The translations under genes were made by a program, and so were the position numbers. The notes under the pieces are model-generated. The model worked only from the letters and a program-made list of their open reading frames with translations. It was not told the DNA's origin and ran no database searches. From Fusobacterium sp. (lineage in GTDB: Bacteria; Fusobacteriota; Fusobacteriia; Fusobacteriales; Fusobacteriaceae), in NCBI RefSeq assembly GCF_030528405.1, contig NZ_JAUMYY010000003.1, positions 1-64,000 on the forward strand: a stretch of 64,000 bases of DNA. Direction: 5' to 3'. Shown here piece after piece: positions 1 through 64,000 of the stretch. Numbering within the stretch: position 1 is the first letter of the stretch; each line of letters begins with the position of its first letter.

Positions 1-1374
1 AAGAAAAAATACTTCAAAGAAAATCCATTGCCTTTCGATTTAGATTCATTACAAGCCTTAGCTAATAATATACATGGATATTCTGCACAAAAAACTTTAG
101 ATATTACACAAGCTTTAAGAGATAAATATAAAGCAATTACATACAATAGATCAGAAATTCAATATTTGTCTGATGAACACTATAAAGAAGCACCTGAATT
201 AGTTAAATATGTCTCAGATAAATTAAATATAAATGCTAATTTTAATTTTTCTGATAAACCTAGATGTTTTAACTCAAAAAAACTGGAAGGGAATCCACAT
301 CATGGCATTATTCCTACAATGGAAGCCTTTGAACTAAATAAACTAAGCTATGATGAAAAAAATATATATAAATTAATAGCTGAAAGATATTTAATTCAGT
401 TTTTAGAAAGAATTGAATTAGAGAAGACAGAAGCTGAAATAGAGATTGAAAATAGTCTTTTTAAGCAATCGTCAATAAAAATAATAAATCCTGGTTATAC
501 TAAATATTTTAATGAAGTGAAAGATGAAGAAGATACAGAAGAAGAAAATCAACTTTCTAAGCTCTCAGAAGGTGTATATGATGTTTTATTAAATCAAGAG
601 GACTTTTATATTGATGAAAAGGAAACAAAGCCTAAAAAACCTTATACAGATTCTACATTATTACTTGATATGAGAAATATAGCAAAATATATTAAAAATC
701 CTGAAATAAGAGAAATATTAAAGGCGAAAGATAAAGGAAAACAGGGAATAAATGGAAGTATAGGAACTTCAGCAACAAGAGGACCGATAATTCAATCACT
801 TTTTGATAAAGGTTATTTAAAAAAAGAAGAGAAATATATTGTTGCAACAGAACTAGCTAAAGAGTACTTAAAGATATTACCTGAATCTTTAAAAACAGCA
901 GACGCAACAGCTTTATGGTATAGCATACAACAAGAAATTGTAGAAGGTAAGGCAGAAATAGAAGATTTAACCATATCAGTTCTTGAAGATGTAAAAAAGA
1001 TTATAAATTCTTCTGAAAATATAAAAATCTCTTCTAAGGTTGTAAACCAAAATAATAATAAAGGAAGAGAAAATTTTGGAACTTGTCCTAAATGCAAAAA
1101 AGGGGAAGTATACTCAAGTGATAAAAACTTCTACTGTAGCGAATATAAAAACGGATGTAATTTTTCTCTTTTCAAAAAGCTGAAAATTTATGGATTAAAA
1201 GAAATAGATGTAACAAATGCAAGAGCTAAAACACTTTTAGCGGGTCAATCAATTTTAATAAATAAAGTTCAAAGCAAATCAGGAAAAGAATATGACGCGT
1301 ATTTTAAATTAGAAATAAAAGATAAATACACAAATCTAATATTTGATAAGTTTAAAGAAACTAAAAAGAAATAA
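1..1374 (+). CDS. type IA DNA topoisomerase (TopB/TraE-like), 5'-truncated by window edge
   Basis: The reading frame is open from base 1, so the N-terminal Toprim part lies outside the window; 457 residues remain. The active-site tyrosine motif is present as ITYNRSE (Tyr codon 142-144), where the family usually has TYPR(T/S). The HHGIIPT motif corresponds to the HHAIIPT of topoisomerase III. A four-Cys zinc ribbon (CPKC, then two further Cys) starts near 1084. Such enzymes on conjugative elements resolve single-strand linkages during replication and transfer. It is followed by a palindromic repeat and a small ORF. The family call is firm; a precise subfamily is not. Confidence 0.85.
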   Translation, partial: KKKYFKENPLPFDLDSLQALANNIHGYSAQKTLDITQALRDKYKAITYNRSEIQYLSDEHYKEAPELVKYVSDKLNINANFNFSDKPRCFNSKKLEGNPHHGIIPTMEAFELNKLSYDEKNIYKLIAERYLIQFLERIELEKTEAEIEIENSLFKQSSIKIINPGYTKYFNEVKDEEDTEEENQLSKLSEGVYDVLLNQEDFYIDEKETKPKKPYTDSTLLLDMRNIAKYIKNPEIREILKAKDKGKQGINGSIGTSATRGPIIQSLFDKGYLKKEEKYIVATELAKEYLKILPESLKTADATALWYSIQQEIVEGKAEIEDLTISVLEDVKKIINSSENIKISSKVVNQNNNKGRENFGTCPKCKKGEVYSSDKNFYCSEYKNGCNFSLFKKLKIYGLKEIDVTNARAKTLLAGQSILINKVQSKSGKEYDAYFKLEIKDKYTNLIFDKFKETKKK

Positions 1375-1377
1375 AAG

Positions 1378-1403
1378 TAAGAGACACATGTGTCTTATAG
1401 TTG
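1378..1403. repeat. intercistronic palindrome, copy 1
   Basis: The core AGACACATGTGTCT lies at 1382-1395, with imperfect outward extension of the stem. It sits between the topoisomerase stop and the GGAGG ahead of the ATG at 1413. The palindrome centre is about 25 nt before that start. It belongs to an eight-copy family in this element. Confidence 0.8.
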
Positions 1404-1412
1404 GAGGTAAAA

Positions 1413-1538
1413 ATGAAAGATAAATTTTTAGATGAATTAAGAAACTTTAAAATAGGGCAAATTAAAGAAGAATTAGGAATAGTTGATGAAGGAAATATTG
1501 TATCAGAAGAAGATTTAGAAGGTGATACAGATGAATAA
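1413..1538 (+). CDS. small acidic protein of unknown function
   Basis: This is a 41-residue ORF with ATG at 1413 preceded by TTGGAGGTAA at good spacing. It begins MKDKFLDELRNFKIGQIKEE and is rich in Asp and Glu. It overlaps the start of the ArdC-like gene by 8 nt (ATG 1531, stop TAA 1536-1538), which suggests translational coupling. A palindromic repeat lies just upstream, as for other transfer genes here. No family is recognised. The well-placed ribosome binding site and the coupling are the evidence for it being real. Confidence 0.6.
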   Translation: MKDKFLDELRNFKIGQIKEELGIVDEGNIVSEEDLEGDTDE

Positions 1539-3543
1539 TGCTTTTGACATAGTAATGAACGACAGGAAAAAAATAGTAGATAAATTAATTCAAAACATGG
1601 AAAGGGGAGATTTAATATTTTCCAAAAATTGGAATAGCAGTGCTTTATATCCACAGAACCCGGTATCAAATGTTAGATATTTAGGTGGAAATAGAGTTAG
1701 ATTAATGCTAAAGGCTATAGAAAAAGAATATAAAGATCCTCGTTGGTTGACTTTTAAACAAGCAGCAGAAAATGGCTGGAATGTGAGAAAAGGAGAAAAA
1801 GGAACTTTATGTGAAAAATGGATATTTACAAAAAAAGAAAAAGAGATAAATAAAGATGGTAAAGAAGTAGAAAAAGAAGTAAAATTAGATAAACCACTTG
1901 TAAATTATTTTTATGTTTTCAATGCAGAACAAATAGAAAATATTCCTAAATTAGAAATAAACAACTTTACTAAAGATGAGTCAAATGAAATTGTACAAGA
2001 TTTTATAAATAGCTCTGAATGTAGTATAAAAGAAGTTGCACAGGATAAAGCCTATTATAATCCTGGAAAAGATGAAATAGTTTTACCTCTTAGAGAAAGC
2101 TTTAATAGTAGTCAAGATTTTTTAAAAACTACATTTCATGAAATGGTACATTCTACAGGACATAAAGATAGATTAAATAGAGATTTAACTGGATTAACTG
2201 GAGGATTTGGAAGTGAAGAATATGCAAAAGAAGAATTAGTAGCAGAACTAGGTTCTGTATTTCTTCAATCAAAATTAGGAATAAAACTAGAAGGAGAGCA
2301 TTTTGATAACCATAGTGCATATTTAAAATCCTGGATAAACATTTTAAAAAATGATTCTAATGAATTATTTAGAGCTGCTGCACAAGCAGAAAAAGCAAGT
2401 GAAAGATTATATGAAAGATATATTGAACACGAGCAAGAACAACTAAGAGAATTTTCACAAAAAGAATTTAGACCACATCCGTTAGACTCTTTCTCAGTAG
2501 AATTTCATTATGCAGAAACATCAAAAGATACAAAAAATCTTAACTTTGAAGAAGAAAAAAAATACAGGGGAGTTAAAGCATATGAGTTTATAGAAAAAGT
2601 TATTAAATTTGATAAAGAATATAGCTTAAAAAGAGAAATTGAAGAAATGGGATATTATAAATCTTGGATGACTATTAATTTAAAGGGATACTCTACAGAA
2701 AAAATAAGAATAGATTTGGGAGACAAAGAGTTTGGAGGCTTTGAAAAAGTATCGGATGCATTAGAATACAGATTAAAAAGTTTTCCAAAAAATCTGTTAG
2801 AGCATAAAAATTCTTATGCTGAAAATTTTGGAACGACTCCTGAAGCAATTGAAAAGGATGCAAAGGAAATATTAGAAAAAATTGAAAAAAGTATAGGACA
2901 TTTTAAAGAGAAGGAACAGTCGTATTTAACTGAAAGAGAAAAAATAAAGGAAAATGAGATATCTGAAAGTATAAAAAAAGAAATAAAAGCAAATCCTAAT
3001 ATAACTAAAACAGAAATATCTAAAAAAATAGGAATTGATGAAAAGCAACTAAATGAAAAACTTGGGAAATTAATAAAAAATAAAGAACTTTTTTATTCAA
3101 GTGATAAAGGAGAAATTAAGTATTATACAGAGAAATCAAATTATATAAAAGATATAGAAGAAAAAGAAAAACAAAAAGAGATAGTAAAAGAAAAAAGGAA
3201 AAAAGAACTGGAAGCTTTAGTAAAGGAAACAGTTAAAAAAGATATTCCAAAGGATCAATATAATTGTTTAACAGGGAATCAAATAATAGTAGAAAATCAT
3301 TTGTCTGGTGAAAAAAGATGGATAGCAGCAAGTGATGTGAAAGATAATAATATATCTATAAAAGAGAATCAAACACCTACTCTAACAATAGCTTTACATA
3401 AAGAAGAAGAAAAATTATATGCAAAGCCAATAGAATACTATAATGTGTCTCAATTAAATATAACAAAAGAAATTGAGCAAAAATTTGTTCCAATGAAAGA
3501 AAGAACTGTAGAAAAAGCAAAAGATAAAGGAATTGAAAGATAA
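1531..3543 (+). CDS. ArdC-like antirestriction / zincin polyvalent protein
   Basis: About 670 residues. The N-terminal 130 match the ArdC ssDNA-binding domain (DPRWLTFKQA, RKGEKGT, YFYVFNAEQIENIP). A zincin metallopeptidase domain follows, with HEMVH at about residues 203-207 and a downstream EELVAELG. The middle region resembles accessory domains of polyvalent mobile-element proteins but I cannot name it. A winged-helix-like segment (NPNITKTEISKKIG) precedes a C-terminal domain from 3259 that is shared with the ToxN-like protein at 10226. ATG 1531 is preferred over an upstream GTG (1522) because AAGGTG sits 6 nt before it. Members of this family protect incoming DNA in the recipient. Confidence 0.8.
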   Translation: MNNAFDIVMNDRKKIVDKLIQNMERGDLIFSKNWNSSALYPQNPVSNVRYLGGNRVRLMLKAIEKEYKDPRWLTFKQAAENGWNVRKGEKGTLCEKWIFTKKEKEINKDGKEVEKEVKLDKPLVNYFYVFNAEQIENIPKLEINNFTKDESNEIVQDFINSSECSIKEVAQDKAYYNPGKDEIVLPLRESFNSSQDFLKTTFHEMVHSTGHKDRLNRDLTGLTGGFGSEEYAKEELVAELGSVFLQSKLGIKLEGEHFDNHSAYLKSWINILKNDSNELFRAAAQAEKASERLYERYIEHEQEQLREFSQKEFRPHPLDSFSVEFHYAETSKDTKNLNFEEEKKYRGVKAYEFIEKVIKFDKEYSLKREIEEMGYYKSWMTINLKGYSTEKIRIDLGDKEFGGFEKVSDALEYRLKSFPKNLLEHKNSYAENFGTTPEAIEKDAKEILEKIEKSIGHFKEKEQSYLTEREKIKENEISESIKKEIKANPNITKTEISKKIGIDEKQLNEKLGKLIKNKELFYSSDKGEIKYYTEKSNYIKDIEEKEKQKEIVKEKRKKELEALVKETVKKDIPKDQYNCLTGNQIIVENHLSGEKRWIAASDVKDNNISIKENQTPTLTIALHKEEEKLYAKPIEYYNVSQLNITKEIEQKFVPMKERTVEKAKDKGIER

Positions 3544-3571
3544 AACTATGAGACACATGTGTCCCATAATT
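3544..3571. repeat. intercistronic palindrome, copy 2
   Basis: A 14-bp half-site on each side of GACACATGTGTC (3552-3563), with 12 of 14 positions paired. It lies directly before the GGAGG of trbJ; its centre is 27 nt before the ATG. Confidence 0.85.
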
Positions 3572-3583
3572 AAAGGAGGGAAA

Positions 3584-4363
3584 ATGAAAAGGAAAATTAT
3601 TTTAAGTTTTTTATTGTTATCACTTGTTGTCAATGCTGGTATATTTGGGGGTAAAGGAGGAAGTAGTGCATTAAAACAAATAGTTAAAATTTTAGTAGCT
3701 ATGCAAGCTAAACAAGCCCTTATGCAAACAGATTTAGGAAAAGAATTATTTGAGAATATTCAACAAACACAAAATCAATTAAAACAAATAGAAATGGAAA
3801 TGACAAATATGATGAGTTTAGCTCAAGAACTTACAACAGGACAGCTTATGAAGATACAACAAGATTATCAAGAATTATTAGCTATTCAAAACGGTTTTAG
3901 AGACAGTATAAACTCTTTTAAAAATTTTGAAAATGCTTTTAAAAATACATATACAGACTTTAAAAATTTAGAAGGCTTGACTCCTGATGAATATATAAGA
4001 AAGGCTGATGATCTATTAGAAGCAACAAGAAAAATGACACATGATTCATTTGCTATGGTAGGATTAGGCAGTCCTGAAAAATTGTCAAATGACGCACAAA
4101 GAATAACAGCTCTTATGAATGCAGCTAATAGTGCAGAAGGGCAGAAGGCAGTTCTTCAAGCAGGAATAAATATGGCAGGAGAACAAGCAAGAATATTAGG
4201 AGAATTAAGAACCTTACTTGCTTCATCACTACAAACACAAAATGCTGAAGTTATGCAAAAATTGCAAAACGAAAAAATTGAACTTGAACATGAAGAAAAT
4301 ATTTTTAAGAGAATTGAAAAGAAAAAAGATCCAGGAGCAAATCTTTTAGATAGAAAATGGTAG
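3584..4363 (+). CDS. trbJ: TrbJ-family conjugal transfer protein (VirB5-like)
   Basis: 259 residues. The signal peptide runs about residues 1-19 with cleavage after VNA, so the protein is periplasmic or exported. The rest is helical and Gln-rich, as in TrbJ/VirB5 minor pilus proteins. The gene order trbJ, lipoprotein, trbL matches the IncP trb operon. ATG 3584 follows TAAAGGAGGGAAA; an upstream in-frame ATG lies in the palindrome region and is unlikely. The last 12 residues (KDPGANLLDRKW) are identical to the end of the next protein, which is odd and unexplained. Confidence 0.75.
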   Translation: MKRKIILSFLLLSLVVNAGIFGGKGGSSALKQIVKILVAMQAKQALMQTDLGKELFENIQQTQNQLKQIEMEMTNMMSLAQELTTGQLMKIQQDYQELLAIQNGFRDSINSFKNFENAFKNTYTDFKNLEGLTPDEYIRKADDLLEATRKMTHDSFAMVGLGSPEKLSNDAQRITALMNAANSAEGQKAVLQAGINMAGEQARILGELRTLLASSLQTQNAEVMQKLQNEKIELEHEENIFKRIEKKKDPGANLLDRKW

Positions 4364-4375
4364 GAGGAAAATATC

Positions 4376-4678
4376 ATGAAAAAAATGTTATTAGGTTTAT
4401 TAATATGTTTATTTTTAGTTAGTTGTGGAAAGAAAGAAGTTGAATATCCTATTTATACTAAAGCTGAAAAAGAGGCTATTTATAAGGAAGCTAAAGATAA
4501 GGATAATAAGGAAAAACTAAAAGAGATAGAAGATTTGATGAATAAATTAGAAATTTTAGGAAAAAATGGAGATAAAGTCGCAGAAGGAGAGTATTTGGAT
4601 TGGGAAGAGACACAATTATTTTACAGAGCACCTAAACAAAAAGATCCAGGAGCAAATCTTTTAGATAGGAAGTGGTAG
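4376..4678 (+). CDS. small lipoprotein in the TrbK position (candidate entry exclusion)
   Basis: 100 residues. A type II signal peptide ends in the lipobox LVSC with lipidated Cys17. A Lys/Glu-rich helix follows and the C-terminal tail KDPGANLLDRKW is the same as in TrbJ. In IncP plasmids the lipoprotein TrbK, between trbJ and trbL, blocks uptake of a second copy. Position and lipobox support the same role, but sequence similarity to TrbK is not evident to me. It starts 12 nt after the trbJ stop with GGAGG spacing and ends 1 nt before trbL. Confidence 0.65.
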   Translation: MKKMLLGLLICLFLVSCGKKEVEYPIYTKAEKEAIYKEAKDKDNKEKLKEIEDLMNKLEILGKNGDKVAEGEYLDWEETQLFYRAPKQKDPGANLLDRKW

Positions 4679-4679
4679 A

Positions 4680-6026
4680 ATGCAAACTTTTACGGAGATA
4701 CTGAATATCTTTATAAATGTTTTAGAAAAAATTCCACAAAACTTAAAAATTATGGCATATTCATTATTATTTTTTCTTAGTACTATAGAAATAGCTTTAA
4801 CTATCTATAATAATATTGACAATGAAAGTTTTAGCTATATTAAATGGGGAAAAATTAAAATATTGAAGATTGGTTTTATTATGTTTGCTATTAACAGATA
4901 CGAATGGATTTTAAATGGAGTAAAAAGTTTTTTTATGGAAATAGGTTCAAAGGGGCTGGGACTTTCATTAAAGGGTAGTAATTATTTTAATAAACCATCT
5001 GAAATTTATGATTTAGGAATAGATATAGCTAATCATGTACGAAAAGCAGTTAGTTGGAAACCTAGTACTTATGTATTTTTGATATTAGCTATATTGATAG
5101 CTATTGGCTTTTTTCTTATAGCAATACAAGTCATAATATGCTGGGTTGAATTTTACTTTTTAACAGGTATTTCTATTGTTTTTCTTCCATTTGGAGCTTT
5201 AGATATAACAGTAGAATATTATAAAAATGTTTTTAAAACTATTATGGGTGCCTCAATAAAACTATGTGTATTTAATATATGGGTTCTTATATGTGAAAAG
5301 ATATTAAAAAGTTTAGCTGATGTTCCTAAAGAAAAAATAACTTTTGATTATTCTTTAATAGTAGCTGGAACAGCCTATATTCTTGTAACTGTTCTACTAT
5401 CAATGCCATCTATGACAACAAGCTTACTAACTGGAACACCAACATTAAATGCTGGGGCAGCTATGTCAGCAGCGACAGGAGCAGTAGCTGGACTAGGAGC
5501 AGGAATGGCACATATGTACAGAGGGACAAAAGAAACAGTAAAAGGAGCATATGAAGGAGCAAAAACAGGAGGTAGTTTAGGAAAAACTGTAGGAGGAATT
5601 GTAGGTGGACCAGTAGGAGGAGCTGTTATTGGAACTTTAGGAGGAGCTATAGGAGGAGCAGTTAAGGGAACGTATGCAGCTGGAAGATATGCCATATTCA
5701 AAGAAAAGGGTAAAGATAAAACTAATGAAGAAAAACCAAGCAGTAATAGAAAATCAAGTAATCAATCGTTAGCTGAAAAATTGGCTGGTAATACAGATTC
5801 TCCTGACAATAACTCTTCTAGCATAAATGAAAATAAAAGTACTAATTCAAAAACTGATACCATAAATACAGGAAACAATAGACAATCCCAACAAACTAAC
5901 AATTCTAGCAATACAATAGGTTCAACTGAAAATAATATAAATACATCATCGACAAACACAGAAAGTGCAACTAAACCTACTATGAATGGAGGGGAAATTC
6001 CTAATTGGGCGAAAGACGATTATTGA
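4680..6026 (+). CDS. trbL: TrbL/VirB6 inner-membrane channel protein
   Basis: 448 residues. Several hydrophobic segments fill residues 20-255, with the cluster at about 130-185 strongest. A Gly/Ala-rich stretch (about 255-340, repeated GGxxGG) follows, and the last 90 residues are a Ser/Asn/Thr low-complexity tail. This is the usual TrbL layout: polytopic membrane core, glycine-rich segment, disordered tail. It follows the lipoprotein stop by one base, with AGGAAGTGG inside the upstream gene acting as ribosome binding site. The C-terminus is read just into palindrome copy 3. Confidence 0.8.
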   Translation: MQTFTEILNIFINVLEKIPQNLKIMAYSLLFFLSTIEIALTIYNNIDNESFSYIKWGKIKILKIGFIMFAINRYEWILNGVKSFFMEIGSKGLGLSLKGSNYFNKPSEIYDLGIDIANHVRKAVSWKPSTYVFLILAILIAIGFFLIAIQVIICWVEFYFLTGISIVFLPFGALDITVEYYKNVFKTIMGASIKLCVFNIWVLICEKILKSLADVPKEKITFDYSLIVAGTAYILVTVLLSMPSMTTSLLTGTPTLNAGAAMSAATGAVAGLGAGMAHMYRGTKETVKGAYEGAKTGGSLGKTVGGIVGGPVGGAVIGTLGGAIGGAVKGTYAAGRYAIFKEKGKDKTNEEKPSSNRKSSNQSLAEKLAGNTDSPDNNSSSINENKSTNSKTDTINTGNNRQSQQTNNSSNTIGSTENNINTSSTNTESATKPTMNGGEIPNWAKDDY

Positions 6027-6027
6027 A

Positions 6028-6055
6028 AACTAAGAGACTCACGTGTCCTTTAGTT
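6028..6055. repeat. intercistronic palindrome, copy 3 (variant)
   Basis: The core here is GACTCACGTGTC, with two changes from the consensus. The outer arms AACTAA and TTTAGTT are kept. It overlaps or abuts the trbL stop region and precedes the GAAGGAGG of traF; the centre is about 27 nt before the GTG start. Confidence 0.75.
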
Positions 6056-6067
6056 GAAGGAGGCTGG

Positions 6068-6592
6068 GTGAATACAAAAAAAAGAGCAAGTATAATGTTT
6101 CTAATGTTTTTTTCTTTTATGGCTTATTTAAAAATTCTATCTTCAAACTATACGATAAATGTAACAGAAAGTTTGCCATTAGGAATATATAAATTAACAG
6201 ATATTGAGCATATAGAAATAGGTGATACTGTACAATTCTATTTAAATGAAAAAGAATTAGAAATACTTTATAGTAGAGGTTATTTGCCTCGATTTGCAAA
6301 AACTTTATTGAAAGAAGTTGCAGCTGATTATTCAAATAGAGATGAGATAGAAATTAAGGAAGATAAATTTCATAAATATTTATATGTATCTGGCAAGAAT
6401 TATGGTCTTATATTCAATAAAGATTCAAAAGGTAGAGCTATAAAAGAGATTTGCTTGGAAGAATTAAAACCTAAAAATAAAAATGAATACTTACTATTAT
6501 CTTCTCATTATAAATCTTATGATAGTAGATATTTCGGATTAATTAGTAAGGATAAAATTTTAAAGAAAGCAGAAATAAAAATAAAATTTTAA
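6068..6592 (+). CDS. traF: TraF-type S26 signal peptidase (pilin maturation)
   Basis: 174 residues starting at GTG 6068, which has GAAGGAGG 4 nt upstream; longer frames from 6005 overlap trbL and the palindrome. An N-terminal membrane segment (residues 9-24) is followed by the catalytic serine motif TESLPLGIYKL (Ser35). A likely general-base Lys82 lies in KTLLKEVAA, and SYDSRYFG follows near the end. In RP4, TraF cleaves and circularises the TrbC pilin. The TrbC homologue of this element is at 15440. It closes the first transfer block; a promoter follows it. Confidence 0.85.
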   Translation: MNTKKRASIMFLMFFSFMAYLKILSSNYTINVTESLPLGIYKLTDIEHIEIGDTVQFYLNEKELEILYSRGYLPRFAKTLLKEVAADYSNRDEIEIKEDKFHKYLYVSGKNYGLIFNKDSKGRAIKEICLEELKPKNKNEYLLLSSHYKSYDSRYFGLISKDKILKKAEIKIKF

Positions 6593-6595
6593 ATA

Positions 6596-6624
6596 TTGAC
6601 ATCATTCCTTAAAAATGATATATT
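6596..6624 (+). promoter_or_regulatory. sigma70-type promoter
   Basis: TTGACA at 6596-6601, a 17-nt spacer and TATATT at 6619-6624. It lies directly after traF and would drive the small membrane protein at 6722 and possibly the parA region. Confidence 0.6.
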
Positions 6625-6721
6625 TATACTATAGATATAATTTAATTGAAGGTGTTGTTATTAATTACTGAAAGTTTTGGAATGTTTAGAAAAAGGGTAC
6701 TATCCTTTTATAGGAAGGAGA

Positions 6722-7000
6722 ATGAGAGTAATGAAAATTTTTAAGACAATTATTTATCATTTTTTAATGGCATTTAGAGGAATATTTTTTGCAATTTTTA
6801 ATATTCTTGCAGGAATTTTAGCTATTGTAATAGTCCTTTCTCTTGGGGTTTATATTTTTGGAGATGCTAAGAGTAATGTATTAGGAGCAACTTTTGGGGC
6901 TTCATTAATATTTTTAGGAATATATTTTTTAAAACATTTTTATGACAAGATTATATTTTGGGCAAAGCCAGATGACATAGATTTAACATTATTTAAATAA
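6722..7000 (+). CDS. small membrane protein, unknown function
   Basis: 92 residues, with two hydrophobic segments (about 14-41 and 51-69) and a short charged tail ending in FWAKPDDIDLTLFK. ATG 6722 follows AGGAAGGAG; the in-frame ATG at 6677 has no ribosome binding site. It has its own upstream promoter and is followed by palindrome copy 4. No family is recognised. Its place between traF and the parA module suggests an accessory envelope role, which is inference only. Confidence 0.6.
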   Translation: MRVMKIFKTIIYHFLMAFRGIFFAIFNILAGILAIVIVLSLGVYIFGDAKSNVLGATFGASLIFLGIYFLKHFYDKIIFWAKPDDIDLTLFK

Positions 7001-7027
7001 ACTAGGAGACACATGTGTCTTCTAGTT
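7000..7027. repeat. intercistronic palindrome, copy 4 (near-perfect)
   Basis: A 28-bp inverted repeat, 13 of 14 positions paired, with the one exception a G-T that would be a G-U wobble in RNA. Unlike the other copies it has no obvious start codon 23-31 nt downstream; an AAAGAGG is present but no ATG follows. The next structure is a nested hairpin at 7083-7138. Confidence 0.85.
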
Positions 7028-7082
7028 GAGAAAATATAAAGAGGAATAATCTTATAAATAAAATAATTGTTAAAGAATAAAA

Positions 7083-7138
7083 AAGGCAGCCATAAATGAC
7101 CACCCTTAACCGCAATTAAGTGTATCATTTTCTGCCTT
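7083..7138. repeat. nested three-tier inverted repeat (structured nucleic acid)
   Basis: Three nested stems share one axis: AAGGCAG/CTGCCTT (7083-7089, 7132-7138), AAATGA/TCATTT (7094-7099, 7125-7130) and CTTAA/TTAAG (7105-7109, 7116-7120). No T-run follows, so it is not a simple terminator. It could be a regulatory RNA leader, a protein-binding site, or a structure acting in single-stranded transferred DNA. Confidence 0.65.
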
Positions 7139-7172
7139 AAATTTCAATAAAAAATTTAAAGGAGGAAATAAT

Positions 7173-7295
7173 ATGGTACTACATTATAATCAAGACGGGA
7201 CTATTAGTATGAAATTAAACATTCGAGGAAAAGTGATTTTAAGGATATTTTTAACATATCAAGATTACAAAGAGTTTATTTCTCAATTAAACTAA
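7173..7295 (+). CDS. small protein, unknown function
   Basis: 40 residues, starting MVLHYNQDGTISMKLNIRGK. ATG 7173 is preceded by AAAGGAGG (7158-7165) with 7-nt spacing. It lies between the nested hairpin and the parA-like gene, which begins 23 nt after its stop. I recognise no family. The perfect ribosome binding site is the main support. Confidence 0.55.
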   Translation: MVLHYNQDGTISMKLNIRGKVILRIFLTYQDYKEFISQLN

Positions 7296-7317
7296 TAGCT
7301 TCTGAACAGGAGCAGTT

Positions 7318-8421
7318 ATGAAAAGAAAAGTAAGCATTCTCAGGAAGAAAAATGGTGTTCTTAATCAAGCAAGATTTACATTAAATAAAGATATTCTAAA
7401 AACTTTGAATATTAAGGATGAGAAAGAAAACTTAAATCTTATTTATAAAAATGCTGAAATTAGAATAAAAAGATCTGAAATTAAAGAAGAAAAAATAATT
7501 TATGATAAAAATAAGATTTTAAAAGAATGTACTAAAAATCTTTCTCTTATAAAAAGTTTCAGTAATAGAGAAAAAGAATATGCAAATTATAATATTTTAA
7601 TTCCTTTGCCAGTTGCAAAAGCAATGGCTTTGGACTCTAATCCAACAGTTAATGTTTTTCTTGAGAATAAAGAAATTAGAATAAAATCAGGAGGAATTAT
7701 GAGTAAAGTATATACTGTAAAAAATAATAAAGGAGGTATATCAAAAACTTTTACAGCAGTTCAAATAGCTTCAGGACTTGCTTTAAATGGATATAAAACT
7801 TTACTGGCAACATCAGATAGTCAAAACAATATATTGCACTATACGATGAAAAAGGAAGAGCTTGAAAAATATGACATGACTCGTGGCTTGAGACATGCAG
7901 TTTTATTTGGAGATAATGAAGACTTATATATACAGTTAAGAAAAAATTTAGATTTTATACCTACTGAATCATCAGTATTTAGTGAAGCATTTGAAAAAAA
8001 ATTTAAAACCTGGATAGAAAAAAAGAAAGAAGAATATGACTACATAATTATAGATTCTATCCCAACAATGGAAATAGATAAGAAATTTGTAGAATATTCA
8101 GATAAAATAATTATTCCAACTTTTTGTGATTATTCAACAACAGAAGGGATTTTAAAAGTCATAGAAGAAGCTGGAGCAGAAAAAGTACAGGCAGTCATTA
8201 TAAGTCTATACAAAAATACTAAAACACAGAGAGAATACAGAGAAAAGCTTGGGAAATTTTTAGAAGGAACAGGAATTTGTTTTCCAGAGCCGGTTAAAGA
8301 ACTTTCACAAATAGAAACATTAATAGAAAAAGGAAAAACAATTTGGGAGTCTAAAGCTAAAGTATTGGAAGAAGTTCAAAATAGCTTTTTAGATGTTATT
8401 TTAAGCATGATAGAAAAATAA
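7318..8421 (+). CDS. ParA/MinD-like ATPase with AbrB-like N-terminal extension
   Basis: 367 residues. The C-terminal 240 are a ParA-type ATPase: deviant Walker A KGGISKT at 138-144 and Walker B in YDYIIIDS. The N-terminal 127 contain two segments (about 15-51 and 88-121) that read like AbrB/SpoVT swapped-hairpin DNA-binding motifs (RFTLNKDILKTLNI... and YNILIPLPVAKAMAL...). An internal ATG at 7699 (Met128), exactly where the ATPase begins, has GGAGG at 7690-7694, so a second, ATPase-only product is likely. It probably acts in partition, maintenance or positioning of transfer. No classic ParB is visible; the DUF3102-like protein at 9392 is a candidate partner. Confidence 0.75.
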   Translation: MKRKVSILRKKNGVLNQARFTLNKDILKTLNIKDEKENLNLIYKNAEIRIKRSEIKEEKIIYDKNKILKECTKNLSLIKSFSNREKEYANYNILIPLPVAKAMALDSNPTVNVFLENKEIRIKSGGIMSKVYTVKNNKGGISKTFTAVQIASGLALNGYKTLLATSDSQNNILHYTMKKEELEKYDMTRGLRHAVLFGDNEDLYIQLRKNLDFIPTESSVFSEAFEKKFKTWIEKKKEEYDYIIIDSIPTMEIDKKFVEYSDKIIIPTFCDYSTTEGILKVIEEAGAEKVQAVIISLYKNTKTQREYREKLGKFLEGTGICFPEPVKELSQIETLIEKGKTIWESKAKVLEEVQNSFLDVILSMIEK

Positions 8422-8443
8422 CAAGAAAAAGGGAGGAAGAAGA

Positions 8444-8875
8444 ATGTCTAACTTTAATAAGTTATTAGTTATTACGATTTTTTTCTTCTTTTCTTTAAAT
8501 AAATCTTCTTATCTTATTTCTGCACCACTATTATTACCAAGGTCATCAAGTACAGAAAGTAGTTTAAAACAAGAAATAAAAGAGAATACAGATAAAGAAT
8601 TTGAGATTTTATACCTACAATCAGGAAATATAAAAGAACATGCTAAGGAATTTTCAATAGTATTGGAAACAGCAGAAAAAAGAATTTTAATAGATAAATT
8701 TGAAGAAAAAGAAACAGTTGATTTACTTTGGAAATCTTTTGAGGAAAAATATAAAAATGAAATTCATTCAAAAAGCTTTCTTTATTTTCTTAAATATCAG
8801 AATATTTTTAGTGGTATTTTTATGATTTTTACAATTACTTTATTAATGATATATTTAAATAAGAAAATAAAATAA
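8444..8875 (+). CDS. membrane-anchored protein, unknown function
   Basis: 143 residues. A hydrophobic N-terminal segment (about 7-28) resembles a signal peptide or anchor, and a second hydrophobic segment lies near the C-terminus (about 117-138). The middle is Lys/Glu-rich and probably periplasmic. GGGAGGAAGAAG precedes the ATG. It sits 22 nt after the ParA-like gene and 18 nt before the next ORF, so it looks co-transcribed. No family recognised. Confidence 0.55.
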   Translation: MSNFNKLLVITIFFFFSLNKSSYLISAPLLLPRSSSTESSLKQEIKENTDKEFEILYLQSGNIKEHAKEFSIVLETAEKRILIDKFEEKETVDLLWKSFEEKYKNEIHSKSFLYFLKYQNIFSGIFMIFTITLLMIYLNKKIK

Positions 8876-8893
8876 AATTGTGAGGAGGTTATT

Positions 8894-9358
8894 ATGAAGG
8901 TTTTAAAAGGAATAATAACAGGATTATTATTAATTTCTACTATTGTTCAAGCCAGCTGGTGGGGAAGTTTACAGGGAGAAGAAAGAGCAGCAATTATAAT
9001 AGGCTCTGCTTTAATCTTAGGTAATTCTTATCAAGACTCTGAAATGAAGCATAGAGAAAATTTGAAGGATATAGATACTCAAATTAGAAGAGATTATGAA
9101 GTGCAAAGAACTGTAGAAGAAGCCCACAAAAAATACTCAAGTAAACAACAAATAGAAAAAGTATATGTTGTTGAAAACAAAATATATAATGAAGAGATAA
9201 AAAAACTAAATAATCATAATACAGAAGTAAGAAACCCTATAAAGGAATATGTTGATAACCCTAGTTTAGGTAAAATAATCTATTCAGATGAGAAATCAGC
9301 TCTCATAGAGCTATGGGATGGAACAAGATTCATGCTTGAAAAAAGATACTTGAAATAG
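8894..9358 (+). CDS. exported protein, unknown function
   Basis: 154 residues. A clear signal peptide (residues 1-20, cleavage after VQA) is followed by a short hydrophobic patch, a charged helical region (about 50-110) and a possible small beta domain near the end (SALIELWDGTRFMLEKRYLK). GAGGAGG precedes the ATG. It is part of the parA-region gene run. I do not recognise a family; a periplasmic or envelope accessory role is inference. Confidence 0.55.
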   Translation: MKVLKGIITGLLLISTIVQASWWGSLQGEERAAIIIGSALILGNSYQDSEMKHRENLKDIDTQIRRDYEVQRTVEEAHKKYSSKQQIEKVYVVENKIYNEEIKKLNNHNTEVRNPIKEYVDNPSLGKIIYSDEKSALIELWDGTRFMLEKRYLK

Positions 9359-9391
9359 AATACAAGGAGTAAAAAATAAAGGTGAGATGCA

Positions 9392-10063
9392 ATGGGAATG
9401 GAGGAAAGATTTAGCAATTTGCTTAATAGTAGAAAAGAAAAGCAATCAGAAAAGAAACAGGAAATAAAAGCAGTGGTTAATTATAATAAATATGATAAAT
9501 ACTTAGATTTTGCAGGTCTTGTAGAGATTTCAGAAAGTAAAGATTTACAAGATTATTTAAAACAAAAAACGAGAGAAATAATATCTATTCAAGCTGAAGA
9601 TACAATAAAGTTAGGAGAAATTTTATTTGATGTTGAAAAAGAATTAAGTAAAAAAGGCTCACCTGAAGCAAGTTATTTAAAATTTTTAGGCTACAACGGA
9701 ATAAACCCTAAAACAGCTTTAAGGCTAAGAAAAAGATATGAGTTATATACTTTAGCTCCTGAGCATTCTAAGCTTATAATAAGCCTTTTAAGCGTCAGAG
9801 AGATAGAAGAATTATACAAGAACAAAGATTTACTTAAAGAACTCAATCCTGGTGTAAAATTAATAGAAGTAAAAGAGCTACTTAAAGAAAATGAAGCAGA
9901 AAAGATAGAAAATAAAGAAAAAGCAGAAGAAGTAAGAATTATAACAGATTTTAAATTTTTAAAAAATTCTTACCAGGATAAATTTGAAAGTTTACCTGAA
10001 GATAAAAAGGATAAGGTATTAGGATTATTGAAAAAAATAGAAAAAATATTTGAAATTGAATAA
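9392..10063 (+). CDS. DUF3102/ParB-partner-like helical protein
   Basis: 223 residues, mostly helical and charged. The segment KLGEILFDVEKELSKKG followed by YLKFLGYNGINPKTALRLRKRY resembles the DUF3102 and KorB-like pattern of a host-factor helix plus a helix-turn-helix. This is weak, memory-based similarity. It lies after the ParA-like ATPase in the same direction and could be its DNA-binding partner. AAGGTGAG precedes the start. The toxin-antitoxin promoter begins within its last codons. Confidence 0.5.
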   Translation: MGMEERFSNLLNSRKEKQSEKKQEIKAVVNYNKYDKYLDFAGLVEISESKDLQDYLKQKTREIISIQAEDTIKLGEILFDVEKELSKKGSPEASYLKFLGYNGINPKTALRLRKRYELYTLAPEHSKLIISLLSVREIEELYKNKDLLKELNPGVKLIEVKELLKENEAEKIENKEKAEEVRIITDFKFLKNSYQDKFESLPEDKKDKVLGLLKKIEKIFEIE

Positions 10064-10078
10064 AAAAAATGTTATAAT
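10050..10078 (+). promoter_or_regulatory. promoter of the ToxI-like RNA
   Basis: TTGAAA at 10050-10055, exactly 17 nt, then TATAAT at 10073-10078. It overlaps the end of the upstream gene and points into the non-coding repeat ahead of toxN. Confidence 0.75.
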
Positions 10079-10084
10079 GAAAAC

Positions 10085-10205
10085 ACAGAATATAATTACA
10101 TAAGAAGATAAAGAAAAAAGCGGTGTACTCTACCATTAAGTGAGAACTAAAAAAGTTTCCCAAAGTATTGGGATAGGAAAGGTTGGGAGAGATCTCGACT
10201 TTTTT
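10085..10205 (+). ncRNA. toxI: type III antitoxin RNA (ToxI-like), single repeat plus terminator
   Basis: The stretch between promoter and toxin contains GGTGTACTCTACC followed by ATTAAGTGAGAACTA. From memory this matches the pseudoknot repeat of Pectobacterium ToxI (GGTGxxxxxCTACCxTTAAGTG). Only one such unit is visible, whereas most ToxI loci carry several tandem copies. A hairpin (TCCCAA/TTGGGA, 10158-10173) and a terminator follow. In type III systems the RNA is cut by the toxin and wraps it in an inactive complex. The terminator also limits toxin transcription. Confidence 0.7.
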
Positions 10206-10207
10206 TA
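10182..10207 (+). terminator. ToxI-toxN attenuating terminator
   Basis: GTTGGGA, a GAGA tetraloop and TCTCGAC (10182-10199) form a 7-bp stem with two wobbles, followed by seven T. It lies before the toxin ribosome binding site, as in other type III loci. Confidence 0.7.
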
Positions 10208-10225
10208 TTAAAGGAGAATATACTA

Positions 10226-11107
10226 ATGAATAAAAGATTTAAGTTTTATCATATTAATGAAGAATATATTAGGTATTTAAGGATGTTTGACAGTAATGTA
10301 ACTGATAACTCAAAAGAAAATAAGAAAGAAAAAAGACCTTATATTGGTATTCTTATAGAAGTAGAGAATTTTAAATACCTAGCTCCTCTTTCTTCGAAAA
10401 AATCAAAGTTTTATTCAATGAAGAATAATATTGACTTTATAAAAATAAATAATGGAAAGGAAGGAGCAATAAATTTAAATAACATGCTTCCTGTAAATAG
10501 TATTTTTGTTTCAGAATATAATCCCATATTAGAGAAAGATTTAGATTATAAAAAGCTGGTAGAGAAGCAGTTATCTTGGTGTAATGAAGAAGTAAATAAA
10601 TTAAAGATTTTAAAACATGCAGGAAAGCTTTACAGATTATTGCAAACGAATAGATTACCTAAAAATATAGAGAAAAGATGTTGTAATTTTAAATTATTAG
10701 AGGAAAAAAGCTTAGAATATTTAGAAATTCAAAAACTTGAAAAGAAATTTGAAGTAAACAAAGAAAATTATGAACTTATTATAAATAATCTTAAAGAAAT
10801 AAGAGAAAGTGTTAAAGATAAGAACTATAATTGTTTGACTGGGAATCAAATTCTAGTTAAATCTCATTCTGAAGATCGGAAATGGATTCCAGCAAGTATG
10901 GTTAAAGAACATAAAATAAGAATAAAAGCTAATGAGAGAGCTATAAAAGGAATTTTAACAAATATAGAAGAAGGAAAATTTTATGTAAAACCTATTGAAT
11001 ATTACAATGTATCACAACTTTATATAACAAAAGAACTAGAGCAAAAATTTGTTCCAATGAAAGAAAAGACAATAAAAATAGAAAAAGATAAAGGAATTGA
11101 AAGATAA
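10226..11107 (+). CDS. toxN: type III toxin, ToxN/AbiQ-family endoribonuclease with extra C-terminal domain
   Basis: 293 residues; ToxN is normally about 170. Residues 1-170 follow the ToxN pattern: KFYHINEEYIRYLRMFD, YIGILIEVENFKYLAPLSSKK, INLNNMLPV, KKLVEKQLSW, CNFKLLEEKSLEYLE. Residues 201-293 (from 10826) are an added domain sharing YNCLTGNQI, KPIEYYNVSQL, EQKFVPMKE and DKGIER with the ArdC-like protein's end. ToxN cuts RNA when its antitoxin RNA runs out, giving plasmid maintenance and phage abortive infection. The RNA antitoxin lies directly upstream. AAAGGAG precedes the ATG. Confidence 0.85.
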   Translation: MNKRFKFYHINEEYIRYLRMFDSNVTDNSKENKKEKRPYIGILIEVENFKYLAPLSSKKSKFYSMKNNIDFIKINNGKEGAINLNNMLPVNSIFVSEYNPILEKDLDYKKLVEKQLSWCNEEVNKLKILKHAGKLYRLLQTNRLPKNIEKRCCNFKLLEEKSLEYLEIQKLEKKFEVNKENYELIINNLKEIRESVKDKNYNCLTGNQILVKSHSEDRKWIPASMVKEHKIRIKANERAIKGILTNIEEGKFYVKPIEYYNVSQLYITKELEQKFVPMKEKTIKIEKDKGIER

Positions 11108-11145
11108 AAAGTCTTCTATAGTATTTTACTATAGAAGACTTTTTT
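11106..11145. terminator. bidirectional terminator between toxN and the tyrosine recombinase
   Basis: A perfect 13-bp stem (GTCTTCTATAGTA/TACTATAGAAGAC, 3-nt loop) flanked by A5 and T5-6, between two convergent genes. Confidence 0.9.
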
Positions 11146-11163
11146 ATATAGGGTAGTTTTAAT

Positions 11164-11766
11164 CTATATCTCAAATTCTTCATATAATCTATTTATATCT
11201 TCTTCTTCAATTCCTATGTATTTTAGTGTAATTTGTGGACTAGAATGATTAAAAGCTTGCATTATAAGTGCTATGTTAAGAGTTTTCTCGTAGACGTTTT
11301 TTCCCCAAGTTTTTCGTAATGAATGAGAGCCTAAAGGATAAGAAATATTTAGGTAATCTTCAATTTTTTTAAATTCTTTAGAGACACCATTAATAGTAAA
11401 GGGCATATCTAGTTTATACTTCTTTTGATATGGAGATAAGCTTTTAAATAAATAACCTTTAGAATCATATCCTAGATCTTGATAGTATTTTTTCAAGCTT
11501 TTTATAGCCTTCTGACATACTTTATTTAGTTTAATAATTCTTTTCTTCTTAGTTTTCTTTTCAATTAATTCAATTCTCCAGTTCTTTTCGTCTATATCTT
11601 GGAAACATAATTTTGATAGATCTGAAATTCTGAGAGCAACATTGCAGCCAAAATTTATAAACTCTAGGAATACAATTTTATTTTTCCAAACTAGATATTC
11701 TCTTATTTTTTTTAAATCTTCAGTTCTAATATATTTTACTTCCTGTCCTTTTTTATTAACTTTCAT
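11164..11766 (-). CDS. tyrosine recombinase, FimB/FimE-sized (candidate DNA invertase)
   Basis: 200 residues, lacking the N-terminal arm-binding or SAM-like domain of Xer and phage integrases; FimB and FimE have this length. Catalytic residues are all present: Arg46 (ALRISDL), Lys in the beta-hairpin (about 71), His148 and Arg151 (HSLRKTWG), His174 (FNHSS) and Tyr183 (TLKYIGI). AAGAGG precedes the ATG on the minus strand. The element already has a serine integrase, so a second recombinase suggests another substrate. Two inverted 31-bp sites at 11874-11904 and 15344-15374 are the obvious candidates, and one arm sequence recurs in this gene's leader (11778-11788). Confidence 0.85.
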   Translation of the reverse strand: MKVNKKGQEVKYIRTEDLKKIREYLVWKNKIVFLEFINFGCNVALRISDLSKLCFQDIDEKNWRIELIEKKTKKKRIIKLNKVCQKAIKSLKKYYQDLGYDSKGYLFKSLSPYQKKYKLDMPFTINGVSKEFKKIEDYLNISYPLGSHSLRKTWGKNVYEKTLNIALIMQAFNHSSPQITLKYIGIEEEDINRLYEEFEI

Positions 11767-11873
11767 AATTACCTCTTATACTACATATATTTATATAAAT
11801 ACTAACAAAATATATAGTAATAATCAATAAAAAATTTGTTTATCTTAAAAACATATTCAAATATAAAAAATTA

Positions 11874-11904
11874 ATACTACATATAATATCTTAATATGGA
11901 GTAT
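11874..11904. repeat. candidate recombinase site IRL
   Basis: 11-bp arms ATACTACATAT (11874-11884) and ATATGGAGTAT (11894-11904) flank the 9-bp spacer AATATCTTA. On the other strand the spacer reads TAAGATATT, the same as at 15355-15363. A 23-bp stretch (11881-11903) is identical to 15345-15367 in inverted orientation. Confidence 0.7.
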
Positions 11905-12016
11905 CATTATTTTTATTATAATAGTTTTTTTTATAAATATCAAGTAAAAAATAAGAAAAAAAGATATGTTTAGGAAAAAAGACAAAAAAGTCATTTTTAT
12001 TTTTTTGAAAATAAAA

Positions 12017-12057
12017 ATGCACGCTTACGCGTTTCTCTATTCAGAGAAACGAGCGTG
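12017..12057 (-). other. oriT: predicted oriT (RSF1010/MOBQ type)
   Basis: A perfect 9-bp inverted repeat CGTTTCTCT/AGAGAAACG (12030-12038, 12043-12051) lies inside outer arms CACGCT/AGCGTG. On the minus strand it reads inverted repeat, then CGTAAGCG, then TGCAT. RSF1010 oriT, from memory, reads GTTTCTC-GAAGAGAAAC, then GGTAAGTG, nick, CGCCC. The predicted nick is on the minus strand between 12022 and 12021. The MOBQ relaxase begins about 90 bp away, and with this polarity the relaxase gene would enter the recipient last. Confidence 0.75.
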
Positions 12058-12060
12058 TTT

Positions 12061-12112
12061 TTATGAGGCTTTGCCATCATAAAAAAGTAGCCCCTTGAGG
12101 GGCTGAAGGGGG
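12061..12112 (+). promoter_or_regulatory. hairpins and ribosome binding site ahead of relaxase
   Basis: An imperfect hairpin (12061-12082) is followed by AGCCCC-TTGA-GGGGCT (12089-12104). AAGGGGG at 12106-12112 is the apparent Shine-Dalgarno sequence. The CCCCTT of the hairpin could pair with either GGGG or this site, so it may control relaxase translation. Confidence 0.5.
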
Positions 12113-12122
12113 TGTATGCAAA

Positions 12123-14534
12123 ATAGCAGAATATAGATTTCATTATAAAAAAGGTAAATTAGGTTATGCAAGAGAACATGCTGCATACATATTAAGAGAA
12201 GAAAATTACATATCAAAAAAAGAAGAATTAATTTATTCAGAATCAGGGAATATGAATTTTTTTGATGGTACAAGTGCTGTTAAATTTTGGGAATATGCAG
12301 ATACTTATGAGAGAGCAAATTCAGTCGTATACAGGGAGATGGAATTAAATATACCAAATGAATTTAACCATGAACAAGCCAAGACATTGATATCTAATTT
12401 TGTAAAAAAAGAACTAGGAGAAGGATTTCCATATACTTATGCAATACATGAATCTTTTAATAAAGAAGGTGAAAAAAATTTACATTGTCATTTAATGTTT
12501 TCTGAACGTGAAAATGATGGAATAAATAGAAAGTTAGACCAATTTTTTAAAAGAGCAAATTCTGAAAATCCTGCACTTGGTGGGGCTATGAAAAATAGAC
12601 AATGGCAAGAAAAATCAAAGCTTTTAGAATTAAGAAAAAGCTGGGAAATTGAATCTAATAATTTATTAGAAAAGTATGGATTTGAAGCAAGAGTAGATTG
12701 TAGATCATTAAGAGAAATAAGAAGAGAATTATTAGAAAGAGAAATGTTTGATCAAGCTGAGAAATATAATAGGGTTCCTTTAAATATTTCAGGAAAAATA
12801 TTGTATAAAGTAGATAGAAATATTACTTTGACTGATAAAGAGCAAGAGAAATATGATAATTTTTTAGAAGCTAAAAGAATACGGCTAGAAAAAATAAAAA
12901 AAGTTGAAAAGAAAGATTTAAAAGCAGAAATTCAAAAATTAGAAAAACAAAATAGTAATGAAAGGGCTTTAAATATAATAAGTAAAGGAAAATATTTTAA
13001 GTTAAAAAAAGAACTTGCTGCCGTTTCTAAAAAAATTAAAAATTACCCTGAAAATTCTATATTATCTATATTAAATGGAAGAAAAAAATCATTAAACGAT
13101 GAAATTGAAAAAATAAAAAATAGTGTTGAAAACTCAATTAAATATAAAAATATAGTTGAACAATTAGAAAGAAATAGAATAAGAGATTTAGCTAAAGCTA
13201 AAGAACTCTTTATGAGTAAATTTAATGAGAATTATGAATCTAAAGATAACAATAAAGAAAATGAAAAAACAGTAAAGAAATACAAAAAGAAAGATAAATT
13301 ACGATTAAAGATAGAAGAACAAATTTTGTTAAATGAAAATAGTGAAGAAAAAGCAATAAATGTTATAACAGACTACAAGTATAATGCAGAACTTGTGGAT
13401 AATTTTAATTTACAAGATCATAGTGAAAAATTAAAAGAGAAATATAATGAAGCAGCTCTATATAATCAAGAAGAATTAAAAAATATAAAAGTAGAAATTC
13501 TGGAAAATGATTATAAATTAGGAAATAGCAAGAAAAATATATTAGAGTTACTTGAAAGTATTGACGAAGAAAAACTTAAAGAATTATCAGAAAAGATACA
13601 GAAAAAAGATAAATTTAGATTATATTTCGTAAGAGAAGAAATAAAAATGAAAGGTAATCTTATTTCAGATTTAGACTATGAAAAAGAAAGACTAGCTTTA
13701 CTTTATAAGCATTCTAACTTAGAAAAATTATATAATAAAGAGAATGTAAAAGATATGAAAGATAATAAAAAGATGTATAATTTATCTTCAGAAATTGTTG
13801 CAATAGAAAACTTGCTAAACACTGAATACAAAGAAAGTAAAAGTGTTGAAAAATTAGTAAAAGAAAATATAGAAAAGATAAATAATAAAATAGAAAAAAA
13901 TAATAACAGAATAAAAGTTGCTCAAGAAAATATTAACAAAATAGAAATTATAAATAAAGTATACAATAATAAGCATAACCTTAGAGGAATAGAAATCATA
14001 GTAATAGGAAGATTATCTAAGAATGAATATTGGAGATTAGGCAAAGAACAAGAAAAGTTAAAAAAAGAAATAGAACAAAAAGAGAAAGTACTAAAAAGAA
14101 TGAGCTTAATTGCTTTTGGAAAAAATGTTTTAAAGAAAAGTCTTGAATTAAGTAGAGAAGAATTGAAAGCATCAATAAAAAAAGAAAATATTTTAGTTGA
14201 AAAATATACAAAGCATTTGAAGTTTAAAAGTGAAGTGAAAACATTAGAGGAGTATTATGAGAGGGTTATAAAAGATAATAGAAGAGTAATATTTCAATTA
14301 AAACAAGAAAACAAGATTAGTTATCAGTTAAAATCTAATATTCAAGATAATAAAAAAGAAGTAAGGGCATTTACTAGGTTACCTCAAAGAAGGTTAACAA
14401 ATAAAAATACAGCAAGAACATTAAGTAGCTTAAAGAATAATATTCATAATATTTTAGCAGCAGATTCAAGTGAAATTAGGTCTAATTTAGATATAAATTT
14501 AAAAAGAGAGAAGGAGTACGAATGGGAAATGTAG
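12123..14534 (+). CDS. mobA: MOBQ (MobA/MobL-family) relaxase
   Basis: About 803 residues. The frame is open from 12099 and encodes an N-terminus homologous to RSF1010 MobA: AREHAAYILREENY with the predicted catalytic Tyr at codon 12186-12188, then ESGNM, YADTYERAN and the metal-binding HCHLMFSER (His121, His123). The first in-frame ATG (12252) would lose the catalytic Tyr. No standard start is in frame further upstream. ATG 12116, well placed after AAGGGGG, is one base out of frame, so one extra C or a non-standard ATA start is implied. Residues beyond 200 are long Lys/Glu coiled coils. It nicks oriT and pilots the strand. Confidence 0.85.
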   Translation: MAEYRFHYKKGKLGYAREHAAYILREENYISKKEELIYSESGNMNFFDGTSAVKFWEYADTYERANSVVYREMELNIPNEFNHEQAKTLISNFVKKELGEGFPYTYAIHESFNKEGEKNLHCHLMFSERENDGINRKLDQFFKRANSENPALGGAMKNRQWQEKSKLLELRKSWEIESNNLLEKYGFEARVDCRSLREIRRELLEREMFDQAEKYNRVPLNISGKILYKVDRNITLTDKEQEKYDNFLEAKRIRLEKIKKVEKKDLKAEIQKLEKQNSNERALNIISKGKYFKLKKELAAVSKKIKNYPENSILSILNGRKKSLNDEIEKIKNSVENSIKYKNIVEQLERNRIRDLAKAKELFMSKFNENYESKDNNKENEKTVKKYKKKDKLRLKIEEQILLNENSEEKAINVITDYKYNAELVDNFNLQDHSEKLKEKYNEAALYNQEELKNIKVEILENDYKLGNSKKNILELLESIDEEKLKELSEKIQKKDKFRLYFVREEIKMKGNLISDLDYEKERLALLYKHSNLEKLYNKENVKDMKDNKKMYNLSSEIVAIENLLNTEYKESKSVEKLVKENIEKINNKIEKNNNRIKVAQENINKIEIINKVYNNKHNLRGIEIIVIGRLSKNEYWRLGKEQEKLKKEIEQKEKVLKRMSLIAFGKNVLKKSLELSREELKASIKKENILVEKYTKHLKFKSEVKTLEEYYERVIKDNRRVIFQLKQENKISYQLKSNIQDNKKEVRAFTRLPQRRLTNKNTARTLSSLKNNIHNILAADSSEIRSNLDINLKREKEYEWEM

Positions 14535-15061
14535 ATTATAATTCAAGAATCCATAATTTAAAAAAAAGAATAGCTGTCTTGACTAAAAGAAAAAGGTATT
14601 TACAGCGAAAAGGAAAGAAAAAAGAGAGAATCCTAAGAGCTAGAAAATTATTAAAATTAGGAATTATTTTTGAAATTACTTTAACAAAAGAGTACTCAAC
14701 CGAAGTTATTGTTGGACATTTACTTGAACTGAATAACAAAGAAAATGAAATTGAATATTTTAAATACCTTGGTGAAAAAATATTGTCTGAAATTTCTATT
14801 GAAAAACATGATCAAAAAGAAGTTTTATTCCTAGATAGAGAAGAGAAAAAGAAAAGAAATCATAAATTGATTTCTTTAGGGGCATTGTTTGAAATGACTG
14901 AAAGGTTAGACTATCCTTTAGCAGTACAGATAGGATATATTGATAGTCTACATTCATCTACAGATACAGAAATGAAAGTAAAAGAGGAAAAAGGTAAAAA
15001 ATATATAGAAAAAAGGAGGTTTCTAAAAAATGGAAGAAAGTATTTGGAAAATTTTTTATGA
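14522..15061 (+). CDS. TraD-like mobilisation accessory protein with duplicated motif
   Basis: 179 residues, overlapping the relaxase end by 13 nt with GAGAAGGAG inside that gene. A basic coiled N-terminus (KRKRYLQRKGKKKER) precedes RKLLKLGIIFEI (about 41-52). A second copy, HKLISLGALFEM (about 113-126), occurs after a Lys/Arg-rich stretch. This is the conjugal TraD motif (R-x-H-x-L-I-x-LGAL-x-E), normally found once after a relaxase in MOBQ and Ti-like systems. A role at the relaxosome with the relaxase is inferred. It overlaps the next gene by 32 nt. Confidence 0.65.
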   Translation: MGNVDYNSRIHNLKKRIAVLTKRKRYLQRKGKKKERILRARKLLKLGIIFEITLTKEYSTEVIVGHLLELNNKENEIEYFKYLGEKILSEISIEKHDQKEVLFLDREEKKKRNHKLISLGALFEMTERLDYPLAVQIGYIDSLHSSTDTEMKVKEEKGKKYIEKRRFLKNGRKYLENFL

Positions 15062-15338
15062 AAATGGAAATTTAAAAGAAGAATGTCCAATGAGATATGG
15101 CAGGCTTCATGGTATAGCAACATTATATAACGAAGATGGGAGTATAAAAGAAAAGAGAATCTATGAAAATGATATTTTAATGGGAAATCCTTTTAAGGGG
15201 GCAGAACCTGAGGATATTGTTGAAAAATTGGGTTTATTTTTAATAAATCAAGAAGAATGGGAATTAAGTAAAAAAGAAGATGAAGTGGTAATAGAAATAG
15301 ATGAAAAATTAGCTTCAATGATTTTATTTGAAAAATAA
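15030..15338 (+). CDS. MORN-repeat (YwqK-like) protein
   Basis: 102 residues. Two MORN-like units (WKIFYENGNLKEECPMRYGR and LHGIATLYNEDGSIKEKRIY) are followed by an acidic C-terminal half. AAAAGGAGG precedes ATG 15030, inside the end of the TraD-like gene. Proteins of the YwqK group are sometimes called antitoxins, but nothing here confirms that. It is the last gene inside the candidate invertible segment; a terminator-like hairpin follows at once. Confidence 0.6.
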   Translation: MEESIWKIFYENGNLKEECPMRYGRLHGIATLYNEDGSIKEKRIYENDILMGNPFKGAEPEDIVEKLGLFLINQEEWELSKKEDEVVIEIDEKLASMILFEK

Positions 15339-15382
15339 AAAGCTTACTCCATATTAAGATATTATATTGAGTAAACTTTTTT
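15339..15382 (+). terminator. terminator-like hairpin after the relaxase operon
   Basis: AAAGCTTACTCCATAT pairs with ATATTGAGTAAACTTT and is followed by a T-run (15376-15382). It coincides with the candidate recombinase site, so it may serve both purposes. Confidence 0.55.
15344..15374. repeat. candidate recombinase site IRR
   Basis: 11-bp arms TTACTCCATAT (15344-15354) and ATATTGAGTAA (15364-15374) surround the spacer TAAGATATT. The site is inverted relative to 11874-11904 with an identical 9-bp spacer. Confidence 0.7.
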
Positions 15383-15439
15383 TCATTTTAACAGATTTCT
15401 TGAAAAAAGAAAATAAAAAATTAAGGGAGGGAATAAAAA

Positions 15440-15766
15440 ATGAAAAAAAAATTTAGATTTTTGAAAATTAACAAGAAAATGATAATGGTATTTTTACTTT
15501 TTGCCTTATCAAGTGTAGCAATGGCAACAACTTCGGATGCACCTTGGGATAAGATGTTAACCAAATTTCTGGGCTATCTTACAGGTTCTACTGCAAGGCT
15601 TTTATCAATTTTAGCTCTTGCATTTGCTGGCTATAAAATTATTTGGGGAAATGCTATGGAAGGTGGAAGTTGGCTTATGAAGGTCGTTATTGGGATGTCA
15701 ATAATTTTTGCCGCTGCTAGCTGGGGTCCACTTTTTTTCGGATACTCAGGTTCTATTTTGATGTAA
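15440..15766 (+). CDS. trbC: TrbC pilin precursor (VirB2-like)
   Basis: 108 residues. The signal peptide ends near AMA (about residue 30); two hydrophobic segments follow, separated by a short loop, and the protein ends GYSGSILM. Size and layout match TrbC/VirB2 pilin. It opens the second transfer block (TAAGGGAGGG ribosome binding site) and would be the substrate of the TraF peptidase at 6068. A terminator-like hairpin lies just upstream. Confidence 0.8.
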   Translation: MKKKFRFLKINKKMIMVFLLFALSSVAMATTSDAPWDKMLTKFLGYLTGSTARLLSILALAFAGYKIIWGNAMEGGSWLMKVVIGMSIIFAAASWGPLFFGYSGSILM

Positions 15767-15787
15767 TTAAGGATAGGGGAATTAACT

Positions 15788-16477
15788 ATGAAAAAAATTT
15801 TTAGTTATAAATCTCCAAAAAGTAATTTTGGGAAAATAGGTGAGTTAGAGATATTTAATCCTGCATATGATAGATATTTAAATTTAGCTAAAAGTATTAG
15901 AAATTGGCAATTAGCTTTTCTTGTCATGTCATGTCTTGCTGGAATTTCTTTAATGTCATATATTTATTTAGCAAATAAGACTAAATTAGTCCCATACATT
16001 ATAGAGATTGACAAAGAAAATGGTTCAATTTACTTTAAAGGGAGAATGGATCAAGTTAAATATGATATTAATGACTCCATAATTTTTTCTATGTTAAATG
16101 ATCATGTTATGAATACTCGTTCAATATCACTTGATCAAGTATTTACTTATAAAAAATTTAAGCGTCAATATGCATTTTTAACAGCTGAAATGAAAAATAA
16201 AATGAGTGAAGAAATACAAAATTATGATTTGGAGAAAAAGTATAAAAATAAAGAAGCTATAGATGTAACTATAACATCAATGCTTAAAGAGAATGATTCA
16301 TATAGAATAAATTGGACAGAAAGAAAATATATTTCTGGAAATAATGTTGAAACAAAAAAAATGACAGGAATCTTTTCTGTGGAGCAAGTAAATAATTTAT
16401 CTGAAGAAGATATAATAATTAACCCTTTGCAAATTTTAATTAAAGATTTCAGTATAACAGCTGATAAATCTTATTAG
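15788..16477 (+). CDS. trbF: TrbF (VirB8-like)
   Basis: 229 residues. A cytoplasmic N-terminus ending in FNPAYDRYLNLAKSIRNWQ precedes one membrane segment (about 38-58) and a periplasmic NTF2-like domain with KLVPYIIEID. This is the VirB8 layout, and the protein helps assemble the inner-membrane complex. It starts 21 nt after trbC and is followed by trbG 12 nt later. Confidence 0.85.
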   Translation: MKKIFSYKSPKSNFGKIGELEIFNPAYDRYLNLAKSIRNWQLAFLVMSCLAGISLMSYIYLANKTKLVPYIIEIDKENGSIYFKGRMDQVKYDINDSIIFSMLNDHVMNTRSISLDQVFTYKKFKRQYAFLTAEMKNKMSEEIQNYDLEKKYKNKEAIDVTITSMLKENDSYRINWTERKYISGNNVETKKMTGIFSVEQVNNLSEEDIIINPLQILIKDFSITADKSY

Positions 16478-16489
16478 GAGGACTTAAAA

Positions 16490-17320
16490 ATGAAAAAATA
16501 TATATTTTGTTTATGTTTACTACTCTCAAGTATTTCTTTTTCTGCTGTAGACAGGGCAAGTGAATTTGATGAATATTCAACACGTCAACCACAAATAGAA
16601 AAAGGTTATAAAAAAAGTAAAACTGATGTAGTGTCTACCTATTTTTATAATGAAAAAGATTCTTATAGAATAATTACAAGAGCAGGATACATTTCTACTG
16701 TTATTTTAAATAAAGATGAAGACATTATACATGCTGAAATAGGGGATGCTACAAGATGGAGTATACAAACATATTACACAGGAAGTGAGAAAGGAATGTC
16801 CCCAGCAATATCTATAAAACCTTTTATTCCAGAACTTCGTACAAACTTAATCATTTCAACAACAAAAAGAATATATAATTTGGTATTAGAAGCAAGCTTA
16901 AATAGCTATGCACCAATTACTACATTTGAATACCCTAAAGAGATAGAGTTACTTAATATACAAAAAAGAGAAAGAGAAAAGGATGAGATAAAAATAGACC
17001 TTTCTAATATGAATTTTAACTATGAATGGAAAAAAAATAAGTATTCTTGGTCGCCAGTTGCTGTATATGATGATGGAAAAAAGACTGTAATAACTATGCC
17101 AGAAAATATAGATACTCAACAATTACCAGCTTTATTTATAAAGGATGAGCAAACAGGAGATGATGCAATTGTAAGAAATAGATATAATCCACGACTTAAT
17201 GCTTATGTGATAGATCGATTAATAGAACAAGCTGTCCTTAAAATTGGAGATAGAGAAATTATAATAAAAAGAAAAGGAAGTTTTATTAAGAAAAAAGAAA
17301 ATTTCTCTGTTTCATTGTAG
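16490..17320 (+). CDS. trbG: TrbG (VirB9-like)
   Basis: 276 residues. Signal peptide about 1-19 (cleavage near FSA). The middle contains ITRAGYISTVILNKDEDI and GDATRW, typical of the VirB9 N-terminal domain. The C-terminal half (YEWKKNKYSWSPVAVYDDGK, TVITMP, LPALFI) is the VirB9 C-terminal beta domain, which joins VirB10 and the outer membrane in the core complex. AGGAGG precedes the ATG. Confidence 0.85.
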   Translation: MKKYIFCLCLLLSSISFSAVDRASEFDEYSTRQPQIEKGYKKSKTDVVSTYFYNEKDSYRIITRAGYISTVILNKDEDIIHAEIGDATRWSIQTYYTGSEKGMSPAISIKPFIPELRTNLIISTTKRIYNLVLEASLNSYAPITTFEYPKEIELLNIQKREREKDEIKIDLSNMNFNYEWKKNKYSWSPVAVYDDGKKTVITMPENIDTQQLPALFIKDEQTGDDAIVRNRYNPRLNAYVIDRLIEQAVLKIGDREIIIKRKGSFIKKKENFSVSL

Positions 17321-17329
17321 GAGGTGTCT

Positions 17330-18496
17330 ATGAATAATCAAGATCCTCACATTTATGAGAATGCAAATACAGAGCAAAAAAACACAGTATCAGGGGAGCA
17401 TATAAGAGGAATATTTTTAAATAGAAAATTCTTTAAAATAATATTTATTATAATAATTTTTATATTGGTTGTAATTATCTTTAGAAAAGACTTATTTGGA
17501 GATAGAGAAGTAGAGCAAGAGCAAGTAAAAAAATCAGAAACATTAAGTAATAAAAAAACAGATAATGAGGTAAATTATGAAAATATTAAAGACTTAGAGA
17601 ATATTAAATATGGAGATGAAAATATTGCAGATGAAGATTACGATAATCCTGATTATAATGTTCCAGCACAAGAAGAATTGAGCCAAGAAGAACAAGATAG
17701 GCTGAACAGAATAAAGCAATTAGAAGACGAGGTAGTTACAGCTTTAAGAAGCCCTACAACAATTACAATTGCTTCTCGTCCTAAAGTAGAAGAATCATCA
17801 ACTGGAAGCTTTTTAATGCAGCAAAATAAACCTGTAACTGATTATGATGGGAATAGGCAAGAGAGTAAGAAGAATTTTTTAATGAATGAACCTGCTCAAA
17901 GATTCTACCAAGAAAATTTTCTGGTGGCACAATTATCAGAGTTTGAGTTAAAAGCTGGAGATTTTATACCAGCCACTATGATAACAGGAATAAATTCTGA
18001 TTTACCTTCAAAAGCTGTAGTAGCACAAGTTTCAGAAAATGTATTCGATAGTATTTCTGGTCGAAATTTACTCATACCACAGGGTACAAAAATAATAGGA
18101 ACTTATGATTCAAGTATCACTTTTGGGCAAGAAAGATTAATAATTATATGGCAACGATTAATTTTCCCTAATGGAAAAACAATAGGTTTGGATAATATGC
18201 AGGGAGTAGACTTATCAGGACAAGCTGGAATAGATGGATTAGTTGATAATCATTTCTCTACATTATTAAAAGGGGTATTACTTTCATCTTTGCTAGGAAG
18301 TGCAGCATCTATTACAGTTGACAAAAGGGATTGGCGAGGAGCTGCTGCAGATGGGGCAGGACAACAAATAGTAGCAATAGGAGAAACTTTTGCAGAGAAA
18401 GCATTATCAAGGCAGCCTACAATTATAATAGAGAAAGGAACTAGATTTAATATAACAGTTCATTCTGATTTAATACTAGAGCCATACAATAACTAG
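17330..18496 (+). CDS. trbI: TrbI (VirB10-like)
   Basis: 388 residues from ATG 17330, five bases after AGGAGG; the in-frame GTG at 17324 overlaps that site and is unlikely. One membrane segment (about 31-50) is followed by an acidic linker and the VirB10/TrbI beta-barrel domain: LKAGDFIPATMITGINSDLP, NLLIPQGTKIIGTYDSS, RGAAADGAG and RFNITVHSDL. It spans both membranes and links energy use inside to the outer-membrane pore. Palindrome copy 5 overlaps its end. Confidence 0.88.
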   Translation: MNNQDPHIYENANTEQKNTVSGEHIRGIFLNRKFFKIIFIIIIFILVVIIFRKDLFGDREVEQEQVKKSETLSNKKTDNEVNYENIKDLENIKYGDENIADEDYDNPDYNVPAQEELSQEEQDRLNRIKQLEDEVVTALRSPTTITIASRPKVEESSTGSFLMQQNKPVTDYDGNRQESKKNFLMNEPAQRFYQENFLVAQLSEFELKAGDFIPATMITGINSDLPSKAVVAQVSENVFDSISGRNLLIPQGTKIIGTYDSSITFGQERLIIIWQRLIFPNGKTIGLDNMQGVDLSGQAGIDGLVDNHFSTLLKGVLLSSLLGSAASITVDKRDWRGAAADGAGQQIVAIGETFAEKALSRQPTIIIEKGTRFNITVHSDLILEPYNN

Positions 18497-18518
18497 GGGA
18501 CACATGTGTCTCTTAGTT
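18491..18518. repeat. intercistronic palindrome, copy 5
   Basis: 28-bp inverted repeat in which the two non-Watson-Crick positions are G-T, so as RNA it would be fully paired. It overlaps the trbI stop; its centre is 30 nt before the traG start. Confidence 0.85.
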
Positions 18519-18533
18519 ATGAGGAGACTAAGC

Positions 18534-20546
18534 ATGAAGAAAGATTCTATAAAAAAGAAAATATCAAAAATACTATTTTTCATCATAGTTCCAGTCGTAT
18601 TATCCGTTGGAACACAGAGTTTTGCGAAAAGGGTAGCTTATCATAAAGCATTAGGGAAGCCAATGTTTCACTTAAATAATATTCCTATATATTCTCCTAT
18701 AAGAATATTAGAGTGGAATAAGATAAAAAGAGCTCCAAAAGCCATTGATTATGCACATAGAAATATGGGTGGGGCTTTGATTTTAGGAATTTTTATTTTA
18801 GCCTTGTTGAATTATAAAAAAAAGAAAATTACGGTTCATGGAAGTGCTGAATGGGCAACGAAAGAAGATATAGACAAAATGGATTTTTTCCCATATAAAA
18901 CTGGAAGTTATAAAAAAGAATATAAATACTCAGGCATTGCTAAAATGTTAAGGGATAAAATATATGATGTTAAGCCATATATAAAAATAGAATTTCCTGA
19001 AAATAAGTTAGAAATGTCTAAAATGGTAATAAAATTATCAATATTAGAAAAAGAATATAAAAATAATGAGTATAAAAAACATGGAGTTTATTTAGGAAGA
19101 GATAAATGGGGTAGAGATTTGATAGATTCAAGCCCAGGTCATGTAATGATGATAGCAAGGACTGGAGGAGGAAAAGGAGTTTCGGTAGTTATCCCAACCC
19201 TACTTACTTGGAAAGGCTCAACATTAGTAAATGATATTAAAGGTGACAACTGGTTATATACAGCGGCATATAGAAGGAGCTTAGGACATAAAGTATTTAG
19301 ATTTCATGCAACAGCAGATGGACAAATTGATAAAAAAGGAAACATTATAAAAACTGGAGAAAATCTATCTTGTCATTACAATCCTATGGTTGAAATAAGA
19401 AAAGGAACAGTTTATGAATATCAAGAAGCTTACATGATAGCAGAAACTATAGTTTCTCCTGATAAATTAAAAGACAAATTTTTCGGACCAAATGGGGTTA
19501 ATTTTTTAGCAGCTGTAATTTTACATGTCTTGTATATGGTAAAAAATAGAACTGCAAATATCACTGATGTTTATAACTTTTTCACAAGCCCACAGTTTTC
19601 TGAAGAAGAAAAATTAAAGAAAATGATTTCAGAAGAACATAATTCAGAAGAAAGAGAAAGTCTTTTTTATGAAATATATAATGATGTTATTGTCTTAAAA
19701 AATGGGATGGAAAGTCCTAGAACACATCCTAAGGTATCAAGAGTAGCAGCAGACATGTTAGGAAAAGCAGAAAAAGAAAGGTCTGGAATAATGTCAACGG
19801 CTAAAACAGAATTATTTCCATTTTCTGTGCCTACAATAGCAAGAAATACAGCTTATTCAGATTTCAGAATAAAAGATTTAATGAATTATGAAACTCCTGT
19901 AGATTTATATTTTGTAACACCTCCTAATTCAGTTGATATAACCTCTGTTTTATTAAAGTTATTTTTAAATCAAATAATTTTTATTCTTACTGAAGAAATA
20001 AAACTGAACAAAAAAGGAGAGAATGTAGCTTATTTACATAGACTACTAATACTGATGGATGAATTAACTGCAATAGGGAGAGTAGATTTATTTCATAAAG
20101 CAATATCATATATAAGAGGTTATGGAATGAAAGCACTTCTAATTATTCAAGATATGAAGCAATTAAAAGAAGTTTATGGAGAAAATAATAGTTTCCTAGG
20201 TAACATGTCTACTACTATTTACTATACTACAAATGATGTAGATACAGCTCAATATATAGAAACAAGATTAGGAAATAAAACTGAAAAAATAATTACAAAA
20301 TCATATGGGGCTGGATTATTTAAAAAAGTAAATTATTCTGAAAGTTATGTAAAAAGACCTCTTATGACTAAAGAAGAAATACATAACATGGGGGAAGATG
20401 ATTCAGTGATTTTATCAGCAGGCAAACCTCCAATTAATGGAATATTAAATAGATGGTATAACGATGATGAGTTTAAAAATAGAATTGCAAGAGTTCCAGC
20501 ACTCGAAAAAAATTCACAGTCAGACATAATAAAAGAATACAGATAA
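18534..20546 (+). CDS. traG: TraG/VirD4 coupling protein
   Basis: 670 residues from ATG 18534, preceded by GAGGAG; the 18504 ATG lies in the palindrome. Two N-terminal membrane segments (about 14-32 and 80-98) precede the ATPase domain with Walker A ARTGGGKG (208-215), TLVNDIKGDNW, and Walker B LILMDELTAIG (Asp about 509). This hexameric ATPase hands the relaxase-DNA complex to the secretion channel. It is followed by palindrome copy 6. Confidence 0.92.
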   Translation: MKKDSIKKKISKILFFIIVPVVLSVGTQSFAKRVAYHKALGKPMFHLNNIPIYSPIRILEWNKIKRAPKAIDYAHRNMGGALILGIFILALLNYKKKKITVHGSAEWATKEDIDKMDFFPYKTGSYKKEYKYSGIAKMLRDKIYDVKPYIKIEFPENKLEMSKMVIKLSILEKEYKNNEYKKHGVYLGRDKWGRDLIDSSPGHVMMIARTGGGKGVSVVIPTLLTWKGSTLVNDIKGDNWLYTAAYRRSLGHKVFRFHATADGQIDKKGNIIKTGENLSCHYNPMVEIRKGTVYEYQEAYMIAETIVSPDKLKDKFFGPNGVNFLAAVILHVLYMVKNRTANITDVYNFFTSPQFSEEEKLKKMISEEHNSEERESLFYEIYNDVIVLKNGMESPRTHPKVSRVAADMLGKAEKERSGIMSTAKTELFPFSVPTIARNTAYSDFRIKDLMNYETPVDLYFVTPPNSVDITSVLLKLFLNQIIFILTEEIKLNKKGENVAYLHRLLILMDELTAIGRVDLFHKAISYIRGYGMKALLIIQDMKQLKEVYGENNSFLGNMSTTIYYTTNDVDTAQYIETRLGNKTEKIITKSYGAGLFKKVNYSESYVKRPLMTKEEIHNMGEDDSVILSAGKPPINGILNRWYNDDEFKNRIARVPALEKNSQSDIIKEYR

Positions 20547-20547
20547 A

Positions 20548-20575
20548 AACTAAGAGACACATGTGTCCCATAGTT
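20548..20575. repeat. intercistronic palindrome, copy 6
   Basis: Arms AACTAAGAGACACA and TGTGTCCCATAGTT, 12 of 14 paired; centre 31 nt before ATG 20592 and just upstream of its AAGGAGG. Confidence 0.85.
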
Positions 20576-20591
20576 GATAAAGGAGGCAAAG

Positions 20592-20909
20592 ATGATAGAA
20601 GAAAAAAATGAAGGAGTAACTGTTGAAGATAATTTAGAAACTCCTAAAAATAAAAAGAAAACAATAGATGAAAAAATTGAAGAATTAAAAGAAAAATTAA
20701 AATTAGCAGAATTAGAAAAAAAGAAATCGATAGAAAAAAAAGGAAAGAATTTATGGTTAAAAATAAAGTCTTTGTTTTTGACAGATGAAAATATAATAGA
20801 TGAAATTCTTAATGATCCTGAAAAAATAGAGAATTTAAAACAGGCAATACTTAATTTTTTAGAAGAAGAGGAAAAGAAAAAAACAAGGGAGAAGTCAAAT
20901 GAAAAGTAA
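20592..20909 (+). CDS. coiled-coil protein between traG and trbB, unknown function
   Basis: 105 residues from ATG 20592, which follows AAGGAGG. It is highly charged, with a predicted coiled coil (about 22-55, heptad-like KIEELKEKLKLAELEKKK) and an acidic C-terminus. No signal or membrane segment. It overlaps trbB by 11 nt, so the two are probably translated together. No counterpart at this position in the IncP trb operon comes to mind; a link to the TrbB ATPase is only positional inference. Confidence 0.55.
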   Translation: MIEEKNEGVTVEDNLETPKNKKKTIDEKIEELKEKLKLAELEKKKSIEKKGKNLWLKIKSLFLTDENIIDEILNDPEKIENLKQAILNFLEEEEKKKTREKSNEK

Positions 20910-21828
20910 TTTATTAGATCTTCTTGAAATAAGCTTTGGTCCACAAATAATGGAATATATGAATGATGAAGATGTAGTTGAAATTATGAAGAATGATGAT
21001 GGTAAAGTCTTTATAGACACATTATCACAAGGGATGATATTTAAAGGGTATATGGAAGCAGATAAGGCTTTAAATATAATTTATTTAGTTGCTAACCATT
21101 CTGGGCAAGAGGCTACAGTAGAAAATCCTATTATAAGTGCAGAATTGCCAGGAAGTGGATTTAGATTTGAAGGAAATATTCCTCCGCTCACAACAACAGC
21201 GGCATTCAATATAAGAAAATATTCTATTTTAGAATTAACATTAGATGATTATGTTAGGGACAAGATTATGTCAGAAACACAAGCCAAATGTATAAAAGAA
21301 GCTGTAAAGGAAAGGAAAAATATTCTTGTAGTTGGAGGAACGGGAAGTGGAAAGACAACATTATGTAATGCAATATTAAGTGAAATGTCTCAATATAACC
21401 AAAGAATTATAATTATTCAAGATACAAATGAGCTTAAATGTAGTTGTGAAAATAGATTATTTATGAAAACAAGTGAATATGTATCTATGAGAAAGTCATT
21501 AGTATCTACTCTTAGAAGAACGCCAACAAGAATAGTTATAGGAGAAGTTAGAGATGGAGCAGCACTAAATGTATTAATAGCCTGGAATACAGGACATCCT
21601 GGAGGTTTATGTACTTTACATGCAGATAATGCTATAAAGGGAATAAGGCAATTTGAAAGTTATATAATGGAAGTCTCAACATCACCACAAAGAGAAAAAA
21701 TAGGAGATACGATAAATTTAATAATTGATTTACAAAGAGAGGGCTTAAGAAGAAAAGTAAAAGGAATAATAGAACTTAAAGGCTACGATACTAAAAAAGA
21801 AGAATATATATTAAAATATTTAACTTAA
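20899..21828 (+). CDS. trbB: TrbB (VirB11-like) secretion ATPase
   Basis: 309 residues. Walker A GGTGSGKTT begins at about 146. The Asp box (IIIQDTNELK), Walker B-like RIVIGEVRDG and the His box (GHPGGLCTLHADNA) follow in the usual order. VirB11 proteins form hexamers at the inner face of the channel. GGGAGAAG precedes the ATG inside the upstream gene. Followed by trbD 13 nt downstream. Confidence 0.9.
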   Translation: MKSNLLDLLEISFGPQIMEYMNDEDVVEIMKNDDGKVFIDTLSQGMIFKGYMEADKALNIIYLVANHSGQEATVENPIISAELPGSGFRFEGNIPPLTTTAAFNIRKYSILELTLDDYVRDKIMSETQAKCIKEAVKERKNILVVGGTGSGKTTLCNAILSEMSQYNQRIIIIQDTNELKCSCENRLFMKTSEYVSMRKSLVSTLRRTPTRIVIGEVRDGAALNVLIAWNTGHPGGLCTLHADNAIKGIRQFESYIMEVSTSPQREKIGDTINLIIDLQREGLRRKVKGIIELKGYDTKKEEYILKYLT

Positions 21829-21841
21829 AGGAGTGGTATAA

Positions 21842-22099
21842 ATGAAATATGAGGATTTAAGATTTCCTATTTGTAAAGGATTTATAAGCCTTCCAACAAC
21901 TGCAGGAGGAGAGAGAACAGCGGTTCTTCTTAATATGTTGGTAGGATTAATTTCATTTTTTGCAACGGAAACATTATATTTTATAATTTTTGTAACAATT
22001 CCTCTTCATTATATAATAGTTAAATTAACAAAAAAAGATTATTTATTCTTTACTGTATTTAGAAATCATTTAAGGTATAAAGACTATTATCATTCATAA
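21842..22099 (+). CDS. trbD: TrbD (VirB3-like) membrane protein
   Basis: 85 residues with a hydrophobic hairpin (about 29-60), flanked by a short N-terminus containing FPICKGFISLPTTAGGERT and a charged C-terminal tail. Size, topology and place directly before trbE match TrbD/VirB3, which docks on the VirB4 ATPase. AAAGGAG precedes the ATG. Confidence 0.8.
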   Translation: MKYEDLRFPICKGFISLPTTAGGERTAVLLNMLVGLISFFATETLYFIIFVTIPLHYIIVKLTKKDYLFFTVFRNHLRYKDYYHS

Positions 22100-22103
22100 A
22101 TTA

Positions 22104-22125
22104 TAAGAGATAAGTATGTCTCTTA
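22104..22125. repeat. intercistronic palindrome, copy 8 (degenerate)
   Basis: Perfect outer arms TAAGAGA (22104-22110) and TCTCTTA (22119-22125) around GATAAGTATGTC, a decayed form of the GACACATGTGTC core. It abuts the AGGAGG of trbE; its centre is 23 nt before the start. Confidence 0.6.
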
Positions 22126-22136
22126 GGAGGAATAAA

Positions 22137-24893
22137 ATGTTTAGAGAATTTAAAAAGAGAAATTTACCTAAAAAATTCAAAAATAATGATGATTCATTGA
22201 CAGATTTATTGCCATGGGCGTATATCTATGAAAACAATGAATCTAACTTATTTATTGGAGAAGGTGAAGATTTAAAAACAATAACTTTCCCTATAGTAAT
22301 GACAAAAGACGGAAGTTTTCAAACTACTTTTAAATTTAGGGGTAGAGATTTAGATAGCTGTACTCCAGATGAATTATATCTAGTAAATGAAAGATGTAAT
22401 AATGTACTAAGACAATTAGATGCAACATGGACATTGCACTTGAATGCTATTAGAAGAAAAAGTCATAGCTATATTCAAAAAGAGAATATAAAAGCAATTC
22501 CTTTAAAGATAATTGAATTAGAAAGAAATGATTTTTTCACTTCTGGAAGCCACTACGAAAGTGATTATTACTTAACATTTACATACAATACTCCTGAAGA
22601 TAAATTAAAAAAGGCTAGAAATATATTTTTTAAGAATACAGATGTGACAATAATCGAAAATCATTTTAAAGATAATCTTAAATATTATAATGATGAAATA
22701 TACAGGTTATTTTTCTTATTAAGTGAAGTATTATCAGAGTGCAAGGTACTAAATATAGATGAAACTTTAACATATTACCATAATTTAATTTCAGATATAA
22801 AAATAGAGTTTTTAAAAGTACCAAAAGCATTTATAAAAGAAAGGTCTATTGTAAATGATGGAAAGTTGGTGAAAGAAAGTAAAATTATAGCAGTAGGAAC
22901 AGAATTACCAGAAATGTATAAAAAAGATAAAGATAATATAAGGGAAGAAATACTCCCAATTTTAATAGATAATTACATTTCTGATACTCCATTAATTGGA
23001 GGTTTAACTCCACAACTAGGGAAGGAGTATATAAAGGCTGTTTCATTATTATCTTTTCCAGGAAATTCAATACCAGGAATCTTAGATCAATTAAATAGAT
23101 TGAATTTTGAATATACTTGGAGTACAAGATATATGATGTTAGATAAATTAAATGCTCTAAAAACTATAAAATTTTATACAAAAAGATGGGGAAATGCGAG
23201 GACATCATTTACAAATTTAATTAAAGAAGGTTTACTTAGAAAGAAAACAGAGGAGAATGAAAGTGCAGGATATAAAGAGGAACAAGTAAAGCAAGAAGGA
23301 ACATTAATAGAGCAAGAAGAGACAGCTTTAGGTTATTATACGATTACAATTATCTTGAAAGATCAAGATAAAAGTATTGTTGAAAAGAATGCTTTAACTA
23401 TAAGAGCAAAGTTAAATTCTTTAGGATTTACAGCTCAAATAGAAGATTTCAATATTTTAGATTGTTTTTTCGGTTCGTTACCAGGAAATATAGTTATGAA
23501 TGAACGAAAACCACCACAAAATTCAAGAGTTTATAGTCATCTAATTCCACTAAATGCGGTATGGGCTGGAGATGAGAAGAATGAATTTTTGAAAAAACCA
23601 CCACTATTATACTGTCAAACAATAGGACATACGCCATTTAGACTAAATTTACATTATAAAGATGTGGCACACACTCTAATAATAGGTCCTACTGGATCTG
23701 GAAAATCTGTATTACTTGGAATGCTTCAAGCGGAATACTTGGCTTATGGAAATACAAAAGTTATAGCATTTGATAAAGGAGCTTCTACAAAAGTTTTAAA
23801 TAAGGCTTGTGATGGAGTTTTCTATGATTTAGGAGAAGATAATATAAGATTTCAACCACTAAGAAGTATTGGAGATAATTCAAAATTTCTTATTGAAAAA
23901 TTTAAAAAAGAAATAGAGATTGAAGGAAAAATAATAACAAAAATTGAAGAAGAAAAGATTTCAGAAATTGAAAGAAATGAAAAAAGTAGAGCAAATAAAG
24001 AAAAAGAGTGGTGTCAGGAGTGGATAGAAGACATATTAGAAAGTAATTCAGTTCAATTAACACCAGAAATAAAAAATTATGTATGGAATGCTTTAACACA
24101 ATTAACTACTTTACCAGAACATAAGAGAACTATTTCATCGTTTGTAGATTTGGTTGGTGGACAATCAAAAGTTATAAAAGAGGCTTTGACAGCATATTAT
24201 GGGAATGGAGCTTATGCAAAATATTTTGATGGGAATAGTGACTTTTTGAAAGAGTCAAATTACATAGTGTTTGAAATGGAAAAAATATTAGAGACGAAAA
24301 ATGCAGTAATGCCAACTTTAAATTATTTATTTCATGTAATAGAAACTAAAATGGTAGATAAAAAAACACCTACACTTTTAACATTAGATGAATGTTGGGT
24401 ATTTTTAGATAATCCTAAATTTGAAAACAAAATAAGAGAATGGTTAAAGGTAATGAGAAAAAATAATGTTGGAGTTGTATTTGCAACTCAGTCTCTATCT
24501 GATGTAGCAGAGAGCAAAATAAAAAGTGCAATCTTAGATGCATGCTATACAAGAATTTACTTACCAAATAGCAATGCAAAATCAGAAATTCAGCAATCGT
24601 ATTATAAGATGTTTGATCTTAATGATACAGAAATAGATATAATATATAATTCAGTGCCTAAAAGACAATATTATTTTAAAAATCCTAAAGGATCAAGATT
24701 ATTTGAATTGGCACTATCAAAGCTAGAACTTTCTTATGTTGCCACATCTGGAGGTAAGGATTTAGAAAAATGTAAAGAGTTAGGTCATCTAAGCCAAGAA
24801 GAATTTAATGTAAAGTGGTTAGAATATAAAGGATTTGAAGGAGAAATTGTTGTTGGGAAAATAAAAGAATTAATAGAAAAAAACAGTTTTTAA
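22137..24893 (+). CDS. trbE: TrbE (VirB4-like) secretion ATPase
   Basis: 918 residues from ATG 22137, preceded by AGGAGG; the frame's earlier ATG (22116) overlaps the degenerate palindrome. The N-terminal half is the VirB4 family domain. The ATPase domain has Walker A GPTGSGKS at about 517, VIAFDKGAS, and Walker B LLTLDECWVFL, then VVFATQSLSD. An inserted Lys/Glu segment (about 600-640) lies between the Walker motifs. VirB4 powers pilus and channel assembly. Followed by palindrome copy 7 and the outer-membrane gene. Confidence 0.92.
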   Translation: MFREFKKRNLPKKFKNNDDSLTDLLPWAYIYENNESNLFIGEGEDLKTITFPIVMTKDGSFQTTFKFRGRDLDSCTPDELYLVNERCNNVLRQLDATWTLHLNAIRRKSHSYIQKENIKAIPLKIIELERNDFFTSGSHYESDYYLTFTYNTPEDKLKKARNIFFKNTDVTIIENHFKDNLKYYNDEIYRLFFLLSEVLSECKVLNIDETLTYYHNLISDIKIEFLKVPKAFIKERSIVNDGKLVKESKIIAVGTELPEMYKKDKDNIREEILPILIDNYISDTPLIGGLTPQLGKEYIKAVSLLSFPGNSIPGILDQLNRLNFEYTWSTRYMMLDKLNALKTIKFYTKRWGNARTSFTNLIKEGLLRKKTEENESAGYKEEQVKQEGTLIEQEETALGYYTITIILKDQDKSIVEKNALTIRAKLNSLGFTAQIEDFNILDCFFGSLPGNIVMNERKPPQNSRVYSHLIPLNAVWAGDEKNEFLKKPPLLYCQTIGHTPFRLNLHYKDVAHTLIIGPTGSGKSVLLGMLQAEYLAYGNTKVIAFDKGASTKVLNKACDGVFYDLGEDNIRFQPLRSIGDNSKFLIEKFKKEIEIEGKIITKIEEEKISEIERNEKSRANKEKEWCQEWIEDILESNSVQLTPEIKNYVWNALTQLTTLPEHKRTISSFVDLVGGQSKVIKEALTAYYGNGAYAKYFDGNSDFLKESNYIVFEMEKILETKNAVMPTLNYLFHVIETKMVDKKTPTLLTLDECWVFLDNPKFENKIREWLKVMRKNNVGVVFATQSLSDVAESKIKSAILDACYTRIYLPNSNAKSEIQQSYYKMFDLNDTEIDIIYNSVPKRQYYFKNPKGSRLFELALSKLELSYVATSGGKDLEKCKELGHLSQEEFNVKWLEYKGFEGEIVVGKIKELIEKNSF

Positions 24894-24897
24894 AAGT

Positions 24898-24918
24898 ATA
24901 GGACACATGTGTCTTACA
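24898..24918. repeat. intercistronic palindrome, copy 7
   Basis: Core GACACATGTGTC at 24902-24913 with poor outer pairing. The centre is 24 nt before ATG 24931 and just upstream of its TGGAGG. Confidence 0.7.
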
Positions 24919-24930
24919 GATGGAGGAATT

Positions 24931-25665
24931 ATGAAATTAAGATATTTAATCGTATTAAGCTTTTTAGTTAGTTCATATAGTTTTAGTCAAACAGTTGGAA
25001 TAGGCATTTATTCAAAATCAAATGTATATCACTCAAAAAATAATCAAATAAATTTTACTCCACTTATAAATTTAGAAAGTAAGAAATTTTATTTGAAAGG
25101 TTATAAGATAGGATTATACTTCTATAAAGAACCAAATTTTAATGTTTCAGTCTTTTTTGATCCACTAGTAGGGTATAGTGATCTTTATATTAAAAACTCT
25201 GATTTAAAAGAAGGATATAAAAATATAAAAAGTAGAAATACATTTATTGGTGGAGGTATAGCGGCAGATTTTATTTTAGATAAAAAAACGTTTGGAAGAG
25301 TTGAAATTTCAGGTGGAGATAAAGGAATAAAAGGTGAAATGAGATTTAATCAATCTTTTATACTTACTGATAGAATTACATTTACACCTGGAGTTTACTT
25401 TAAGTTTTTCAATAAAAAATATGTTAACCATTTTTTGGGAACAGATATAAATGATACAAAAAAGAATGAAAAAATAAATAAAGTGTATAAAGGTAAGGAC
25501 ACCATAGTTGGAGGACTAAATGCTAATTTAGATTTTTCAATAACTGAACAAATGACAGCAACAATATTTACTGGAGTAGAATTATATGACAATATAAAGG
25601 ATTCCCCATTAGTAAAAAAAGAATATTCTTACTATGCTGGAATTGGGCTTAGATATAGTTTCTAG
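24931..25665 (+). CDS. outer-membrane beta-barrel protein, unknown function
   Basis: 244 residues from ATG 24931 (TGGAGG upstream). Signal peptide about 1-19 (cleavage after SFS). The mature part alternates polar and hydrophobic residues throughout and ends YYAGIGLRYSF, the terminal Phe typical of diderm outer-membrane barrels. It is the last gene of the second transfer block. A role in the transfer envelope, surface exclusion or mate recognition is possible but not shown. Confidence 0.65.
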   Translation: MKLRYLIVLSFLVSSYSFSQTVGIGIYSKSNVYHSKNNQINFTPLINLESKKFYLKGYKIGLYFYKEPNFNVSVFFDPLVGYSDLYIKNSDLKEGYKNIKSRNTFIGGGIAADFILDKKTFGRVEISGGDKGIKGEMRFNQSFILTDRITFTPGVYFKFFNKKYVNHFLGTDINDTKKNEKINKVYKGKDTIVGGLNANLDFSITEQMTATIFTGVELYDNIKDSPLVKKEYSYYAGIGLRYSF

Positions 25666-25753
25666 AAAGTTTTTATAAATATGCTAAGGAGATTTTATCT
25701 CCTTGGCCTGAAAAATTAAAACTCTTTTTTAAATGAAGAAAAAGGAGTAAAAT

Positions 25754-25873
25754 ATGGAAAGAAAATTAATAACATGTAATATAGAAAAATCTGAAGAAGA
25801 TATTGAATATTATAATTACTTAATTACATATTTAACGGAAATTTATTTAAAAGAGGTAGAGAATAATGAATAG
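25754..25873 (+). CDS. small protein coupled to the serine recombinase
   Basis: 39 residues, beginning MERKLITCNIEKSEEDIEYY, acidic. ATG 25754 has AAAGGAG at 25741-25747. Its end overlaps the recombinase start by 8 nt (ATG 25866, stop TAG 25871-25873), so the two are probably coupled. I recognise no family. A directionality or regulatory role next to the integrase is possible, but this is inference. Confidence 0.5.
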   Translation: MERKLITCNIEKSEEDIEYYNYLITYLTEIYLKEVENNE

Positions 25874-27356
25874 AGTAGTAGCTTATTGTCGTTTTTCATC
25901 TGATCATCAAAGAGAAGAAAGTATTGATGCACAAGTAAGAGCAATAAAAGAATTTTGCTTAAAAAATGGCTATAACTTATTAAAAGTTTATAAAGATGAA
26001 GGAATTTCAGGAACATCAATTAGAGATAGAGAAGCTTTTCTACAACTAATAGAAGATAGTAAGAAAAATCAATTTGATTATGTTATAGTGCATAAGTTTG
26101 ATAGATTTGCAAGAAATCGATATGACCATGCAATATACGAAAAAAAATTGAATGAAAATAAAGTAAAATTAATATCTGTCCTTGAGCAATTAAATGATAG
26201 TCCTGAAAGTGTTATTTTAAAAGCAGTATTAACAGGTATGAATGAATATTATTCTCTTAATCTCTCTCGAGAAGTAAAAAAAGGATTAAATGAAAATGCT
26301 TTAAAAGGAAAGCATAATGGGGGTGTACCACCACTAGGCTATGACCTTGATGAAAATAGAAAATATATAATCAATAAAAAAGAAGCTGAAGCTGTTAGAT
26401 TAATATTTGACTTAGCCTTGAAAGGCATAGGGTATACAAATATAGCAAAGGAATTAAATAAAAGAGGCTATAAAAATAAATTAGGTAGAGAATTTAGGAA
26501 GGTTTCTATAAGAGATACCTTACTTAATGTGAAATATATAGGTACTTATTATTTTAATTTAAAGGATGAAAATGGGAAATTACAGAAAAAGCCTATACTA
26601 ATTGAAAATAATCATGAAGCGATAATAGATAAAGATATTTTTTATAAAATACAGGAAAGATTTAAAATAAGCAAAAAAGGTCCTAGAAAAAGAAAGGGAA
26701 ACAATTATATTCTAACAGGATTTTGTGCTTGTGGAGAGTGTGGAGGTACATATTCAGGGGGCTATAGAAGTAAAAATAGGGATGGCACAATTTCTTATGG
26801 CTATAATTGTAGAGAAAGAAAAGAAAAAATAAATAATTGTAAGAATAAACCAATAAGAAAAGAATTGATTGAAAACACAATAATTGATATAATAAAAAAT
26901 AACATATTAAGTGAAAATAATATGGAAATAATAGCAAATGATATACAAAAAAACATAGAAAAGATAGATAATAGAAAGGAGATTGAGTATTGTGAAAGTG
27001 AGATAAAGAAATTAAATGAGATGGCACTAAAATTACTGGAAAAGAATTTAAATGGCATTGTAGAGGATGAATTTTTTAAAATAAAAAATATTGATATAAA
27101 GAGTAAAATTCAAGGATTAAAGGAAAGGTTGTATTCACTTGAAAAGGAAAGAAAAAAGGATTTAAGCAGAGAAAAAATAAAGGAATATTTATTAGAAATA
27201 AAAAAAGATTCTACTGATAATTTAAACAGAAAATTAGTAGAATCATTCATAAAAAATATAAAGCTTTTTCAAGATAAAATCGAAATAACCATTAGAAAAT
27301 TCCCTAAAGAATTTGAAGCTACTTCTGTTAAATATGGTGGAAGTGACGGGAATTGA
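25866..27356 (+). CDS. large serine recombinase (element integrase)
   Basis: 496 residues. The resolvase-type catalytic domain has YCRFSSD (nucleophile Ser11), EGISGTS, DFDRFARN-like KFDRFARN and NEYYSLNLSREV. The recombinase domain follows (GGVPPLGYDLDE, IAKELNKRGY). A zinc ribbon (CACGECGG...C) near 280-330 and a coiled coil (370-450) complete the family layout. The last seven codons lie inside the 3' end of ssrA, so the C-terminus is supplied by the chromosome. It is the presumed integrase of the element; large serine integrases at tmRNA genes are uncommon. Confidence 0.9.
   Translation: MNRVVAYCRFSSDHQREESIDAQVRAIKEFCLKNGYNLLKVYKDEGISGTSIRDREAFLQLIEDSKKNQFDYVIVHKFDRFARNRYDHAIYEKKLNENKVKLISVLEQLNDSPESVILKAVLTGMNEYYSLNLSREVKKGLNENALKGKHNGGVPPLGYDLDENRKYIINKKEAEAVRLIFDLALKGIGYTNIAKELNKRGYKNKLGREFRKVSIRDTLLNVKYIGTYYFNLKDENGKLQKKPILIENNHEAIIDKDIFYKIQERFKISKKGPRKRKGNNYILTGFCACGECGGTYSGGYRSKNRDGTISYGYNCRERKEKINNCKNKPIRKELIENTIIDIIKNNILSENNMEIIANDIQKNIEKIDNRKEIEYCESEIKKLNEMALKLLEKNLNGIVEDEFFKIKNIDIKSKIQGLKERLYSLEKERKKDLSREKIKEYLLEIKKDSTDNLNRKLVESFIKNIKLFQDKIEITIRKFPKEFEATSVKYGGSDGN
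27335..27356. other. element-chromosome junction (att region) at ssrA 3' end
   Basis: The tmRNA gene is complete to its encoded CCA (complement of 27335-27337), and mobile-element coding sequence reaches this point. The crossover therefore lies at or close to 27335-27356. The other att site is outside the window. Confidence 0.6.
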
Positions 27357-27677
27357 ACCCGTGTCCAAAACTACAGAAACCATAAGCTTCTACAAGCTTA
27401 GTTTACTATTTAATTTCGTAATAATTATTCCCGTAAACAGGGCTAATTAAAACTATTCTCTGTATTTTCCTGTAAATTTAGAGAAGTCATTTACAGTAAT
27501 CTGCATTAATCAACACCTTTAAAAAACTCATGCAGAGAAAGTTATTTAAGGTGTAGCTGAACTAAGCAGCTAAAGCGTAATTTTTGTTTCCATCTAAACG
27601 ATGAGTTAGTCTTTTACAGCGACAAACCTGGCCTGCTACCTATGACCTTGTAACCCTGTCGAAACCTTTACACTCCC
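27335..27677 (-). ncRNA. ssrA: transfer-messenger RNA (tmRNA)
   Basis: The 343-nt gene has the conserved 5' end GGGAGTGTAAAGGTTTCGAC and the 3' T-arm GGGTTCAATTCCCGTC ending in CCA. The 7-bp acceptor stem GGGAGTG/CACTTCC closes with one wobble. The tag reading frame at 27562-27591 ends GNKNYALAA and stop. tmRNA frees stalled ribosomes and tags their products for proteolysis. The element sits immediately 3', so the gene's original terminator appears displaced and transcription faces the serine recombinase. Confidence 0.95.
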
Positions 27678-27701
27678 ATATTTAATTTTAATAATATAGT
27701 T

Positions 27702-27729
27702 ATTATAACATTAAAAAAGAAGAAATCAA
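27702..27729 (-). promoter_or_regulatory. ssrA promoter
   Basis: On the minus strand TTGATT (27724-27729), 16 nt and TATAAT (27702-27707) lie about 25 nt upstream of the mature tmRNA 5' end. Confidence 0.65.
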
Positions 27730-27763
27730 TTAAAAAATTTATTTTTACCTTATTTAATTTTAT

Positions 27764-27806
27764 AAAAAAGATGTTGAACGAATAAGATAAATAATTCGTC
27801 AACATC
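27764..27806 (-). terminator. terminator of the apt/purine permease unit
   Basis: GATGTTGACGAAT pairs with ATTCGTTCAACATC (one bulge, 27770-27806), followed on the minus strand by TTTTTT. Confidence 0.75.
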
Positions 27807-27834
27807 AAAAAATATATATTCAAAACATTTTATT

Positions 27835-28368
27835 TTAAAAAAGAGGCAGTTCTTCAATGAAAATTATATCTTTTCTATTTTTTGCCTCACCTTCAGCTAA
27901 AATTGCAGCTTTAGCAACAATATTAGCTCCTGCTTTAAGAACTAAATCTTCTAATGCTTTTATTGATTGACCTGTAGATATAACATCGTCTATCAAAGCA
28001 ACCCTTTTACCTTGAAGTTTTTTTATATCTTCATTATTAAGATAAAGTTTTTGTGGATTAGAAGTAGTTATCGAATTTACTGTAACCTCTATGGGATTTT
28101 CCATGTAGGTTTTGACAGATTTTCTAGCTACTACATAAGATTTAAAATTTAAAATTTTTGAAATTTCATATATTAGAGGTATACCTTTAGCTTCAGCTGT
28201 GACAAGAATATCAACTTGTGGTAGTTTAGCTGCAAGTAAAGGAGCAGTTTTTTCAACCAGTTCAGTATCACCTAGAATAACAAAACTAGCAATTGACAAT
28301 TCATCTGAAAGCTTTATTATTGGTAATTCTCTTGTTAGGCCAGCAATATTTAAAGTGTAGTATTTCAT
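27835..28368 (-). CDS. adenine/purine phosphoribosyltransferase
   Basis: 177 residues with the PRPP-binding loop VALIDDVISTGQSIKAL and a preceding VTAEAKGIPL, typical of Apt/Xpt-type enzymes that make purine nucleotides from free bases and PRPP. It lies 18 nt after the NCS2 permease gene on the same strand, so uptake and salvage are coupled. GGAGGA precedes the ATG. The exact base is not determined by sequence inspection. Confidence 0.75.
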   Translation of the reverse strand: MKYYTLNIAGLTRELPIIKLSDELSIASFVILGDTELVEKTAPLLAAKLPQVDILVTAEAKGIPLIYEISKILNFKSYVVARKSVKTYMENPIEVTVNSITTSNPQKLYLNNEDIKKLQGKRVALIDDVISTGQSIKALEDLVLKAGANIVAKAAILAEGEAKNRKDIIFIEELPLF

Positions 28369-28386
28369 TTCATCCTCCTTGTATTT

Positions 28387-29451
28387 TTAAAATAAAATAA
28401 AGATATATTTTACTACTAGGGCAACAAGTAAACCAATAAAAGGATCATTAGCAGCTGTTACAGTCATAGCAGTTGCGGATACTATATAAGTTTGTGCATC
28501 TCCATTTGAGAAAGCTAAAGAAGTATTTATAGGAACAGTTACAATAGCACCTAAAATAAATAAAAATCCATGGACAGAGTGTCCAGGTATATATTTACTT
28601 ATTTTAGGAAGCAATCCTAAGATTAGAATTATAGCCATGATAGCCATCATTAAAATTCCACTCTTCATGGGATTAGGAGAAGCACCAGTAGCAGATATTA
28701 TAGCCTCTACAGGTCCGCCACCAAATAAGGAAGAAACGGCATCAGCTAAGCCAGAATAAACTGTTAAATGATCTATATTAGCTTCATAACCATTAGTCAT
28801 AGAAGCAGTAATGTTTCCAAAAGCTATATTTGCACCTATAGTTAAACAGGCAAGTGCTAAAGCTCCTCTTACTACATTTAAATTAAGTATAGGTTTTTTT
28901 ATTTCAATTTTTTTATAATTTTCTACTATTCCTCCGCCAAAGTCAATTTTAAAAATATTAGCAACTAAGCTTGAAAAAATAACACAGACAACTATTGTAT
29001 AAACTAAGTTTTGTCCAAAGAAAAAATAAGTTATAAATGCAGATAAGATTGAGCTTGCTGTAATAACAGGACTTTCTTTTAACCCAGATAAAGCTATTTT
29101 TGCAAGCATAATGCCAACACCTGCCATCATAGCATTTATAATATTATCTCCAGCAAAATTTACGATAGCCGACAAAACACCAGTTAAACCCAATAGAACC
29201 ATTGTTAAACCAGCAAAAAAGATCATAGATAATCTTTCTCTGATATCTTTTCCTAGTATCCCTGCTAAAGCAATTGTTTCAGCCTGAAAAGAAATAGGAA
29301 TGGCAGAACCATAAAAAAGACAGGCTACTGCACCGATTATAAAACCAAAAGCTGTGGGAACAGAAGCAAATCCATAAGAAGCAGCTAAAAGAGCCTGAGG
29401 TATTCCGTTCAATACAACTCCTAAAGCCGCCAAAATATCGTTGATAGTCAT
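28387..29451 (-). CDS. NCS2-family purine permease
   Basis: 354 residues, almost wholly hydrophobic, with about ten or more membrane segments and motifs of the AzgA-type NCS2 group (FQAETIALAGI, FGGGPVEAIISATGASPN). It is shorter than typical members of about 430. AAGGAGG precedes the ATG. It is transcribed divergently from rpsJ and ahead of the phosphoribosyltransferase. I see no purine riboswitch in the 250-nt gap. Confidence 0.75.
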   Translation of the reverse strand: MTINDILAALGVVLNGIPQALLAASYGFASVPTAFGFIIGAVACLFYGSAIPISFQAETIALAGILGKDIRERLSMIFFAGLTMVLLGLTGVLSAIVNFAGDNIINAMMAGVGIMLAKIALSGLKESPVITASSILSAFITYFFFGQNLVYTIVVCVIFSSLVANIFKIDFGGGIVENYKKIEIKKPILNLNVVRGALALACLTIGANIAFGNITASMTNGYEANIDHLTVYSGLADAVSSLFGGGPVEAIISATGASPNPMKSGILMMAIMAIILILGLLPKISKYIPGHSVHGFLFILGAIVTVPINTSLAFSNGDAQTYIVSATAMTVTAANDPFIGLLVALVVKYIFILF

Positions 29452-29626
29452 AATAATAGACCTCCTTCTTAAGAATATAATTTTATAATTATTTATAAAA
29501 CAACAAGTTATTTTAACAAAAATAAATTAAAAGTCAACAAAATAAATAGTATTACAGTACTATTTTATTTATACAAAAAAAATTTATTAATATTTATAAA
29601 AAAACTTTTTTTTTTTTGAAATTTAT

Positions 29627-29634
29627 GATATACT
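29627..29634 (+). promoter_or_regulatory. extended -10 promoter of the S10 operon
   Basis: TGATATACT forms an extended -10 after a T-rich tract; no clear -35. A small hairpin (CATAAG/CTTATG) follows in the leader before rpsJ. Confidence 0.5.
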
Positions 29635-29700
29635 AAAAAAAGTGCATAAGAAAGCAATCTCATCTTATGTAGATAATTTAAAGGAGGTGCAAGATATATA

Positions 29701-30012
29701 ATGGCTTCTAACAAATTAAGAATCTATTTAAAAGCATATGATCATACTTTATTAGATGAATCAGCAAAAAGAATAGCTGAGCTGGCTAAAAAAAATGGAG
29801 CAGAAGTAGCTGGACCTATGCCACTACCTACAAAAATTAGAAAGTATACAGTTTTAAGATCAGTGCATGTTAATAAAGATTCAAGAGAGCAGTTTGAAAT
29901 GAGAGTACACAGAAGAATGGTAGAGCTAATTAATTCTACTGAAAAGACTATGAGTTCGTTAACATCAGTTCACTTACCAGCTGGTGTAGGAATAGAAATT
30001 AAGCAAGTTTAA
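29701..30012 (+). CDS. rpsJ: 30S ribosomal protein S10
   Basis: 103 residues, the normal size; contains KLRIYLKAYDHTLLD and GPMPLPTKIRKYTVLRSVHVNKDSREQFEMRVHRR-type family sequence. First gene of the S10-spc operon, with GGAGGTG upstream. S10 also joins the NusB antitermination complex. A 146-nt structured gap separates it from rplC, whereas the genes that follow are tightly packed. Confidence 0.97.
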   Translation: MASNKLRIYLKAYDHTLLDESAKRIAELAKKNGAEVAGPMPLPTKIRKYTVLRSVHVNKDSREQFEMRVHRRMVELINSTEKTMSSLTSVHLPAGVGIEIKQV

Positions 30013-30017
30013 TTTTT

Positions 30018-30131
30018 ATTCTGGGTATTTATTTATGGGAGATGATGCAAAAGCATCATACTTACAGAATAGTACATGTTGATTTTATTTTTGTGGGTAG
30101 TTTTAGAACCACGAGGATAAGTTGTATCAAC
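30018..30131 (+). promoter_or_regulatory. structured rpsJ-rplC intergenic region (candidate cis-regulatory RNA)
   Basis: Two domains are visible. One is closed by ATTCTG/CAGAAT (30018-30023, 30065-30070) and contains ATGATGC-AAAA-GCATCAT. The second is closed by GTTGAT/ATCAAC (30078-30083, 30126-30131) and contains a GTGG/CCAC hairpin. It could be a leader bound by L3 or L4, or a processing site. Confidence 0.5.
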
Positions 30132-30158
30132 CTATATATTATTTGATGGAGGTTAAAA

Positions 30159-30794
30159 ATGTCAGGAATTTTAGGAAAGAAAATTGGAATGACTCAAATT
30201 TTTGAAAATGGAAAGTTTGTTCCTGTAACAGTTGTAGAAGCTGGTCCTAATTTTGTTCTTCAAAAGAAAACAGAAGAGAAAGATGGATATGTAGCTTTAC
30301 AATTAGGATTTGATGAAAAGAAAGAAAAAAACACTACTAAACCTTTAATGGGAATTTTTAACAAAGCTGGAGTAAAACCTCAAAGATTTGTTAGAGAATT
30401 AGAAGTTGAAAATGTTGATGGATATGAATTAGGACAAGAAATAAAAGTAGATGTTCTAAGTGAGGTAGAATTTGTAGACATTACTGGGACTTCAAAAGGG
30501 AAAGGAACATCTGGAGTTATGAAAAGACATGGATTTGGTGGAAACAGAGCCAGTCATGGGGTTTCAAGAAACCACAGACTAGGAGGATCTATCGGTATGT
30601 CATCTTGGCCAGGAAAAGTTCTTAAAGGAAAAAGAATGGCAGGGCAACATGGAAATGCAACAGTGACAGTTCAAAACTTAAAAGTGGTTAAAGTTGATGC
30701 AGAGCATAATCTACTATTAATAAAAGGTGCAGTTCCTGGAGCTAAAAATGGTTATTTAGTAATAAGACCAGCAGTAAAGAAAGTAATAGGTTAG
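30159..30794 (+). CDS. rplC: 50S ribosomal protein L3
   Basis: 211 residues. [15 protein letters not shown] is the family N-terminus and [15 protein letters not shown] carries the usual Gln methylation site near the peptidyl transferase centre. GGAGG precedes the ATG. It begins the compact part of the operon after the structured gap. Confidence 0.97.
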
Positions 30795-30813
30795 TAGAGG
30801 GAGGAGGAAAACA

Positions 30814-31449
30814 ATGGCAGTTTTAAACATATATAACTTAGCAGGAGAAAAAACTGGAACTGTTGAAGTTAATGACGCAGTGTTTGGTATTGAACCTAAT
30901 AAAGTAGTATTACATGAAGTGTTAACTGCAGAATTAGCAGCTGCTAGACAAGGTACAGCTTCTACTAAGACTAGAGCAATGGTTAGAGGTGGAGGAAGAA
31001 AACCTTTCAAACAAAAGGGTACTGGTAGAGCTAGACAGGGTTCTATAAGAGCACCACATATGGTAGGTGGAGGTGTTACGTTTGGACCACATCCAAGATC
31101 ATATGAAAAGAAAGTAAATAAAAAAGTGAGAAATCTAGCACTTAGATCTGCGTTATCTGCAAAAGTTGCAAATGGAGAAGTAATTGTTTTAGAAGATGTT
31201 TCAATAGAAACACCAAAAACAAAAGTGATAGTAAATTTAGTTAATAAAGTTGATGCAAAACAAAAACAATTGTTTGTAGTGAATGACTTAGCATCTATAA
31301 ACGATTTTAATTTATATTTGTCAGTAAGAAATTTAGAAAATGCAGTGGTATTACAACCAAATGAGATTGGTGTATACTGGTTATTAAAACAAGAAAAAGT
31401 AATTCTTACTAGAGAAGCATTGGCGACTGTAGAGGAGGTACTAGGATAA
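30814..31449 (+). CDS. rplD: 50S ribosomal protein L4
   Basis: 211 residues, with the exit-tunnel loop sequence ([26 protein letters not shown]) well conserved. L4 is the autogenous regulator of S10 operons in several bacteria. Its stop overlaps the rplW start (TAATG). Confidence 0.97.
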
Positions 31450-31736
31450 TGACTGTTTACGATATAATTAAAAAGCCTGTTGTAACTGAAAAATCAGAGG
31501 CTTTAAGAAGAGAATATAATAAGTATACTTTTGAAGTACATCCAAAAGCAAATAAAATAGAAATAAAAAAAGCTGTAGAAGCTATATTTAATGTGAAAGT
31601 AGAATCAGTTTCTACAATGAACAAAAAGCCTATTGTAAAAAGGCATGGAATGAAACTTTATAAAACTCAATCTAAGAAAAAGGCTATAGTTAAACTAGCA
31701 AATGGCAATAGTATAACTTTATTTAAAGAAGTTTAA
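31449..31736 (+). CDS. rplW: 50S ribosomal protein L23
   Basis: 95 residues; YDIIKKPVVTEKSE start and YTFEVHPKANKIEIKKAVE are typical. L23 lies at the tunnel exit, where trigger factor and SRP dock. It is translationally coupled to rplD by a 1-nt overlap. Confidence 0.97.
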   Translation: MTVYDIIKKPVVTEKSEALRREYNKYTFEVHPKANKIEIKKAVEAIFNVKVESVSTMNKKPIVKRHGMKLYKTQSKKKAIVKLANGNSITLFKEV

Positions 31737-31783
31737 TTTAAAAGATTAAAGATAGATATAGGTCAAATGGAGGAAAAAAAGAA

Positions 31784-32614
31784 ATGGCTATTAGAAAACT
31801 GAAGGCAATTACTAATGGTACTAGACACATGTCTAGATTAGTAAATGATGAATTAGACAAAGTAAGACCTGAAAAATCTTTAACTGTACCTCTAAAATCA
31901 GCGTATGGTAGAGATAATTATGGGCACAGAACTTGTAGAGATAGACAAAAAGGGCATAAAAGATTATATAGAATTATAGATTTTAAAAGAAATAAATTAG
32001 ATGTTCCTGCAAGAGTAGCTACAATAGAATATGATCCAAACAGATCAGCAAACATTGCGCTTTTATTCTATGTAGATGGAGAAAAAAGATATATTTTAGC
32101 TCCTAAAGGATTAAAAAAAGGAGACGTAGTTTCAGCTGGAAGCAAAGCAGACATAAAACCAGGGAATGCTCTAAAATTAAAAGATATGCCAGTTGGGGTT
32201 CAAATACACAATATTGAGCTTCAAAGAGGTAAAGGTGGGCAATTAGTTAGATCAGCTGGAGTAGCAGCTAGACTTGTTGCTAAAGAAGGAACTTATTGCC
32301 ATGTTGAATTACCATCTGGAGAATTAAGATTAATTCATGGAGAATGTATGGCAACTATTGGTGAAGTAGGAAATGCAGAACATAATCTAGTTAGTATAGG
32401 TAAAGCTGGTAGAGCTAGAAATATGGGTAAAAGACCTCATGTAAGAGGATCTGTAATGAACCCAGTAGATCACCCACATGGTGGAGGAGAAGGAAAGAAT
32501 CCAGTTGGAAGAAAATCACCTTTGACTCCTTGGGGAAAACCAGCACTTGGTGTTAAAACAAGAGGAAGAAAAACATCTGACAAATTTATCGTAAGAAGAA
32601 GAAACGAAAAATAA
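31784..32614 (+). CDS. rplB: 50S ribosomal protein L2
   Basis: 276 residues, standard size. The conserved C-terminal [12 protein letters not shown] includes the His near the peptidyl transferase centre, followed by [18 protein letters not shown] precedes the ATG. Confidence 0.97.
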
Positions 32615-32638
32615 TTTGCGAGAGGAGGCTAATAGATA

Positions 32639-32914
32639 ATGGCAAGATCATTAAAAAAAGGACCTTTTTGTGATCATCACTTAATGGCTAAAGTTGAAGA
32701 AGCTGTAGCTTCTGGAAATAATAAAGCAGTTATTAAAACTTGGTCAAGAAGATCTACAATATTTCCTAACTTCATAGGAATGACTTTTGGAGTATATAAT
32801 GGTAAAAAACATATACCTGTTCATGTAACTGAGCAAATGGTAGGACATAAATTAGGAGAGTTCGCACCAACAAGAACATATCATGGACATGGAGTAGATA
32901 AAAAGAAAAAATAA
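32639..32914 (+). CDS. rpsS: 30S ribosomal protein S19
   Basis: 91 residues; [16 protein letters not shown] and the [15 protein letters not shown] end are characteristic. It binds with S13 at the head of the small subunit. GAGGAGG upstream. Confidence 0.97.
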
Positions 32915-32944
32915 TAAATTATAGATAAAAAGGAGGTTGGACTA

Positions 32945-33280
32945 GTGGAAGCTAGAGCAATAACTAGATTCGTAAGATTATCTCCTAGAAAGGCTAGATT
33001 AGTAGCAGACTTAGTGAGAGGTAAATCAGCCCTAGAAGCGTTAGATATTTTAGAGTTTACAAATAAAAAAGCAGCTAGAGTTATTAAGAAGACTTTAGAA
33101 TCAGCAGTGGCAAATGCAACAAATAATTTTAAAATGAATGAAGATAAATTAGTTGTGTCGACTATAATGATAAATCAAGGACCAGTTTTAAAAAGAGTAA
33201 TGCCAAGAGCACAAGGTAGAGCAGACATAATAAGAAAACCTACAGCTCATGTAACTGTGGCAGTATCTGAAAAAGAATAA
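32945..33280 (+). CDS. rplV: 50S ribosomal protein L22
   Basis: 111 residues with a GTG start after AAGGAGG. VRLSPRKARLVADLVRG and the tunnel hairpin end (MPRAQGRADIIRKPTAH) are typical; this hairpin lines the exit tunnel near macrolide sites. Confidence 0.96.
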   Translation: MEARAITRFVRLSPRKARLVADLVRGKSALEALDILEFTNKKAARVIKKTLESAVANATNNFKMNEDKLVVSTIMINQGPVLKRVMPRAQGRADIIRKPTAHVTVAVSEKE

Positions 33281-33297
33281 ATTAAGGAGGTAAAACT

Positions 33298-33954
33298 GTG
33301 GGACAAAAAGTAGACCCTAGAGGACTTAGACTTGGAATTACAAGATCTTGGGATTCTAATTGGTATGCAGATAAAAAAGAGTATGTAAAATACTTCCATG
33401 AAGATGTGCAAATAAAAGAATTTATAAAGAAAAACTACTTCCATACAGGAATTTCGAAGGTAAGAATAGAAAGAACATCTCCTTCACAAGTAGTTGTTCA
33501 TATACATACTGGAAAAGCAGGATTAATAATTGGAAGAAAAGGTGCAGAAATTGAAGCTATTAGAGCGAAATTAGAGAAATTAACTGCTAAAAAAGTAACT
33601 GTAAAAGTTCAAGAAATAAAAGAACAAAATAGAGATGCTGTTTTAGTTGCTGAATCAATAGCTGCTCAAATTGAAAAGAGAATAGCTTATAAGAAGGCTA
33701 TGACACAAGCAATAGCTAGAACTATGAAATCAGGAGCTAAGGGTATTAAAGTTATGATATCTGGAAGATTAAATGGTGCAGAAATAGCTAGATCTGAATG
33801 GGCTGTTGAAGGAAAAGTTCCTCTACATACATTGAGAGCAGATATAGATTATGCAGTTGCTACAGCTCATACAACATATGGAGCATTAGGAATAAAAGTA
33901 TGGATATTCCATGGTGAAGTTCTTCCAAGTAAAGTGGAAGGAGGGGACGCATAA
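33298..33954 (+). CDS. rpsC: 30S ribosomal protein S3
   Basis: 218 residues from a GTG start after [27 protein letters not shown] start, a KH domain with [18 protein letters not shown], and the C-terminal domain [20 protein letters not shown]3 is part of the mRNA entry channel. Confidence 0.97.
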
Positions 33955-33956
33955 TT

Positions 33957-34382
33957 ATGTTGATGCCAAAGAGAACAAAACATAGAAAGATGTTCAGAGG
34001 TAGAATGAAGGGTGCAGCACACAAAGGAAATACTGTTGCATTTGGAGAATATGGATTACAAGCTCTTGAACCATCTTGGATAACAAATAGACAGATAGAA
34101 TCTTGCCGGGTTGCTATAAACAGAACATTTAAAAGAGAAGGGAAAACATATATAAGAATATTCCCTGATAAACCTATTACTGCAAGACCTGCTGGTGTGA
34201 GAATGGGTAAAGGTAAAGGTAATGTTGAAGGATGGGTATGTGTAGTAAGACCAGGAAGAATAATGTTTGAAGTTTCTGGTGTAACAGAAGAAAAAGCAGT
34301 AGCTGCATTAAAGAAAGCATCTATGAAATTACCTATCAGATGTAAAGTTGTAAAAAAAGAAGAAAATGGTGGTGAAAACTAA
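33957..34382 (+). CDS. rplP: 50S ribosomal protein L16
   Basis: 141 residues; [17 protein letters not shown] start and the [10 protein letters not shown] region are typical. ATG 33957 gives MLM at the N-terminus, as in many homologues; GGAGGGG lies in the end of rpsC. Its last base overlaps the rpmC start. Confidence 0.96.
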
Positions 34383-34564
34383 TGAGAGCTAAAGAAATAA
34401 GAGAAATGACTAGTGAAGACCTAGTTGTTAAGTGTAAAGAGCTAAAAGAAGAATTATTCAACTTGAAGTTCCAACTTTCATTAGGTCAGCTAACAAATAC
34501 TGCAAAAATTAGAGAAGTAAGAAGAGAAATAGCAAGAATTAACACTATTTTAAATGAGAGATAA
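34382..34564 (+). CDS. rpmC: 50S ribosomal protein L29
   Basis: 60 residues; [20 protein letters not shown] and [20 protein letters not shown] are the usual L29 two-helix sequence. It overlaps the rplP stop (ACTAATGAG), indicating coupled translation. Confidence 0.96.
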
Positions 34565-34617
34565 TTTTTGTATAAAATAATTGATTCTTTAATTATGGTA
34601 AAGAGGAGGTTAATATC

Positions 34618-34869
34618 TTGAGAAACGAAAGAAAAGTAAGAGAAGGAATAGTTGTTTCAGATAAAATGCAAAAAACTATAGTTGTTGCAATAGAAACAAT
34701 GATACTTCATCCTATATACAAAAAGAGAGTGAAAAGGACTACTAAATTCAAAGCACATGATGAAAATAATGTAGCTAAAGTAGGAGATAAAGTAAAAATC
34801 ATGGAAACTAGACCTTTATCTAAGGATAAAAATTGGAGACTAGTAGAAGTTTTAGAAGAAGCAAAATAA
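34618..34869 (+). CDS. rpsQ: 30S ribosomal protein S17
   Basis: 83 residues starting at TTG 34618, which is set by GAGGAGG upstream; no nearer ATG fits. [20 protein letters not shown] and [22 protein letters not shown] match S17. Confidence 0.95.
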
Positions 34870-34899
34870 TCACAATAAAAGTGAGAGGAGGATAATTTA

Positions 34900-35268
34900 A
34901 TGGTACAACAACAAACTATCCTTAATGTTGCTGATAACTCAGGGGCTAAAAAACTTATGGTAATAAGAGTTTTAGGAGGTTCTAAAAAGAGATTTGGAAG
35001 AATTGGTGACATAGTTGTGGCATCAGTTAAGGAAGCTATCCCTGGTGGTAACGTTAAAAAAGGTGATGTAGTAAAAGCTGTTATAGTTAGAACTAAAAAA
35101 GAAACTAGAAGAGAAGACGGTTCATATATAAAATTTGATGATAATGCAGGAGTTGTTATTAACACAAGTAACGAACCAAGAGCAACAAGAATATTTGGAC
35201 CTGTTGCAAGAGAATTAAGAGCAAAGAATTTTATGAAAATCTTATCTCTAGCACCAGAAGTAATATAA
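34900..35268 (+). CDS. rplN: 50S ribosomal protein L14
   Basis: 122 residues; [18 protein letters not shown] and [22 protein letters not shown] are the conserved ends. It opens the spc half of the operon and faces the small subunit. GAGGAGG upstream. Confidence 0.97.
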
Positions 35269-35289
35269 TGAGAGAGGAGGCTTATTATC

Positions 35290-35631
35290 GTGGCTAAACC
35301 TAAAATTAAATTTGTACCTGAATCACTACATGTTAAAACAGGAGATACTGTATATGTAATTTCAGGAAAAGATAGAGGTAAAACAGGTAAAGTTATAAAA
35401 GTTTTCCCTAAAAAAGGAAAAGTAGTAGTAGAGGGAATAAATATAGTTAAAAAACATATGAAGCCATCTCCAGTAAACCCACAAGGTGGAGTTGTGGAAA
35501 GAGCTGCAGCAATATTTTCATCAAAAGTTATGCTTTTTGATGAAAAAGCAGGAAAACCTACAAGAGTTTCTCATGAAGTCAGAGATGGGAAAAAAGTAAG
35601 AATATCAAAAAAATCTGGAGAAATAATTTAA
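35290..35631 (+). CDS. rplX: 50S ribosomal protein L24
   Basis: 113 residues from GTG 35290 after GAGGAGG. The KOW motif [20 protein letters not shown] and [15 protein letters not shown] are typical. L24 initiates 50S assembly. Confidence 0.95.
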
Positions 35632-35649
35632 GAAAGGAGGAAAGCATAA

Positions 35650-36201
35650 GTGTCAAAATATGTTTCTAGATACCACAAATTTTACAACGATGTTGTGGTT
35701 CCTAAGTTAATGAAAGAATTAGAAATAAAAAATATTATGGACTGTCCAAAATTAGAGAAGATAGTTGTTAATATGGGAGTTGGAGAAGCAACTCAAAATA
35801 CAAAATTAATGGATGCAGCAATGGCTGACTTAACAATAATAACAGGTCAAAAACCTTTACTTAGAAAGGCTAGAAAATCTGAAGCTGGATTTAAATTAAG
35901 AGAAGGTATGCCTATAGGAGCTAAAGTAACTTTAAGAAAAGAAAGAATGTATGATTTCTTAGATAGATTAGTAAATGTAGTTCTTCCAAGAGTTAGAGAC
36001 TTTGAAGGAGTTCCTACTAATGCATTTGACGGAAGAGGAAATTATTCATTAGGATTAAGAGATCAATTAGTATTTCCTGAAATTGATTTTGATAAAGTTG
36101 AAAAACTTTTAGGAATGTCTATCACTATGGTTTCTTCTGCCAAAACAGATGAAGAGGGTAGAGCATTATTAAAAGCATTTGGAATGCCTTTCAAAAAGTA
36201 A
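35650..36201 (+). CDS. rplE: 50S ribosomal protein L5
   Basis: 183 residues from GTG 35650 after [42 protein letters not shown] and [12 protein letters not shown] are family hallmarks. L5 binds 5S rRNA. Confidence 0.96.
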
Positions 36202-36221
36202 TAGCAAGGAGGTTAAAATAA

Positions 36222-36509
36222 ATGGCGAAAAAGTCAATGATAGCAAGGGATGTAAAAAGAGCAGAACTTGTTGACAAATATGCTGAAAAAAGAGCTGAAT
36301 TAAAGAAAAGAATAGCAGCTGGAGACATGGAAGCTATGTTTGAATTAAATAAACTTCCAAAAGATTCTTCTGCAGTTAGAAAAAGAAATAGATGTCAATT
36401 AGATGGAAGACCAAGAGGATTTATGAGAGAATTTGGAATTTCAAGAGTTAAATTTAGACAACTTGCAGGTGCTGGAGAAATACCTGGTGTAAAAAAATCA
36501 TCTTGGTAA
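36222..36509 (+). CDS. rpsN: 30S ribosomal protein S14 (zinc-independent type)
   Basis: 95 residues, the longer form. The core [20 protein letters not shown] has a single Cys, so it lacks the CxxC pairs of the short zinc-binding S14. AAGGAGG precedes the ATG. Confidence 0.96.
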
Positions 36510-36540
36510 TAAATCAATTAAGGAAGGAGGATTTTAATAG

Positions 36541-36936
36541 ATGTATTTAACAGATCCAATTGCTGATATGTTAACAAGAGTTAGAAATGCTAATGCAGTT
36601 ATGCATGAGAAAGTAGATATTCCTCATTCAAAGATGAAAGAAAGAATAGCTGAAATCTTGAAAGAACAAGGATATATTTCTAACTTTAAAATTGTAACAG
36701 AAGGAAACAATAAAAATATAAGAGTTTATTTAAAGTATGCTGGAAAAGAAAGAGTTATAAAAGGAATAAAAAGAATTTCTAAACCTGGAAGAAGAGTTTA
36801 TTCTTCTGTAGAAGATATGCCAAGAGTATTATCTGGTCTTGGAATTGCTATAGTTTCAACTTCAAAAGGAATAATTACAGATAAAGTTGCTAGAGCAGAA
36901 AAAGTAGGTGGAGAAATCCTTGCATTTGTGTGGTAA
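36541..36936 (+). CDS. rpsH: 30S ribosomal protein S8
   Basis: 131 residues; [15 protein letters not shown] and [13 protein letters not shown]...GGEILAFVW are typical. S8 binds helix 21 of 16S rRNA and, in E. coli, regulates the spc operon; no equivalent site is evident to me here. Confidence 0.96.
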
Positions 36937-36960
36937 TAAAAACTTAGGAGGTGTCCATTA

Positions 36961-37494
36961 ATGTCAAGAGTAGGTAAAAAACCTATTGCAGTGCCTTCTG
37001 GAGTTGAATTTACAGTAAAAGATAATGTTGTTACTGTAAAAGGATCTAAAGGTACTTTAACAAAAGAGTTTAACAAAGATTTAGTTATAAAATTAGAAAA
37101 TGGTGAAATAAATGTAGAAAGACCTAATGATGAACCAGCTGTAAGAGCTATTCATGGGACTACAAGAGCTTTAATAAATAACATGGTAAAAGGAGTTTCT
37201 GAAGGCTTCAGAATAACTCTTAATCTTGTAGGGGTTGGATACAGGGCAGCAGCTAAAGGAAAGGGACTTGAAATTTCTTTAGGATTTTCACATCCTGTGA
37301 TAGTTGATGAAGTTCCTGGTATTACTTTCGCTGTTGAAAAAAATACAACTATCCATGTAGATGGAATAGAAAAGGATGTAGTTGGTCAAGTGGCAGCTAA
37401 TATAAGAGCTAAAAGACCTCCTGAACCGTATAAAGGAAAAGGAGTTAAGTACGCTGACGAACATATTAGAAGAAAAGAAGGTAAAAAGGCTTAA
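36961..37494 (+). CDS. rplF: 50S ribosomal protein L6
   Basis: 177 residues; MSRVGKKPIAVPSGVEF start and the RPPEPYKGKGVKYADEHIRR end are conserved. L6 lies near the factor-binding site. TAGGAGGTG upstream. Confidence 0.97.
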   Translation: MSRVGKKPIAVPSGVEFTVKDNVVTVKGSKGTLTKEFNKDLVIKLENGEINVERPNDEPAVRAIHGTTRALINNMVKGVSEGFRITLNLVGVGYRAAAKGKGLEISLGFSHPVIVDEVPGITFAVEKNTTIHVDGIEKDVVGQVAANIRAKRPPEPYKGKGVKYADEHIRRKEGKKA

Positions 37495-37520
37495 AATAGC
37501 TTAAAAAGGAGGTAAGACAG

Positions 37521-37889
37521 TTGTTTAAGAAAGTTGATAGAAAAGCATCAAGACAAAAAAAGCAAATGTCAATAAGAAATAAAATTTCTGGAACTCCAGA
37601 AAGACCAAGACTTTCAGTATACAGATCAAACACTAATATATTTGCTCAATTAATAGATGATGTAAATGGAGTTACTTTAGCTTCAGCTTCAACAATAGAT
37701 AAAACATTAAAGACAAGTGTTGTTAATGGTGGTAATGTAGAAGCAGCTAAATTGATCGGAAAGACAATAGCTGAAAGAGCAAAAGCAAAAGGAATTGAAA
37801 CTATCGTATTTGATAGATCAGGATATAAATATACAGGAAGAATAGCAGCTCTTGCAGAAGCGGCTAGAGAAGCTGGGTTAAGCTTCTAA
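37521..37889 (+). CDS. rplR: 50S ribosomal protein L18
   Basis: 122 residues from TTG 37521, set by [28 protein letters not shown] and [20 protein letters not shown] are family motifs; L18 binds 5S rRNA with L5. Confidence 0.95.
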
Positions 37890-37915
37890 TTTCTTTAAGA
37901 GAGGAGGATTTCACT

Positions 37916-38410
37916 TTGTTAAATAGAGAAGAAAATCAATATCAAGAAAAATTATTGAAGATTTCAAGAGTTTCTAAGACAACTAAAGGAGGAAGAACAA
38001 TATCTTTCTCAGTATTAGCTGCTGTTGGAGATGGAGAAGGAAAAATAGGATTAGGACTTGGAAAAGCAAATGGAGTTCCAGATGCTATAAAAAAAGCAAT
38101 AGCTGCGGCTAAGAAAAATATAGTAAAAGTTTCTTTAAAAAATAAAACGGTTCCACATGAGATTGAAGGAAAATGGGGAGCAACTTCAGTATGGATGGCA
38201 CCTGCCTATGAAGGAACAGGAGTGATTGCTGGATCTGCTTCAAGAGAAATATTAGAATTAGTTGGAGTACATGATATATTAACAAAAATAAAAGGTGCAA
38301 GAAATAAACATAATGTGGCAAGAGCTACAGTTGAAGCATTAAAATTACTTAGAACTGCAGAAGAAATAGCAGCTTTAAGAGGAAAAGAAGTTAAGGATAT
38401 CTTAAGCTAG
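37916..38410 (+). CDS. rpsE: 30S ribosomal protein S5
   Basis: 164 residues from TTG 37916 after GAGGAGG. The dsRBD-like N-terminus RVSKTTKGGRTISFSVLAAV and the VELVGVHDILTKIKGARN-type C-terminus are typical. S5 affects decoding accuracy. Confidence 0.95.
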   Translation: MLNREENQYQEKLLKISRVSKTTKGGRTISFSVLAAVGDGEGKIGLGLGKANGVPDAIKKAIAAAKKNIVKVSLKNKTVPHEIEGKWGATSVWMAPAYEGTGVIAGSASREILELVGVHDILTKIKGARNKHNVARATVEALKLLRTAEEIAALRGKEVKDILS

Positions 38411-38423
38411 GAGGGAATAAGAA

Positions 38424-38609
38424 ATGGCAAAGCTTAGAATAGAGCTTGTAAAAAGCATAATCGGAAGAAAGCCTAACCACATAGCAACTGTAAAGTCGCT
38501 AGGGCTTAAGAAAATGCATGATGTAATTGAACAAGTTGAGACACCTGAATTAAAAGGAAAATTAGCTCAAGTTTCTTACTTGTTAAAAATTGAGGAGGTG
38601 CAAGGATAA
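38424..38609 (+). CDS. rpmD: 50S ribosomal protein L30
   Basis: 61 residues; [20 protein letters not shown] and [12 protein letters not shown] are typical. Its stop overlaps the rplO start (TAATG), and GAGGTG for rplO lies within it. Confidence 0.96.
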
Positions 38610-39094
38610 TGAAACTTAATGAATTATCTCCTTCAGTACCGAGAAAAAATAGAAAAAGAATAGGAAGAGGAAATTCATCTGGTTGGGGAAAATCTGCTGG
38701 AAAAGGAAGTAATGGACAAAATTCAAGAGCAGGCGGAGGAGTGAAACCTTATTTTGAAGGTGGACAAATGCCTATCTACAGAAGAGTGCCTAAAAGAGGG
38801 TTTTCTAATGCTGTTTTTAAGAAGGAATATACAATATTATCTTTAGATTTATTAAATAATTTTGAAGATGGAGAAACTGTATCAATAGAAACTTTATTTG
38901 ATAAATTTTTAGTAAAATCTATAAAGAAAGATGGAATTAAAATTTTAGGAAATGGAGATTTAACAAAAAAGTTAATAGTTAAAGCTCATAAAGTTTCTAA
39001 ATCAGCAAAAGCTGCTATTGAAGCTAAAGGTGGTTCAGTTGAAATAGTTGAATTTGGAGGATTTGAAAAAGTAGCTGGAAATAATAAAAAATAG
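38609..39094 (+). CDS. rplO: 50S ribosomal protein L15
   Basis: 161 residues; the Gly/Arg-rich N-terminus (RIGRGNSSGWGKSAGKGSNG, then GGGVKPYFEGGQMP) is characteristic. Coupled to rpmD and followed by secY. Confidence 0.96.
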   Translation: MKLNELSPSVPRKNRKRIGRGNSSGWGKSAGKGSNGQNSRAGGGVKPYFEGGQMPIYRRVPKRGFSNAVFKKEYTILSLDLLNNFEDGETVSIETLFDKFLVKSIKKDGIKILGNGDLTKKLIVKAHKVSKSAKAAIEAKGGSVEIVEFGGFEKVAGNNKK

Positions 39095-39120
39095 TTTTTT
39101 ATCTAAGGTAGGTGAATGCG

Positions 39121-40401
39121 TTGACTTTAATAGAAAAGTTTAATTCGAAGTTAAGCAGTATAATGAAGATTCCTGAACTTAGAGAAAGAATTTTTTTCAC
39201 ATTAATGATGTTTTTAGTTGCCAGAGTGGGAACTTTAATTCCTGCTCCTGGTGTTGATGTTGATAGATTAGCAGCTATGACAGCTCAAAATGATATTCTT
39301 GGATATATTAATATGTTTTCAGGAGGAGCATTTACAAGAGTTTCTATATTTGCTTTAGGAATAATTCCTTATATCAACTCATCGATAGTAGTTAGCCTTT
39401 TAACATCAATAGTTCCTCAGCTTGAAGAAATTCAAAAAGAGGGAGAGTCAGGAAGAAATAAAATAACTCAGTGGACACGGTACTTAACAATAGCTATAGC
39501 GACAGTACAAGGTTTTGGAGTATGCTTATGGTTACAATCTGTTGGTCTAGTTTATAATCCTGGACTTGGTTTTTTCTTGACAACGATGACTACATTGACA
39601 GCTGGAACTATATTTTTAATGTGGGTAGGAGAACAGATATCTATAAAAGGAATAGGAAATGGAGTTTCTCTTATAATATTTCTTAATGTAATATCAAGAG
39701 CTCCTTCAAGTGTTGTACAAACAATACAAACTATGCAAGGGAATAAATTTTTAATTCCTTTACTTGCTGTAGTAGCATTTTTAGGAACTTTGACTATTGC
39801 AGCAGTAGTTATGTTTCAATTAGGACAAAGAAAAATACCTGTTCATTATGTGGGAAAAGGATTTTCTGCAAAGGGAGGAATGGGACAAAATTCATATATT
39901 CCATTGAGATTAAATAGTTCAGGAGTTATGCCTGTAATATTTGCCTCAGTATTTATGCTTATACCTGGAGTTATAGTAAATGCTATTCCATCAGAATATT
40001 CTATAAAAACTACGTTGGCTATAATATTTAATCAAAAACATCCAGTATATATGTTACTGTATGCAGTGATAATTATATTTTTCTCATTTTTTTATACTGC
40101 ATTGGTATTTGATCCTGAAAAAGTAGCTGAAAATCTTAAACAAGGTGGAGGAACGATTCCAGGAATAAGACCAGGGAATGAAACTGTAGAGTATCTTGAA
40201 GGTGTTGTTACTAGAATAACATGGGGTGGCGGATTATTTTTAGCTTTAATCTCAATACTTCCAGATATTATATTTACATCTATGAATCTTCCAGTTTATT
40301 TTGGAGGGACAGGAATAATAATAGTTGTTGGTGTTGCTTTAGACACTGTACAGCAAATTGATGCTCATTTAGTTATGAGAGATTACAAAGGATTTATATA
40401 A
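39121..40401 (+). CDS. secY: preprotein translocase SecY
   Basis: 426 residues, ten membrane segments. The plug and pore sequences (PGVDVDRLAAM, GGAFTRVSIFALGIIPYINSSI) and the cytoplasmic loop GMGQNSYIPLRLNSSGVMPVIF are conserved. TTG 39121 is preferred because AAGGTAGGTG ends 6 nt upstream; GTG 39112 overlaps that site. SecY forms the export channel used by signal-peptide proteins. The operon stops here: a terminator follows and no adk, map or infA is linked. Confidence 0.95.
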   Translation: MTLIEKFNSKLSSIMKIPELRERIFFTLMMFLVARVGTLIPAPGVDVDRLAAMTAQNDILGYINMFSGGAFTRVSIFALGIIPYINSSIVVSLLTSIVPQLEEIQKEGESGRNKITQWTRYLTIAIATVQGFGVCLWLQSVGLVYNPGLGFFLTTMTTLTAGTIFLMWVGEQISIKGIGNGVSLIIFLNVISRAPSSVVQTIQTMQGNKFLIPLLAVVAFLGTLTIAAVVMFQLGQRKIPVHYVGKGFSAKGGMGQNSYIPLRLNSSGVMPVIFASVFMLIPGVIVNAIPSEYSIKTTLAIIFNQKHPVYMLLYAVIIIFFSFFYTALVFDPEKVAENLKQGGGTIPGIRPGNETVEYLEGVVTRITWGGGLFLALISILPDIIFTSMNLPVYFGGTGIIIVVGVALDTVQQIDAHLVMRDYKGFI

Positions 40402-40509
40402 TAATAAAGATATAAATAAGCTTAAATATATATTAATTGTAGTGTATAAGATAGCAGTAAAATGCTTTTGCACAAACATAAAAAGATAGAATATAAAAAA
40501 ATGGTATTG

Positions 40510-40554
40510 AACTGCATTTTCAATCTTAGATAAAGACTGAAGTGCAGTTTTTTT
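40510..40554 (+). terminator. S10-spc operon terminator
   Basis: AACTGCA/TGCAGTT closes a longer imperfect stem (inner TTCAATCTT with AAGACTGAA) and is followed by eight T. Confidence 0.85.
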
Positions 40555-40690
40555 CATCAACACCATTTGACACAGAGCCTAAGAATTTTCTAATTCTAAT
40601 CTATTCTATTTAAAAATCATAGAAGGCAAATTTACAGAAATTAGTTCATATTCTCTCTAAAAATTTATTATCAATCTTTAATCCCCTTTT

Positions 40691-40984
40691 TTAATTTAAC
40701 TCTCTCCAATCATGCAAACTTAAGTTTTTATATCCTTTACCATAAAATATAACTAAATACACTTTATCTTTTTTAAGAGCATTGTAATTAGGCTCTGTAT
40801 ATTGTTTTGACTGTGTAAAATTAAAAGTCTTCCCTGACTGCAAACTTATACAGTCTATATACTTTGTTCCATCTTCATATTTACCGACAGAAGTCACCTT
40901 ACATCTTTCTACATATCTTTGCTCACCTTGTGAAAAACTCAGTACTCCCATTAACATAAAAAATCCTATTATTATCTTTTTCAT
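40691..40984 (-). CDS. small secreted protein, unknown function
   Basis: 97 residues from the ATG ending at 40984, six bases beyond TAGGAGATG; the upstream in-frame ATG overlaps that site. Signal peptide about 1-19 (cleavage after SFS). The mature part has two Cys (RCKVTSVG, YIDCISLQSG) that could form a disulfide and reads like a small beta-rich domain. It stands alone, convergent to secY. No family recognised. Confidence 0.6.
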   Translation of the reverse strand: MKKIIIGFFMLMGVLSFSQGEQRYVERCKVTSVGKYEDGTKYIDCISLQSGKTFNFTQSKQYTEPNYNALKKDKVYLVIFYGKGYKNLSLHDWRELN

Positions 40985-41497
40985 ATCTATCATCTCCTAT
41001 TTTTATTCTGCATAAAGCCTATGTATTCTTTGTCTTTTATAAAAACTTATACTATCTAATAATTTTCGGACTGTTTTCTAGATTTATTAAGTAGTTTTTG
41101 AATAACTTTATTTTCATAAGCGATTATATAATCCTCTTTTTTAAGATAGTTATGTATTTTTTTCTTTTTTATTTAATTTATCTCTTAGCATGAAATAGAT
41201 CCTCATTTCTCAATTTTAATTATTTTATATTTTTAAATTTTAATAACTAAATAATTCATCAAGATAACTTACGACTTTATTAAGTAAGATTTCTTGAAGC
41301 CATGAACTTAAAATGAATAAAATTATTAAAACGATTATACACATAAATAGGTGGATTGTCAAATCAAGAGCAAAAAAGTTTTAATTTAATGGTTATGAAT
41401 AAAAGGAAGAAGCAATGCAAATAATGAAAGAAAAAACAGATTAATATTTTACATTGTGTAATAAGTAAATAAATAAGTACGTATGAAAGAGGTGAAA

Positions 41498-41712
41498 ATG
41501 ATAAATATAAATGCCACTAATTTAGGAAAAAATTTATTTAATTATTTTATTTGGATGCTGCTATAACCTATAATGATGTTATCAATGTGAATACTAAAAA
41601 AGGTAATGTGCTTATAATAAAGACATATAAAAGTGTATTGCTAAAAGGTTTCTGTTATAGAATGAACATAAAACGAAAAGAAGACTTTCTTCTTATGCAT
41701 TCTTATTTTTAA
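41498..41712 (+). pseudogene. Phd/YefM-family antitoxin remnant (frameshifted)
   Basis: Starts MININATNLGKNLFNY after AGAGGTG, as YefM-type antitoxins do, then stops early. A shifted frame continues DAAITYNDVINVNTKKGNVL, the next part of the same family pattern, and runs to TAA at 41710-41712. A frameshift near 41555 separates the halves. No toxin gene remains. Confidence 0.65.
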
Positions 41713-41791
41713 GTTTTTTATAGTATAAAATATTAATTGAAGATAGAATTTTTTAAATATTTATTTTTAATTATAAACTATCTGCAAAATA

Positions 41792-41800
41792 TGATATAAT
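41792..41800 (+). promoter_or_regulatory. extended -10 promoter
   Basis: TGATATAAT lies 36 nt before the acetyltransferase start. Confidence 0.5.
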
Positions 41801-41835
41801 AAATTTAATAAAATCAAAAGAAAGTAGGGATAAAA

Positions 41836-42105
41836 ATGGATATAGTTCACTGTGAAGGAAAAGGTTTTTATATATATGGAGAAAATAGAGAAATTTTAGC
41901 AGAATTAGAATATAAGATGAAAGATGATATTTTAGTTTTTGATCATACAGAAGTATCGGATAAATTAAAGGGGCAGGGCATAGCAGCAAAGCTTTTAGAT
42001 GAAGCCACAAAATATGCAAGAGAGAATAAATTGAAGGTAAAAGCAGAATGTTCTTATGTTGTTAAAAAATTTGAAACAGGTGCATATGATGATATAAAGA
42101 TTTAA
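41836..42105 (+). CDS. small GNAT acetyltransferase (YidJ/YjdJ-like)
   Basis: 89 residues. FDHTEVSDKLKGQGIAAKLL contains the acetyl-CoA loop (G-x-G-I/A-A), and AECSYVVKKF completes the compact N-acetyltransferase_2 fold typical of the approximately 90-residue YidJ group. Substrate unknown. Monocistronic, with its own extended -10 and a terminator. Confidence 0.75.
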   Translation: MDIVHCEGKGFYIYGENREILAELEYKMKDDILVFDHTEVSDKLKGQGIAAKLLDEATKYARENKLKVKAECSYVVKKFETGAYDDIKI

Positions 42106-42111
42106 ATACAT

Positions 42112-42198
42112 AAAAAAGTTATTGCAATTTAAAATTTTTTAGATATGGATTCAAAACATTTGAAGAGCTAGAAAATGAGAGGCAATAACTTTTTTTGT
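42112..42198 (+). terminator. terminator-like inverted repeat with long loop
   Basis: AAAAAGTTATTGC pairs with GCAATAACTTTTT across about 55 nt, ending in a T-run. Confidence 0.6.
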
Positions 42199-42282
42199 AT
42201 ATGTTAATATATAGTTTCAATAAATTTAAGCTATAATTTAGAAGATTTTATTAGATTATGCTAGTTTAAAAATGGGGGAAAA

Positions 42283-43332
42283 ATGTCAAATTACATTATT
42301 TCAAAAATATATCCTAATGATAAAAAAAATTATGACTTAATAGAAAAATTATTATTGCAAGAAAATATAAAAAAGGATGAAAATTTAGATTACACTTGTG
42401 CAATGTTCAATGAAAGTATGGAGATAATAGCAACAGGAAGTTGTTTTGGCAATACCTTACGTTGTCTTGCTGTAGATAGCAAATATCAAGGGGAAGGTTT
42501 ACTAAATCAGATAATAAGTCATCTAATAGATTTTCAATTTTCCAGAGGTATAACTCATCTATTTGTTTATACGAAAAGTTCAGCAGCTAAATTTTTTAGA
42601 GATTTAGGTTTCTTTGAAATCATAAGAATAGAGGATCAAATTGTATTTATGGAAAATAGAAGAAGAGGTTTTAGTGAATATCTTGAAAATTTGGAAAAAC
42701 ATAAGAAAACAGGGAAAAATATAGCGGCCCTTGTAATGAATTGCAACCCTTTTACCCTAGGACATCAATATTTAATAGAGAAAGCAGCTAAAGAAAATGA
42801 CTTTTTGCATTTATTTATGGTTAGTGAAGACAGCAGTTTAGTTCCTTTTGAAGTCAGGAAAAAACTTATTATTGAGGGAACAGCTCATTTAAAAAATATA
42901 ATTTATCATGAAACAAAAGATTACATAATAAGTTCTGCCACTTTTCCAAGCTATTTTCAAAAAGATAATATTGCAGTCATAGAAAGTCAGGCTAATCTAG
43001 ATATAAGTATTTTTATAAAGATAGCTAAGGTTTTAAACATTAACAAGCGTTATGTTGGCGAAGAACCAAATAGTTTAGTAACCAATATTTATAATAAAAT
43101 TATGGAAAAGAAATTAGTAGAGGAAAATATAGAATGTATAGTGATTCCTAGGAAAAAATATGATGAAGATAAAGTGATAAGTGCTTCAAAAGTTAGGCAG
43201 GCAATAAAAGATGGAGATTTTGATTTGTTGGAACAACTCGTTCCTAAAACTACATTGGACTTTTTTTTATCCGAAAAAGCGAAATCAGTTATTACAAGGA
43301 TAAGAGAGGCTAAAAACGTAATACATTATTAG
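42283..43332 (+). CDS. citC: [citrate (pro-3S)-lyase] ligase
   Basis: 349 residues. An N-terminal GNAT-like domain (GNTLRCLAVDSKYQGEGLLN) is followed by the nucleotidyltransferase domain with NPFTLGHQYLI and ISASKVRQAIKDGD. CitC acetylates the citrate lyase prosthetic group using ATP. It pairs with citX 10 nt downstream. The lyase genes citDEF are not in the window, so they are unlinked or the activator genes serve a remote locus. Confidence 0.85.
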   Translation: MSNYIISKIYPNDKKNYDLIEKLLLQENIKKDENLDYTCAMFNESMEIIATGSCFGNTLRCLAVDSKYQGEGLLNQIISHLIDFQFSRGITHLFVYTKSSAAKFFRDLGFFEIIRIEDQIVFMENRRRGFSEYLENLEKHKKTGKNIAALVMNCNPFTLGHQYLIEKAAKENDFLHLFMVSEDSSLVPFEVRKKLIIEGTAHLKNIIYHETKDYIISSATFPSYFQKDNIAVIESQANLDISIFIKIAKVLNINKRYVGEEPNSLVTNIYNKIMEKKLVEENIECIVIPRKKYDEDKVISASKVRQAIKDGDFDLLEQLVPKTTLDFFLSEKAKSVITRIREAKNVIHY

Positions 43333-43342
43333 AGGAGAACAT

Positions 43343-43852
43343 ATGAAAGGGAAAGAAGTAAAGGCAGATGAAATTTTACTTTCTAGGGAAAAAAGATTGA
43401 ATTATCAAAATAGTTTAATAAAAAAATATAATATGCCAATAATTTCTTTTACTATGAATATACCTGGACCTATAAAAACAAATGAAAGTATAAGGAAAGC
43501 CTTTAATTATGCGAAAAAAGAACTTTTAAAAAGTTTAGAAAAAAATAAAATGAAAATTTTAGAACTTTTAGAATTTTATGAGAATACAGGGGATGTATTA
43601 TTTATTGTTGTGGATGGTGAAACAGAAAAGTTAAAAGATATAGCCATAGAGCTTGAAGAAAGAGAAGAGATAGGTAGACTTTTTGATATGGATGTAATAG
43701 ATATAAATTTTAAAAAATTATCAAGGTCATCATTTAGAAAGTGCCTTATTTGTAATAAACAAGCTCAGGAGTGTGGAAGGGCGAGAAGCCATTCTGTTGA
43801 AGAATTACAGTGTAAGGTTATGGAGCTTTTAAAAAATATTAAAATAAAATGA
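43343..43852 (+). CDS. citX: apo-citrate lyase phosphoribosyl-dephospho-CoA transferase
   Basis: 169 residues. EIGRLFDMDVIDIN is the CitX signature (GR-L-x-D-x-D-V), and the Cys-rich end (CLICNKQAQECGRARSH) is typical. CitX attaches the prosthetic-group precursor to the CitD acyl carrier. AGAGGAG precedes the ATG. With citC it makes a two-gene activation unit. Confidence 0.85.
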   Translation: MKGKEVKADEILLSREKRLNYQNSLIKKYNMPIISFTMNIPGPIKTNESIRKAFNYAKKELLKSLEKNKMKILELLEFYENTGDVLFIVVDGETEKLKDIAIELEEREEIGRLFDMDVIDINFKKLSRSSFRKCLICNKQAQECGRARSHSVEELQCKVMELLKNIKIK

Positions 43853-43971
43853 ATTAAAAGCTTTTATATGTTATAATAAAAACAATCATTTAAAAATGTG
43901 AGTTTTTAGAATGAATAAGTAAAAATAGAGATAAAAAGATAATTTATAAGAATTTTATAGGTAGAAATATT

Positions 43972-44859
43972 ATGAATGAAAAAAGTAAAAATCAAATATA
44001 TCAGTTAGAATTTTTAAAGAAACAGAAGATAGAAGAAATTTTTGGTCTAAGTGAAGAAAGTAAAAAAAAGAAAAATATAGATTTTAAGAGATTGAAAAAG
44101 TTAATTTTCTTTTTTATGCTTATTTTTATAAGTTTTACAATATTTTTTTTATGGAAAAAATATATTGAATTTCAAAAATATGTTGAAAATACAAGGGAAA
44201 GTATTATTTTAGCTGAAAAATATAAAGAAGAGCAGTCAGTTAAAGAAGAAGAGGAGAGAAAAAAGCAAGAAGGCTTGGAGGAAGAAAGACTAAGAAAAGA
44301 AAAAGAGTTAAAAGATTTAAAAAAGCTTAGTTTTGAGACTATAAACAATCTTCCTGATGAAAAAAAAGAAGTTATGCTTAATATTATTCCAAGTGGTAAT
44401 CCATTGAATGGTGAAATAGATATAATGAAAGCTTTTGGAATAAAATCACAATCAGCAAGCAATCAAAAAAAGTTGCATCAAGGTATTGATTTAAGACTTA
44501 CAGTTGGGAATGATGTTATGTCAACAGCTATAGGCAAGGTTAGCTATGCAGGGAAGAAAGAAGGTTATGGATATGTGGTAGTGGTAGATCATATGTATGG
44601 CTTTCAAACTGCTTATGCATATTTAGATAAGGTCTATGTCAAATTTGGAGAAATAGTTGGAAAAGGTAAAGTTATTGCACTTGGAGGAAAGTCTAGTATA
44701 TCAGCTGAACCGCATCTTTACTATGAAGTTAGATATAAGGGCTTACCTATTAATCCACAAAATTTTATAGAATGGAACAAGAAACAATTTAATATAGTTT
44801 TTGAAAATGAAAGGAGTGTGCCATGGGATTATTTTCTAACGATAATGGGAAAAAATTAA
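43972..44859 (+). CDS. M23/LytM-like protein, probably catalytically degenerate
   Basis: 295 residues: one membrane segment (about 44-63), a Glu/Lys coiled coil (about 64-125) and a LytM domain. The first zinc motif is present (HQGID, His169 and Asp173). The other two usual His positions are replaced: YxHL is AYAYL and HLHFEV is HLYYEV. Such domains often activate other wall hydrolases instead of cutting. It overlaps the bactofilin gene by 37 nt; M23-bactofilin pairs shape cells in several bacteria. Confidence 0.8.
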   Translation: MNEKSKNQIYQLEFLKKQKIEEIFGLSEESKKKKNIDFKRLKKLIFFFMLIFISFTIFFLWKKYIEFQKYVENTRESIILAEKYKEEQSVKEEEERKKQEGLEEERLRKEKELKDLKKLSFETINNLPDEKKEVMLNIIPSGNPLNGEIDIMKAFGIKSQSASNQKKLHQGIDLRLTVGNDVMSTAIGKVSYAGKKEGYGYVVVVDHMYGFQTAYAYLDKVYVKFGEIVGKGKVIALGGKSSISAEPHLYYEVRYKGLPINPQNFIEWNKKQFNIVFENERSVPWDYFLTIMGKN

Positions 44860-45296
44860 AGGACGAGGGGGCAAGTACTAGCTTAGCAACGAGAGAAAAT
44901 GAAGTAAATAGTGTTTGTTTAATCTCTAAAGAAACTCTTATAAAGGGAACAATAGAGACAGCATCAATGTTTCAATTGGAAGGAGTTTTAGAAGGAGATA
45001 TAAAAAGTGAGAGTCTTGTTCATATTGGAATTACAGGAAGAGTGAAGGGAAATATAGACACAGAATCACTATTAGTTGACGGAGAAGTTTTTGGAGAAGT
45101 AAGTGCTGAAAGAGTGGAAATTGGTAAAACAGGGAAAGTTTTTGCTAATATAATATCTAATGTTTTTGTCATACAGGAGGGAGGTTTGTTTGAAGGAACA
45201 AAAAAAACTAAAATCAATCCTGTGAATGAAGAAGAAAAATTAAAATTAGAAAGTAAGAGTGAAGATTCATTTGAAGAAGAGCCAGAAGAAGACTAA
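44823..45296 (+). CDS. bactofilin (polymer-forming cytoskeletal protein)
   Basis: 157 residues. The core beta-helix (about 30-125) shows the bactofilin pattern ISKETLIKGTIETASMFQLE, VHIGITGRVKGNI, ERVEIGKTGKVFANI. The ends are disordered and the C-terminus is acidic. AAAGGAGTG inside the M23 gene serves the ATG. Bactofilins form stable filaments that position wall enzymes, consistent with the overlapping partner gene. Confidence 0.88.
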   Translation: MGLFSNDNGKKLKDEGASTSLATRENEVNSVCLISKETLIKGTIETASMFQLEGVLEGDIKSESLVHIGITGRVKGNIDTESLLVDGEVFGEVSAERVEIGKTGKVFANIISNVFVIQEGGLFEGTKKTKINPVNEEEKLKLESKSEDSFEEEPEED

Positions 45297-45322
45297 GGCA
45301 AAATTTTATTTTTTGAGGAGAA

Positions 45323-46225
45323 ATGAATATGCAGAAGCGTTTACTAAATTGTTTTTCTAGTGATTTTATAAATATTACAAAAGAAGAGTTAAAATCAGCA
45401 ATAAAAGCCAATGAAGGTAGAACAATAGTTTCAGAAAATATAGTGACACAGGAACCTTTTTCACATGGGATAACAAACAGTGAAGTTGCACGTGCCTTTG
45501 GAGCTGATTTAATTTTGTTAAATACATTTGATATGGATAAAAAATTTATTTGGGGTTTAGAAGAAAGTAAAGATCCGATAAATTTGCTAAAAAAATTAGT
45601 GGGTAGACCTATAGGCGTAAATTTAGAACCTGTTGATTTCTCTGCTTCAATGTTAGAAAAAATAGATTTAATCCCTAAGGGAAGAATATGCTCAAAAGAG
45701 TCATTAAAAGAAGCTAGTGAACTAGGATTTGATTTTATTTGTTTGACAGGAAATCCAGCAACTGGTGTGAGTAACAGAGAAATTGCAAAGGCAGTAAAAT
45801 TAGCAAAGGAGTTTTTTAATGGACTTATCATAGCTGGGAAAATGCATGGTTCTGGAGTTGATGAGGATTTTATAAATCTAGCATCTATAAAAGAGTTTAT
45901 TGAAAGTGGAGCGGATGTTATTATGGTTCCAGCAGTTGGAACTATTCCTGGATTTACACAGGATAAATTAGTAGAGATCGTAAATTTTGTTAAAAGACAT
46001 AATTGTTTAATTATGACTGCAATAGGGACAAGCCAAGAGAGTGGAAGAAAAGAAATGATAAGAGAAATAGCTATACAGAATAAAATTGCAGGAGCAGATA
46101 TTCAACATATAGGAGATGGAAGTCATTCGGGAATAGCACCTTATGAGAATATTTTTGAAATGTCTTTGGCACTGAGAGGAACAAGACATACTATAAGGCT
46201 TATTGCAGCTTCTATAAATAGATAA
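45323..46225 (+). CDS. TIM-barrel-like protein of unknown function
   Basis: 300 residues. Alternating beta/alpha blocks include ADLILLNTFDMDK, GRPIGVNLEPVD, FDFICLTGNPATGVS, GLIIAGKMHGSG, ADVIMVPAVGTIPGF and HIGDGSHSGIAPYENI. The pattern suggests a TIM barrel. Homologues are, to my memory, often labelled haloacid dehalogenase-like without the HAD motifs; those motifs are absent here too. GAGGAG precedes the ATG. No function is proposed. Confidence 0.6.
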   Translation: MNMQKRLLNCFSSDFINITKEELKSAIKANEGRTIVSENIVTQEPFSHGITNSEVARAFGADLILLNTFDMDKKFIWGLEESKDPINLLKKLVGRPIGVNLEPVDFSASMLEKIDLIPKGRICSKESLKEASELGFDFICLTGNPATGVSNREIAKAVKLAKEFFNGLIIAGKMHGSGVDEDFINLASIKEFIESGADVIMVPAVGTIPGFTQDKLVEIVNFVKRHNCLIMTAIGTSQESGRKEMIREIAIQNKIAGADIQHIGDGSHSGIAPYENIFEMSLALRGTRHTIRLIAASINR

Positions 46226-46226
46226 G

Positions 46227-46278
46227 AAAAGGGATTGTTGTATTTTAAGATTTTATAAATTTTGCAACAATCCCTTTT
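46227..46278. terminator. bidirectional terminator
   Basis: AAAAGGGATTGTTG/CAACAATCCCTTTT, 14-bp perfect stem between convergent genes. Confidence 0.9.
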
Positions 46279-46283
46279 AAATT

Positions 46284-47168
46284 TTAGTCAATTTCTCTAA
46301 TAGATTTCACTAATCCAGCTAAATTTTGTAATTCACTAGGAATTATAATTTTAGTTGCTTGACCATTGGAAACTTTTTCAAATGTTTCAAGCGACTTTAA
46401 AGCTAGAATTTCTTTCTCTGGTTTAGCGCTATTTAATACTTTTATTGCTTCAGCTTGGGCTTTTTGTATTTCTAAAATAGCTTGAGCTTTTCCTTCAGCT
46501 TCTTTAATTCTAACTTCCTTTTCTGCCTCAGCCCTTAAAATAGCGGAACGCTTTTCTCCTTCAGCAACTAAAATAGCAGACTCTCTTAAGGCTTGAGCTT
46601 CAAGAATTTTAGCTCTCTTTTCTCTTTCGGCCTTCATTTCTTTTTCCATTGCAACTCTGATATCATTTGGAGGGAGAATAGATTTTAATTCAACTCTGTT
46701 TACTTTTATTCCCCAAGGATCAGTAGCTTCATCTAATTCTTGACGCATTTTAGTATTGATTATATCTCTTGAAGTAAGTGTTTCATCAACTGTCATATCT
46801 CCAATTATATTTCTTAAAGTGGTAGCAGTCAAATTTTCAATAGCAGAGATAGGTCTTTCAACTCCATAAGTATAAAGCTTAGGATCAGTAATTTGAAAAT
46901 AAACAACAGTATCAATTTGCATAGTGGCATTATCTTTAGTTATAACAGCTTGAGGCTCAAAGTCAACAACCTGCTCTTTTAAAGATACAATTCTTGAAAC
47001 CCTATCAAAAAAAGGATTGATAAAATTAAGCCCTGAACGAAGAGTAGAAGAATATTTCCCTAACTTTTCTACTATATAAACTTGAGATTCAGGAATTATT
47101 TTTATAGCTTTTAAAGCTATAAAAGTTATAAGAACTAATAACAAAATAAAAAATGGAATATAAAACAT
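46284..47168 (-). CDS. SPFH/stomatin-family membrane protein (QmcA-like)
   Basis: 294 residues. One N-terminal membrane segment (about 2-20), then the SPFH domain (ESQVYIVEKLGKYSSTLRSG, NFINPFFDRV, VDTVVYFQITDP) and a long coiled coil rich in AEGE/KAQAEA repeats. Stomatins build membrane microdomains. The NfeD partner is encoded 14 nt upstream in the same transcript, as in most such pairs. Confidence 0.88.
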   Translation of the reverse strand: MFYIPFFILLLVLITFIALKAIKIIPESQVYIVEKLGKYSSTLRSGLNFINPFFDRVSRIVSLKEQVVDFEPQAVITKDNATMQIDTVVYFQITDPKLYTYGVERPISAIENLTATTLRNIIGDMTVDETLTSRDIINTKMRQELDEATDPWGIKVNRVELKSILPPNDIRVAMEKEMKAEREKRAKILEAQALRESAILVAEGEKRSAILRAEAEKEVRIKEAEGKAQAILEIQKAQAEAIKVLNSAKPEKEILALKSLETFEKVSNGQATKIIIPSELQNLAGLVKSIREID

Positions 47169-47182
47169 AAAAACCTCCTCAA

Positions 47183-47602
47183 TTATTTTTTTATAATAAT
47201 TTTATTACCTTTAAATTCATCTATAATGACTATGTCATTTTTGCTAAAAGTATCAGAGCTTATTGCAGTCCATATAGAGCCTTTAAATTTAACTTCATAA
47301 ATTTTTTCCCTATGACTTGTATCAACAACTTTTTCAATACTAACTTTAGTACCTACCATTGAAGCATCAAAATTTTCTTTATTTTTTGAAAGGTATTTTT
47401 TAGCATAAGGTCTTGTAAAGAGCATAAAAAATATAGAAAGAATTGTAAATGTTAAAATTTCAAAATTTAAATTTTTAAAAGCAAAGGCAACAATAACAGT
47501 AAATATAGCTGCAATTGCAAACCAAATTGTAATAAGAGTAGGAATAAGTATCTCAAGAATAACGAAAATAAAAGTTAAAATAAGCCAAAATGTACTTCCC
47601 AT
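47183..47602 (-). CDS. NfeD-family protein
   Basis: 139 residues. Two or three membrane segments (about 3-75) are followed by an OB-fold domain (VGTKVSIEKVV, GSIWTAISSDTFSKNDIVII). It is the short NfeD form without a protease domain, and partners the adjacent stomatin. Confidence 0.85.
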   Translation of the reverse strand: MGSTFWLILTFIFVILEILIPTLITIWFAIAAIFTVIVAFAFKNLNFEILTFTILSIFFMLFTRPYAKKYLSKNKENFDASMVGTKVSIEKVVDTSHREKIYEVKFKGSIWTAISSDTFSKNDIVIIDEFKGNKIIIKK

Positions 47603-47765
47603 AATAACACCTCACTATATTTTTTATTTATTATAGCATAAGAGTACAGTACTTTGTAGAAAATAAATTATTATCTATATTCAAAGGTAAATAGCGTAAT
47701 CTTTTTTTTAAGAATGTTTAATAAAAATACAGTTATAAAAAATACATAGCAAAAAATGAAAAATA

Positions 47766-47774
47766 TGCTATAAT
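47766..47774 (+). promoter_or_regulatory. extended -10 promoter of the PTS gene
   Basis: TGCTATAAT about 74 nt before the start. Confidence 0.5.
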
Positions 47775-47847
47775 AATAAAAAATGAATTAAAAATTCTTT
47801 TTAAATTAATTTTTATGAATTATATTATAAAATAAGGAGGAAGTAGT

Positions 47848-49317
47848 ATGTTTAGTTATTTACAAAAAATAGGAAAAGCGTTAATGGTACCAGTTGCTGT
47901 TCTACCTGCAGCGGCAATACTTATGGGTATAGGTTACTGGATAGATCCTACAGGTTGGGGTGCAAATAGCCAATTAGCAGCATTTTTAATAAAAGCAGGG
48001 GCAGCTATAATTGATAATATGCCTATCTTATTTGCTATAGGAGTTGCTTATGGGCTTTCAAAGGATAAAAATGGTGCAGCAGCTCTTACTGGTTTAGTAG
48101 CCTTTCAAGTTGTTACTACCTTGCTTTCAAAGGGTGCAGTAGCTCAAATTACTGGAACTCCTATTGAAGAGGTGTCTCCTGCCTTTGGTAGAATAAATAA
48201 CCAATTTATTGGAATACTTTGTGGTGTTATCTCAGGAGAGTTATACAATAGATTTTCTAATGTAGAATTACCAAGATTTTTAGCATTTTTTAGTGGAAAG
48301 AGATTTGTTCCTATTTTAACATCGGTTGTGATGATATTTGTTTCTTTTATACTACTTTATGTATGGCCAGTTATATTTGCAGGTCTAGTTGGATTTGGAA
48401 CTAGCATAGCTAAAATGGGAGCTGTAGGAGCAGGTGTATATGGTTTCTTAAACAGACTTTTAATTCCAGTTGGTTTACACCATGCACTAAACTCAGTTTT
48501 CTGGTTTAATGTGGCTGGAATAAATGATATAGGAAGATTCTGGGGAAGTCCTGAACTTGCATATGCAGATTTACCAGCAGTATTAGAAGGGACATACCAT
48601 GTTGGAATGTACCAAGCAGGATTTTTCCCAATTATGATGTTTGGACTTTTAGGAGCTTGTCTTGCATTTATTCAAACATCAAAATCAGAAAATAAAACTA
48701 AAATAGCATCTATAATGATGGCAGCAGGTTTCACTAGTTTCTTTACGGGTGTAACAGAACCAGTTGAGTTTGCATTTATGTTTGTTGCTCCAGCTCTATA
48801 TCTATTGCATGCTGTGTTAACAGGAATTGCAGTATTTTTAGCAGCTTCATTTAATTGGATGGCAGGTTTTGGTTTCTCAGCAGGATTTGTAGATTTTGTA
48901 TTATCTTTAAAGAATCCAAATGCAAATAGTCCATTTATGTTACTTATATTAGGTCTAGTTTTCTTTGTAATCTATTACTTAATATTTGTTACAGCGATAA
49001 AGATGTTTAATTTAAAAACTCCAGGAAGAGAAGATACAGAGGAAGAAATTATAGAAGAAAAAAATACAAAAGTTTCTCATAGTCAATTAGCATCAAGTAT
49101 AATCCCTCTATTAGGTGGAGCTGAAAATATAGAAGAAGTTGATTACTGTACAACTAGATTGAGATTAAGAGTTAAAGAAAGTGCAAATGTGGATGAGGTA
49201 AAAATAAAAAAATTAGTTCCTGGAATATTAAAACCTTCAAAAAATGCAGTTCAAGTTATAATTGGTCCACAAGTTGAATTTGTAGCTGATGAAATCAAAA
49301 GATTATTGGGAAAATAA
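47848..49317 (+). CDS. nagE: PTS glucose/N-acetylglucosamine-type EIICB permease
   Basis: 489 residues. The EIIC part (1-380) has LHHALNSVFWFNVAGINDIGRFWG and the GVTEPVEFAFMF motif of the GlcNAc/glucose group. The C-terminal EIIB domain carries the phosphorylated Cys in DYCTTRLRLRV. No EIIA is fused, so it relies on another protein. The NagE-like wording FWFNVAGINDIGRFWG favours GlcNAc, but glucose cannot be excluded. AAGGAGG precedes the ATG. Confidence 0.82.
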   Translation: MFSYLQKIGKALMVPVAVLPAAAILMGIGYWIDPTGWGANSQLAAFLIKAGAAIIDNMPILFAIGVAYGLSKDKNGAAALTGLVAFQVVTTLLSKGAVAQITGTPIEEVSPAFGRINNQFIGILCGVISGELYNRFSNVELPRFLAFFSGKRFVPILTSVVMIFVSFILLYVWPVIFAGLVGFGTSIAKMGAVGAGVYGFLNRLLIPVGLHHALNSVFWFNVAGINDIGRFWGSPELAYADLPAVLEGTYHVGMYQAGFFPIMMFGLLGACLAFIQTSKSENKTKIASIMMAAGFTSFFTGVTEPVEFAFMFVAPALYLLHAVLTGIAVFLAASFNWMAGFGFSAGFVDFVLSLKNPNANSPFMLLILGLVFFVIYYLIFVTAIKMFNLKTPGREDTEEEIIEEKNTKVSHSQLASSIIPLLGGAENIEEVDYCTTRLRLRVKESANVDEVKIKKLVPGILKPSKNAVQVIIGPQVEFVADEIKRLLGK

Positions 49318-49387
49318 AAGTCAAATAAAAATCATATTTTAAATGAAAGGTAATAGATAGTATATTAAATATCTTAGAAGTATAAAT

Positions 49388-49424
49388 AAAGAAACTAGTG
49401 CAAATTTGCACTAGTTTCTTTTAT
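49388..49424. terminator. bidirectional terminator
   Basis: Perfect 17-bp palindrome AAAGAAACTAGTGCAAA and its complement, between the PTS gene and the convergent HAD gene. Confidence 0.9.
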
Positions 49425-49460
49425 ATGTGTCTATAGCTAAATCAGAAATTAAATATATTT

Positions 49461-50219
49461 TTATTCAATCAGTTCTTTTAAATTATTAATATAGATTGTT
49501 GGATAAATTTTAAATTTATCTATATCTTTTTTAGAGTGGACTCCAGTACAAACCATTACAGTTTCAATTTTAGAGTCATAACCAAGTTTTATATCAGTTT
49601 CTAAATTATCTCCAATTAAGATTATATCTTCTTTTTTTAGATTATATTCAACAAATAGCATTTCTAAAATTTTTGAGTAGGGTTTACCTATTTTTATACT
49701 TTCACTTTGAGTAGCATATTCAAGCATAGCTACTACTGAGCCATTTCCAGCATCAAATTTACCATTATTTGGTAAGAGTCTATCAGTGTTTGTTGCAATG
49801 AATTTTGCACCATTTAATATACTGTGAATAGCAGTGGAATATTTTTTGTAGTCAGCATTTCTATCAAGCCCTACAAAGACAAAATCAGCATTATCTTCAA
49901 CTAAAGAAAAACCTTCATCTTTTAAAGCTTCAATCAGTCCTTCTTCGCCAATAGCAAAACATTTTCTTTCAGGAAAATTTTTAGCAATATATTTAGCGGA
50001 AGCTATGGCTGAAGTGAAGAAATCTTCCTCTTTTATATTTTTAAAACCTAAATTTAACATATGCTCCTTAGCTTGTTTTCTAGTTCTTGTTGCATTATTA
50101 GTTAAAAAAATATATGGAATACCTTTTTGTTGTAAGTAAATTATAAATTCTTTAGCACCGTCAATATTTTTATTTCCACTATACATAGTTCCATCTAAAT
50201 CAATAACATATGTTTTCAT
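49461..50219 (-). CDS. HAD-IIA family phosphatase (NagD-like)
   Basis: 252 residues with HAD motifs in order: VIDLDGTMYSG (nucleophile Asp), FLTNNATRT, GKPYSKILE and ILIGDNLETDIKLG. The capping domain is of type IIA. Family members hydrolyse nucleoside monophosphates or sugar phosphates. Convergent to the PTS gene; the ATG is next to 50219. Confidence 0.85.
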   Translation of the reverse strand: MKTYVIDLDGTMYSGNKNIDGAKEFIIYLQQKGIPYIFLTNNATRTRKQAKEHMLNLGFKNIKEEDFFTSAIASAKYIAKNFPERKCFAIGEEGLIEALKDEGFSLVEDNADFVFVGLDRNADYKKYSTAIHSILNGAKFIATNTDRLLPNNGKFDAGNGSVVAMLEYATQSESIKIGKPYSKILEMLFVEYNLKKEDIILIGDNLETDIKLGYDSKIETVMVCTGVHSKKDIDKFKIYPTIYINNLKELIE

Positions 50220-50294
50220 TTTTTTACCTCAATAAAATATTTTTATATAGATTATAGAAAAAAAGCAAAGAAATTTCAAGTTATGCTATAGATA

Positions 50295-52706
50295 TTAGAT
50301 AAAAAGATTAGTATTTGCTTCATCTGCTTCTCCAAGATATTGAGCAACTCCACCAAAATCAATTCCTTCAATCAATTCCTCTTTACTAATACCCATAGCC
50401 TCCATAGACATTGTGCAAGCAATCATATTTATATTATTTTTCTTAGCTTCTTCTAAAAGTTCAGCTAAGGAAATCAATCCTTTTTTTCTCATAACGAGCT
50501 CCATCATTTTTCTCCCCATACCAGCAAAATTCATTTTAGAAAGAGGAAGTTTTCTCCAAGAACTAGGTAAGCAAAGAGCAAACATTTTATCTAAGAAAGA
50601 TTTTTTTATCTTAACAGTTTTTTCTTTCTTTAGAAGAGAAAGTCCCCAGAATGTAAAAAAGATAGTAACTTTTTTACCCATGGCAACAGCACCATTAGCT
50701 AAAATCAATGAAGCTATAGCTTTATCATAGTCGCCACTAAAAAATATAAGAGTCATATTATTTTTATCTTCTTTTATTCTAGTATTTTCTTTAATATTTT
50801 GAGATGAATCTTTTTCTAAAATAACATTTATAAGACCTTTATTATTTGTTATAGATAATATTTTATTTCCACTTGATTTAGCCCAAGCTTGCACATCGTT
50901 TCTAAAAGCAGGATCAGAAGCAATAACCCTTATTTTTTGACCTAAGGAAAGACCCTCCATCTTTGTTTTTAAAGTTAATAATGGGCCTGGACACGCAAGA
51001 CCTGTTAAATTTAGTTCCTCAATATCTAAAATATCATTATTTTCTATATGTTTTCCACCTTGAGCCGCAGAATCATCTCTGTTAGAAATTTTAAAGTACT
51101 TTGAAAGCATTTTATATCCACCAGAAATATTTTTTACTTTAAATCCAGCTTGAGTTAAAATTCTAGCTGCTATATAACCACGAAGACCAACAGCACAAAA
51201 AACCCAGATTTCCTTTTCTTTATTTAATTTTTCCAAATTGTTACGCAGTTCATCAACAGGTATAAAAAGAGTATTTTTTATAGATGTTGTTGCGACTTCT
51301 TCTTCAGTTCTAACATCTAAAAGTATATGCTTTTCTGGATTGAAGAGTTTCATTTCCTCCTCAGAAGCAATTACAGCTACAAAATTTTCATATATGTTTC
51401 TAGCAATGAAGCCTCCCATATTAGGTATTGATTTAGCACTGCCAAATGGAGGAGCATAGCAAAGTTCTAATTCAGACAAATCGTATATCGTGCCTTTAAA
51501 GTGCATAGTAGTGGCAATAGAATCTATAAATTTATCCACTCCCTCATAGCCCACAGTTTGTGCACCTAATATTTGTCCGCTATCTTTTTCGAAAAGTATT
51601 TTACAATGTAATTGAGTCGCGTTAGGATAGTAGCCTGCATGAGAATTGGGATAAAAAATAACAGTGGAATAATTAATTTTCTCCTGTTTTAATATTCTTT
51701 CATTCTTACCTGTGGCAGCAGCAACCATATCAAAAATTTTTATAATGGAAGTTCCCATACTTTTTTTATATTTTTCTTTTTGTCCAGCTATATTATTGGC
51801 AACTATTCTACCTTGTCGGTTTGCAGGTCCAGCTAATGCAAAACCTGGTATAGCATCACCAAGAGCATAAATATTTTTAAAATTAGTTTCTAAGTATTCA
51901 TTGACAATTATATTTCCTCTTTCGTTTAAAATTATTCCACTGTCTTTTAAAAAATCTGTGTCAGGCTGAACGCCTATTGCTGAGATGACTAAGTCAACAG
52001 AAATTTTATTGTTGTCATCTAAAAAAATATCTATAGCTTTATCCTTATCATAAAATTTTATAACTTTTTTTGAAAGATGTAACAAAATATTATTCTCTTT
52101 CATTTTTTCTTCTAATTCTTCTGAGAAATCTGAGTCAAAAGGAGATAGTATATGTGGAGCAGCTTCTATTAAATGAGTTTGAAGGCTTAAGTGTCTTAAA
52201 TTTTCTGCCATCTCTACACCAATAAATCCTCCTCCTATAACAGCGACAGATTTAACATTTTCAGACTTAATTTTTTTAATTATTTTATCCATATCTGGTA
52301 TATTTCTAAGTGTACAAATCTTATCTGATTCTATTCCTTCTATTTTTGGTATAAAGGGTTTTGCACCTGGGGATAAGATTAAATAGTCAAAAGTTTCCTC
52401 ATATATTTCCCCAGATTTTTTCTGGACACTTATAAATTTTTCAGAAGCTGAAACTTTTATTACATTTGAAAAAATTCTGACATCTATGTTAAATCGATTT
52501 TTAAAACTTTCAGGTGTCTGTATAATTAAACTATCTCTATCGGCTATAATACCACCTATGTGATAAGGTAGACCGCAGTTAGCAAAAGAAGGGTATTCTC
52601 CCCTATCAAACATAATAATTTCAAAATTTTCAGACAGTCTTCTCAATCTTGTTGCAGCACTTGCTCCTCCTGCAACAGCACCTACAATAAGAATTTTTTT
52701 CTTCAT
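50295..52706 (-). CDS. CoA-disulfide reductase fused to rhodanese, TusA and DsrE domains
   Basis: 803 residues with four domains. First, an FAD/NAD(P) disulfide reductase with SFANCGLPYH (Cys44) and GGGFIGVEMAENL. Second, a rhodanese domain (about 455-545) with FCAVGLRG. Third, a TusA domain (about 570-640) with LTGLACPGPLLTLK. Fourth, a DsrE/F-like domain (about 650-803) with TMSMEAMGI after a Cys. All four active cysteines are present, so sulfane sulfur could be passed within one chain. It overlaps the ArsR gene by 4 nt. A role in persulfide or polysulfide handling is inferred. Confidence 0.88.
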   Translation of the reverse strand: MKKKILIVGAVAGGASAATRLRRLSENFEIIMFDRGEYPSFANCGLPYHIGGIIADRDSLIIQTPESFKNRFNIDVRIFSNVIKVSASEKFISVQKKSGEIYEETFDYLILSPGAKPFIPKIEGIESDKICTLRNIPDMDKIIKKIKSENVKSVAVIGGGFIGVEMAENLRHLSLQTHLIEAAPHILSPFDSDFSEELEEKMKENNILLHLSKKVIKFYDKDKAIDIFLDDNNKISVDLVISAIGVQPDTDFLKDSGIILNERGNIIVNEYLETNFKNIYALGDAIPGFALAGPANRQGRIVANNIAGQKEKYKKSMGTSIIKIFDMVAAATGKNERILKQEKINYSTVIFYPNSHAGYYPNATQLHCKILFEKDSGQILGAQTVGYEGVDKFIDSIATTMHFKGTIYDLSELELCYAPPFGSAKSIPNMGGFIARNIYENFVAVIASEEEMKLFNPEKHILLDVRTEEEVATTSIKNTLFIPVDELRNNLEKLNKEKEIWVFCAVGLRGYIAARILTQAGFKVKNISGGYKMLSKYFKISNRDDSAAQGGKHIENNDILDIEELNLTGLACPGPLLTLKTKMEGLSLGQKIRVIASDPAFRNDVQAWAKSSGNKILSITNNKGLINVILEKDSSQNIKENTRIKEDKNNMTLIFFSGDYDKAIASLILANGAVAMGKKVTIFFTFWGLSLLKKEKTVKIKKSFLDKMFALCLPSSWRKLPLSKMNFAGMGRKMMELVMRKKGLISLAELLEEAKKNNINMIACTMSMEAMGISKEELIEGIDFGGVAQYLGEADEANTNLFI

Positions 52707-53005
52707 TTTTTATCCTCCTCACAATATAATTCACGAAGTAGATTCATAAATTTTGACATACGCAAATCTAATACAGAATAATAAACAAACTGACCTTCTT
52801 TTTCATCTTTTAATAATTTATTTGATTTTAAAATTTGTAGCTGTTGTGAAATCGAAGGTTGGGAATATTTAGGAAACAGCTCTCTCAGTTCATTTACATT
52901 CAATTTGCCTCTCTCAGATAAGTAGCATACTATGCCCAATCTTAAAGGATTAGAAAGTAACTTAAAAATTTCAGCAACTTCTAAAATTTGTTTTTCTTTA
53001 CTCAT
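52703..53005 (-). CDS. ArsR-family regulator, possible persulfide sensor (SqrR/BigR-like)
   Basis: 100 residues, winged helix with recognition region SQPSISQQLQILKSNKLL and wing EGQFVYYSV. It lacks the metal-binding ELCVCDL motif. Two cysteines, Cys27 (IVCYL) and Cys95 (LYCEE), occupy positions like the dithiol pair of BigR and SqrR. Co-transcription with the sulfur-transfer fusion fits a sulfide-responsive repressor. The AT-rich upstream region holds imperfect dyads but no certain operator. Confidence 0.78.
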   Translation of the reverse strand: MSKEKQILEVAEIFKLLSNPLRLGIVCYLSERGKLNVNELRELFPKYSQPSISQQLQILKSNKLLKDEKEGQFVYYSVLDLRMSKFMNLLRELYCEEDKK

Positions 53006-53252
53006 ATAAAGCTCCTTACATAATTATATAATAATATTATAATATATTTATATCATAATTTGTTATTTTTTTCAAATAAAAAATTGCTATATTTTAGAAA
53101 TTTTACAGAAATTATTAGTTGATACTCTATAATTTTTTATATAAAAAAGAAAATTATATTGACTGAGCCTCACTAACAAAATGCCTTAAAGCTTCCACCC
53201 TTCAAAAACTAAGTTTTTTTTGATTATTCGATAAATAACTTTCCTAGATATT

Positions 53253-53273
53253 AAAAAAAGCGACTGTTGTCGC
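53253..53273 (-). terminator. terminator of the DUF1275 gene
   Basis: On the minus strand GCGAC-AACA-GTCGC is followed by seven T. Confidence 0.75.
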
Positions 53274-53292
53274 CGTAAAAAATATTTTTAAA

Positions 53293-54003
53293 TTAAAAAA
53301 GCTTTTTATACTCTTTGATAGATTTATTAAAATAATAAAAAATTAATAAAAAGAGAAAAGTAGCTAGCCAAATGGAACGATTAAAAAAAACAGAGCTTAA
53401 GTAAAAAGCAAGGGAAGCACCACTTATAAAAGAAATTATCATAATTAGATGGCTCAATGAAAAGATTAACTTTTCTTTATTTTTAGTTCTTAAATATCTT
53501 ACAAGATTAGTAGCAGTTTGTTTTAAATGGTTGGTGCAAAAACCAGTTGCCATTCCCATTCCATGAGCTTTTTCAAATGTGGCAAATTGCATGGCGACAA
53601 TAAAAGCTATTGGATAAAGAAAAACTTCAAAGGCTATATTTTCTGGTAGGAAACCTAAAACTAAGGTTACTATAAGAGAAAAAATTAGCAAAAATCTCTC
53701 CCAAATATAATTTTTTTTCTCATTAATTTTTTTTGAAAGATACTCAGCAAGCATAAGAGCAATAAAATAAACTAGGAGTAGGATAAAAGTATTTTTGATG
53801 ACAAGGCTATCAAAATTTCCTATGCCTGACGAAAGTAAAATCATATTTCCAGTTTGTGCATTTACAAAGAGTTTACCTTTTAATGAAAAAGTAAAACCGC
53901 CTAAATAACCACCTACAAAGACTAAAGATGAAAAAAGCCAAAGTCTTTCATTTGGTGGAAAAGCGATGTTATTATTAAAAAAATTTTTTAGTTTTTTATA
54001 CAT
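53293..54003 (-). CDS. DUF1275 (YoaK-like) membrane protein
   Basis: 236 residues with about six membrane segments. GGYLGGFTFSLKGKLFVNAQTGNMILL is replaced by the family pattern of a first helix followed by AQTGN; FEKAHGMGMATGFCTNHLKQ is the second conserved block. Function of the family is unknown. Monocistronic. GGAGAAC precedes the ATG. Confidence 0.75.
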   Translation of the reverse strand: MYKKLKNFFNNNIAFPPNERLWLFSSLVFVGGYLGGFTFSLKGKLFVNAQTGNMILLSSGIGNFDSLVIKNTFILLLVYFIALMLAEYLSKKINEKKNYIWERFLLIFSLIVTLVLGFLPENIAFEVFLYPIAFIVAMQFATFEKAHGMGMATGFCTNHLKQTATNLVRYLRTKNKEKLIFSLSHLIMIISFISGASLAFYLSSVFFNRSIWLATFLFLLIFYYFNKSIKEYKKLF

Positions 54004-54079
54004 GGAGTTCTCCTTATTGATACTCTTATAAATAATTTACATTATAACATAAATAAGAAATTCTAATTAGAAAAATTTA

Positions 54080-54106
54080 TTGATTTTTTTATTAAAATGC
54101 TATAAT
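54080..54106 (+). promoter_or_regulatory. promoter of the C39-like gene
   Basis: TTGATT (54080-54085), 15 nt, then TGCTATAAT with extended -10. Confidence 0.55.
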
Positions 54107-54136
54107 ATAGGCAGAAGTTTTTGAAGGAGTAGACTT

Positions 54137-54763
54137 ATGGAAAGGTATAGTATAAAAAACAGAGAATTTTTAGATGTAAATGATGTTGAAACAGAAAAAG
54201 GGAAAAGCTATGGTTTTACTCAAGAATGGTTCAAAGATGATTATCAAGTTTTAGCTGGCTGTGGAGCAACAGTGGCTTCAACTATTTTGACTTACTATGA
54301 ACAGTGTAAAAATTTTAAAAAATTAGAAATAGTAGATGTTCTACCTAAAATGGAAGAATTATGGAAATATTTACCCCCGATAAAAGGTAAGGGTTTAAAT
54401 TCAACTAAACTTTTTTATGATGGCATATTGAAATATTTTAAAGATAGAAATATAGATATAAAATACAGTTATATTGATATAGATATAAAGAATAAAATTT
54501 CATTGGAGGAAATAATATCCTATTTAAAAAATGAAATTTCTAATAATAGACCAGTAGCTTTTTTAAATCTCTGCAATGGAGAAGAAAATATTTTAGATAA
54601 GTGGCATTGGGTTACAGTATATGAACTGTTTAAAGATAATTTTGAAGGCAAGGAGGAATACTTTTTAAAAATTTTAGATGATAGGGAAATAAAAAAGATA
54701 AATTTGAGTTTATGGTATAGAACTATAAAAAATGATGGAGGCTTTGTGAGTTTTTATTTTTAA
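54137..54763 (+). CDS. C39-like papain-fold cysteine protease
   Basis: 208 residues without a signal peptide. VLAGCGATVASTIL carries the likely nucleophile Cys42. The likely catalytic His lies in KWHWVTVYEL (about 157-165) and an Asp in KILDD. Such stand-alone domains cut peptides or isopeptides in the cytoplasm, but the substrate here is unknown. GAAGGAG precedes the ATG. Confidence 0.65.
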   Translation: MERYSIKNREFLDVNDVETEKGKSYGFTQEWFKDDYQVLAGCGATVASTILTYYEQCKNFKKLEIVDVLPKMEELWKYLPPIKGKGLNSTKLFYDGILKYFKDRNIDIKYSYIDIDIKNKISLEEIISYLKNEISNNRPVAFLNLCNGEENILDKWHWVTVYELFKDNFEGKEEYFLKILDDREIKKINLSLWYRTIKNDGGFVSFYF

Positions 54764-54848
54764 GATTAAACTTTATAAAAAGTATATAAGTCTAATAATA
54801 TAGTAATAGTAATATTTTATTTTTTATAAGATTTAGGAGGACTGTCAG

Positions 54849-55490
54849 ATGAAAGGAAAAAAAATAATATCATCTTTATTAATAGCAACAACATTGGTAG
54901 GTTGTACAGCAGCAGATGATCTTGGAGGTTTCTCTGGAAGAGGAAAAGGAACAGTTGGAGGTGCAGCAGCAGGTGCATTAGTAGGTCAATTAATAGGTAA
55001 AGACACAAAGTCTACCTTAATAGGAGCTGGAGTTGGAAGTTTATTAGGACTTACTTGGGGAGCTTATTTAGATAGACAAGAAGCAGCATTGAAGGATTCT
55101 TTAAAGGATAGTCCAGTAAAAGTTTCAAGAGAGGGAGAAAATTTAAATATTAATTTACCTGGAGGGGTTACTTTTGCAAGTGATAGTGCAAAGATATCTT
55201 CAAGTTTTTATGCATCTTTAAATGACATAGCCAATGTTTTAGTTCAATATCCTGAAAGCAGAATATTAGTAAATGGTTATACTGATAGCACAGGAGGAGA
55301 TGCTCATAATCAAGCTCTTTCAGAAAGAAGAGCAGCTAGCGTTGCAAATTATTTGATATCTAAGGGAGTTGAAAGAAATAGAATTATAGTTACAGGCTAT
55401 GGAAAGAGTAATCCTATAGCAACTAATACAACGGAAGCAGGGAAGCAGGCAAATAGAAGAGTTGAGGTAAAAATAGTTCCGTTGAATTAA
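54849..55490 (+). CDS. OmpA-family lipoprotein (YiaD-like)
   Basis: 213 residues. Lipobox LVGC near residue 19, a glycine-zipper segment (GGAAAGALVGQLIG, GAGVGSLLG) and a C-terminal OmpA domain (NGYTDSTGG, LSERRAASVANYLISKGV, GYGKSNPIATN, NRRVEVKI) that binds peptidoglycan. It would anchor the outer membrane to the wall. Own terminator downstream. Confidence 0.9.
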   Translation: MKGKKIISSLLIATTLVGCTAADDLGGFSGRGKGTVGGAAAGALVGQLIGKDTKSTLIGAGVGSLLGLTWGAYLDRQEAALKDSLKDSPVKVSREGENLNINLPGGVTFASDSAKISSSFYASLNDIANVLVQYPESRILVNGYTDSTGGDAHNQALSERRAASVANYLISKGVERNRIIVTGYGKSNPIATNTTEAGKQANRRVEVKIVPLN

Positions 55491-55511
55491 AAATAAAAAA
55501 TATAAGTAGTT

Positions 55512-55560
55512 AGACTGTTGTAAACTAGATTTTTTCTAAAAATACAGCAGTCTTTTTTTA
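55512..55560 (+). terminator. terminator
   Basis: AGACTGTTGTA/TACAGCAGTCT with one wobble, then a T-run. Confidence 0.85.
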
Positions 55561-55624
55561 TTATTGTAAATATAGGTAAAATAGATTAAAATATAAGGTA
55601 TGAAAAAAGATAAGGAGAGCAGAT

Positions 55625-56197
55625 ATGAAAATTGTTATTGGCTTAGGAAATCCTGGGAAACAATATGAAAATACAAGACATAATATAGGTTTTATGGCTA
55701 TAGATATGCTTATAAAAAAATATGGACTTGATGAGAAATCAAAATTCCAAGCTCTTATAAGTGAAACAAATATAAAAGGAGAGAAAATTATCTTCTTAAA
55801 ACCACAGACATTTATGAATTTAAGTGGAAATTCTATTATAGAAATATTAAATTTTTATAAATTAGATCCGAAGGAAGATATAATTGTTATATATGATGAT
55901 ATGGACTTACCTTTTGGACAACTGAGAGTAAAAGATAGGGGGAGTTCTGGTGGTCATAATGGAATAAAATCTATTATTTCACATGTGGGAGAAAATTTTA
56001 TAAGGATAAAATGTGGCATAGGAAATAAAAAAAATAATGCAGTTGAACATGTGCTTGGTAAGTTTAATCAGACTGAACAAAAAGAATTAGATGAAATATT
56101 GACTGAAATAGTAAGTTGTATAGAAGCAATAATAAGTGTTCAAAATTTACCACAAGTAATGCAAATATATAATAAGAAAAAAATAATACCTTGTTAA
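55625..56197 (+). CDS. pth: peptidyl-tRNA hydrolase
   Basis: 190 residues. IGLGNPGKQYENTRHNIGF contains catalytic His19; FLKPQTFMNLSG and DDMDLPFGQLRVKDRGSSGGHNG complete the family set. It recycles tRNA from prematurely released peptidyl-tRNA. AAGGAGAG precedes the ATG. Confidence 0.96.
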   Translation: MKIVIGLGNPGKQYENTRHNIGFMAIDMLIKKYGLDEKSKFQALISETNIKGEKIIFLKPQTFMNLSGNSIIEILNFYKLDPKEDIIVIYDDMDLPFGQLRVKDRGSSGGHNGIKSIISHVGENFIRIKCGIGNKKNNAVEHVLGKFNQTEQKELDEILTEIVSCIEAIISVQNLPQVMQIYNKKKIIPC

Positions 56198-56259
56198 ATA
56201 ACGATATATGTGTTAAAATTCTTTAGTGGAAGATAAACTATTAAATGAAAGGAGTGTTA

Positions 56260-57570
56260 ATGATGAAATTTTTTGGTTTCAGAGGCGGAGTTCATCCCCC
56301 TGAAAATAAACTACAGACTGAAAAAATGCAAACAGAGCGACTAGCATCTCCAAATGAGCTATATGTGCCGCTTTTACAACATATAGGAGTTCCTTTGAAC
56401 CCTATTGTTCAGGTTGGTGATAAGGTATTGAAAGGGCAAAAAATAGCAGAAGCAGAAGGGCTTGCAGCACCGATTCATTCTCCAGTTAGTGGAACTGTAA
56501 AGAAAATTGAAAGTAGAGTATTTCCTTTATCTGGAAAAACTATGACAGTTTTTATTGAAAATGATGGTGAAGAAAAATGGGCAGAGCTTTCTAAAATAGA
56601 AGATTGGGAAAATGCTGATAGACAAACTTTGCTAAATATGATTAAGGAAAAGGGAATAGTTGGTATAGGTGGAGCAACATTTCCAACTCATGTGAAACTA
56701 AATCCACCAGCAAATGTTAAAATTGATACTTTATTATTAAATGGAGCTGAGTGTGAACCATATTTAAATTCAGATAATAGACTTATGCTGGAAAATCCTA
56801 AATCTATTATAGAGGGTATAAAAATAATAAAGAAAATTTTAGATGTAAGAAAAGCCTATGTTGGTATAGAGGATAATAAACCAGAGGCAATAGAAAGTAT
56901 GAAAAAAGCAGCTGAAGGGACAGGAATAGAAATTGTGGCATTAAAAACTAAATATCCACAAGGTGGAGAAAAACAACTTATAAAGGCTATTTTAAATAGA
57001 AAAGTTCCTTCAGGACAGTTACCGTCAGCAGTAGGAGTTGTTGTACAGAACACAGGAACAGCTGCTGCTGTATATGAGGCTATTGTAAATGGAATACCAT
57101 TGATAGAAAAAATAGTGACAGTTTCTGGAAAAGCTATTAAAACTCCAAAAAATTTAAAAGTTGCAATAGGAACTCCATTTTCTTATGTGCTTGATCACTG
57201 TGGAATAGAAAGAGATAAAATGGAGAGATTAGTTATGGGTGGTCCTATGATGGGGCTTGCACAGATGACAGAAGATGCAACAATAATAAAGGGAACTTCA
57301 GGACTTTTAGCATTGACTTTAGAGGAGATGAAGCCATATAAAACAAGACCATGTATAAGTTGTTCTAAATGTGTTACAGCTTGTCCTATGGGGCTTTCTC
57401 CACTTACATATGATAGACTTGCTGCAGCTAAATTATGGGATGAGATGGCAGAACACAATCTAATGGATTGTATAGAATGTGGGTCTTGTGCTTATACTTG
57501 TCCTGCTAGTAGACCTTTAGCTGAAGCAATAAAAACAGGAAAATCAAAATTAAGAGCGAAAAAGAAATAG
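56260..57570 (+). CDS. rnfC: Rnf complex subunit C
   Basis: About 436 residues from ATG 56260 (or 56263), after AAAGGAGTG. Contains the N-terminal barrel-sandwich motif (AEAEGLAAPIHSPVSGTV is split by family variation), the NADH/FMN fold (GIVGIGGATFPTHVKL, LLLNGAECEPYL) and two 4Fe-4S motifs, CISCSKCVTACPMG and CIECGSCAYTCPAS. RnfC is the NADH-facing subunit. First gene of rnfCDGEAB, an ion-translocating ferredoxin:NAD oxidoreductase. Confidence 0.95.
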   Translation: MMKFFGFRGGVHPPENKLQTEKMQTERLASPNELYVPLLQHIGVPLNPIVQVGDKVLKGQKIAEAEGLAAPIHSPVSGTVKKIESRVFPLSGKTMTVFIENDGEEKWAELSKIEDWENADRQTLLNMIKEKGIVGIGGATFPTHVKLNPPANVKIDTLLLNGAECEPYLNSDNRLMLENPKSIIEGIKIIKKILDVRKAYVGIEDNKPEAIESMKKAAEGTGIEIVALKTKYPQGGEKQLIKAILNRKVPSGQLPSAVGVVVQNTGTAAAVYEAIVNGIPLIEKIVTVSGKAIKTPKNLKVAIGTPFSYVLDHCGIERDKMERLVMGGPMMGLAQMTEDATIIKGTSGLLALTLEEMKPYKTRPCISCSKCVTACPMGLSPLTYDRLAAAKLWDEMAEHNLMDCIECGSCAYTCPASRPLAEAIKTGKSKLRAKKK

Positions 57571-57597
57571 ATTAAACTAAATTTAAGGAGGAATAAA

Positions 57598-58542
57598 GTG
57601 AGTACGATATTAAAAACTGGGCCGGCTCCTCATATTAGAACATCAGAAACTGTAGAATCAGTTATGTATGATGTTGTAATAGCTTTGATACCAGCCTTTC
57701 TTATGGCGATTTACTCTTTTGGAGTAAGAGCTTTAATATTAACATCTGTCTCTGTTTTAACTTGTATGGTGACTGAATATATTTGCCAGAAAGCTTTGAA
57801 GCAGGATATAAATATATTTGATGGAAGTGCAATAATAACAGGAATATTATTTGCCTTTGTAGTTCCAGTAATAATGCCTCTACAATATGTTGTAGTAGGT
57901 GCAGTTGTTGCTATAGCATTAGGAAAAATGGTCTATGGAGGGTTGGGGCATAATATATTTAACCCAGCTTTGGTAGGAAGAGCTTTTGTTCAAGCCTCAT
58001 GGCCCGTTGCAATAACAACTTTTGCCTATGATGGAAAGGCAGGAGCAACTGTTTTAGATGCAATGAAAAGGGGAATACCTCTTACAGATGCATTATTAAA
58101 CAACGGAAATCAATATCTGGAAGCTTTTCTAGGAAGAATGGGAGGTTGTTTAGGAGAAACATCATCATTTGCACTATTATTAGGTGGTCTTTATTTAATT
58201 TATAAAAAACATATAGATTGGAAAGTTCCAACGGTTATGATAGGAACGGTTTTTGCTTTAACTGCGCTTATGGGTGCAGATCCAGTTATGCAAATATTTT
58301 CAGGTGGACTGTATTTAGGAGCCTTTTTTATGGCTACAGATATGGTGACAAGCCCAGTTACAGATAAGGGAAGAGTAGTATTTGCATTAGGATTAGGAAT
58401 TTTAATATCTTTAATAAGAATAAAAGGTGGTTATCCAGAAGGGACAGCTTATGCAATTTTGATAATGAATGGAGTTGTGCCTTTAATTGATAGATATATA
58501 AGACCTAAGAAATTTGGCGGGGTGATGAAAAATGGAAAATAG
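57598..58542 (+). CDS. rnfD: Rnf complex subunit D
   Basis: 314 residues from GTG 57598 after AAGGAGG. Polytopic membrane protein with PHIRTSETVESVMYDV, GGLGHNIFNPALVGRAFV and FFMATDMVTSPVT, near which the family carries covalent FMN. Overlaps rnfG by 11 nt. Confidence 0.95.
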   Translation: MSTILKTGPAPHIRTSETVESVMYDVVIALIPAFLMAIYSFGVRALILTSVSVLTCMVTEYICQKALKQDINIFDGSAIITGILFAFVVPVIMPLQYVVVGAVVAIALGKMVYGGLGHNIFNPALVGRAFVQASWPVAITTFAYDGKAGATVLDAMKRGIPLTDALLNNGNQYLEAFLGRMGGCLGETSSFALLLGGLYLIYKKHIDWKVPTVMIGTVFALTALMGADPVMQIFSGGLYLGAFFMATDMVTSPVTDKGRVVFALGLGILISLIRIKGGYPEGTAYAILIMNGVVPLIDRYIRPKKFGGVMKNGK

Positions 58543-59065
58543 ATATGTTCACTTTGGACTAGTTCTTGGGATAATAGCAGCTGTTTCAGCTGGAATTTTA
58601 GGAGGAGTCAACAGCTTTACAAGTAAAGTTATTGCAGAAAATGCTATAAAGGTAGTTAATGAAGCAAGAAGAGAAGTTCTTCCAATAGCTGTTGATTTTA
58701 AGCAAGAGGAGAAGAAAGAAGCTCAAGGAATAGAATATATTCCAGGAGTTAATGAGTCAGGAGAAGTTGTTGGTTATGTAGCATCTGTAACATCTCCTGG
58801 TTATGGTGGAGATATAAAATTTGTTTTAGGTATAGATAATGAAGCAAAAATTACAGGATTAAATGTAGTTAGTAATGCAGAAACACCAGGATTAGGAGCA
58901 AAAATAACTAACCCAGAATGGCTAGCGCTTTGGAAGGGTAGAACATCTTCATATGAATTTGATAAATCAGTAGATGCTTTTGCAGGAGCTACAATTTCTC
59001 CAAAGGCTGTCTATACTGGAATGATGAATGCTCTAAAAGTATTTGAAACAGAGGTGAGTGAATAA
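58532..59065 (+). CDS. rnfG: Rnf complex subunit G
   Basis: 177 residues. One N-terminal membrane segment, then a periplasmic FMN-binding domain: AETPGLGAKITNPEW and DAFAGATISPKAV, whose Thr is the expected covalent FMN site. Its stop overlaps the rnfE start (TAATG). Confidence 0.95.
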   Translation: MENRYVHFGLVLGIIAAVSAGILGGVNSFTSKVIAENAIKVVNEARREVLPIAVDFKQEEKKEAQGIEYIPGVNESGEVVGYVASVTSPGYGGDIKFVLGIDNEAKITGLNVVSNAETPGLGAKITNPEWLALWKGRTSSYEFDKSVDAFAGATISPKAVYTGMMNALKVFETEVSE

Positions 59066-59679
59066 TGAAAAAATATGGTCAAGTACTTACCGCAGGTATA
59101 TTAAAAGAAAATCCAGTTTTTGTTTTATTATTAGGCTTATGTCCGACACTTGGAGTAACAGGTAGTGCAATAAATGGTCTTTCAATGGGATTAGCAGTTA
59201 TAGCCGTTCTAACTTGTTCTAATTTTTTAGTATCTCTTTTTAAAAAATTTATACCATCACAAGTTAGAATACCAGCATATATAATAATTATAGCATCACT
59301 GGTTACTGTGGTTGATATGGTAATGAATGCATATACACCTGATTTATATAAGGTATTAGGTTTATTTATTCCACTTATAGTTGTAAACTGTATAGTTCTT
59401 GGAAGAGCAGAAAGTTTTGCTGCAAAAAATGGAGTAATAGAGTCAATACTTGATGGTATAGGTTCAGGGATAGGTTTTACATTGGCATTAACTTTCTTAG
59501 GAGGAGTTAGAGAAGTTTTAGGAAATGGTTCTATTTTTGGTATAGCTTTAGTTCCTGAAAATTTTCAACCAGCTTTGATATTTGTATTGGCACCAGGAGG
59601 ATTTATAACAATAGGAGTTATACTTGCCTGTATGAATGTTTTAAAAAATAGAAAACCTAAGAAGAAGGAGGCTAAGTAA
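59065..59679 (+). CDS. rnfE: Rnf complex subunit E
   Basis: 204 residues, six membrane segments, with NPVFVLLLGLCPTLGVT and IVVNCIVLGRAESFA, the Cys-containing half-helices that pair with RnfA. Overlaps rnfA by 1 nt. Confidence 0.95.
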   Translation: MKKYGQVLTAGILKENPVFVLLLGLCPTLGVTGSAINGLSMGLAVIAVLTCSNFLVSLFKKFIPSQVRIPAYIIIIASLVTVVDMVMNAYTPDLYKVLGLFIPLIVVNCIVLGRAESFAAKNGVIESILDGIGSGIGFTLALTFLGGVREVLGNGSIFGIALVPENFQPALIFVLAPGGFITIGVILACMNVLKNRKPKKKEAK

Positions 59680-60263
59680 TGAGTATAGGTGGATTATTTA
59701 GTATAATAATAAGTTCAATATTTATAAATAATATAATATTTGCAAAATTTCTAGGTTGTTGCCCATTTATGGGAGTATCAAAGAAAATTGATTCTTCATT
59801 GGGTATGGGTATGGCAGTTACATTTGTAATAACAATTGCTTCTGCTGTGACATGGATAGTTTATACATTTATTTTAAAACCTCTTGGATTAGAATATTTA
59901 CAAACTATATCTTTCATATTAATAATAGCTTCTCTGGTACAATTTGTTGAGATGGCAATACAAAAAACATCTCCAAGCTTATATAAGGCATTGGGAGTAT
60001 TTTTACCTCTTATAACAACAAACTGTGCTGTTCTTGGAGTTGCCATAATAAATATACAATCAGAATATAATTTCATAGAAACAATAGTTAATGGTTTTGG
60101 TGTTGCAATAGGCTTCTCATTGGCACTTCTTTTGCTAGCAGGAATAAGAGAAAAAATGGAATTTGGGGATATACCTAAAAACTTTAGAGGTATACCGATA
60201 GCTTTTGTAACTGCAGGTTTATTGGCAATGGCATTTATGGGATTTAGTGGAATGCAAATTTAG
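59679..60263 (+). CDS. rnfA: Rnf complex subunit A
   Basis: 194 residues, six membrane segments; NNIIFAKFLGCCPFMGVS and PLITTNCAVLGVAI mirror RnfE in inverted topology. AAGGAGG of its own lies at the end of rnfE. Confidence 0.95.
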   Translation: MSIGGLFSIIISSIFINNIIFAKFLGCCPFMGVSKKIDSSLGMGMAVTFVITIASAVTWIVYTFILKPLGLEYLQTISFILIIASLVQFVEMAIQKTSPSLYKALGVFLPLITTNCAVLGVAIINIQSEYNFIETIVNGFGVAIGFSLALLLLAGIREKMEFGDIPKNFRGIPIAFVTAGLLAMAFMGFSGMQI

Positions 60264-60292
60264 TGAAATAATACATAGATTTGGAGGTTTAT

Positions 60293-61603
60293 ATGGAAGC
60301 GATTATGATGCCAGTTGTTATTATGGGAATAACTGGAATTTTAATGGGTCTATTCCTTGCATTTGCTTCAAAGAAATTTGAAGTGGAAGTAGATCCAAAA
60401 GTAGAAGCTATAATGGCTATATTGCCTGGGGTAAATTGTGGAGGATGTGGATATCCAGGATGTACAGGTTATGCCATAGGAGTTGTGGAAGAAGGAATAA
60501 GTATGACTTTATGTGCACCTGGTGGACCAAAAGTAGCTCAGGCTATAGGAGATATAATGGGAGTTGCTGTTGAGATGCCAGTTAAGAAAAAGCCAGAAAA
60601 GAAAAAACCAGCTCCTAAACCTGCAGTACCAAGTTCTGCACCAGCAATAACAGCTTCTAAGGAATTTATAGAGAAGAATAAAAAGTCACTTAATTCATAT
60701 AAGGAAGCTTTTGATGCAAAAGACGAAGAAAAGATGACTAAACTAGAAGAGTTAGCAAAGAAAGTAAAAAAAGATGAATTATTAAAATATTATGATGAAA
60801 TAAAAGCTGGAATGATAGTTCCAGATCCTAATGCGCCAGCTGCATCAGGAGCAGCACTTCCTTCTATAACAGCGTCTAAAGAGTTTATAGAGAAAAATAA
60901 AAAATCATTAAATTCATTTAAAGAAGCTTTTGATGCAAAAGATGAAGAAAAGATGACTAAGCTGGAAGAGTTAGCAAAGAAAGTAAAAAAAGATGAATTA
61001 TTAAAATACTACGAAGAAATAAAAAAAGGATTAGCAGTACCAGATCCAGCAACAATGGGAGCTGCACCAATTATAGAGATGATTTCTGCAACAAAAGAAT
61101 TTATAGAGAAAAACAAAAAGTCATTAAATTCATATAAGGAAGCTTTTGATGCGAAAGACGAAGAAAAGATGACTAAGCTGGAAGAATTGGCAAAGAAAGT
61201 AAAAAAAGATGAGTTAATAAAATTTTACGAAGAAATAAAAGCAGGAAAAGCAGTGCCAGATCCAGCAACAATGCCAGCTTTAAGTCCAGCTGTAGAAAAA
61301 AATGTTGAAGAAAAGAAAGAAAAAGTAATTGTCAGCGAAAAAGAAAAAGAGGAACAGGCAGCAAATTACTGCTCTGTATTAGGTGATGGACTTTGTGTTC
61401 CAGAGCAAAATGAAGAAATAATAAAGTCAGGAGCTTTAGATGAAATTTTAGAGCAACCTAAAGTAGAAAAAAAAGAATTGAGCCCAGAAGAGAGAGCTAA
61501 GGCTGATGAAGCTGCAAACTATTGTAGTGTATTGGGAGATGGGCTTTGTGTTCCTGAACATAATGAGGAAATTGCTAAAGTATTAAATGAAGAAGTAAAA
61601 TAA
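60293..61603 (+). CDS. rnfB: Rnf complex subunit B, variant with helical repeats instead of ferredoxin domain
   Basis: 436 residues from ATG 60293 after TGGAGG. The membrane anchor (about 5-25) and the first 4Fe-4S cluster (Cys49, 52, 57, 74 in NCGGCGYPGC...LC) are normal. The usual C-terminal 8Fe ferredoxin motifs (CxxCxxCxxxCP) are absent. Instead come a Lys/Pro linker, three near-identical 59-residue Lys/Glu helical units (60653-61264), and two copies of AANYCSVLGDGLCVPE each with two Cys. This is the ferredoxin-facing subunit, so electron entry must differ or another ferredoxin domain must supply it. Confidence 0.85.
   Translation: MEAIMMPVVIMGITGILMGLFLAFASKKFEVEVDPKVEAIMAILPGVNCGGCGYPGCTGYAIGVVEEGISMTLCAPGGPKVAQAIGDIMGVAVEMPVKKKPEKKKPAPKPAVPSSAPAITASKEFIEKNKKSLNSYKEAFDAKDEEKMTKLEELAKKVKKDELLKYYDEIKAGMIVPDPNAPAASGAALPSITASKEFIEKNKKSLNSFKEAFDAKDEEKMTKLEELAKKVKKDELLKYYEEIKKGLAVPDPATMGAAPIIEMISATKEFIEKNKKSLNSYKEAFDAKDEEKMTKLEELAKKVKKDELIKFYEEIKAGKAVPDPATMPALSPAVEKNVEEKKEKVIVSEKEKEEQAANYCSVLGDGLCVPEQNEEIIKSGALDEILEQPKVEKKELSPEERAKADEAANYCSVLGDGLCVPEHNEEIAKVLNEEVK
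60653..61264 (+). repeat. three in-frame 177-bp tandem repeats in rnfB
   Basis: Units at 60653-60829, 60872-61048 and 61088-61264, all exactly 177 bp, separated by 42 and 39 bp. They encode the core EKNKKSLNSYKEAFDAKDEE and differ by few, mostly silent, changes. Confidence 0.9.
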
Positions 61604-61609
61604 ATTTTG

Positions 61610-61643
61610 AAAATAGCTCCTTTTTAGGAGCTATTTAATTTTT
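61610..61643 (+). terminator. rnf operon terminator
   Basis: AAATAGCTCC-TTTTTA-GGAGCTATTT followed by T-rich sequence. Confidence 0.85.
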
Positions 61644-61732
61644 AAAATAAAATTTAAACTTATAGAACAAAAGGGGCAAAATACGAATTTGTAAAAAAAA
61701 TAATAAAAAAGTGCAAATTTAAGAAATATTTA

Positions 61733-61760
61733 TTGACTACTGCATATAAAAAAGTATAAA
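61733..61760 (+). promoter_or_regulatory. promoter of the EF-G paralogue
   Basis: TTGACT (61733-61738), 16 nt, TATAAA (61755-61760). Confidence 0.6.
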
Positions 61761-61835
61761 ATGTAAAAAATATATAATTTTTAAATTATATTATTATATT
61801 AATAGGTAAACAAAATTATAAAGGGGGCAAAATGT

Positions 61836-63902
61836 ATGAAAGTTTTTAAAACGGCTGATATCAGGAATATCTCTTTACTAGGACATAGAGGTTCTGGAAA
61901 AACTACATTGATTGAATCTCTACTTTATGTGAAAGATTATATTAAAAAAAAGGGAGATATAGAAGCGGGGACTACAGTTTCTGATTTTGATAAGGAGGAA
62001 ATTCGTAGACTATTTTCAATAAATACATCTCTTATACCTATTGAACATGAAGATTGTAAATTTAATTTTTTAGATACTCCTGGTTATTTTGACTTCGTTG
62101 GAGAAGTTGTGTCTTCTCTTAGAGTTTCAGGTTCTTCAATACTTGTTTTAGATGCAACAGCAGGAGTAGAAGTTGGAACTGAAAAAGCGTGGAGAATGCT
62201 AGAAGAAAGGAAATTACCAAGAATAATATTTATAAATAAAATGGATAAAGGCTATGTGAACTATCCAAAATTACTAGTTGAATTAAAAGAAAAATTTGGA
62301 AAGAAAATAGCTCCATTTTGCATTCCAATAGGAGAAAAAGAAGAATTTAAAGGTTTCGTAAATGTTGTTGATTTAAAGGGGAGAGTTTTTAATGGAAAAG
62401 AATGTATAGATGCTCCTATTCCAACTGATATAGATGTGTCAGAAGTGAGAAACCTTTTGTTTGAAGCTGTGGCTGAAACTGATGAGGAATTAATGGAGAA
62501 GTATTTCTCTGGTGAAGAGTTTACAAGGGAAGAAATTATAAAAGGCTTACATAAGGGAGTTGTATATGGAGATATAGTTCCTGTCATTGTAGGTTCGGCT
62601 TCTCAGGGAATAGGAATACATACATTGCTTGATTTTATAAAATTATATATGCCATGTCCAACTGAATTATTCAGTGGTGAAAGAATAGGAAAAGATCCTG
62701 TTACCCAAGCAGATAAAACTATAAAAATAACTGAAGAAAATCCATTCTCAGCAATAGTTTTTAAAACTTTAGTTGACCCTTTTATAGGAAAGATATCTTT
62801 CTTTAAAGTAAACTCTGGAGTTCTTAGAAAGGATGCTGAGGTTTTAAACACAAGCAAGAATAAAAAAGAAAGAATATCACAGGTTATAACTATGCAGGGA
62901 AGCAAACAGATGGAAGTGGAGGCACTTTATGCAGGAGATATAGGTGCTACGACTAAGCTTCAATATACTCAAACAGGTGATACTCTTTGTGATAAATCTC
63001 TCTCTGTTGTTTTTAATAAAATAAATTTCCCTAAGCCTAATATTTTTTCTGGAATTGTTCCAGCTGAGAAAAATGATGATGAAAAACTAAGCACTTGTTT
63101 ACAAAAGATGATGGAAGAAGACCCTACATTTGTGATGACAAGAAACTATGAAACAAAGCAACTTCTGATAGGTGGGCAAGGAGAAAAGCACATTTATATA
63201 ATTTTATGCAAGATAAAAAATAAATTCGGAGTACATGCTGCAGTTGAAGATGTTATAGTTTCTTATCGTGAAACTATACTTGGCAAATCTGAGGTGCAAG
63301 GAAAGCATAAAAAACAATCAGGTGGTGCAGGGCAGTTTGGAGATGTTTTTATAAAATTTGAGCATTCAGAAGAGGAATTTGAATTTGTGGATGAAATAAA
63401 GGGAGGAGTAGTTCCTAAAAACTATATTCCAGCTGTTGAAAAGGGGCTTATAGAAGCTAAGGAAAAAGGATGCTTAGCAGGCTATCCAGTTATAAATTTT
63501 AAAGCAACTCTTTATGATGGAAGCTATCATGCTGTTGACTCCAATGAATTATCATTTAAATTAGCTGCAATACTTGCCTTTAAAAATGGAATGGAGAAGG
63601 CAAAGCCTGTTTTACTGGAGCCCGTTGTAAAAATGGAAATTATAATTCCTGAAGATTATCTTGGAGATGTTATGGGGGACTTAAATAAAAGAAGAGGTAG
63701 AGTTTTAGGTATGGAGCCAAATGAATATGGAGAGCAAGTTCTTTTAGCAGAAGTTCCAGAAGCTGAAATTCTAAAATATTCTATAGATTTAAGAGCTTTA
63801 ACACAGGGTAGGGGAGAATTTTCATATGAGTTTGTTAGATATGAAGAACTGCCTGAAAATATATCAAAAAGAATTATAGAGGAAAGAGCTAAGGATAAGT
63901 AA
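61836..63902 (+). CDS. EF-G-like GTPase (EF-G2/FusA2 type)
   Basis: 688 residues with the five EF-G domains. G1 is GHRGSGKTT (16-24) where canonical EF-G has AHIDAGKTT. G3 is DTPGYFDF where EF-G has DTPGHVDF, so the catalytic His is replaced. G4 NKMD is normal. Domain IV has GGAGQFGDV and domain V EDYLGDVMGDLNKRRGRVLGM. The Tyr in place of His suggests altered GTP hydrolysis, as in EF-G2 paralogues whose role is uncertain. Monocistronic. Confidence 0.88.
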   Translation: MKVFKTADIRNISLLGHRGSGKTTLIESLLYVKDYIKKKGDIEAGTTVSDFDKEEIRRLFSINTSLIPIEHEDCKFNFLDTPGYFDFVGEVVSSLRVSGSSILVLDATAGVEVGTEKAWRMLEERKLPRIIFINKMDKGYVNYPKLLVELKEKFGKKIAPFCIPIGEKEEFKGFVNVVDLKGRVFNGKECIDAPIPTDIDVSEVRNLLFEAVAETDEELMEKYFSGEEFTREEIIKGLHKGVVYGDIVPVIVGSASQGIGIHTLLDFIKLYMPCPTELFSGERIGKDPVTQADKTIKITEENPFSAIVFKTLVDPFIGKISFFKVNSGVLRKDAEVLNTSKNKKERISQVITMQGSKQMEVEALYAGDIGATTKLQYTQTGDTLCDKSLSVVFNKINFPKPNIFSGIVPAEKNDDEKLSTCLQKMMEEDPTFVMTRNYETKQLLIGGQGEKHIYIILCKIKNKFGVHAAVEDVIVSYRETILGKSEVQGKHKKQSGGAGQFGDVFIKFEHSEEEFEFVDEIKGGVVPKNYIPAVEKGLIEAKEKGCLAGYPVINFKATLYDGSYHAVDSNELSFKLAAILAFKNGMEKAKPVLLEPVVKMEIIIPEDYLGDVMGDLNKRRGRVLGMEPNEYGEQVLLAEVPEAEILKYSIDLRALTQGRGEFSYEFVRYEELPENISKRIIEERAKDK

Positions 63903-63943
63903 AAATTTGCTTATATCAAATGATAAAAATTAAATAAATTCTC

Positions 63944-63982
63944 AAAAATAGTTCCAGAAAAAAATGGAGCTATTTTTTTTTA
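63944..63982 (+). terminator. terminator
   Basis: AAATAGTTCCA/TGGAGCTATTT, one wobble, then nine T. Confidence 0.85.
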
Positions 63983-64000
63983 ATAAAAAATTTTTCCTTT

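What the first reader, a model, noticed from the sequence alone, without database searches (positions are those of the whole stretch)
10826..11107. ToxN toxin carries an ArdC-related C-terminal domain shared with the antirestriction protein
The ToxN-like protein has about 120 residues more than usual. Its final 93 share YNCLTGNQI, (K/R)WIxAS, KPIEYYNVSQL, ITKE, EQKFVPMKE and the terminal DKGIER with the end of the ArdC-like protein (from 3259), 7.5 kb away. The block order (N-LTGN, RW-I, V-K, YYNVSQ) resembles ArdC N-terminal domains, so it may be an ssDNA-binding module. A type III toxin fused to such a domain is not one I know.
Basis: partly seen in the sequence, partly recalled or inferred. 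Interest (0 to 1): 0.75.

Follow-up and report, generated by a model that had tools for sequence, protein, structure and literature searches.

The report
RNase toxin fused to conjugation-delivery domain
On an integrated conjugative element of a Fusobacterium-type bacterium, an RNA-cutting toxin that is normally kept in check by a small RNA carries an extra tail domain that is shared with the element's anti-restriction protein, recurs on other toxins of sister plasmids, and looks like a label for shipping proteins through the DNA-transfer machine into recipient cells.

Summary
ToxN (10226-11107) is a normal type III TA toxin (Pfam E 3e-42) plus a C-terminal domain 63% identical to the end of the ArdC-like protein. 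The copies are old (dS 0.67, dN/dS 0.35). Profiles support ArdC-N descent: Tc-38, an ArdC-N relative, is the top Pfam hit for 4 of 7 members, and hhalign beats 200 of 200 column shuffles. Both structure models were too poor to use, and ssDNA binding is untested.

The element encodes a VirB/VirD4 conjugation system. On a sister F. polymorphum plasmid the same domain ends ToxN, CptN and zeta/PezT. Other species have CptN plus domain, and PBECR4 plus domain. No other ToxN in 98 Fusobacteriota genomes was found with an extension. The last ~20 residues are a basic tail ending Phi-E-R/L/W, enriched in relaxases and ArdCs (18/29 vs 18/327, p=2e-13), and toxins often share an element-specific tail with that element's ArdC.

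Best explanation: a T4SS delivery module sending TA toxins into recipients with the transferred strand. The precedent is Bartonella VbhT (FicT-BID), so this is a new variant of a known kind. Translocation is inferred.

The parts
10226..11107 (+). toxN-like gene, 293 aa: ToxN/AbiQ endoribonuclease (res. 6-165), linker helix (about 166-200), C-terminal domain (201-293)
   Evidence: Pfam PF13958 E 3.1e-42; PADLOC AbiQ E 1.2e-32; PDB ToxN 7d8o/4ato/2xd0 E 4e-16 to 5e-15. PL-S-S-K-K aligns with PLTS-PK/PLTS-RN of solved ToxN structures
10826..11043 (+). C-terminal ArdC-N/Tc-38-like domain of ToxN (about res. 201-273)
   Evidence: 63% identity to ArdC C-terminus; family alignment A1; Tc-38 top Pfam hits on relatives; hhalign to ArdC-N
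11044..11104 (+). C-terminal basic tail ...FVPMKEKTIKIEKDKGIER, proposed T4SS signal
   Evidence: same tail type on ArdC and relaxases of T4SS elements; enrichment Fisher p 2e-13
10118..10210 (+). toxI-like antitoxin RNA: one well-conserved unit (GCGGTGTACTCTACCATTAAGTGAGAACTAAAAAAG), then a diverged stretch and terminator-like T run
   Evidence: matches the 3 x 37-nt toxI repeats upstream of the sister-plasmid toxN (local score 53 vs maximum 25 in 500 shuffles); no Rfam hit
1522..3543 (+). ArdC-like protein (673 aa): ArdcN, MPTase-PolyVal, C-terminal copy of the shared domain (3259-3540) ending KAKDKGIER
   Evidence: Pfam PF08401 E 3.8e-27, PF18818 E 6e-39
3259..3540 (+). second copy of the C-terminal domain and tail, on ArdC
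   Evidence: tblastn E 3.8e-34; Tc-38 hit E 0.045
12252..14534 (+). MobA/MobL relaxase, ends ...LKREKEYEWEM
   Evidence: Pfam PF03389 E 7.5e-19
4680..6026 (+). VirB6/TrbL
   Evidence: PF04610 E 6.4e-16
15440..15766 (+). VirB2/TrbC pilin
   Evidence: PF04956 E 3.4e-18
15788..16477 (+). VirB8
   Evidence: PF04335 E 8e-22
16490..17320 (+). VirB9
   Evidence: PF03524 E 1.4e-44
17324..18496 (+). VirB10
   Evidence: PF03743 E 9e-54
18504..20546 (+). VirD4 coupling protein, predicted receptor of the tails
   Evidence: PF02534 E 5e-84
20899..21828 (+). VirB11 ATPase
   Evidence: PF00437 E 3e-28
22116..24893 (+). VirB4 ATPase
   Evidence: PF03135 E 1.6e-14, PF19044 E 1.2e-16
25866..27356 (+). large serine recombinase at the right part of the integrated element; chromosomal genes follow
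   Evidence: PF00239 E 1.3e-28, PF07508 E 8.9e-21

Best explanation
The C-terminal region is a portable delivery module of a conjugative element. It consists of a diverged ArdC-N (ssDNA-binding-type) domain followed by a basic tail ending in Phi-E-R. The module marks the ArdC-like protein and the ToxN endoribonuclease as substrates of the element's VirD4/VirB T4SS, so that they enter the recipient with, or bound to, the transferred single strand. In the donor, ToxI RNA made from the repeat upstream of toxN neutralises ToxN. In the recipient, ToxN arrives without ToxI, cuts recipient or competitor transcripts and slows the cell until the incoming element expresses toxI; the recipient is thus addicted to the element from entry, and cells that destroy the incoming DNA are penalised. 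Shown here: the fusion, the domain family across ArdC, ToxN, CptN, zeta/PezT and PBECR4, T4SS linkage, toxI/cptI repeats, profile similarity to ArdC-N, and tail sharing with relaxases and ArdCs. Inferred: T4SS translocation, ssDNA binding, and what ToxN does in the recipient.
For: (1) T4SS genes and relaxase around the gene. (2) Same domain at the C-terminus of three different TA toxins (ToxN, CptN, zeta) on one F. polymorphum T4SS plasmid, of CptN on a 34-kb T4SS contig in G018 that also has a zeta with the domain's core deleted but tail kept, and of PBECR4 in G002. (3) The other ToxN proteins read in the phylum lack it. (4) Tail motif: 18/29 relaxases+ArdCs vs 18/327 other ORFs of the same elements, p 2e-13; chromosomal background 1/90; ER-ends outside those families are cargo candidates or a relaxase fragment. 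(5) Non-homologous proteins of one element share element-specific tails: zeta and ArdC in G047:C11 and G018:C1; Fic, RadC, MORN protein and ArdC in G019:C73; tail scores >=40 in 0.24% of within-element vs 0.009% of between-element pairs, part of this excess being the VirB5/lipoprotein pairs. (6) ArdC-N similarity. (7) Precedents: VbhT FicT-BID is translocated by a conjugative T4SS, with a PezT-BID candidate (PMC5675462); pSa ArdC is transferred in conjugation (cited in PMC5512222).
Against: No translocation data. The tail motif is short, and relaxases and ArdCs are related among themselves, so the p-value overstates independence. The motif was defined after looking at many of these ends. Several relaxases and ArdCs lack it. 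The PBECR4 copy in G002 has no T4SS nearby, its genome has no MobA/MobL relaxase, and it lacks the GIER end. R388 ArdC acts when expressed in recipients, not donors (PMC7213743). AF2 did not give a usable model.
Confidence: 0.66

Rival explanations
1. ToxN is an ordinary plasmid-stability/abortive-infection toxin that acts only in its own cell; the C-terminal ArdC-N-like domain tethers it to single-stranded DNA (T-strand, replication forks or phage DNA) and nothing is exported.
For: ArdC-N superfamily domains bind ssDNA (R388 ArdC, PMC7213743); toxI/cptI antitoxins are present in cis, as in ordinary type III modules.
Against: Does not explain why zeta and PBECR4 toxins carry the same domain, why the tail resembles relaxase ends, why a zeta that lost the domain core keeps the tail, or why T4SS-borne toxins without the domain share tails with ArdC.
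Confidence: 0.17
2. The domain is a recombination hitch-hiker: a duplicated cassette end that spread among neighbouring genes of the element without its own function.
For: Paralogous copies within one element are common (two in the window, three in pKKCOM1330A).
Against: dN/dS 0.35 between the old copies, invariant motif residues in all seven members, always C-terminal, found in at least four separate loci.
Confidence: 0.07
3. The C-terminal module is an anti-competitor weapon signal: the T4SS injects toxins to kill neighbours independently of DNA transfer, like the Xanthomonas/Stenotrophomonas X-T4SS with XVIPCD effectors.
For: Several different toxins on one T4SS element with a common C-terminal domain is the X-T4SS layout (PMC6759196 and PMC8262851 describe it).
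Against: The machinery has a relaxase and belongs to mobile elements; antitoxins are those of TA modules (RNA repeats), not periplasmic immunity proteins; no lytic enzymes seen among the cargo.
Confidence: 0.1

Closest known systems
VbhT of Bartonella schoenbuchensis pVbh (FicT toxin + BID domain, interbacterial effector; PMC5675462)
   Same: TA-module toxin on a conjugative element with a C-terminal domain that routes it through the conjugative T4SS; the authors also report PezT with a BID-like end and predict more TA toxins exported with short basic C-terminal signals
   Different: Different toxins (type III RNA-antitoxin RNases ToxN and CptN, PBECR4, zeta), a different signal module (ArdC-N-like domain plus Phi-E-R tail, no BID similarity noticed), another phylum; translocation not shown here
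ArdC-N domain of ArdC/polyvalent proteins (Iyer et al. 2017, PMC5512222)
   Same: Profile-level similarity; found on conjugative elements; [quoted passage not shown]
   Different: Here it is short, C-terminal and fused to stand-alone TA toxins; ArdC-N in polyvalent proteins is often N-terminal; the paper text has no occurrence of ToxN
ToxIN/AbiQ type III toxin-antitoxin systems
   Same: ToxN domain intact with toxI-like repeat upstream
   Different: About 130 extra C-terminal residues (linker plus domain); window toxI has one well-conserved unit where the sister plasmid has three
XVIPCD effectors of bacteria-killing T4SS (Xanthomonas, Stenotrophomonas)
   Same: Many toxins share one C-terminal T4SS-recognition domain
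   Different: No sequence relation tested; here the machine is a conjugation system with relaxase
CptIN type III TA (NF047359) and zeta/PezT toxins
   Same: Toxin domains of the sister proteins belong to these families (CptIN E 5e-33 and 7.5e-32, over the curated cut-off; Zeta_toxin E 9.5e-47)
   Different: Carry the same extra C-terminal module

Membership tests
ToxN/AbiQ type III toxin | Full-length ToxN domain over the family cut-off | tested here: met
   Pfam 144.9 bits vs cut-off 25, profile 2-159/159
ToxN/AbiQ type III toxin | Upstream tandem-repeat RNA antitoxin with terminator | tested here: inconclusive
   One conserved toxI-like unit plus diverged rest and T run in the window; sister plasmid has three units; no Rfam hit
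ToxN/AbiQ type III toxin | RNase activity neutralised by ToxI RNA | not testable with these tools
   needs biochemistry
ArdC-N / Tc-38 superfamily domain | Profile similarity above curated cut-off | tested here: not met
   Tc-38 best hits 13.9-19.5 bits vs cut-off 23.2; no ArdcN model hit
ArdC-N / Tc-38 superfamily domain | Remote similarity above controls, in register with the ArdC-N core motifs (N-TG, DPRW, KG-K, squiggle F-N-Q) | tested here: met
   hhalign P 2.5e-4, 0/200 shuffles; Tc-38 is top Pfam hit for 4 of 7; but 3 of 7 members are not above their shuffles at the 1% level singly
ArdC-N / Tc-38 superfamily domain | ArdC-N fold | tested here: inconclusive
   AF2 pLDDT 48 and 40, no meaningful Foldseek hit
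ArdC-N / Tc-38 superfamily domain | ssDNA binding | not testable with these tools
   needs EMSA
Conjugative interbacterial effector (VbhT-like) | TA toxin encoded with a conjugative T4SS and relaxase | tested here: met
Conjugative interbacterial effector (VbhT-like) | C-terminal signal shared with the relaxase | tested here: inconclusive
   Tail type is shared (p 2e-13), but the domain itself is not found on the relaxase
Conjugative interbacterial effector (VbhT-like) | Translocation into recipients through the T4SS | not testable with these tools
   needs a Cre reporter (CRAfT) mating

The most novel reading that the evidence does not exclude
Fusobacteriota conjugative elements possess a dedicated, so far undescribed C-terminal export module (ArdC-N-like domain plus Phi-E-R tail) that turns type III (RNA-neutralised) and type II TA toxins into interbacterial effectors. 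Because the RNA antitoxin stays behind in the donor, addiction of the recipient starts at protein delivery, before any gene of the element is expressed.
Probability: 0.45. Interest if true: 0.82.

Novelty: new variant of a known kind. Interest (0 to 1): 0.66.

Why it matters
In the papers read here only one TA toxin (VbhT) has been shown to be exported by a conjugation machine, and its authors expected more but noted that T4SS signals are short and hard to predict. Fusobacterial elements give a set with several unrelated toxins sharing one C-terminal module and tail, including RNases whose antitoxin is an RNA that has no obvious way to travel with them. That makes the idea of plasmid addiction delivered as protein at mating directly testable, offers a readable T4SS signal for finding cargo in this phylum, and extends the ArdC-N 'header' idea to a C-terminal tag on toxins.

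Tried and rejected
Scans of genome contigs and viral contigs with the domain found nothing; phage records none, plasmid records only pKKCOM1330A. Weak profile hits in G012, G013, G058, G062, G094 and G096 were rejected as chance; the four read as ORFs look (by eye) like an isomerase-type metabolic enzyme (G094, G096), an ABC substrate-binding protein and a mannosidase-like protein. PHROGs and PDB sequence searches of the domain gave no convincing hit. Recent gene conversion rejected. A distant ArdC clade (L099-L105) lacks the tail. The assumption that the tail enrichment is independent across proteins was weakened: relaxases and ArdCs are families, so the within-element tail comparison between non-homologous proteins was added as a second test.

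Full report
What is there. The ORF at 10226-11107 encodes 293 residues without interruption. Residues 6-165 are a full ToxN/AbiQ domain (Pfam E 3.1e-42, profile 2-159 of 159; PADLOC AbiQ E 1.2e-32; solved ToxN structures E 4e-16 to 5e-15). Residues 201-293 match the C-terminus of the ArdC-like protein encoded at 1522-3543 with 63% identity (E 3.8e-34). A unit of about 36 bases upstream of toxN (about 10118-10155) is nearly identical to the 37-nt toxI repeats (three copies) upstream of the sister plasmid's toxN, so the antitoxin RNA locus seems present, with only one well-conserved unit.

Not an artefact. The two copies of the domain differ at 25% of nucleotides, dS is 0.67, dN 0.23, dN/dS 0.35, and identical residues use the same codon only slightly more than independent codon usage predicts (41 vs 34.5 of 57). 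They look like old, constrained duplicates.

Family. A profile of the domain in 98 Fusobacteriota genomes gives four confident matches (window x2, G002, G018); a PLSDB search adds F. polymorphum pKKCOM1330A with three copies. N-terminal parts: ToxN (window, pKKCOM1330A), ArdC (window), CptN (pKKCOM1330A and G018; NCBIfam CptIN E 7.5e-32 and 4.9e-33, over cut-off), zeta/PezT (pKKCOM1330A; Pfam 9.5e-47), PBECR4 nuclease (G002; 8.2e-19). So one C-terminal domain sits on five different N-terminal parts, four of them toxin-type, always at the C-terminus. (ToxN and CptN are both type III toxins.) On the G018 plasmid a zeta toxin keeps the beginning of the domain and the tail but has lost the middle. 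The three type III toxins checked on sister plasmids have their RNA repeats upstream (3 x 37 nt toxI; 3 x 46-47 nt cptI).

Relation to ArdC-N. Iyer et al. 2017 unify ArdC-N with Tc38 and the XPC/Rad4 BHD domains (PMC5512222). Pfam Tc-38 is the best hit for four of the seven domains (E 7.8e-4, 0.0059, 0.0099, 0.045) and always aligns in the register in which ArdC-N itself hits it. hhalign of the seven-member profile against 22 fusobacterial ArdC-N domains gives score 27.4, P 2.5e-4, against a maximum of 21.0 in 200 column-shuffled controls, and the alignment spans N-TG, RW, V-K and the P-YYNVS end that corresponds to the ArdC squiggle motif VFNADQ described for R388 ArdC. Single-sequence scores are weaker: three of seven sequences are not above their own shuffles at the 1% level, and no match passes a curated Pfam cut-off. 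AF2 with the only two sequences allowed gave no confident fold, so Foldseek was uninformative. I take descent from an ArdC-N-type domain as likely (about 0.8) and ssDNA binding as plausible but untested.

Conjugation context. The gene lies inside an element with VirB2, VirB4, VirB6, VirB8-VirB11, VirD4 and a MobA/MobL relaxase, followed by a large serine recombinase and then chromosomal ribosomal-protein genes. The window starts at a contig end, so the left end of the element is not seen. pKKCOM1330A and the G018 contig carry the same type of T4SS. In contrast, every other ToxN whose ORF was read in the phylum is of normal length without the extension.

The tail. Both window copies end ...EKDKGIER and ...KAKDKGIER. 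Reading the ends of fusobacterial relaxases and T4SS-linked ArdCs shows the same type of end: VELER, AELER, EYER, EWER, EMER, NER; and DLER, GIER, NLER, DWER, GQER, DLEW, DLEL. The motif [ILVFWYMGNQ]E[RLWMIV] at the very end is found in 18 of 29 relaxases and ArdCs, in 18 of 327 other ORFs of the same elements, and in 1 of 90 chromosomal ORFs (Fisher p 2e-13). The motif was drawn up after reading many of these ends, so the p-value is descriptive. Among other ORFs of those elements, the six ending in ER are the window ToxN, CptN and zeta of G018, two MORN-type proteins and a relaxase fragment. Proteins of one element with unrelated bodies often share an element-specific tail: zeta and ArdC of G047:C11 (NPLLKTLKKQKELESKGQGR / NPLLKNLKNQKELKSKGQER), zeta and ArdC of G018:C1, and Fic, RadC, a MORN protein and ArdC of G019:C73 (KK.I.RK.K.KEE.LEL). 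Within-element tail scores of 40 or more are 28 times commoner than between-element ones; part of that excess comes from VirB5/lipoprotein pairs, listed under Noticed in passing. Since relaxases must pass the T4SS and pSa ArdC is reported to be transferred (cited in PMC5512222), the economical reading is that the tail is the T4SS signal. A distant ArdC clade lacks it.

Mechanism. Shown: the fusion, its recurrence on several toxins, the linkage to conjugation machinery, the shared tails, and the RNA antitoxin repeats. Inferred: VirD4 recognises the tail; the ArdC-N-like domain holds the protein to ssDNA or helps recognition; the toxin enters the recipient with the T-strand; ToxI, an RNA, stays behind, so ToxN is active in the recipient until the incoming element makes toxI. 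Harms et al. 2017 showed this kind of export for the FicT toxin VbhT and proposed that it could addict recipients from the moment of transfer (PMC5675462). Against it: no transfer data; R388 ArdC is required in recipients rather than donors (PMC7213743); the PBECR4 copy sits in a genome without MobA/MobL relaxase and without a T4SS nearby.

Verdict. Observation confirmed; interpretation partly supported and extended. The object is a new variant of a known kind: a TA toxin recruited as a conjugative interbacterial effector, with a new C-terminal module and with type III toxins, which I did not find described in the papers searched (open-access library only).

Noticed in passing
window 3533-4363 and 4376-4678; L041:2423-3181/3199-3513; L178:13777-14508/13418-13834; L186:706-1464/1513-1875; L187:19083-19847/18726-19055: The VirB5/TrbJ-position secreted protein and the adjacent small lipoprotein (VirB7/TrbK/Eex position) share a C-terminal stretch of 12-18 residues that differs in every element (window: KDPGANLLDRKW) while their bodies show no similarity. 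This could be an entry-exclusion specificity tag, the lipoprotein mimicking the VirB5 end; the TrbK C-terminus is essential for exclusion in pKPC_UVA01 (PMC8923210).
   Followed up: partly
L177 2096-7608 (G019:C73): A run of cargo genes (Fic, RadC, MORN-repeat and a beta-helix-like protein) with a common C-terminal tail KK.I.RK.K.KEE.LEL, shared with that element's ArdC: candidate further T4SS substrates.
   Followed up: partly
L041:14992-15750 (G018:C2): Zeta-type toxin whose C-terminal domain has lost its core but keeps the first residues and the tail KQKSRSIER, nearly identical to the ends of the neighbouring CptN's domain.
   Followed up: partly
L004:814-1782 / G002:C4 around 90320: Chromosomal PBECR4 nuclease with the same domain, in a genome without MobA/MobL relaxase and with a different end (TIKSSKK): possible remnant of a lost element.
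   Followed up: partly
window 11164-11766 (-): 200-residue tyrosine recombinase directly behind toxN; similar small recombinases (ends ..KYIGIEEEDINRLYE..) occur in the sister elements (L005:18050-18667, L171, L187).
   Followed up: no

What the first reader, a model, noticed from the sequence alone, without database searches (positions are those of the whole stretch)
11874..15374. Candidate invertible transfer module: inverted recombinase sites flank oriT, relaxase and traD
Two sites, 11874-11904 and 15344-15374, each have 11-bp arms of pattern (A/T)TACT(C/A)CATAT around a 9-bp spacer. The spacer is asymmetric (TAAGATATT) and identical in both, but the sites are inverted to each other; 23 bp match exactly. 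A 200-residue tyrosine recombinase, the size of FimB and FimE, lies directly beside the left site. Its leader holds a further exact arm (11778-11788). Inversion would flip oriT, relaxase, traD and the MORN gene relative to the trb block, so mobilisation might switch by phase variation.
Basis: partly seen in the sequence, partly recalled or inferred. Interest (0 to 1): 0.88.

Follow-up and report, generated by a model that had tools for sequence, protein, structure and literature searches.

The report
Invertible promoter switch for conjugation
In an AT-rich bacterium of the Fusobacterium phylum, a mobile DNA element appears to switch its own cell-to-cell transfer machinery on and off by flipping a 3.5-kb piece of DNA that carries the transfer origin and an outward-facing promoter; relatives of the element show both orientations, so spread of the element may be a heritable coin-flip.

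Summary
Two sites, 11874-11904 and 15344-15374, share a 23-bp inverted exact match found nowhere else in the genome. The inversion reading is well supported by comparison. A homologous F. polymorphum element (pKKCOM1330A) has the same arms, its own matched inverted spacer pair, and the oriT-relaxase-traD-MORN block in the opposite orientation, with homologous flanks swapped at the sites. Inverted pairs next to trbC occur in 8 divergent elements (7 flank the relaxase block, 1 flanks the recombinase alone). A near-consensus sigma-70 promoter (TTGATA-N17-TATAAT, 11943-11915, minus) lies inside the segment at the oriT end and points outward, with counterparts at the same end of most relatives (combined p about 1e-12; opposite ends 0.46). 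In the window orientation it reads into the recombinase; inverted, it reads into trbC and the mating-pore operon. Site-less relatives in the same family (9 of 9) have the divergent layout. Best reading: a FimB/E-like inverton that turns the conjugation T4SS on or off, with the window caught in the probable OFF state. Live switching in a culture, transcription and transfer rates were not tested. I found no precedent in the papers held.

The parts
11164..11766 (-). 200-aa tyrosine recombinase (REC), catalytic domain only; likely invertase
   Evidence: Pfam Phage_integrase E=1.4e-20; catalytic R46, K71/K74, H148, R151, H174, Y183 invariant in 11 homologues; 56% homologues flanked by inverted sites in opposite orientations in two genomes
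11778..11788 (+). Extra recombinase arm ATACTACATAT in the REC leader; possible autoregulatory operator
   Evidence: G009 and pKKCOM1330A also have extra arms in the REC leader; function inferred
11874..11904 (.). Recombination site 1 (REC side)
11915..11943 (-). Outward sigma-70-like promoter TTGATA-N17-TATAAT inside the segment at its oriT end; reads through site 1 into REC here, would read into trbC after inversion
   Evidence: 11 of 12 matches; p=0.001-0.003 against shuffles; counterparts at the same end of relatives; coordinates
12017..12057 (+). Predicted oriT hairpin (GCACGCTTACGCGTTTCTC...GAGAAACGAGCGTG)
   Evidence: aligned with the same motif upstream of the relaxase in pKKCOM1330A; MobQ-type oriT assignment inferred
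12117..14534 (+). MobA/MobL (MobQ-type) relaxase inside the invertible segment
   Evidence: homologues
14522..15061 (+). TraD-like (PF06412) relaxosome gene inside the segment
15030..15338 (+). MORN-repeat protein gene inside the segment
   Evidence: PF07661 E=1.1e-9
15344..15374 (.). Recombination site 2 (trbC side); forms a terminator-like hairpin with the A- and T-tracts around it in this orientation
   Evidence: fold -10.2 kcal/mol here and -5.5 in the modelled inverted state
15440..24893 (+). trbC-trbF-trbG-trbI-traG-trbB-trbD-trbE mating-pore (T4SS) block; proposed target of the switch
25866..27356 (+). Large serine recombinase (CcrB-like), the element's probable integrase, next to tmRNA; context, separate from the switch

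Best explanation
This is a FimB/FimE-like DNA inversion switch (inverton) that controls a conjugation system. REC binds the 11-bp arms of two inverted 31-bp sites, exchanges strands in the identical 9-bp spacers, and inverts the 3.47-kb segment holding oriT, relaxase, traD and MORN. A strong outward promoter at the oriT end travels with the segment. In orientation A (this window) it reads through site 1 into REC, while trbC has no good promoter of its own and lies behind a hairpin at site 2, so the T4SS operon is probably OFF. In orientation B (as in pKKCOM1330A) it sits next to trbC and reads into the T4SS operon, so transfer is probably ON. Shown by sequence: the paired sites, intact recombinase, both orientations in homologous elements with flanks swapped at the sites, and the promoter's recurrence. 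Inferred: that REC is the enzyme, that the promoter works, that A is OFF and B is ON, and that switching is reversible in living cells.
For: (1) Sites are unique and matched. (2) pKKCOM1330A (REC 77% identical, relaxase 48%, same trb block and serine recombinase) has sites CTACTACATAT-TATGCTATT-ATATGTAGTAT (12231-12261) and CTACTACATAT-AATAGCATA-ATATGTACTAT (17915-17945): same arms, different spacer, internally matched and inverted. Its relaxase-traD-MORN block diverges from trbC, opposite to the window. (3) The trbC-side flank is homologous right up to the site (score 86, shuffle maximum 47.5) and so is the oriT region (163.5, maximum 82), yet they adjoin the same site in pKKCOM1330A and opposite sites in the window. 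(4) Inverted pairs in further elements: pFV113-g1-2, G052, G005, G020, G048 around the relaxase block, and an F. hwasookii plasmid around REC alone, always with one site just upstream of trbC; inverted match longer than direct in 10 of 10 loci. (5) Outward promoter at the same end, all with a 17-bp spacer: 10-11 of 12 in seven elements, 8-9 in six more loci; Fisher p=8e-13, opposite ends p=0.46. (6) All 9 Fusobacteriaceae trb elements examined that have a nearby relaxase but no site pair have the relaxase divergent from trbC; the co-directional layout occurs in those with a site pair, except pKKCOM1330A (Fisher p=0.0009). (7) REC homologues in G025 and G026 flank the same locus in opposite orientations, which indicates that this recombinase family inverts DNA.
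Against: No reads or two assemblies of the same strain were available, so switching within a population is not shown. pKKCOM1330A and the window are homologous but diverged, and the pKKCOM1330A record looks truncated (serine recombinase and TraF cut at its ends, no hit to the window's trbJ and trbL). G009 has REC and one perfect site but no partner site. The G020 pair rests on a 14-bp core, near chance by length alone. Promoter calls are consensus matches; G048's is at chance (p=0.43), and REC-only loci are marginal (p=0.05-0.09). A weak promoter-like match overlaps site 2. The site hairpin is AT-rich, so its terminator strength is doubtful. Leptotrichiaceae-type elements have relaxase and trb co-directional without REC, so co-directional layout is not inherently OFF.
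Confidence: 0.82

Rival explanations
1. The inversion happened in evolution but the switch is now locked in this host: REC or the sites are silent and the window orientation is fixed.
For: Only one orientation is assembled. Some relatives have lost a partner site (G009) and many have no REC or site pair near trb. The relaxase has ATA at the position where relatives start with ATG or TTG, so the element could be decaying.
Against: REC is intact with all catalytic residues, spacers are 100% identical, and arms match those of other elements.
Confidence: 0.2
2. Inversion matters mainly because it flips oriT, so that different genes enter the recipient first, or because it joins relaxase transcription to trb; the promoter is incidental.
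For: oriT lies inside the segment in the elements where the relaxase block is flanked (for two of them), so inversion must reverse the direction of transfer relative to the rest of the element.
Against: In F. hwasookii (and probably Fn12230) the invertible segment is REC alone, with no oriT, still directly upstream of trbC and with a promoter-like sequence at the trbC-facing end. The outward promoter recurs (p about 1e-12).
Confidence: 0.1
3. The right site is only a terminator and the left one only a REC operator; the match is coincidence.
For: 15344-15374 does fold as a hairpin with a T-tract (-10.2 kcal/mol), and REC leaders hold extra arms.
Against: Matched spacer pairs recur in many elements with different spacers; zero matches expected by chance; the opposite arrangement exists with the breakpoints at the sites.
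Confidence: 0.02
4. The sites are Xer/dif-like or cer-like resolution sites, or attachment sites for element integration.
For: 11-bp arms, and REC is distantly related to Xer proteins.
Against: Resolution needs directly repeated sites; these are inverted in 10 of 10 loci. The element has its own serine integrase beside the tmRNA gene.
Confidence: 0.03

Closest known systems
fim switch of E. coli (FimB/FimE, fimS)
   Same: Small (about 200 aa) tyrosine recombinase without an N-terminal core-binding domain, encoded beside an inverted site pair; a promoter inside the invertible DNA reads outward (general knowledge; dates in PMC11868660).
   Different: The controlled operon is a conjugation T4SS; the invertible segment is 3.5 kb and carries oriT, relaxase, traD and MORN; in one orientation the promoter appears to read into the recombinase gene itself.
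Invertible promoters on Bacteroidales ICEs (PMC8748976)
   Same: Invertase and inverted repeats carried by conjugative elements.
   Different: There they regulate antibiotic resistance genes that inserted into glycan-synthesis loci; in the passages searched no invertible control of transfer genes was described.
Shufflon of IncI1/IncI2 plasmids (Rci, PilV; PMC5430464, PMC9045228)
   Same: A site-specific DNA inversion system on a conjugative plasmid that affects mating.
   Different: Shufflons generate variants of the pilus protein PilV; here a single segment with an outward promoter would turn the mating pore on or off.
Clostridioides difficile RecV switches (PMC7446863, PMC5386303)
   Same: Tyrosine-recombinase inversion upstream of an operon giving phase variation.
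   Different: They control flagella and toxin genes in the chromosome, not horizontal transfer.

Membership tests
Tyrosine-recombinase inverton (fim-type phase switch) | Recombinase with intact R-K-H-R-H-Y catalytic set | tested here: met
   R46, K71/K74, H148, R151, H174, Y183 invariant in 11 homologues
Tyrosine-recombinase inverton (fim-type phase switch) | Catalytic domain only (about 200 aa), no N-terminal core-binding domain | tested here: met
   residues 5-195 align to XerA model positions 89-263; Phage_integrase covers residues 13-185
Tyrosine-recombinase inverton (fim-type phase switch) | Inverted sites with identical asymmetric spacers bounding the segment | tested here: met
Tyrosine-recombinase inverton (fim-type phase switch) | Promoter inside the segment directed outward | tested here: met
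   (sequence only; activity untested)
Tyrosine-recombinase inverton (fim-type phase switch) | Both orientations occur in nature | tested here: met
   between homologous elements only: window against pKKCOM1330A; G025 against G026 for the recombinase family
Tyrosine-recombinase inverton (fim-type phase switch) | Both orientations coexist in one clonal population and depend on the recombinase | not testable with these tools
   needs reads or PCR from a culture
Shufflon (Rci type) | Several segments that swap alternative C-termini of a pilus protein | tested here: not met
   only two sites in the whole genome, both between genes, no coding sequence split
Xer/dif or cer resolution system | Directly repeated sites | tested here: not met
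   sites inverted
ICE integrase and att site | Recombinase next to att at the element end | tested here: not met
   REC lies mid-element; a serine recombinase lies at the end beside tmRNA
Intrinsic terminator only | Hairpin plus T-tract without site partner or spacer match | tested here: not met
   hairpin present, but a partner with identical inverted spacer exists

The most novel reading that the evidence does not exclude
Conjugative elements across the Fusobacteriaceae carry a conserved phase-variation system for horizontal transfer itself: an inverton that moves oriT, relaxase and a promoter as one block, so that one flip both turns the mating pore on or off and reverses the direction in which the element's DNA would be sent, while in the OFF state the promoter feeds the recombinase and so favours flipping back. 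Cells would then be split heritably into potential donors and silent carriers.
Probability: 0.55. Interest if true: 0.87.

Novelty: new variant of a known kind. Interest (0 to 1): 0.8.

Why it matters
Invertons are known for surface structures, flagella and some resistance genes. A DNA-inversion switch acting on the conjugation machinery would make donor status a heritable, stochastic cell state. That bears on an old question: why only a small fraction of cells carrying a conjugative element act as donors. It can be tested with one PCR per strain, and existing assemblies of Fusobacterium elements can be re-read for orientation. It also gives a new reporter-friendly recombinase with defined sites, and links Fusobacterium mobile elements with a recombinase family that elsewhere flanks a FadA-family adhesin operon.

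Tried and rejected
Same-genus genomes (2 others held) have neither a close REC nor sites. The genome-contig scan with REC found only distant (about 33-43%) Bacillus-type and other homologues. Viral contigs gave about 30-37% REC relatives, no relaxase relatives and one arm-pattern match that was not followed up; another pattern scan got no answer. Plasmid search for a near-identical element in the other orientation found none beyond pKKCOM1330A itself; one distant search was over length and was not repeated. Considered and rejected: chance match, resolution or att site (direct repeats absent), shufflon, terminator only. Literature searches found no paper in the held library on invertible control of a conjugation T4SS; subscription papers are mostly absent, so absence is weak evidence. 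No structure prediction was run, because the catalytic alignment already settles the enzyme class.
Full report
WHAT IS THERE. The window is most of a 64,084-bp contig of a 1.66-Mb genome whose relatives in the search are Fusobacteriaceae-type genomes. Its left 27 kb is a conjugative element: topoisomerase, ArdC, trbJ/trbL/traF-like genes, ParA, a ToxN toxin, then recombinase (REC, 11164-11766, minus), site 1, oriT, MobA/MobL relaxase, traD-like, MORN, site 2, trbC-trbF-trbG-trbI-traG-trbB-trbD-trbE, an OmpV-like gene and a large serine recombinase that ends at a tmRNA gene.

IS IT A RECOMBINATION PAIR? Five lines of evidence. First, REC is a catalytic-domain-only tyrosine recombinase with all active-site residues. 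Second, its 65% homologue in genome G009 has a perfect site with the same arms and a different 9-bp spacer just upstream (ATACTACATAT-TAGTATAAA-ATATGTAGTAT), plus an extra arm in the leader, as in the window. Third, its 77% homologue on F. polymorphum pKKCOM1330A has two such sites with yet another spacer, TATGCTATT, identical and inverted within the element. Arms conserved between elements with spacers conserved only within an element is the expected signature of a tyrosine-recombinase site pair. Fourth, inverted pairs with one member just upstream of trbC occur in pFV113-g1-2, G052, G005, G020, G048 and an F. hwasookii plasmid; in all 10 loci tested the inverted match is longer than any direct match. 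Fifth, for REC homologues that are not beside trb (G025, G026, G028; about 56% identity) the pair flanks REC itself, and G025 and G026 carry it in opposite orientations with flanks exchanged.

HAS THE TRANSFER BLOCK INVERTED? Yes, between homologous elements. pKKCOM1330A and the window have the same gene order except that the relaxase-traD-MORN block is reversed relative to trb and to REC. The sequence between the site and trbC aligns up to the site edge (score 86; 500 shuffles, maximum 47.5), and the oriT region aligns too (163.5; maximum 82), but oriT adjoins the REC-side site in the window and the trbC-side site in the plasmid. The breakpoint is therefore at the sites. The first 60 bp on the oriT side and the REC-side and MORN-side flanks do not align above shuffles, so only the trbC side is resolved to the base.

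WHAT WOULD IT SWITCH? Just inside the oriT-end site lies TTGATA-N17-TATAAT (11943-11915, minus; 11 of 12), pointing out of the segment. Promoter-like sequences with exactly 17-bp spacing recur at the corresponding end: pKKCOM1330A TTGCAA/TATAAT, G009 TTGAAA/TATAAT, G052 TTTACA/TATATT, pFV113-g1-2 TTGATT/TATAAT, G005 TTGACT/TATAAT, G020 TTGAAA/TATAAT, and weaker ones elsewhere. The combined p-value is 8e-13 against shuffles; the opposite ends give 0.46. The homologues are not fully independent, so the combined value is a guide. The window has no comparably strong promoter between the segment and trbC. In the window the promoter reads through site 1 into REC. Modelled inversion places it about 100 bp upstream of trbC, as it is in pKKCOM1330A. 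The transcript running from MORN into trbC in the window orientation folds into a hairpin with A- and T-tracts (-10.2 kcal/mol), which the modelled inverted state lacks (-5.5). I infer window = T4SS OFF / REC ON and pKKCOM1330A = T4SS ON.

COMPARATIVE TEST OF ON/OFF. Among trb elements of the same family with no site pair and with the relaxase nearby, 9 of 9 have the relaxase divergent from trbC (G050, G041, G008:C3, G006, G007, both G019 elements, G015, G023). Of seven elements with a site pair around the relaxase block, six are co-directional and one (pKKCOM1330A) divergent (Fisher p=0.0009; relatedness not corrected for). So the divergent layout looks like the working default, and the co-directional layout appears in this family only where a switch exists (G009, co-directional with one site, was left out). 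Leptotrichiaceae-type elements are co-directional without a switch, so this argument holds only within the family. Promoters in the 330 bp upstream of trbC in the site-less elements are mixed in strength.

LIMITS. No population data were available; the search for a near-identical element in the other orientation found none. The pKKCOM1330A record looks like a deleted or truncated derivative. The window's relaxase has ATA where relatives start with ATG or TTG, so its translation start is uncertain. Promoter, terminator and autoregulation statements are sequence inferences.

COMPARISON AND NOVELTY. It works like the fim switch and, by every feature that could be tested, is a tyrosine-recombinase inverton. 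What is new is the target and the cargo: an element's own conjugation machinery, with oriT and relaxase in the invertible DNA. Known inversion systems on conjugative elements act on pilus-tip specificity (shufflons, PMC5430464, PMC9045228) or on cargo loci such as resistance genes (PMC8748976). I found no report of an inversion switch for a conjugation T4SS in the held papers, which exclude most subscription literature. Hence 'new variant of a known kind'.

Noticed in passing
L131:4088-7171 (G028), L129 (G025), L130 (G026): A REC homologue (56% identical) flanked by inverted sites lies upstream of a small lipoprotein gene and, in G028, two FadA-family adhesin genes (PF09403 E=1.5e-30 and 2.1e-27). 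G025 and G026 have the REC segment in opposite orientations, which suggests a phase-variable FadA-family operon.
   Followed up: partly
window 1383, 3552, 7008, 18499, 20556, 24902: Palindrome GACACATGTGTC occurs 6 times between genes of the element (0 expected); pKKCOM1330A has a longer version (AAACTAAGTGACACATGTGTCACTTAGTT) in several copies. Possibly an element-wide regulator site or terminator.
   Followed up: no
window 10226-11107 and 1522-3543: The ToxN-like toxin carries a C-terminal stretch strongly similar to the C-terminus of the element's ArdC antirestriction protein (alignment score 343), suggesting a shared domain.
   Followed up: partly
window 25866-27677: The serine recombinase gene ends inside the 3' end of a tmRNA gene (RF00023, 27335-27677 minus), so the element is probably integrated at ssrA.
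   Followed up: partly
window 12117-12130: The relaxase has ATA after a good ribosome-binding site where relatives begin with ATG or TTG: a rare start codon, a mutation or a sequencing error.
   Followed up: no
L142 (NZ_CP084160.1) ends: The circular record pKKCOM1330A cuts the serine recombinase C-terminus and the TraF N-terminus at its ends and shows no hit to the window's trbJ and trbL: a deletion derivative or a mis-closed ICE contig.
   Followed up: no
L124 (F. varium pFV113-g1-1, 50001-70000): Two REC homologues lie 2 kb apart, beside many inverted repeats between two stretches about 7 kb apart; possibly another inversion locus.
   Followed up: no
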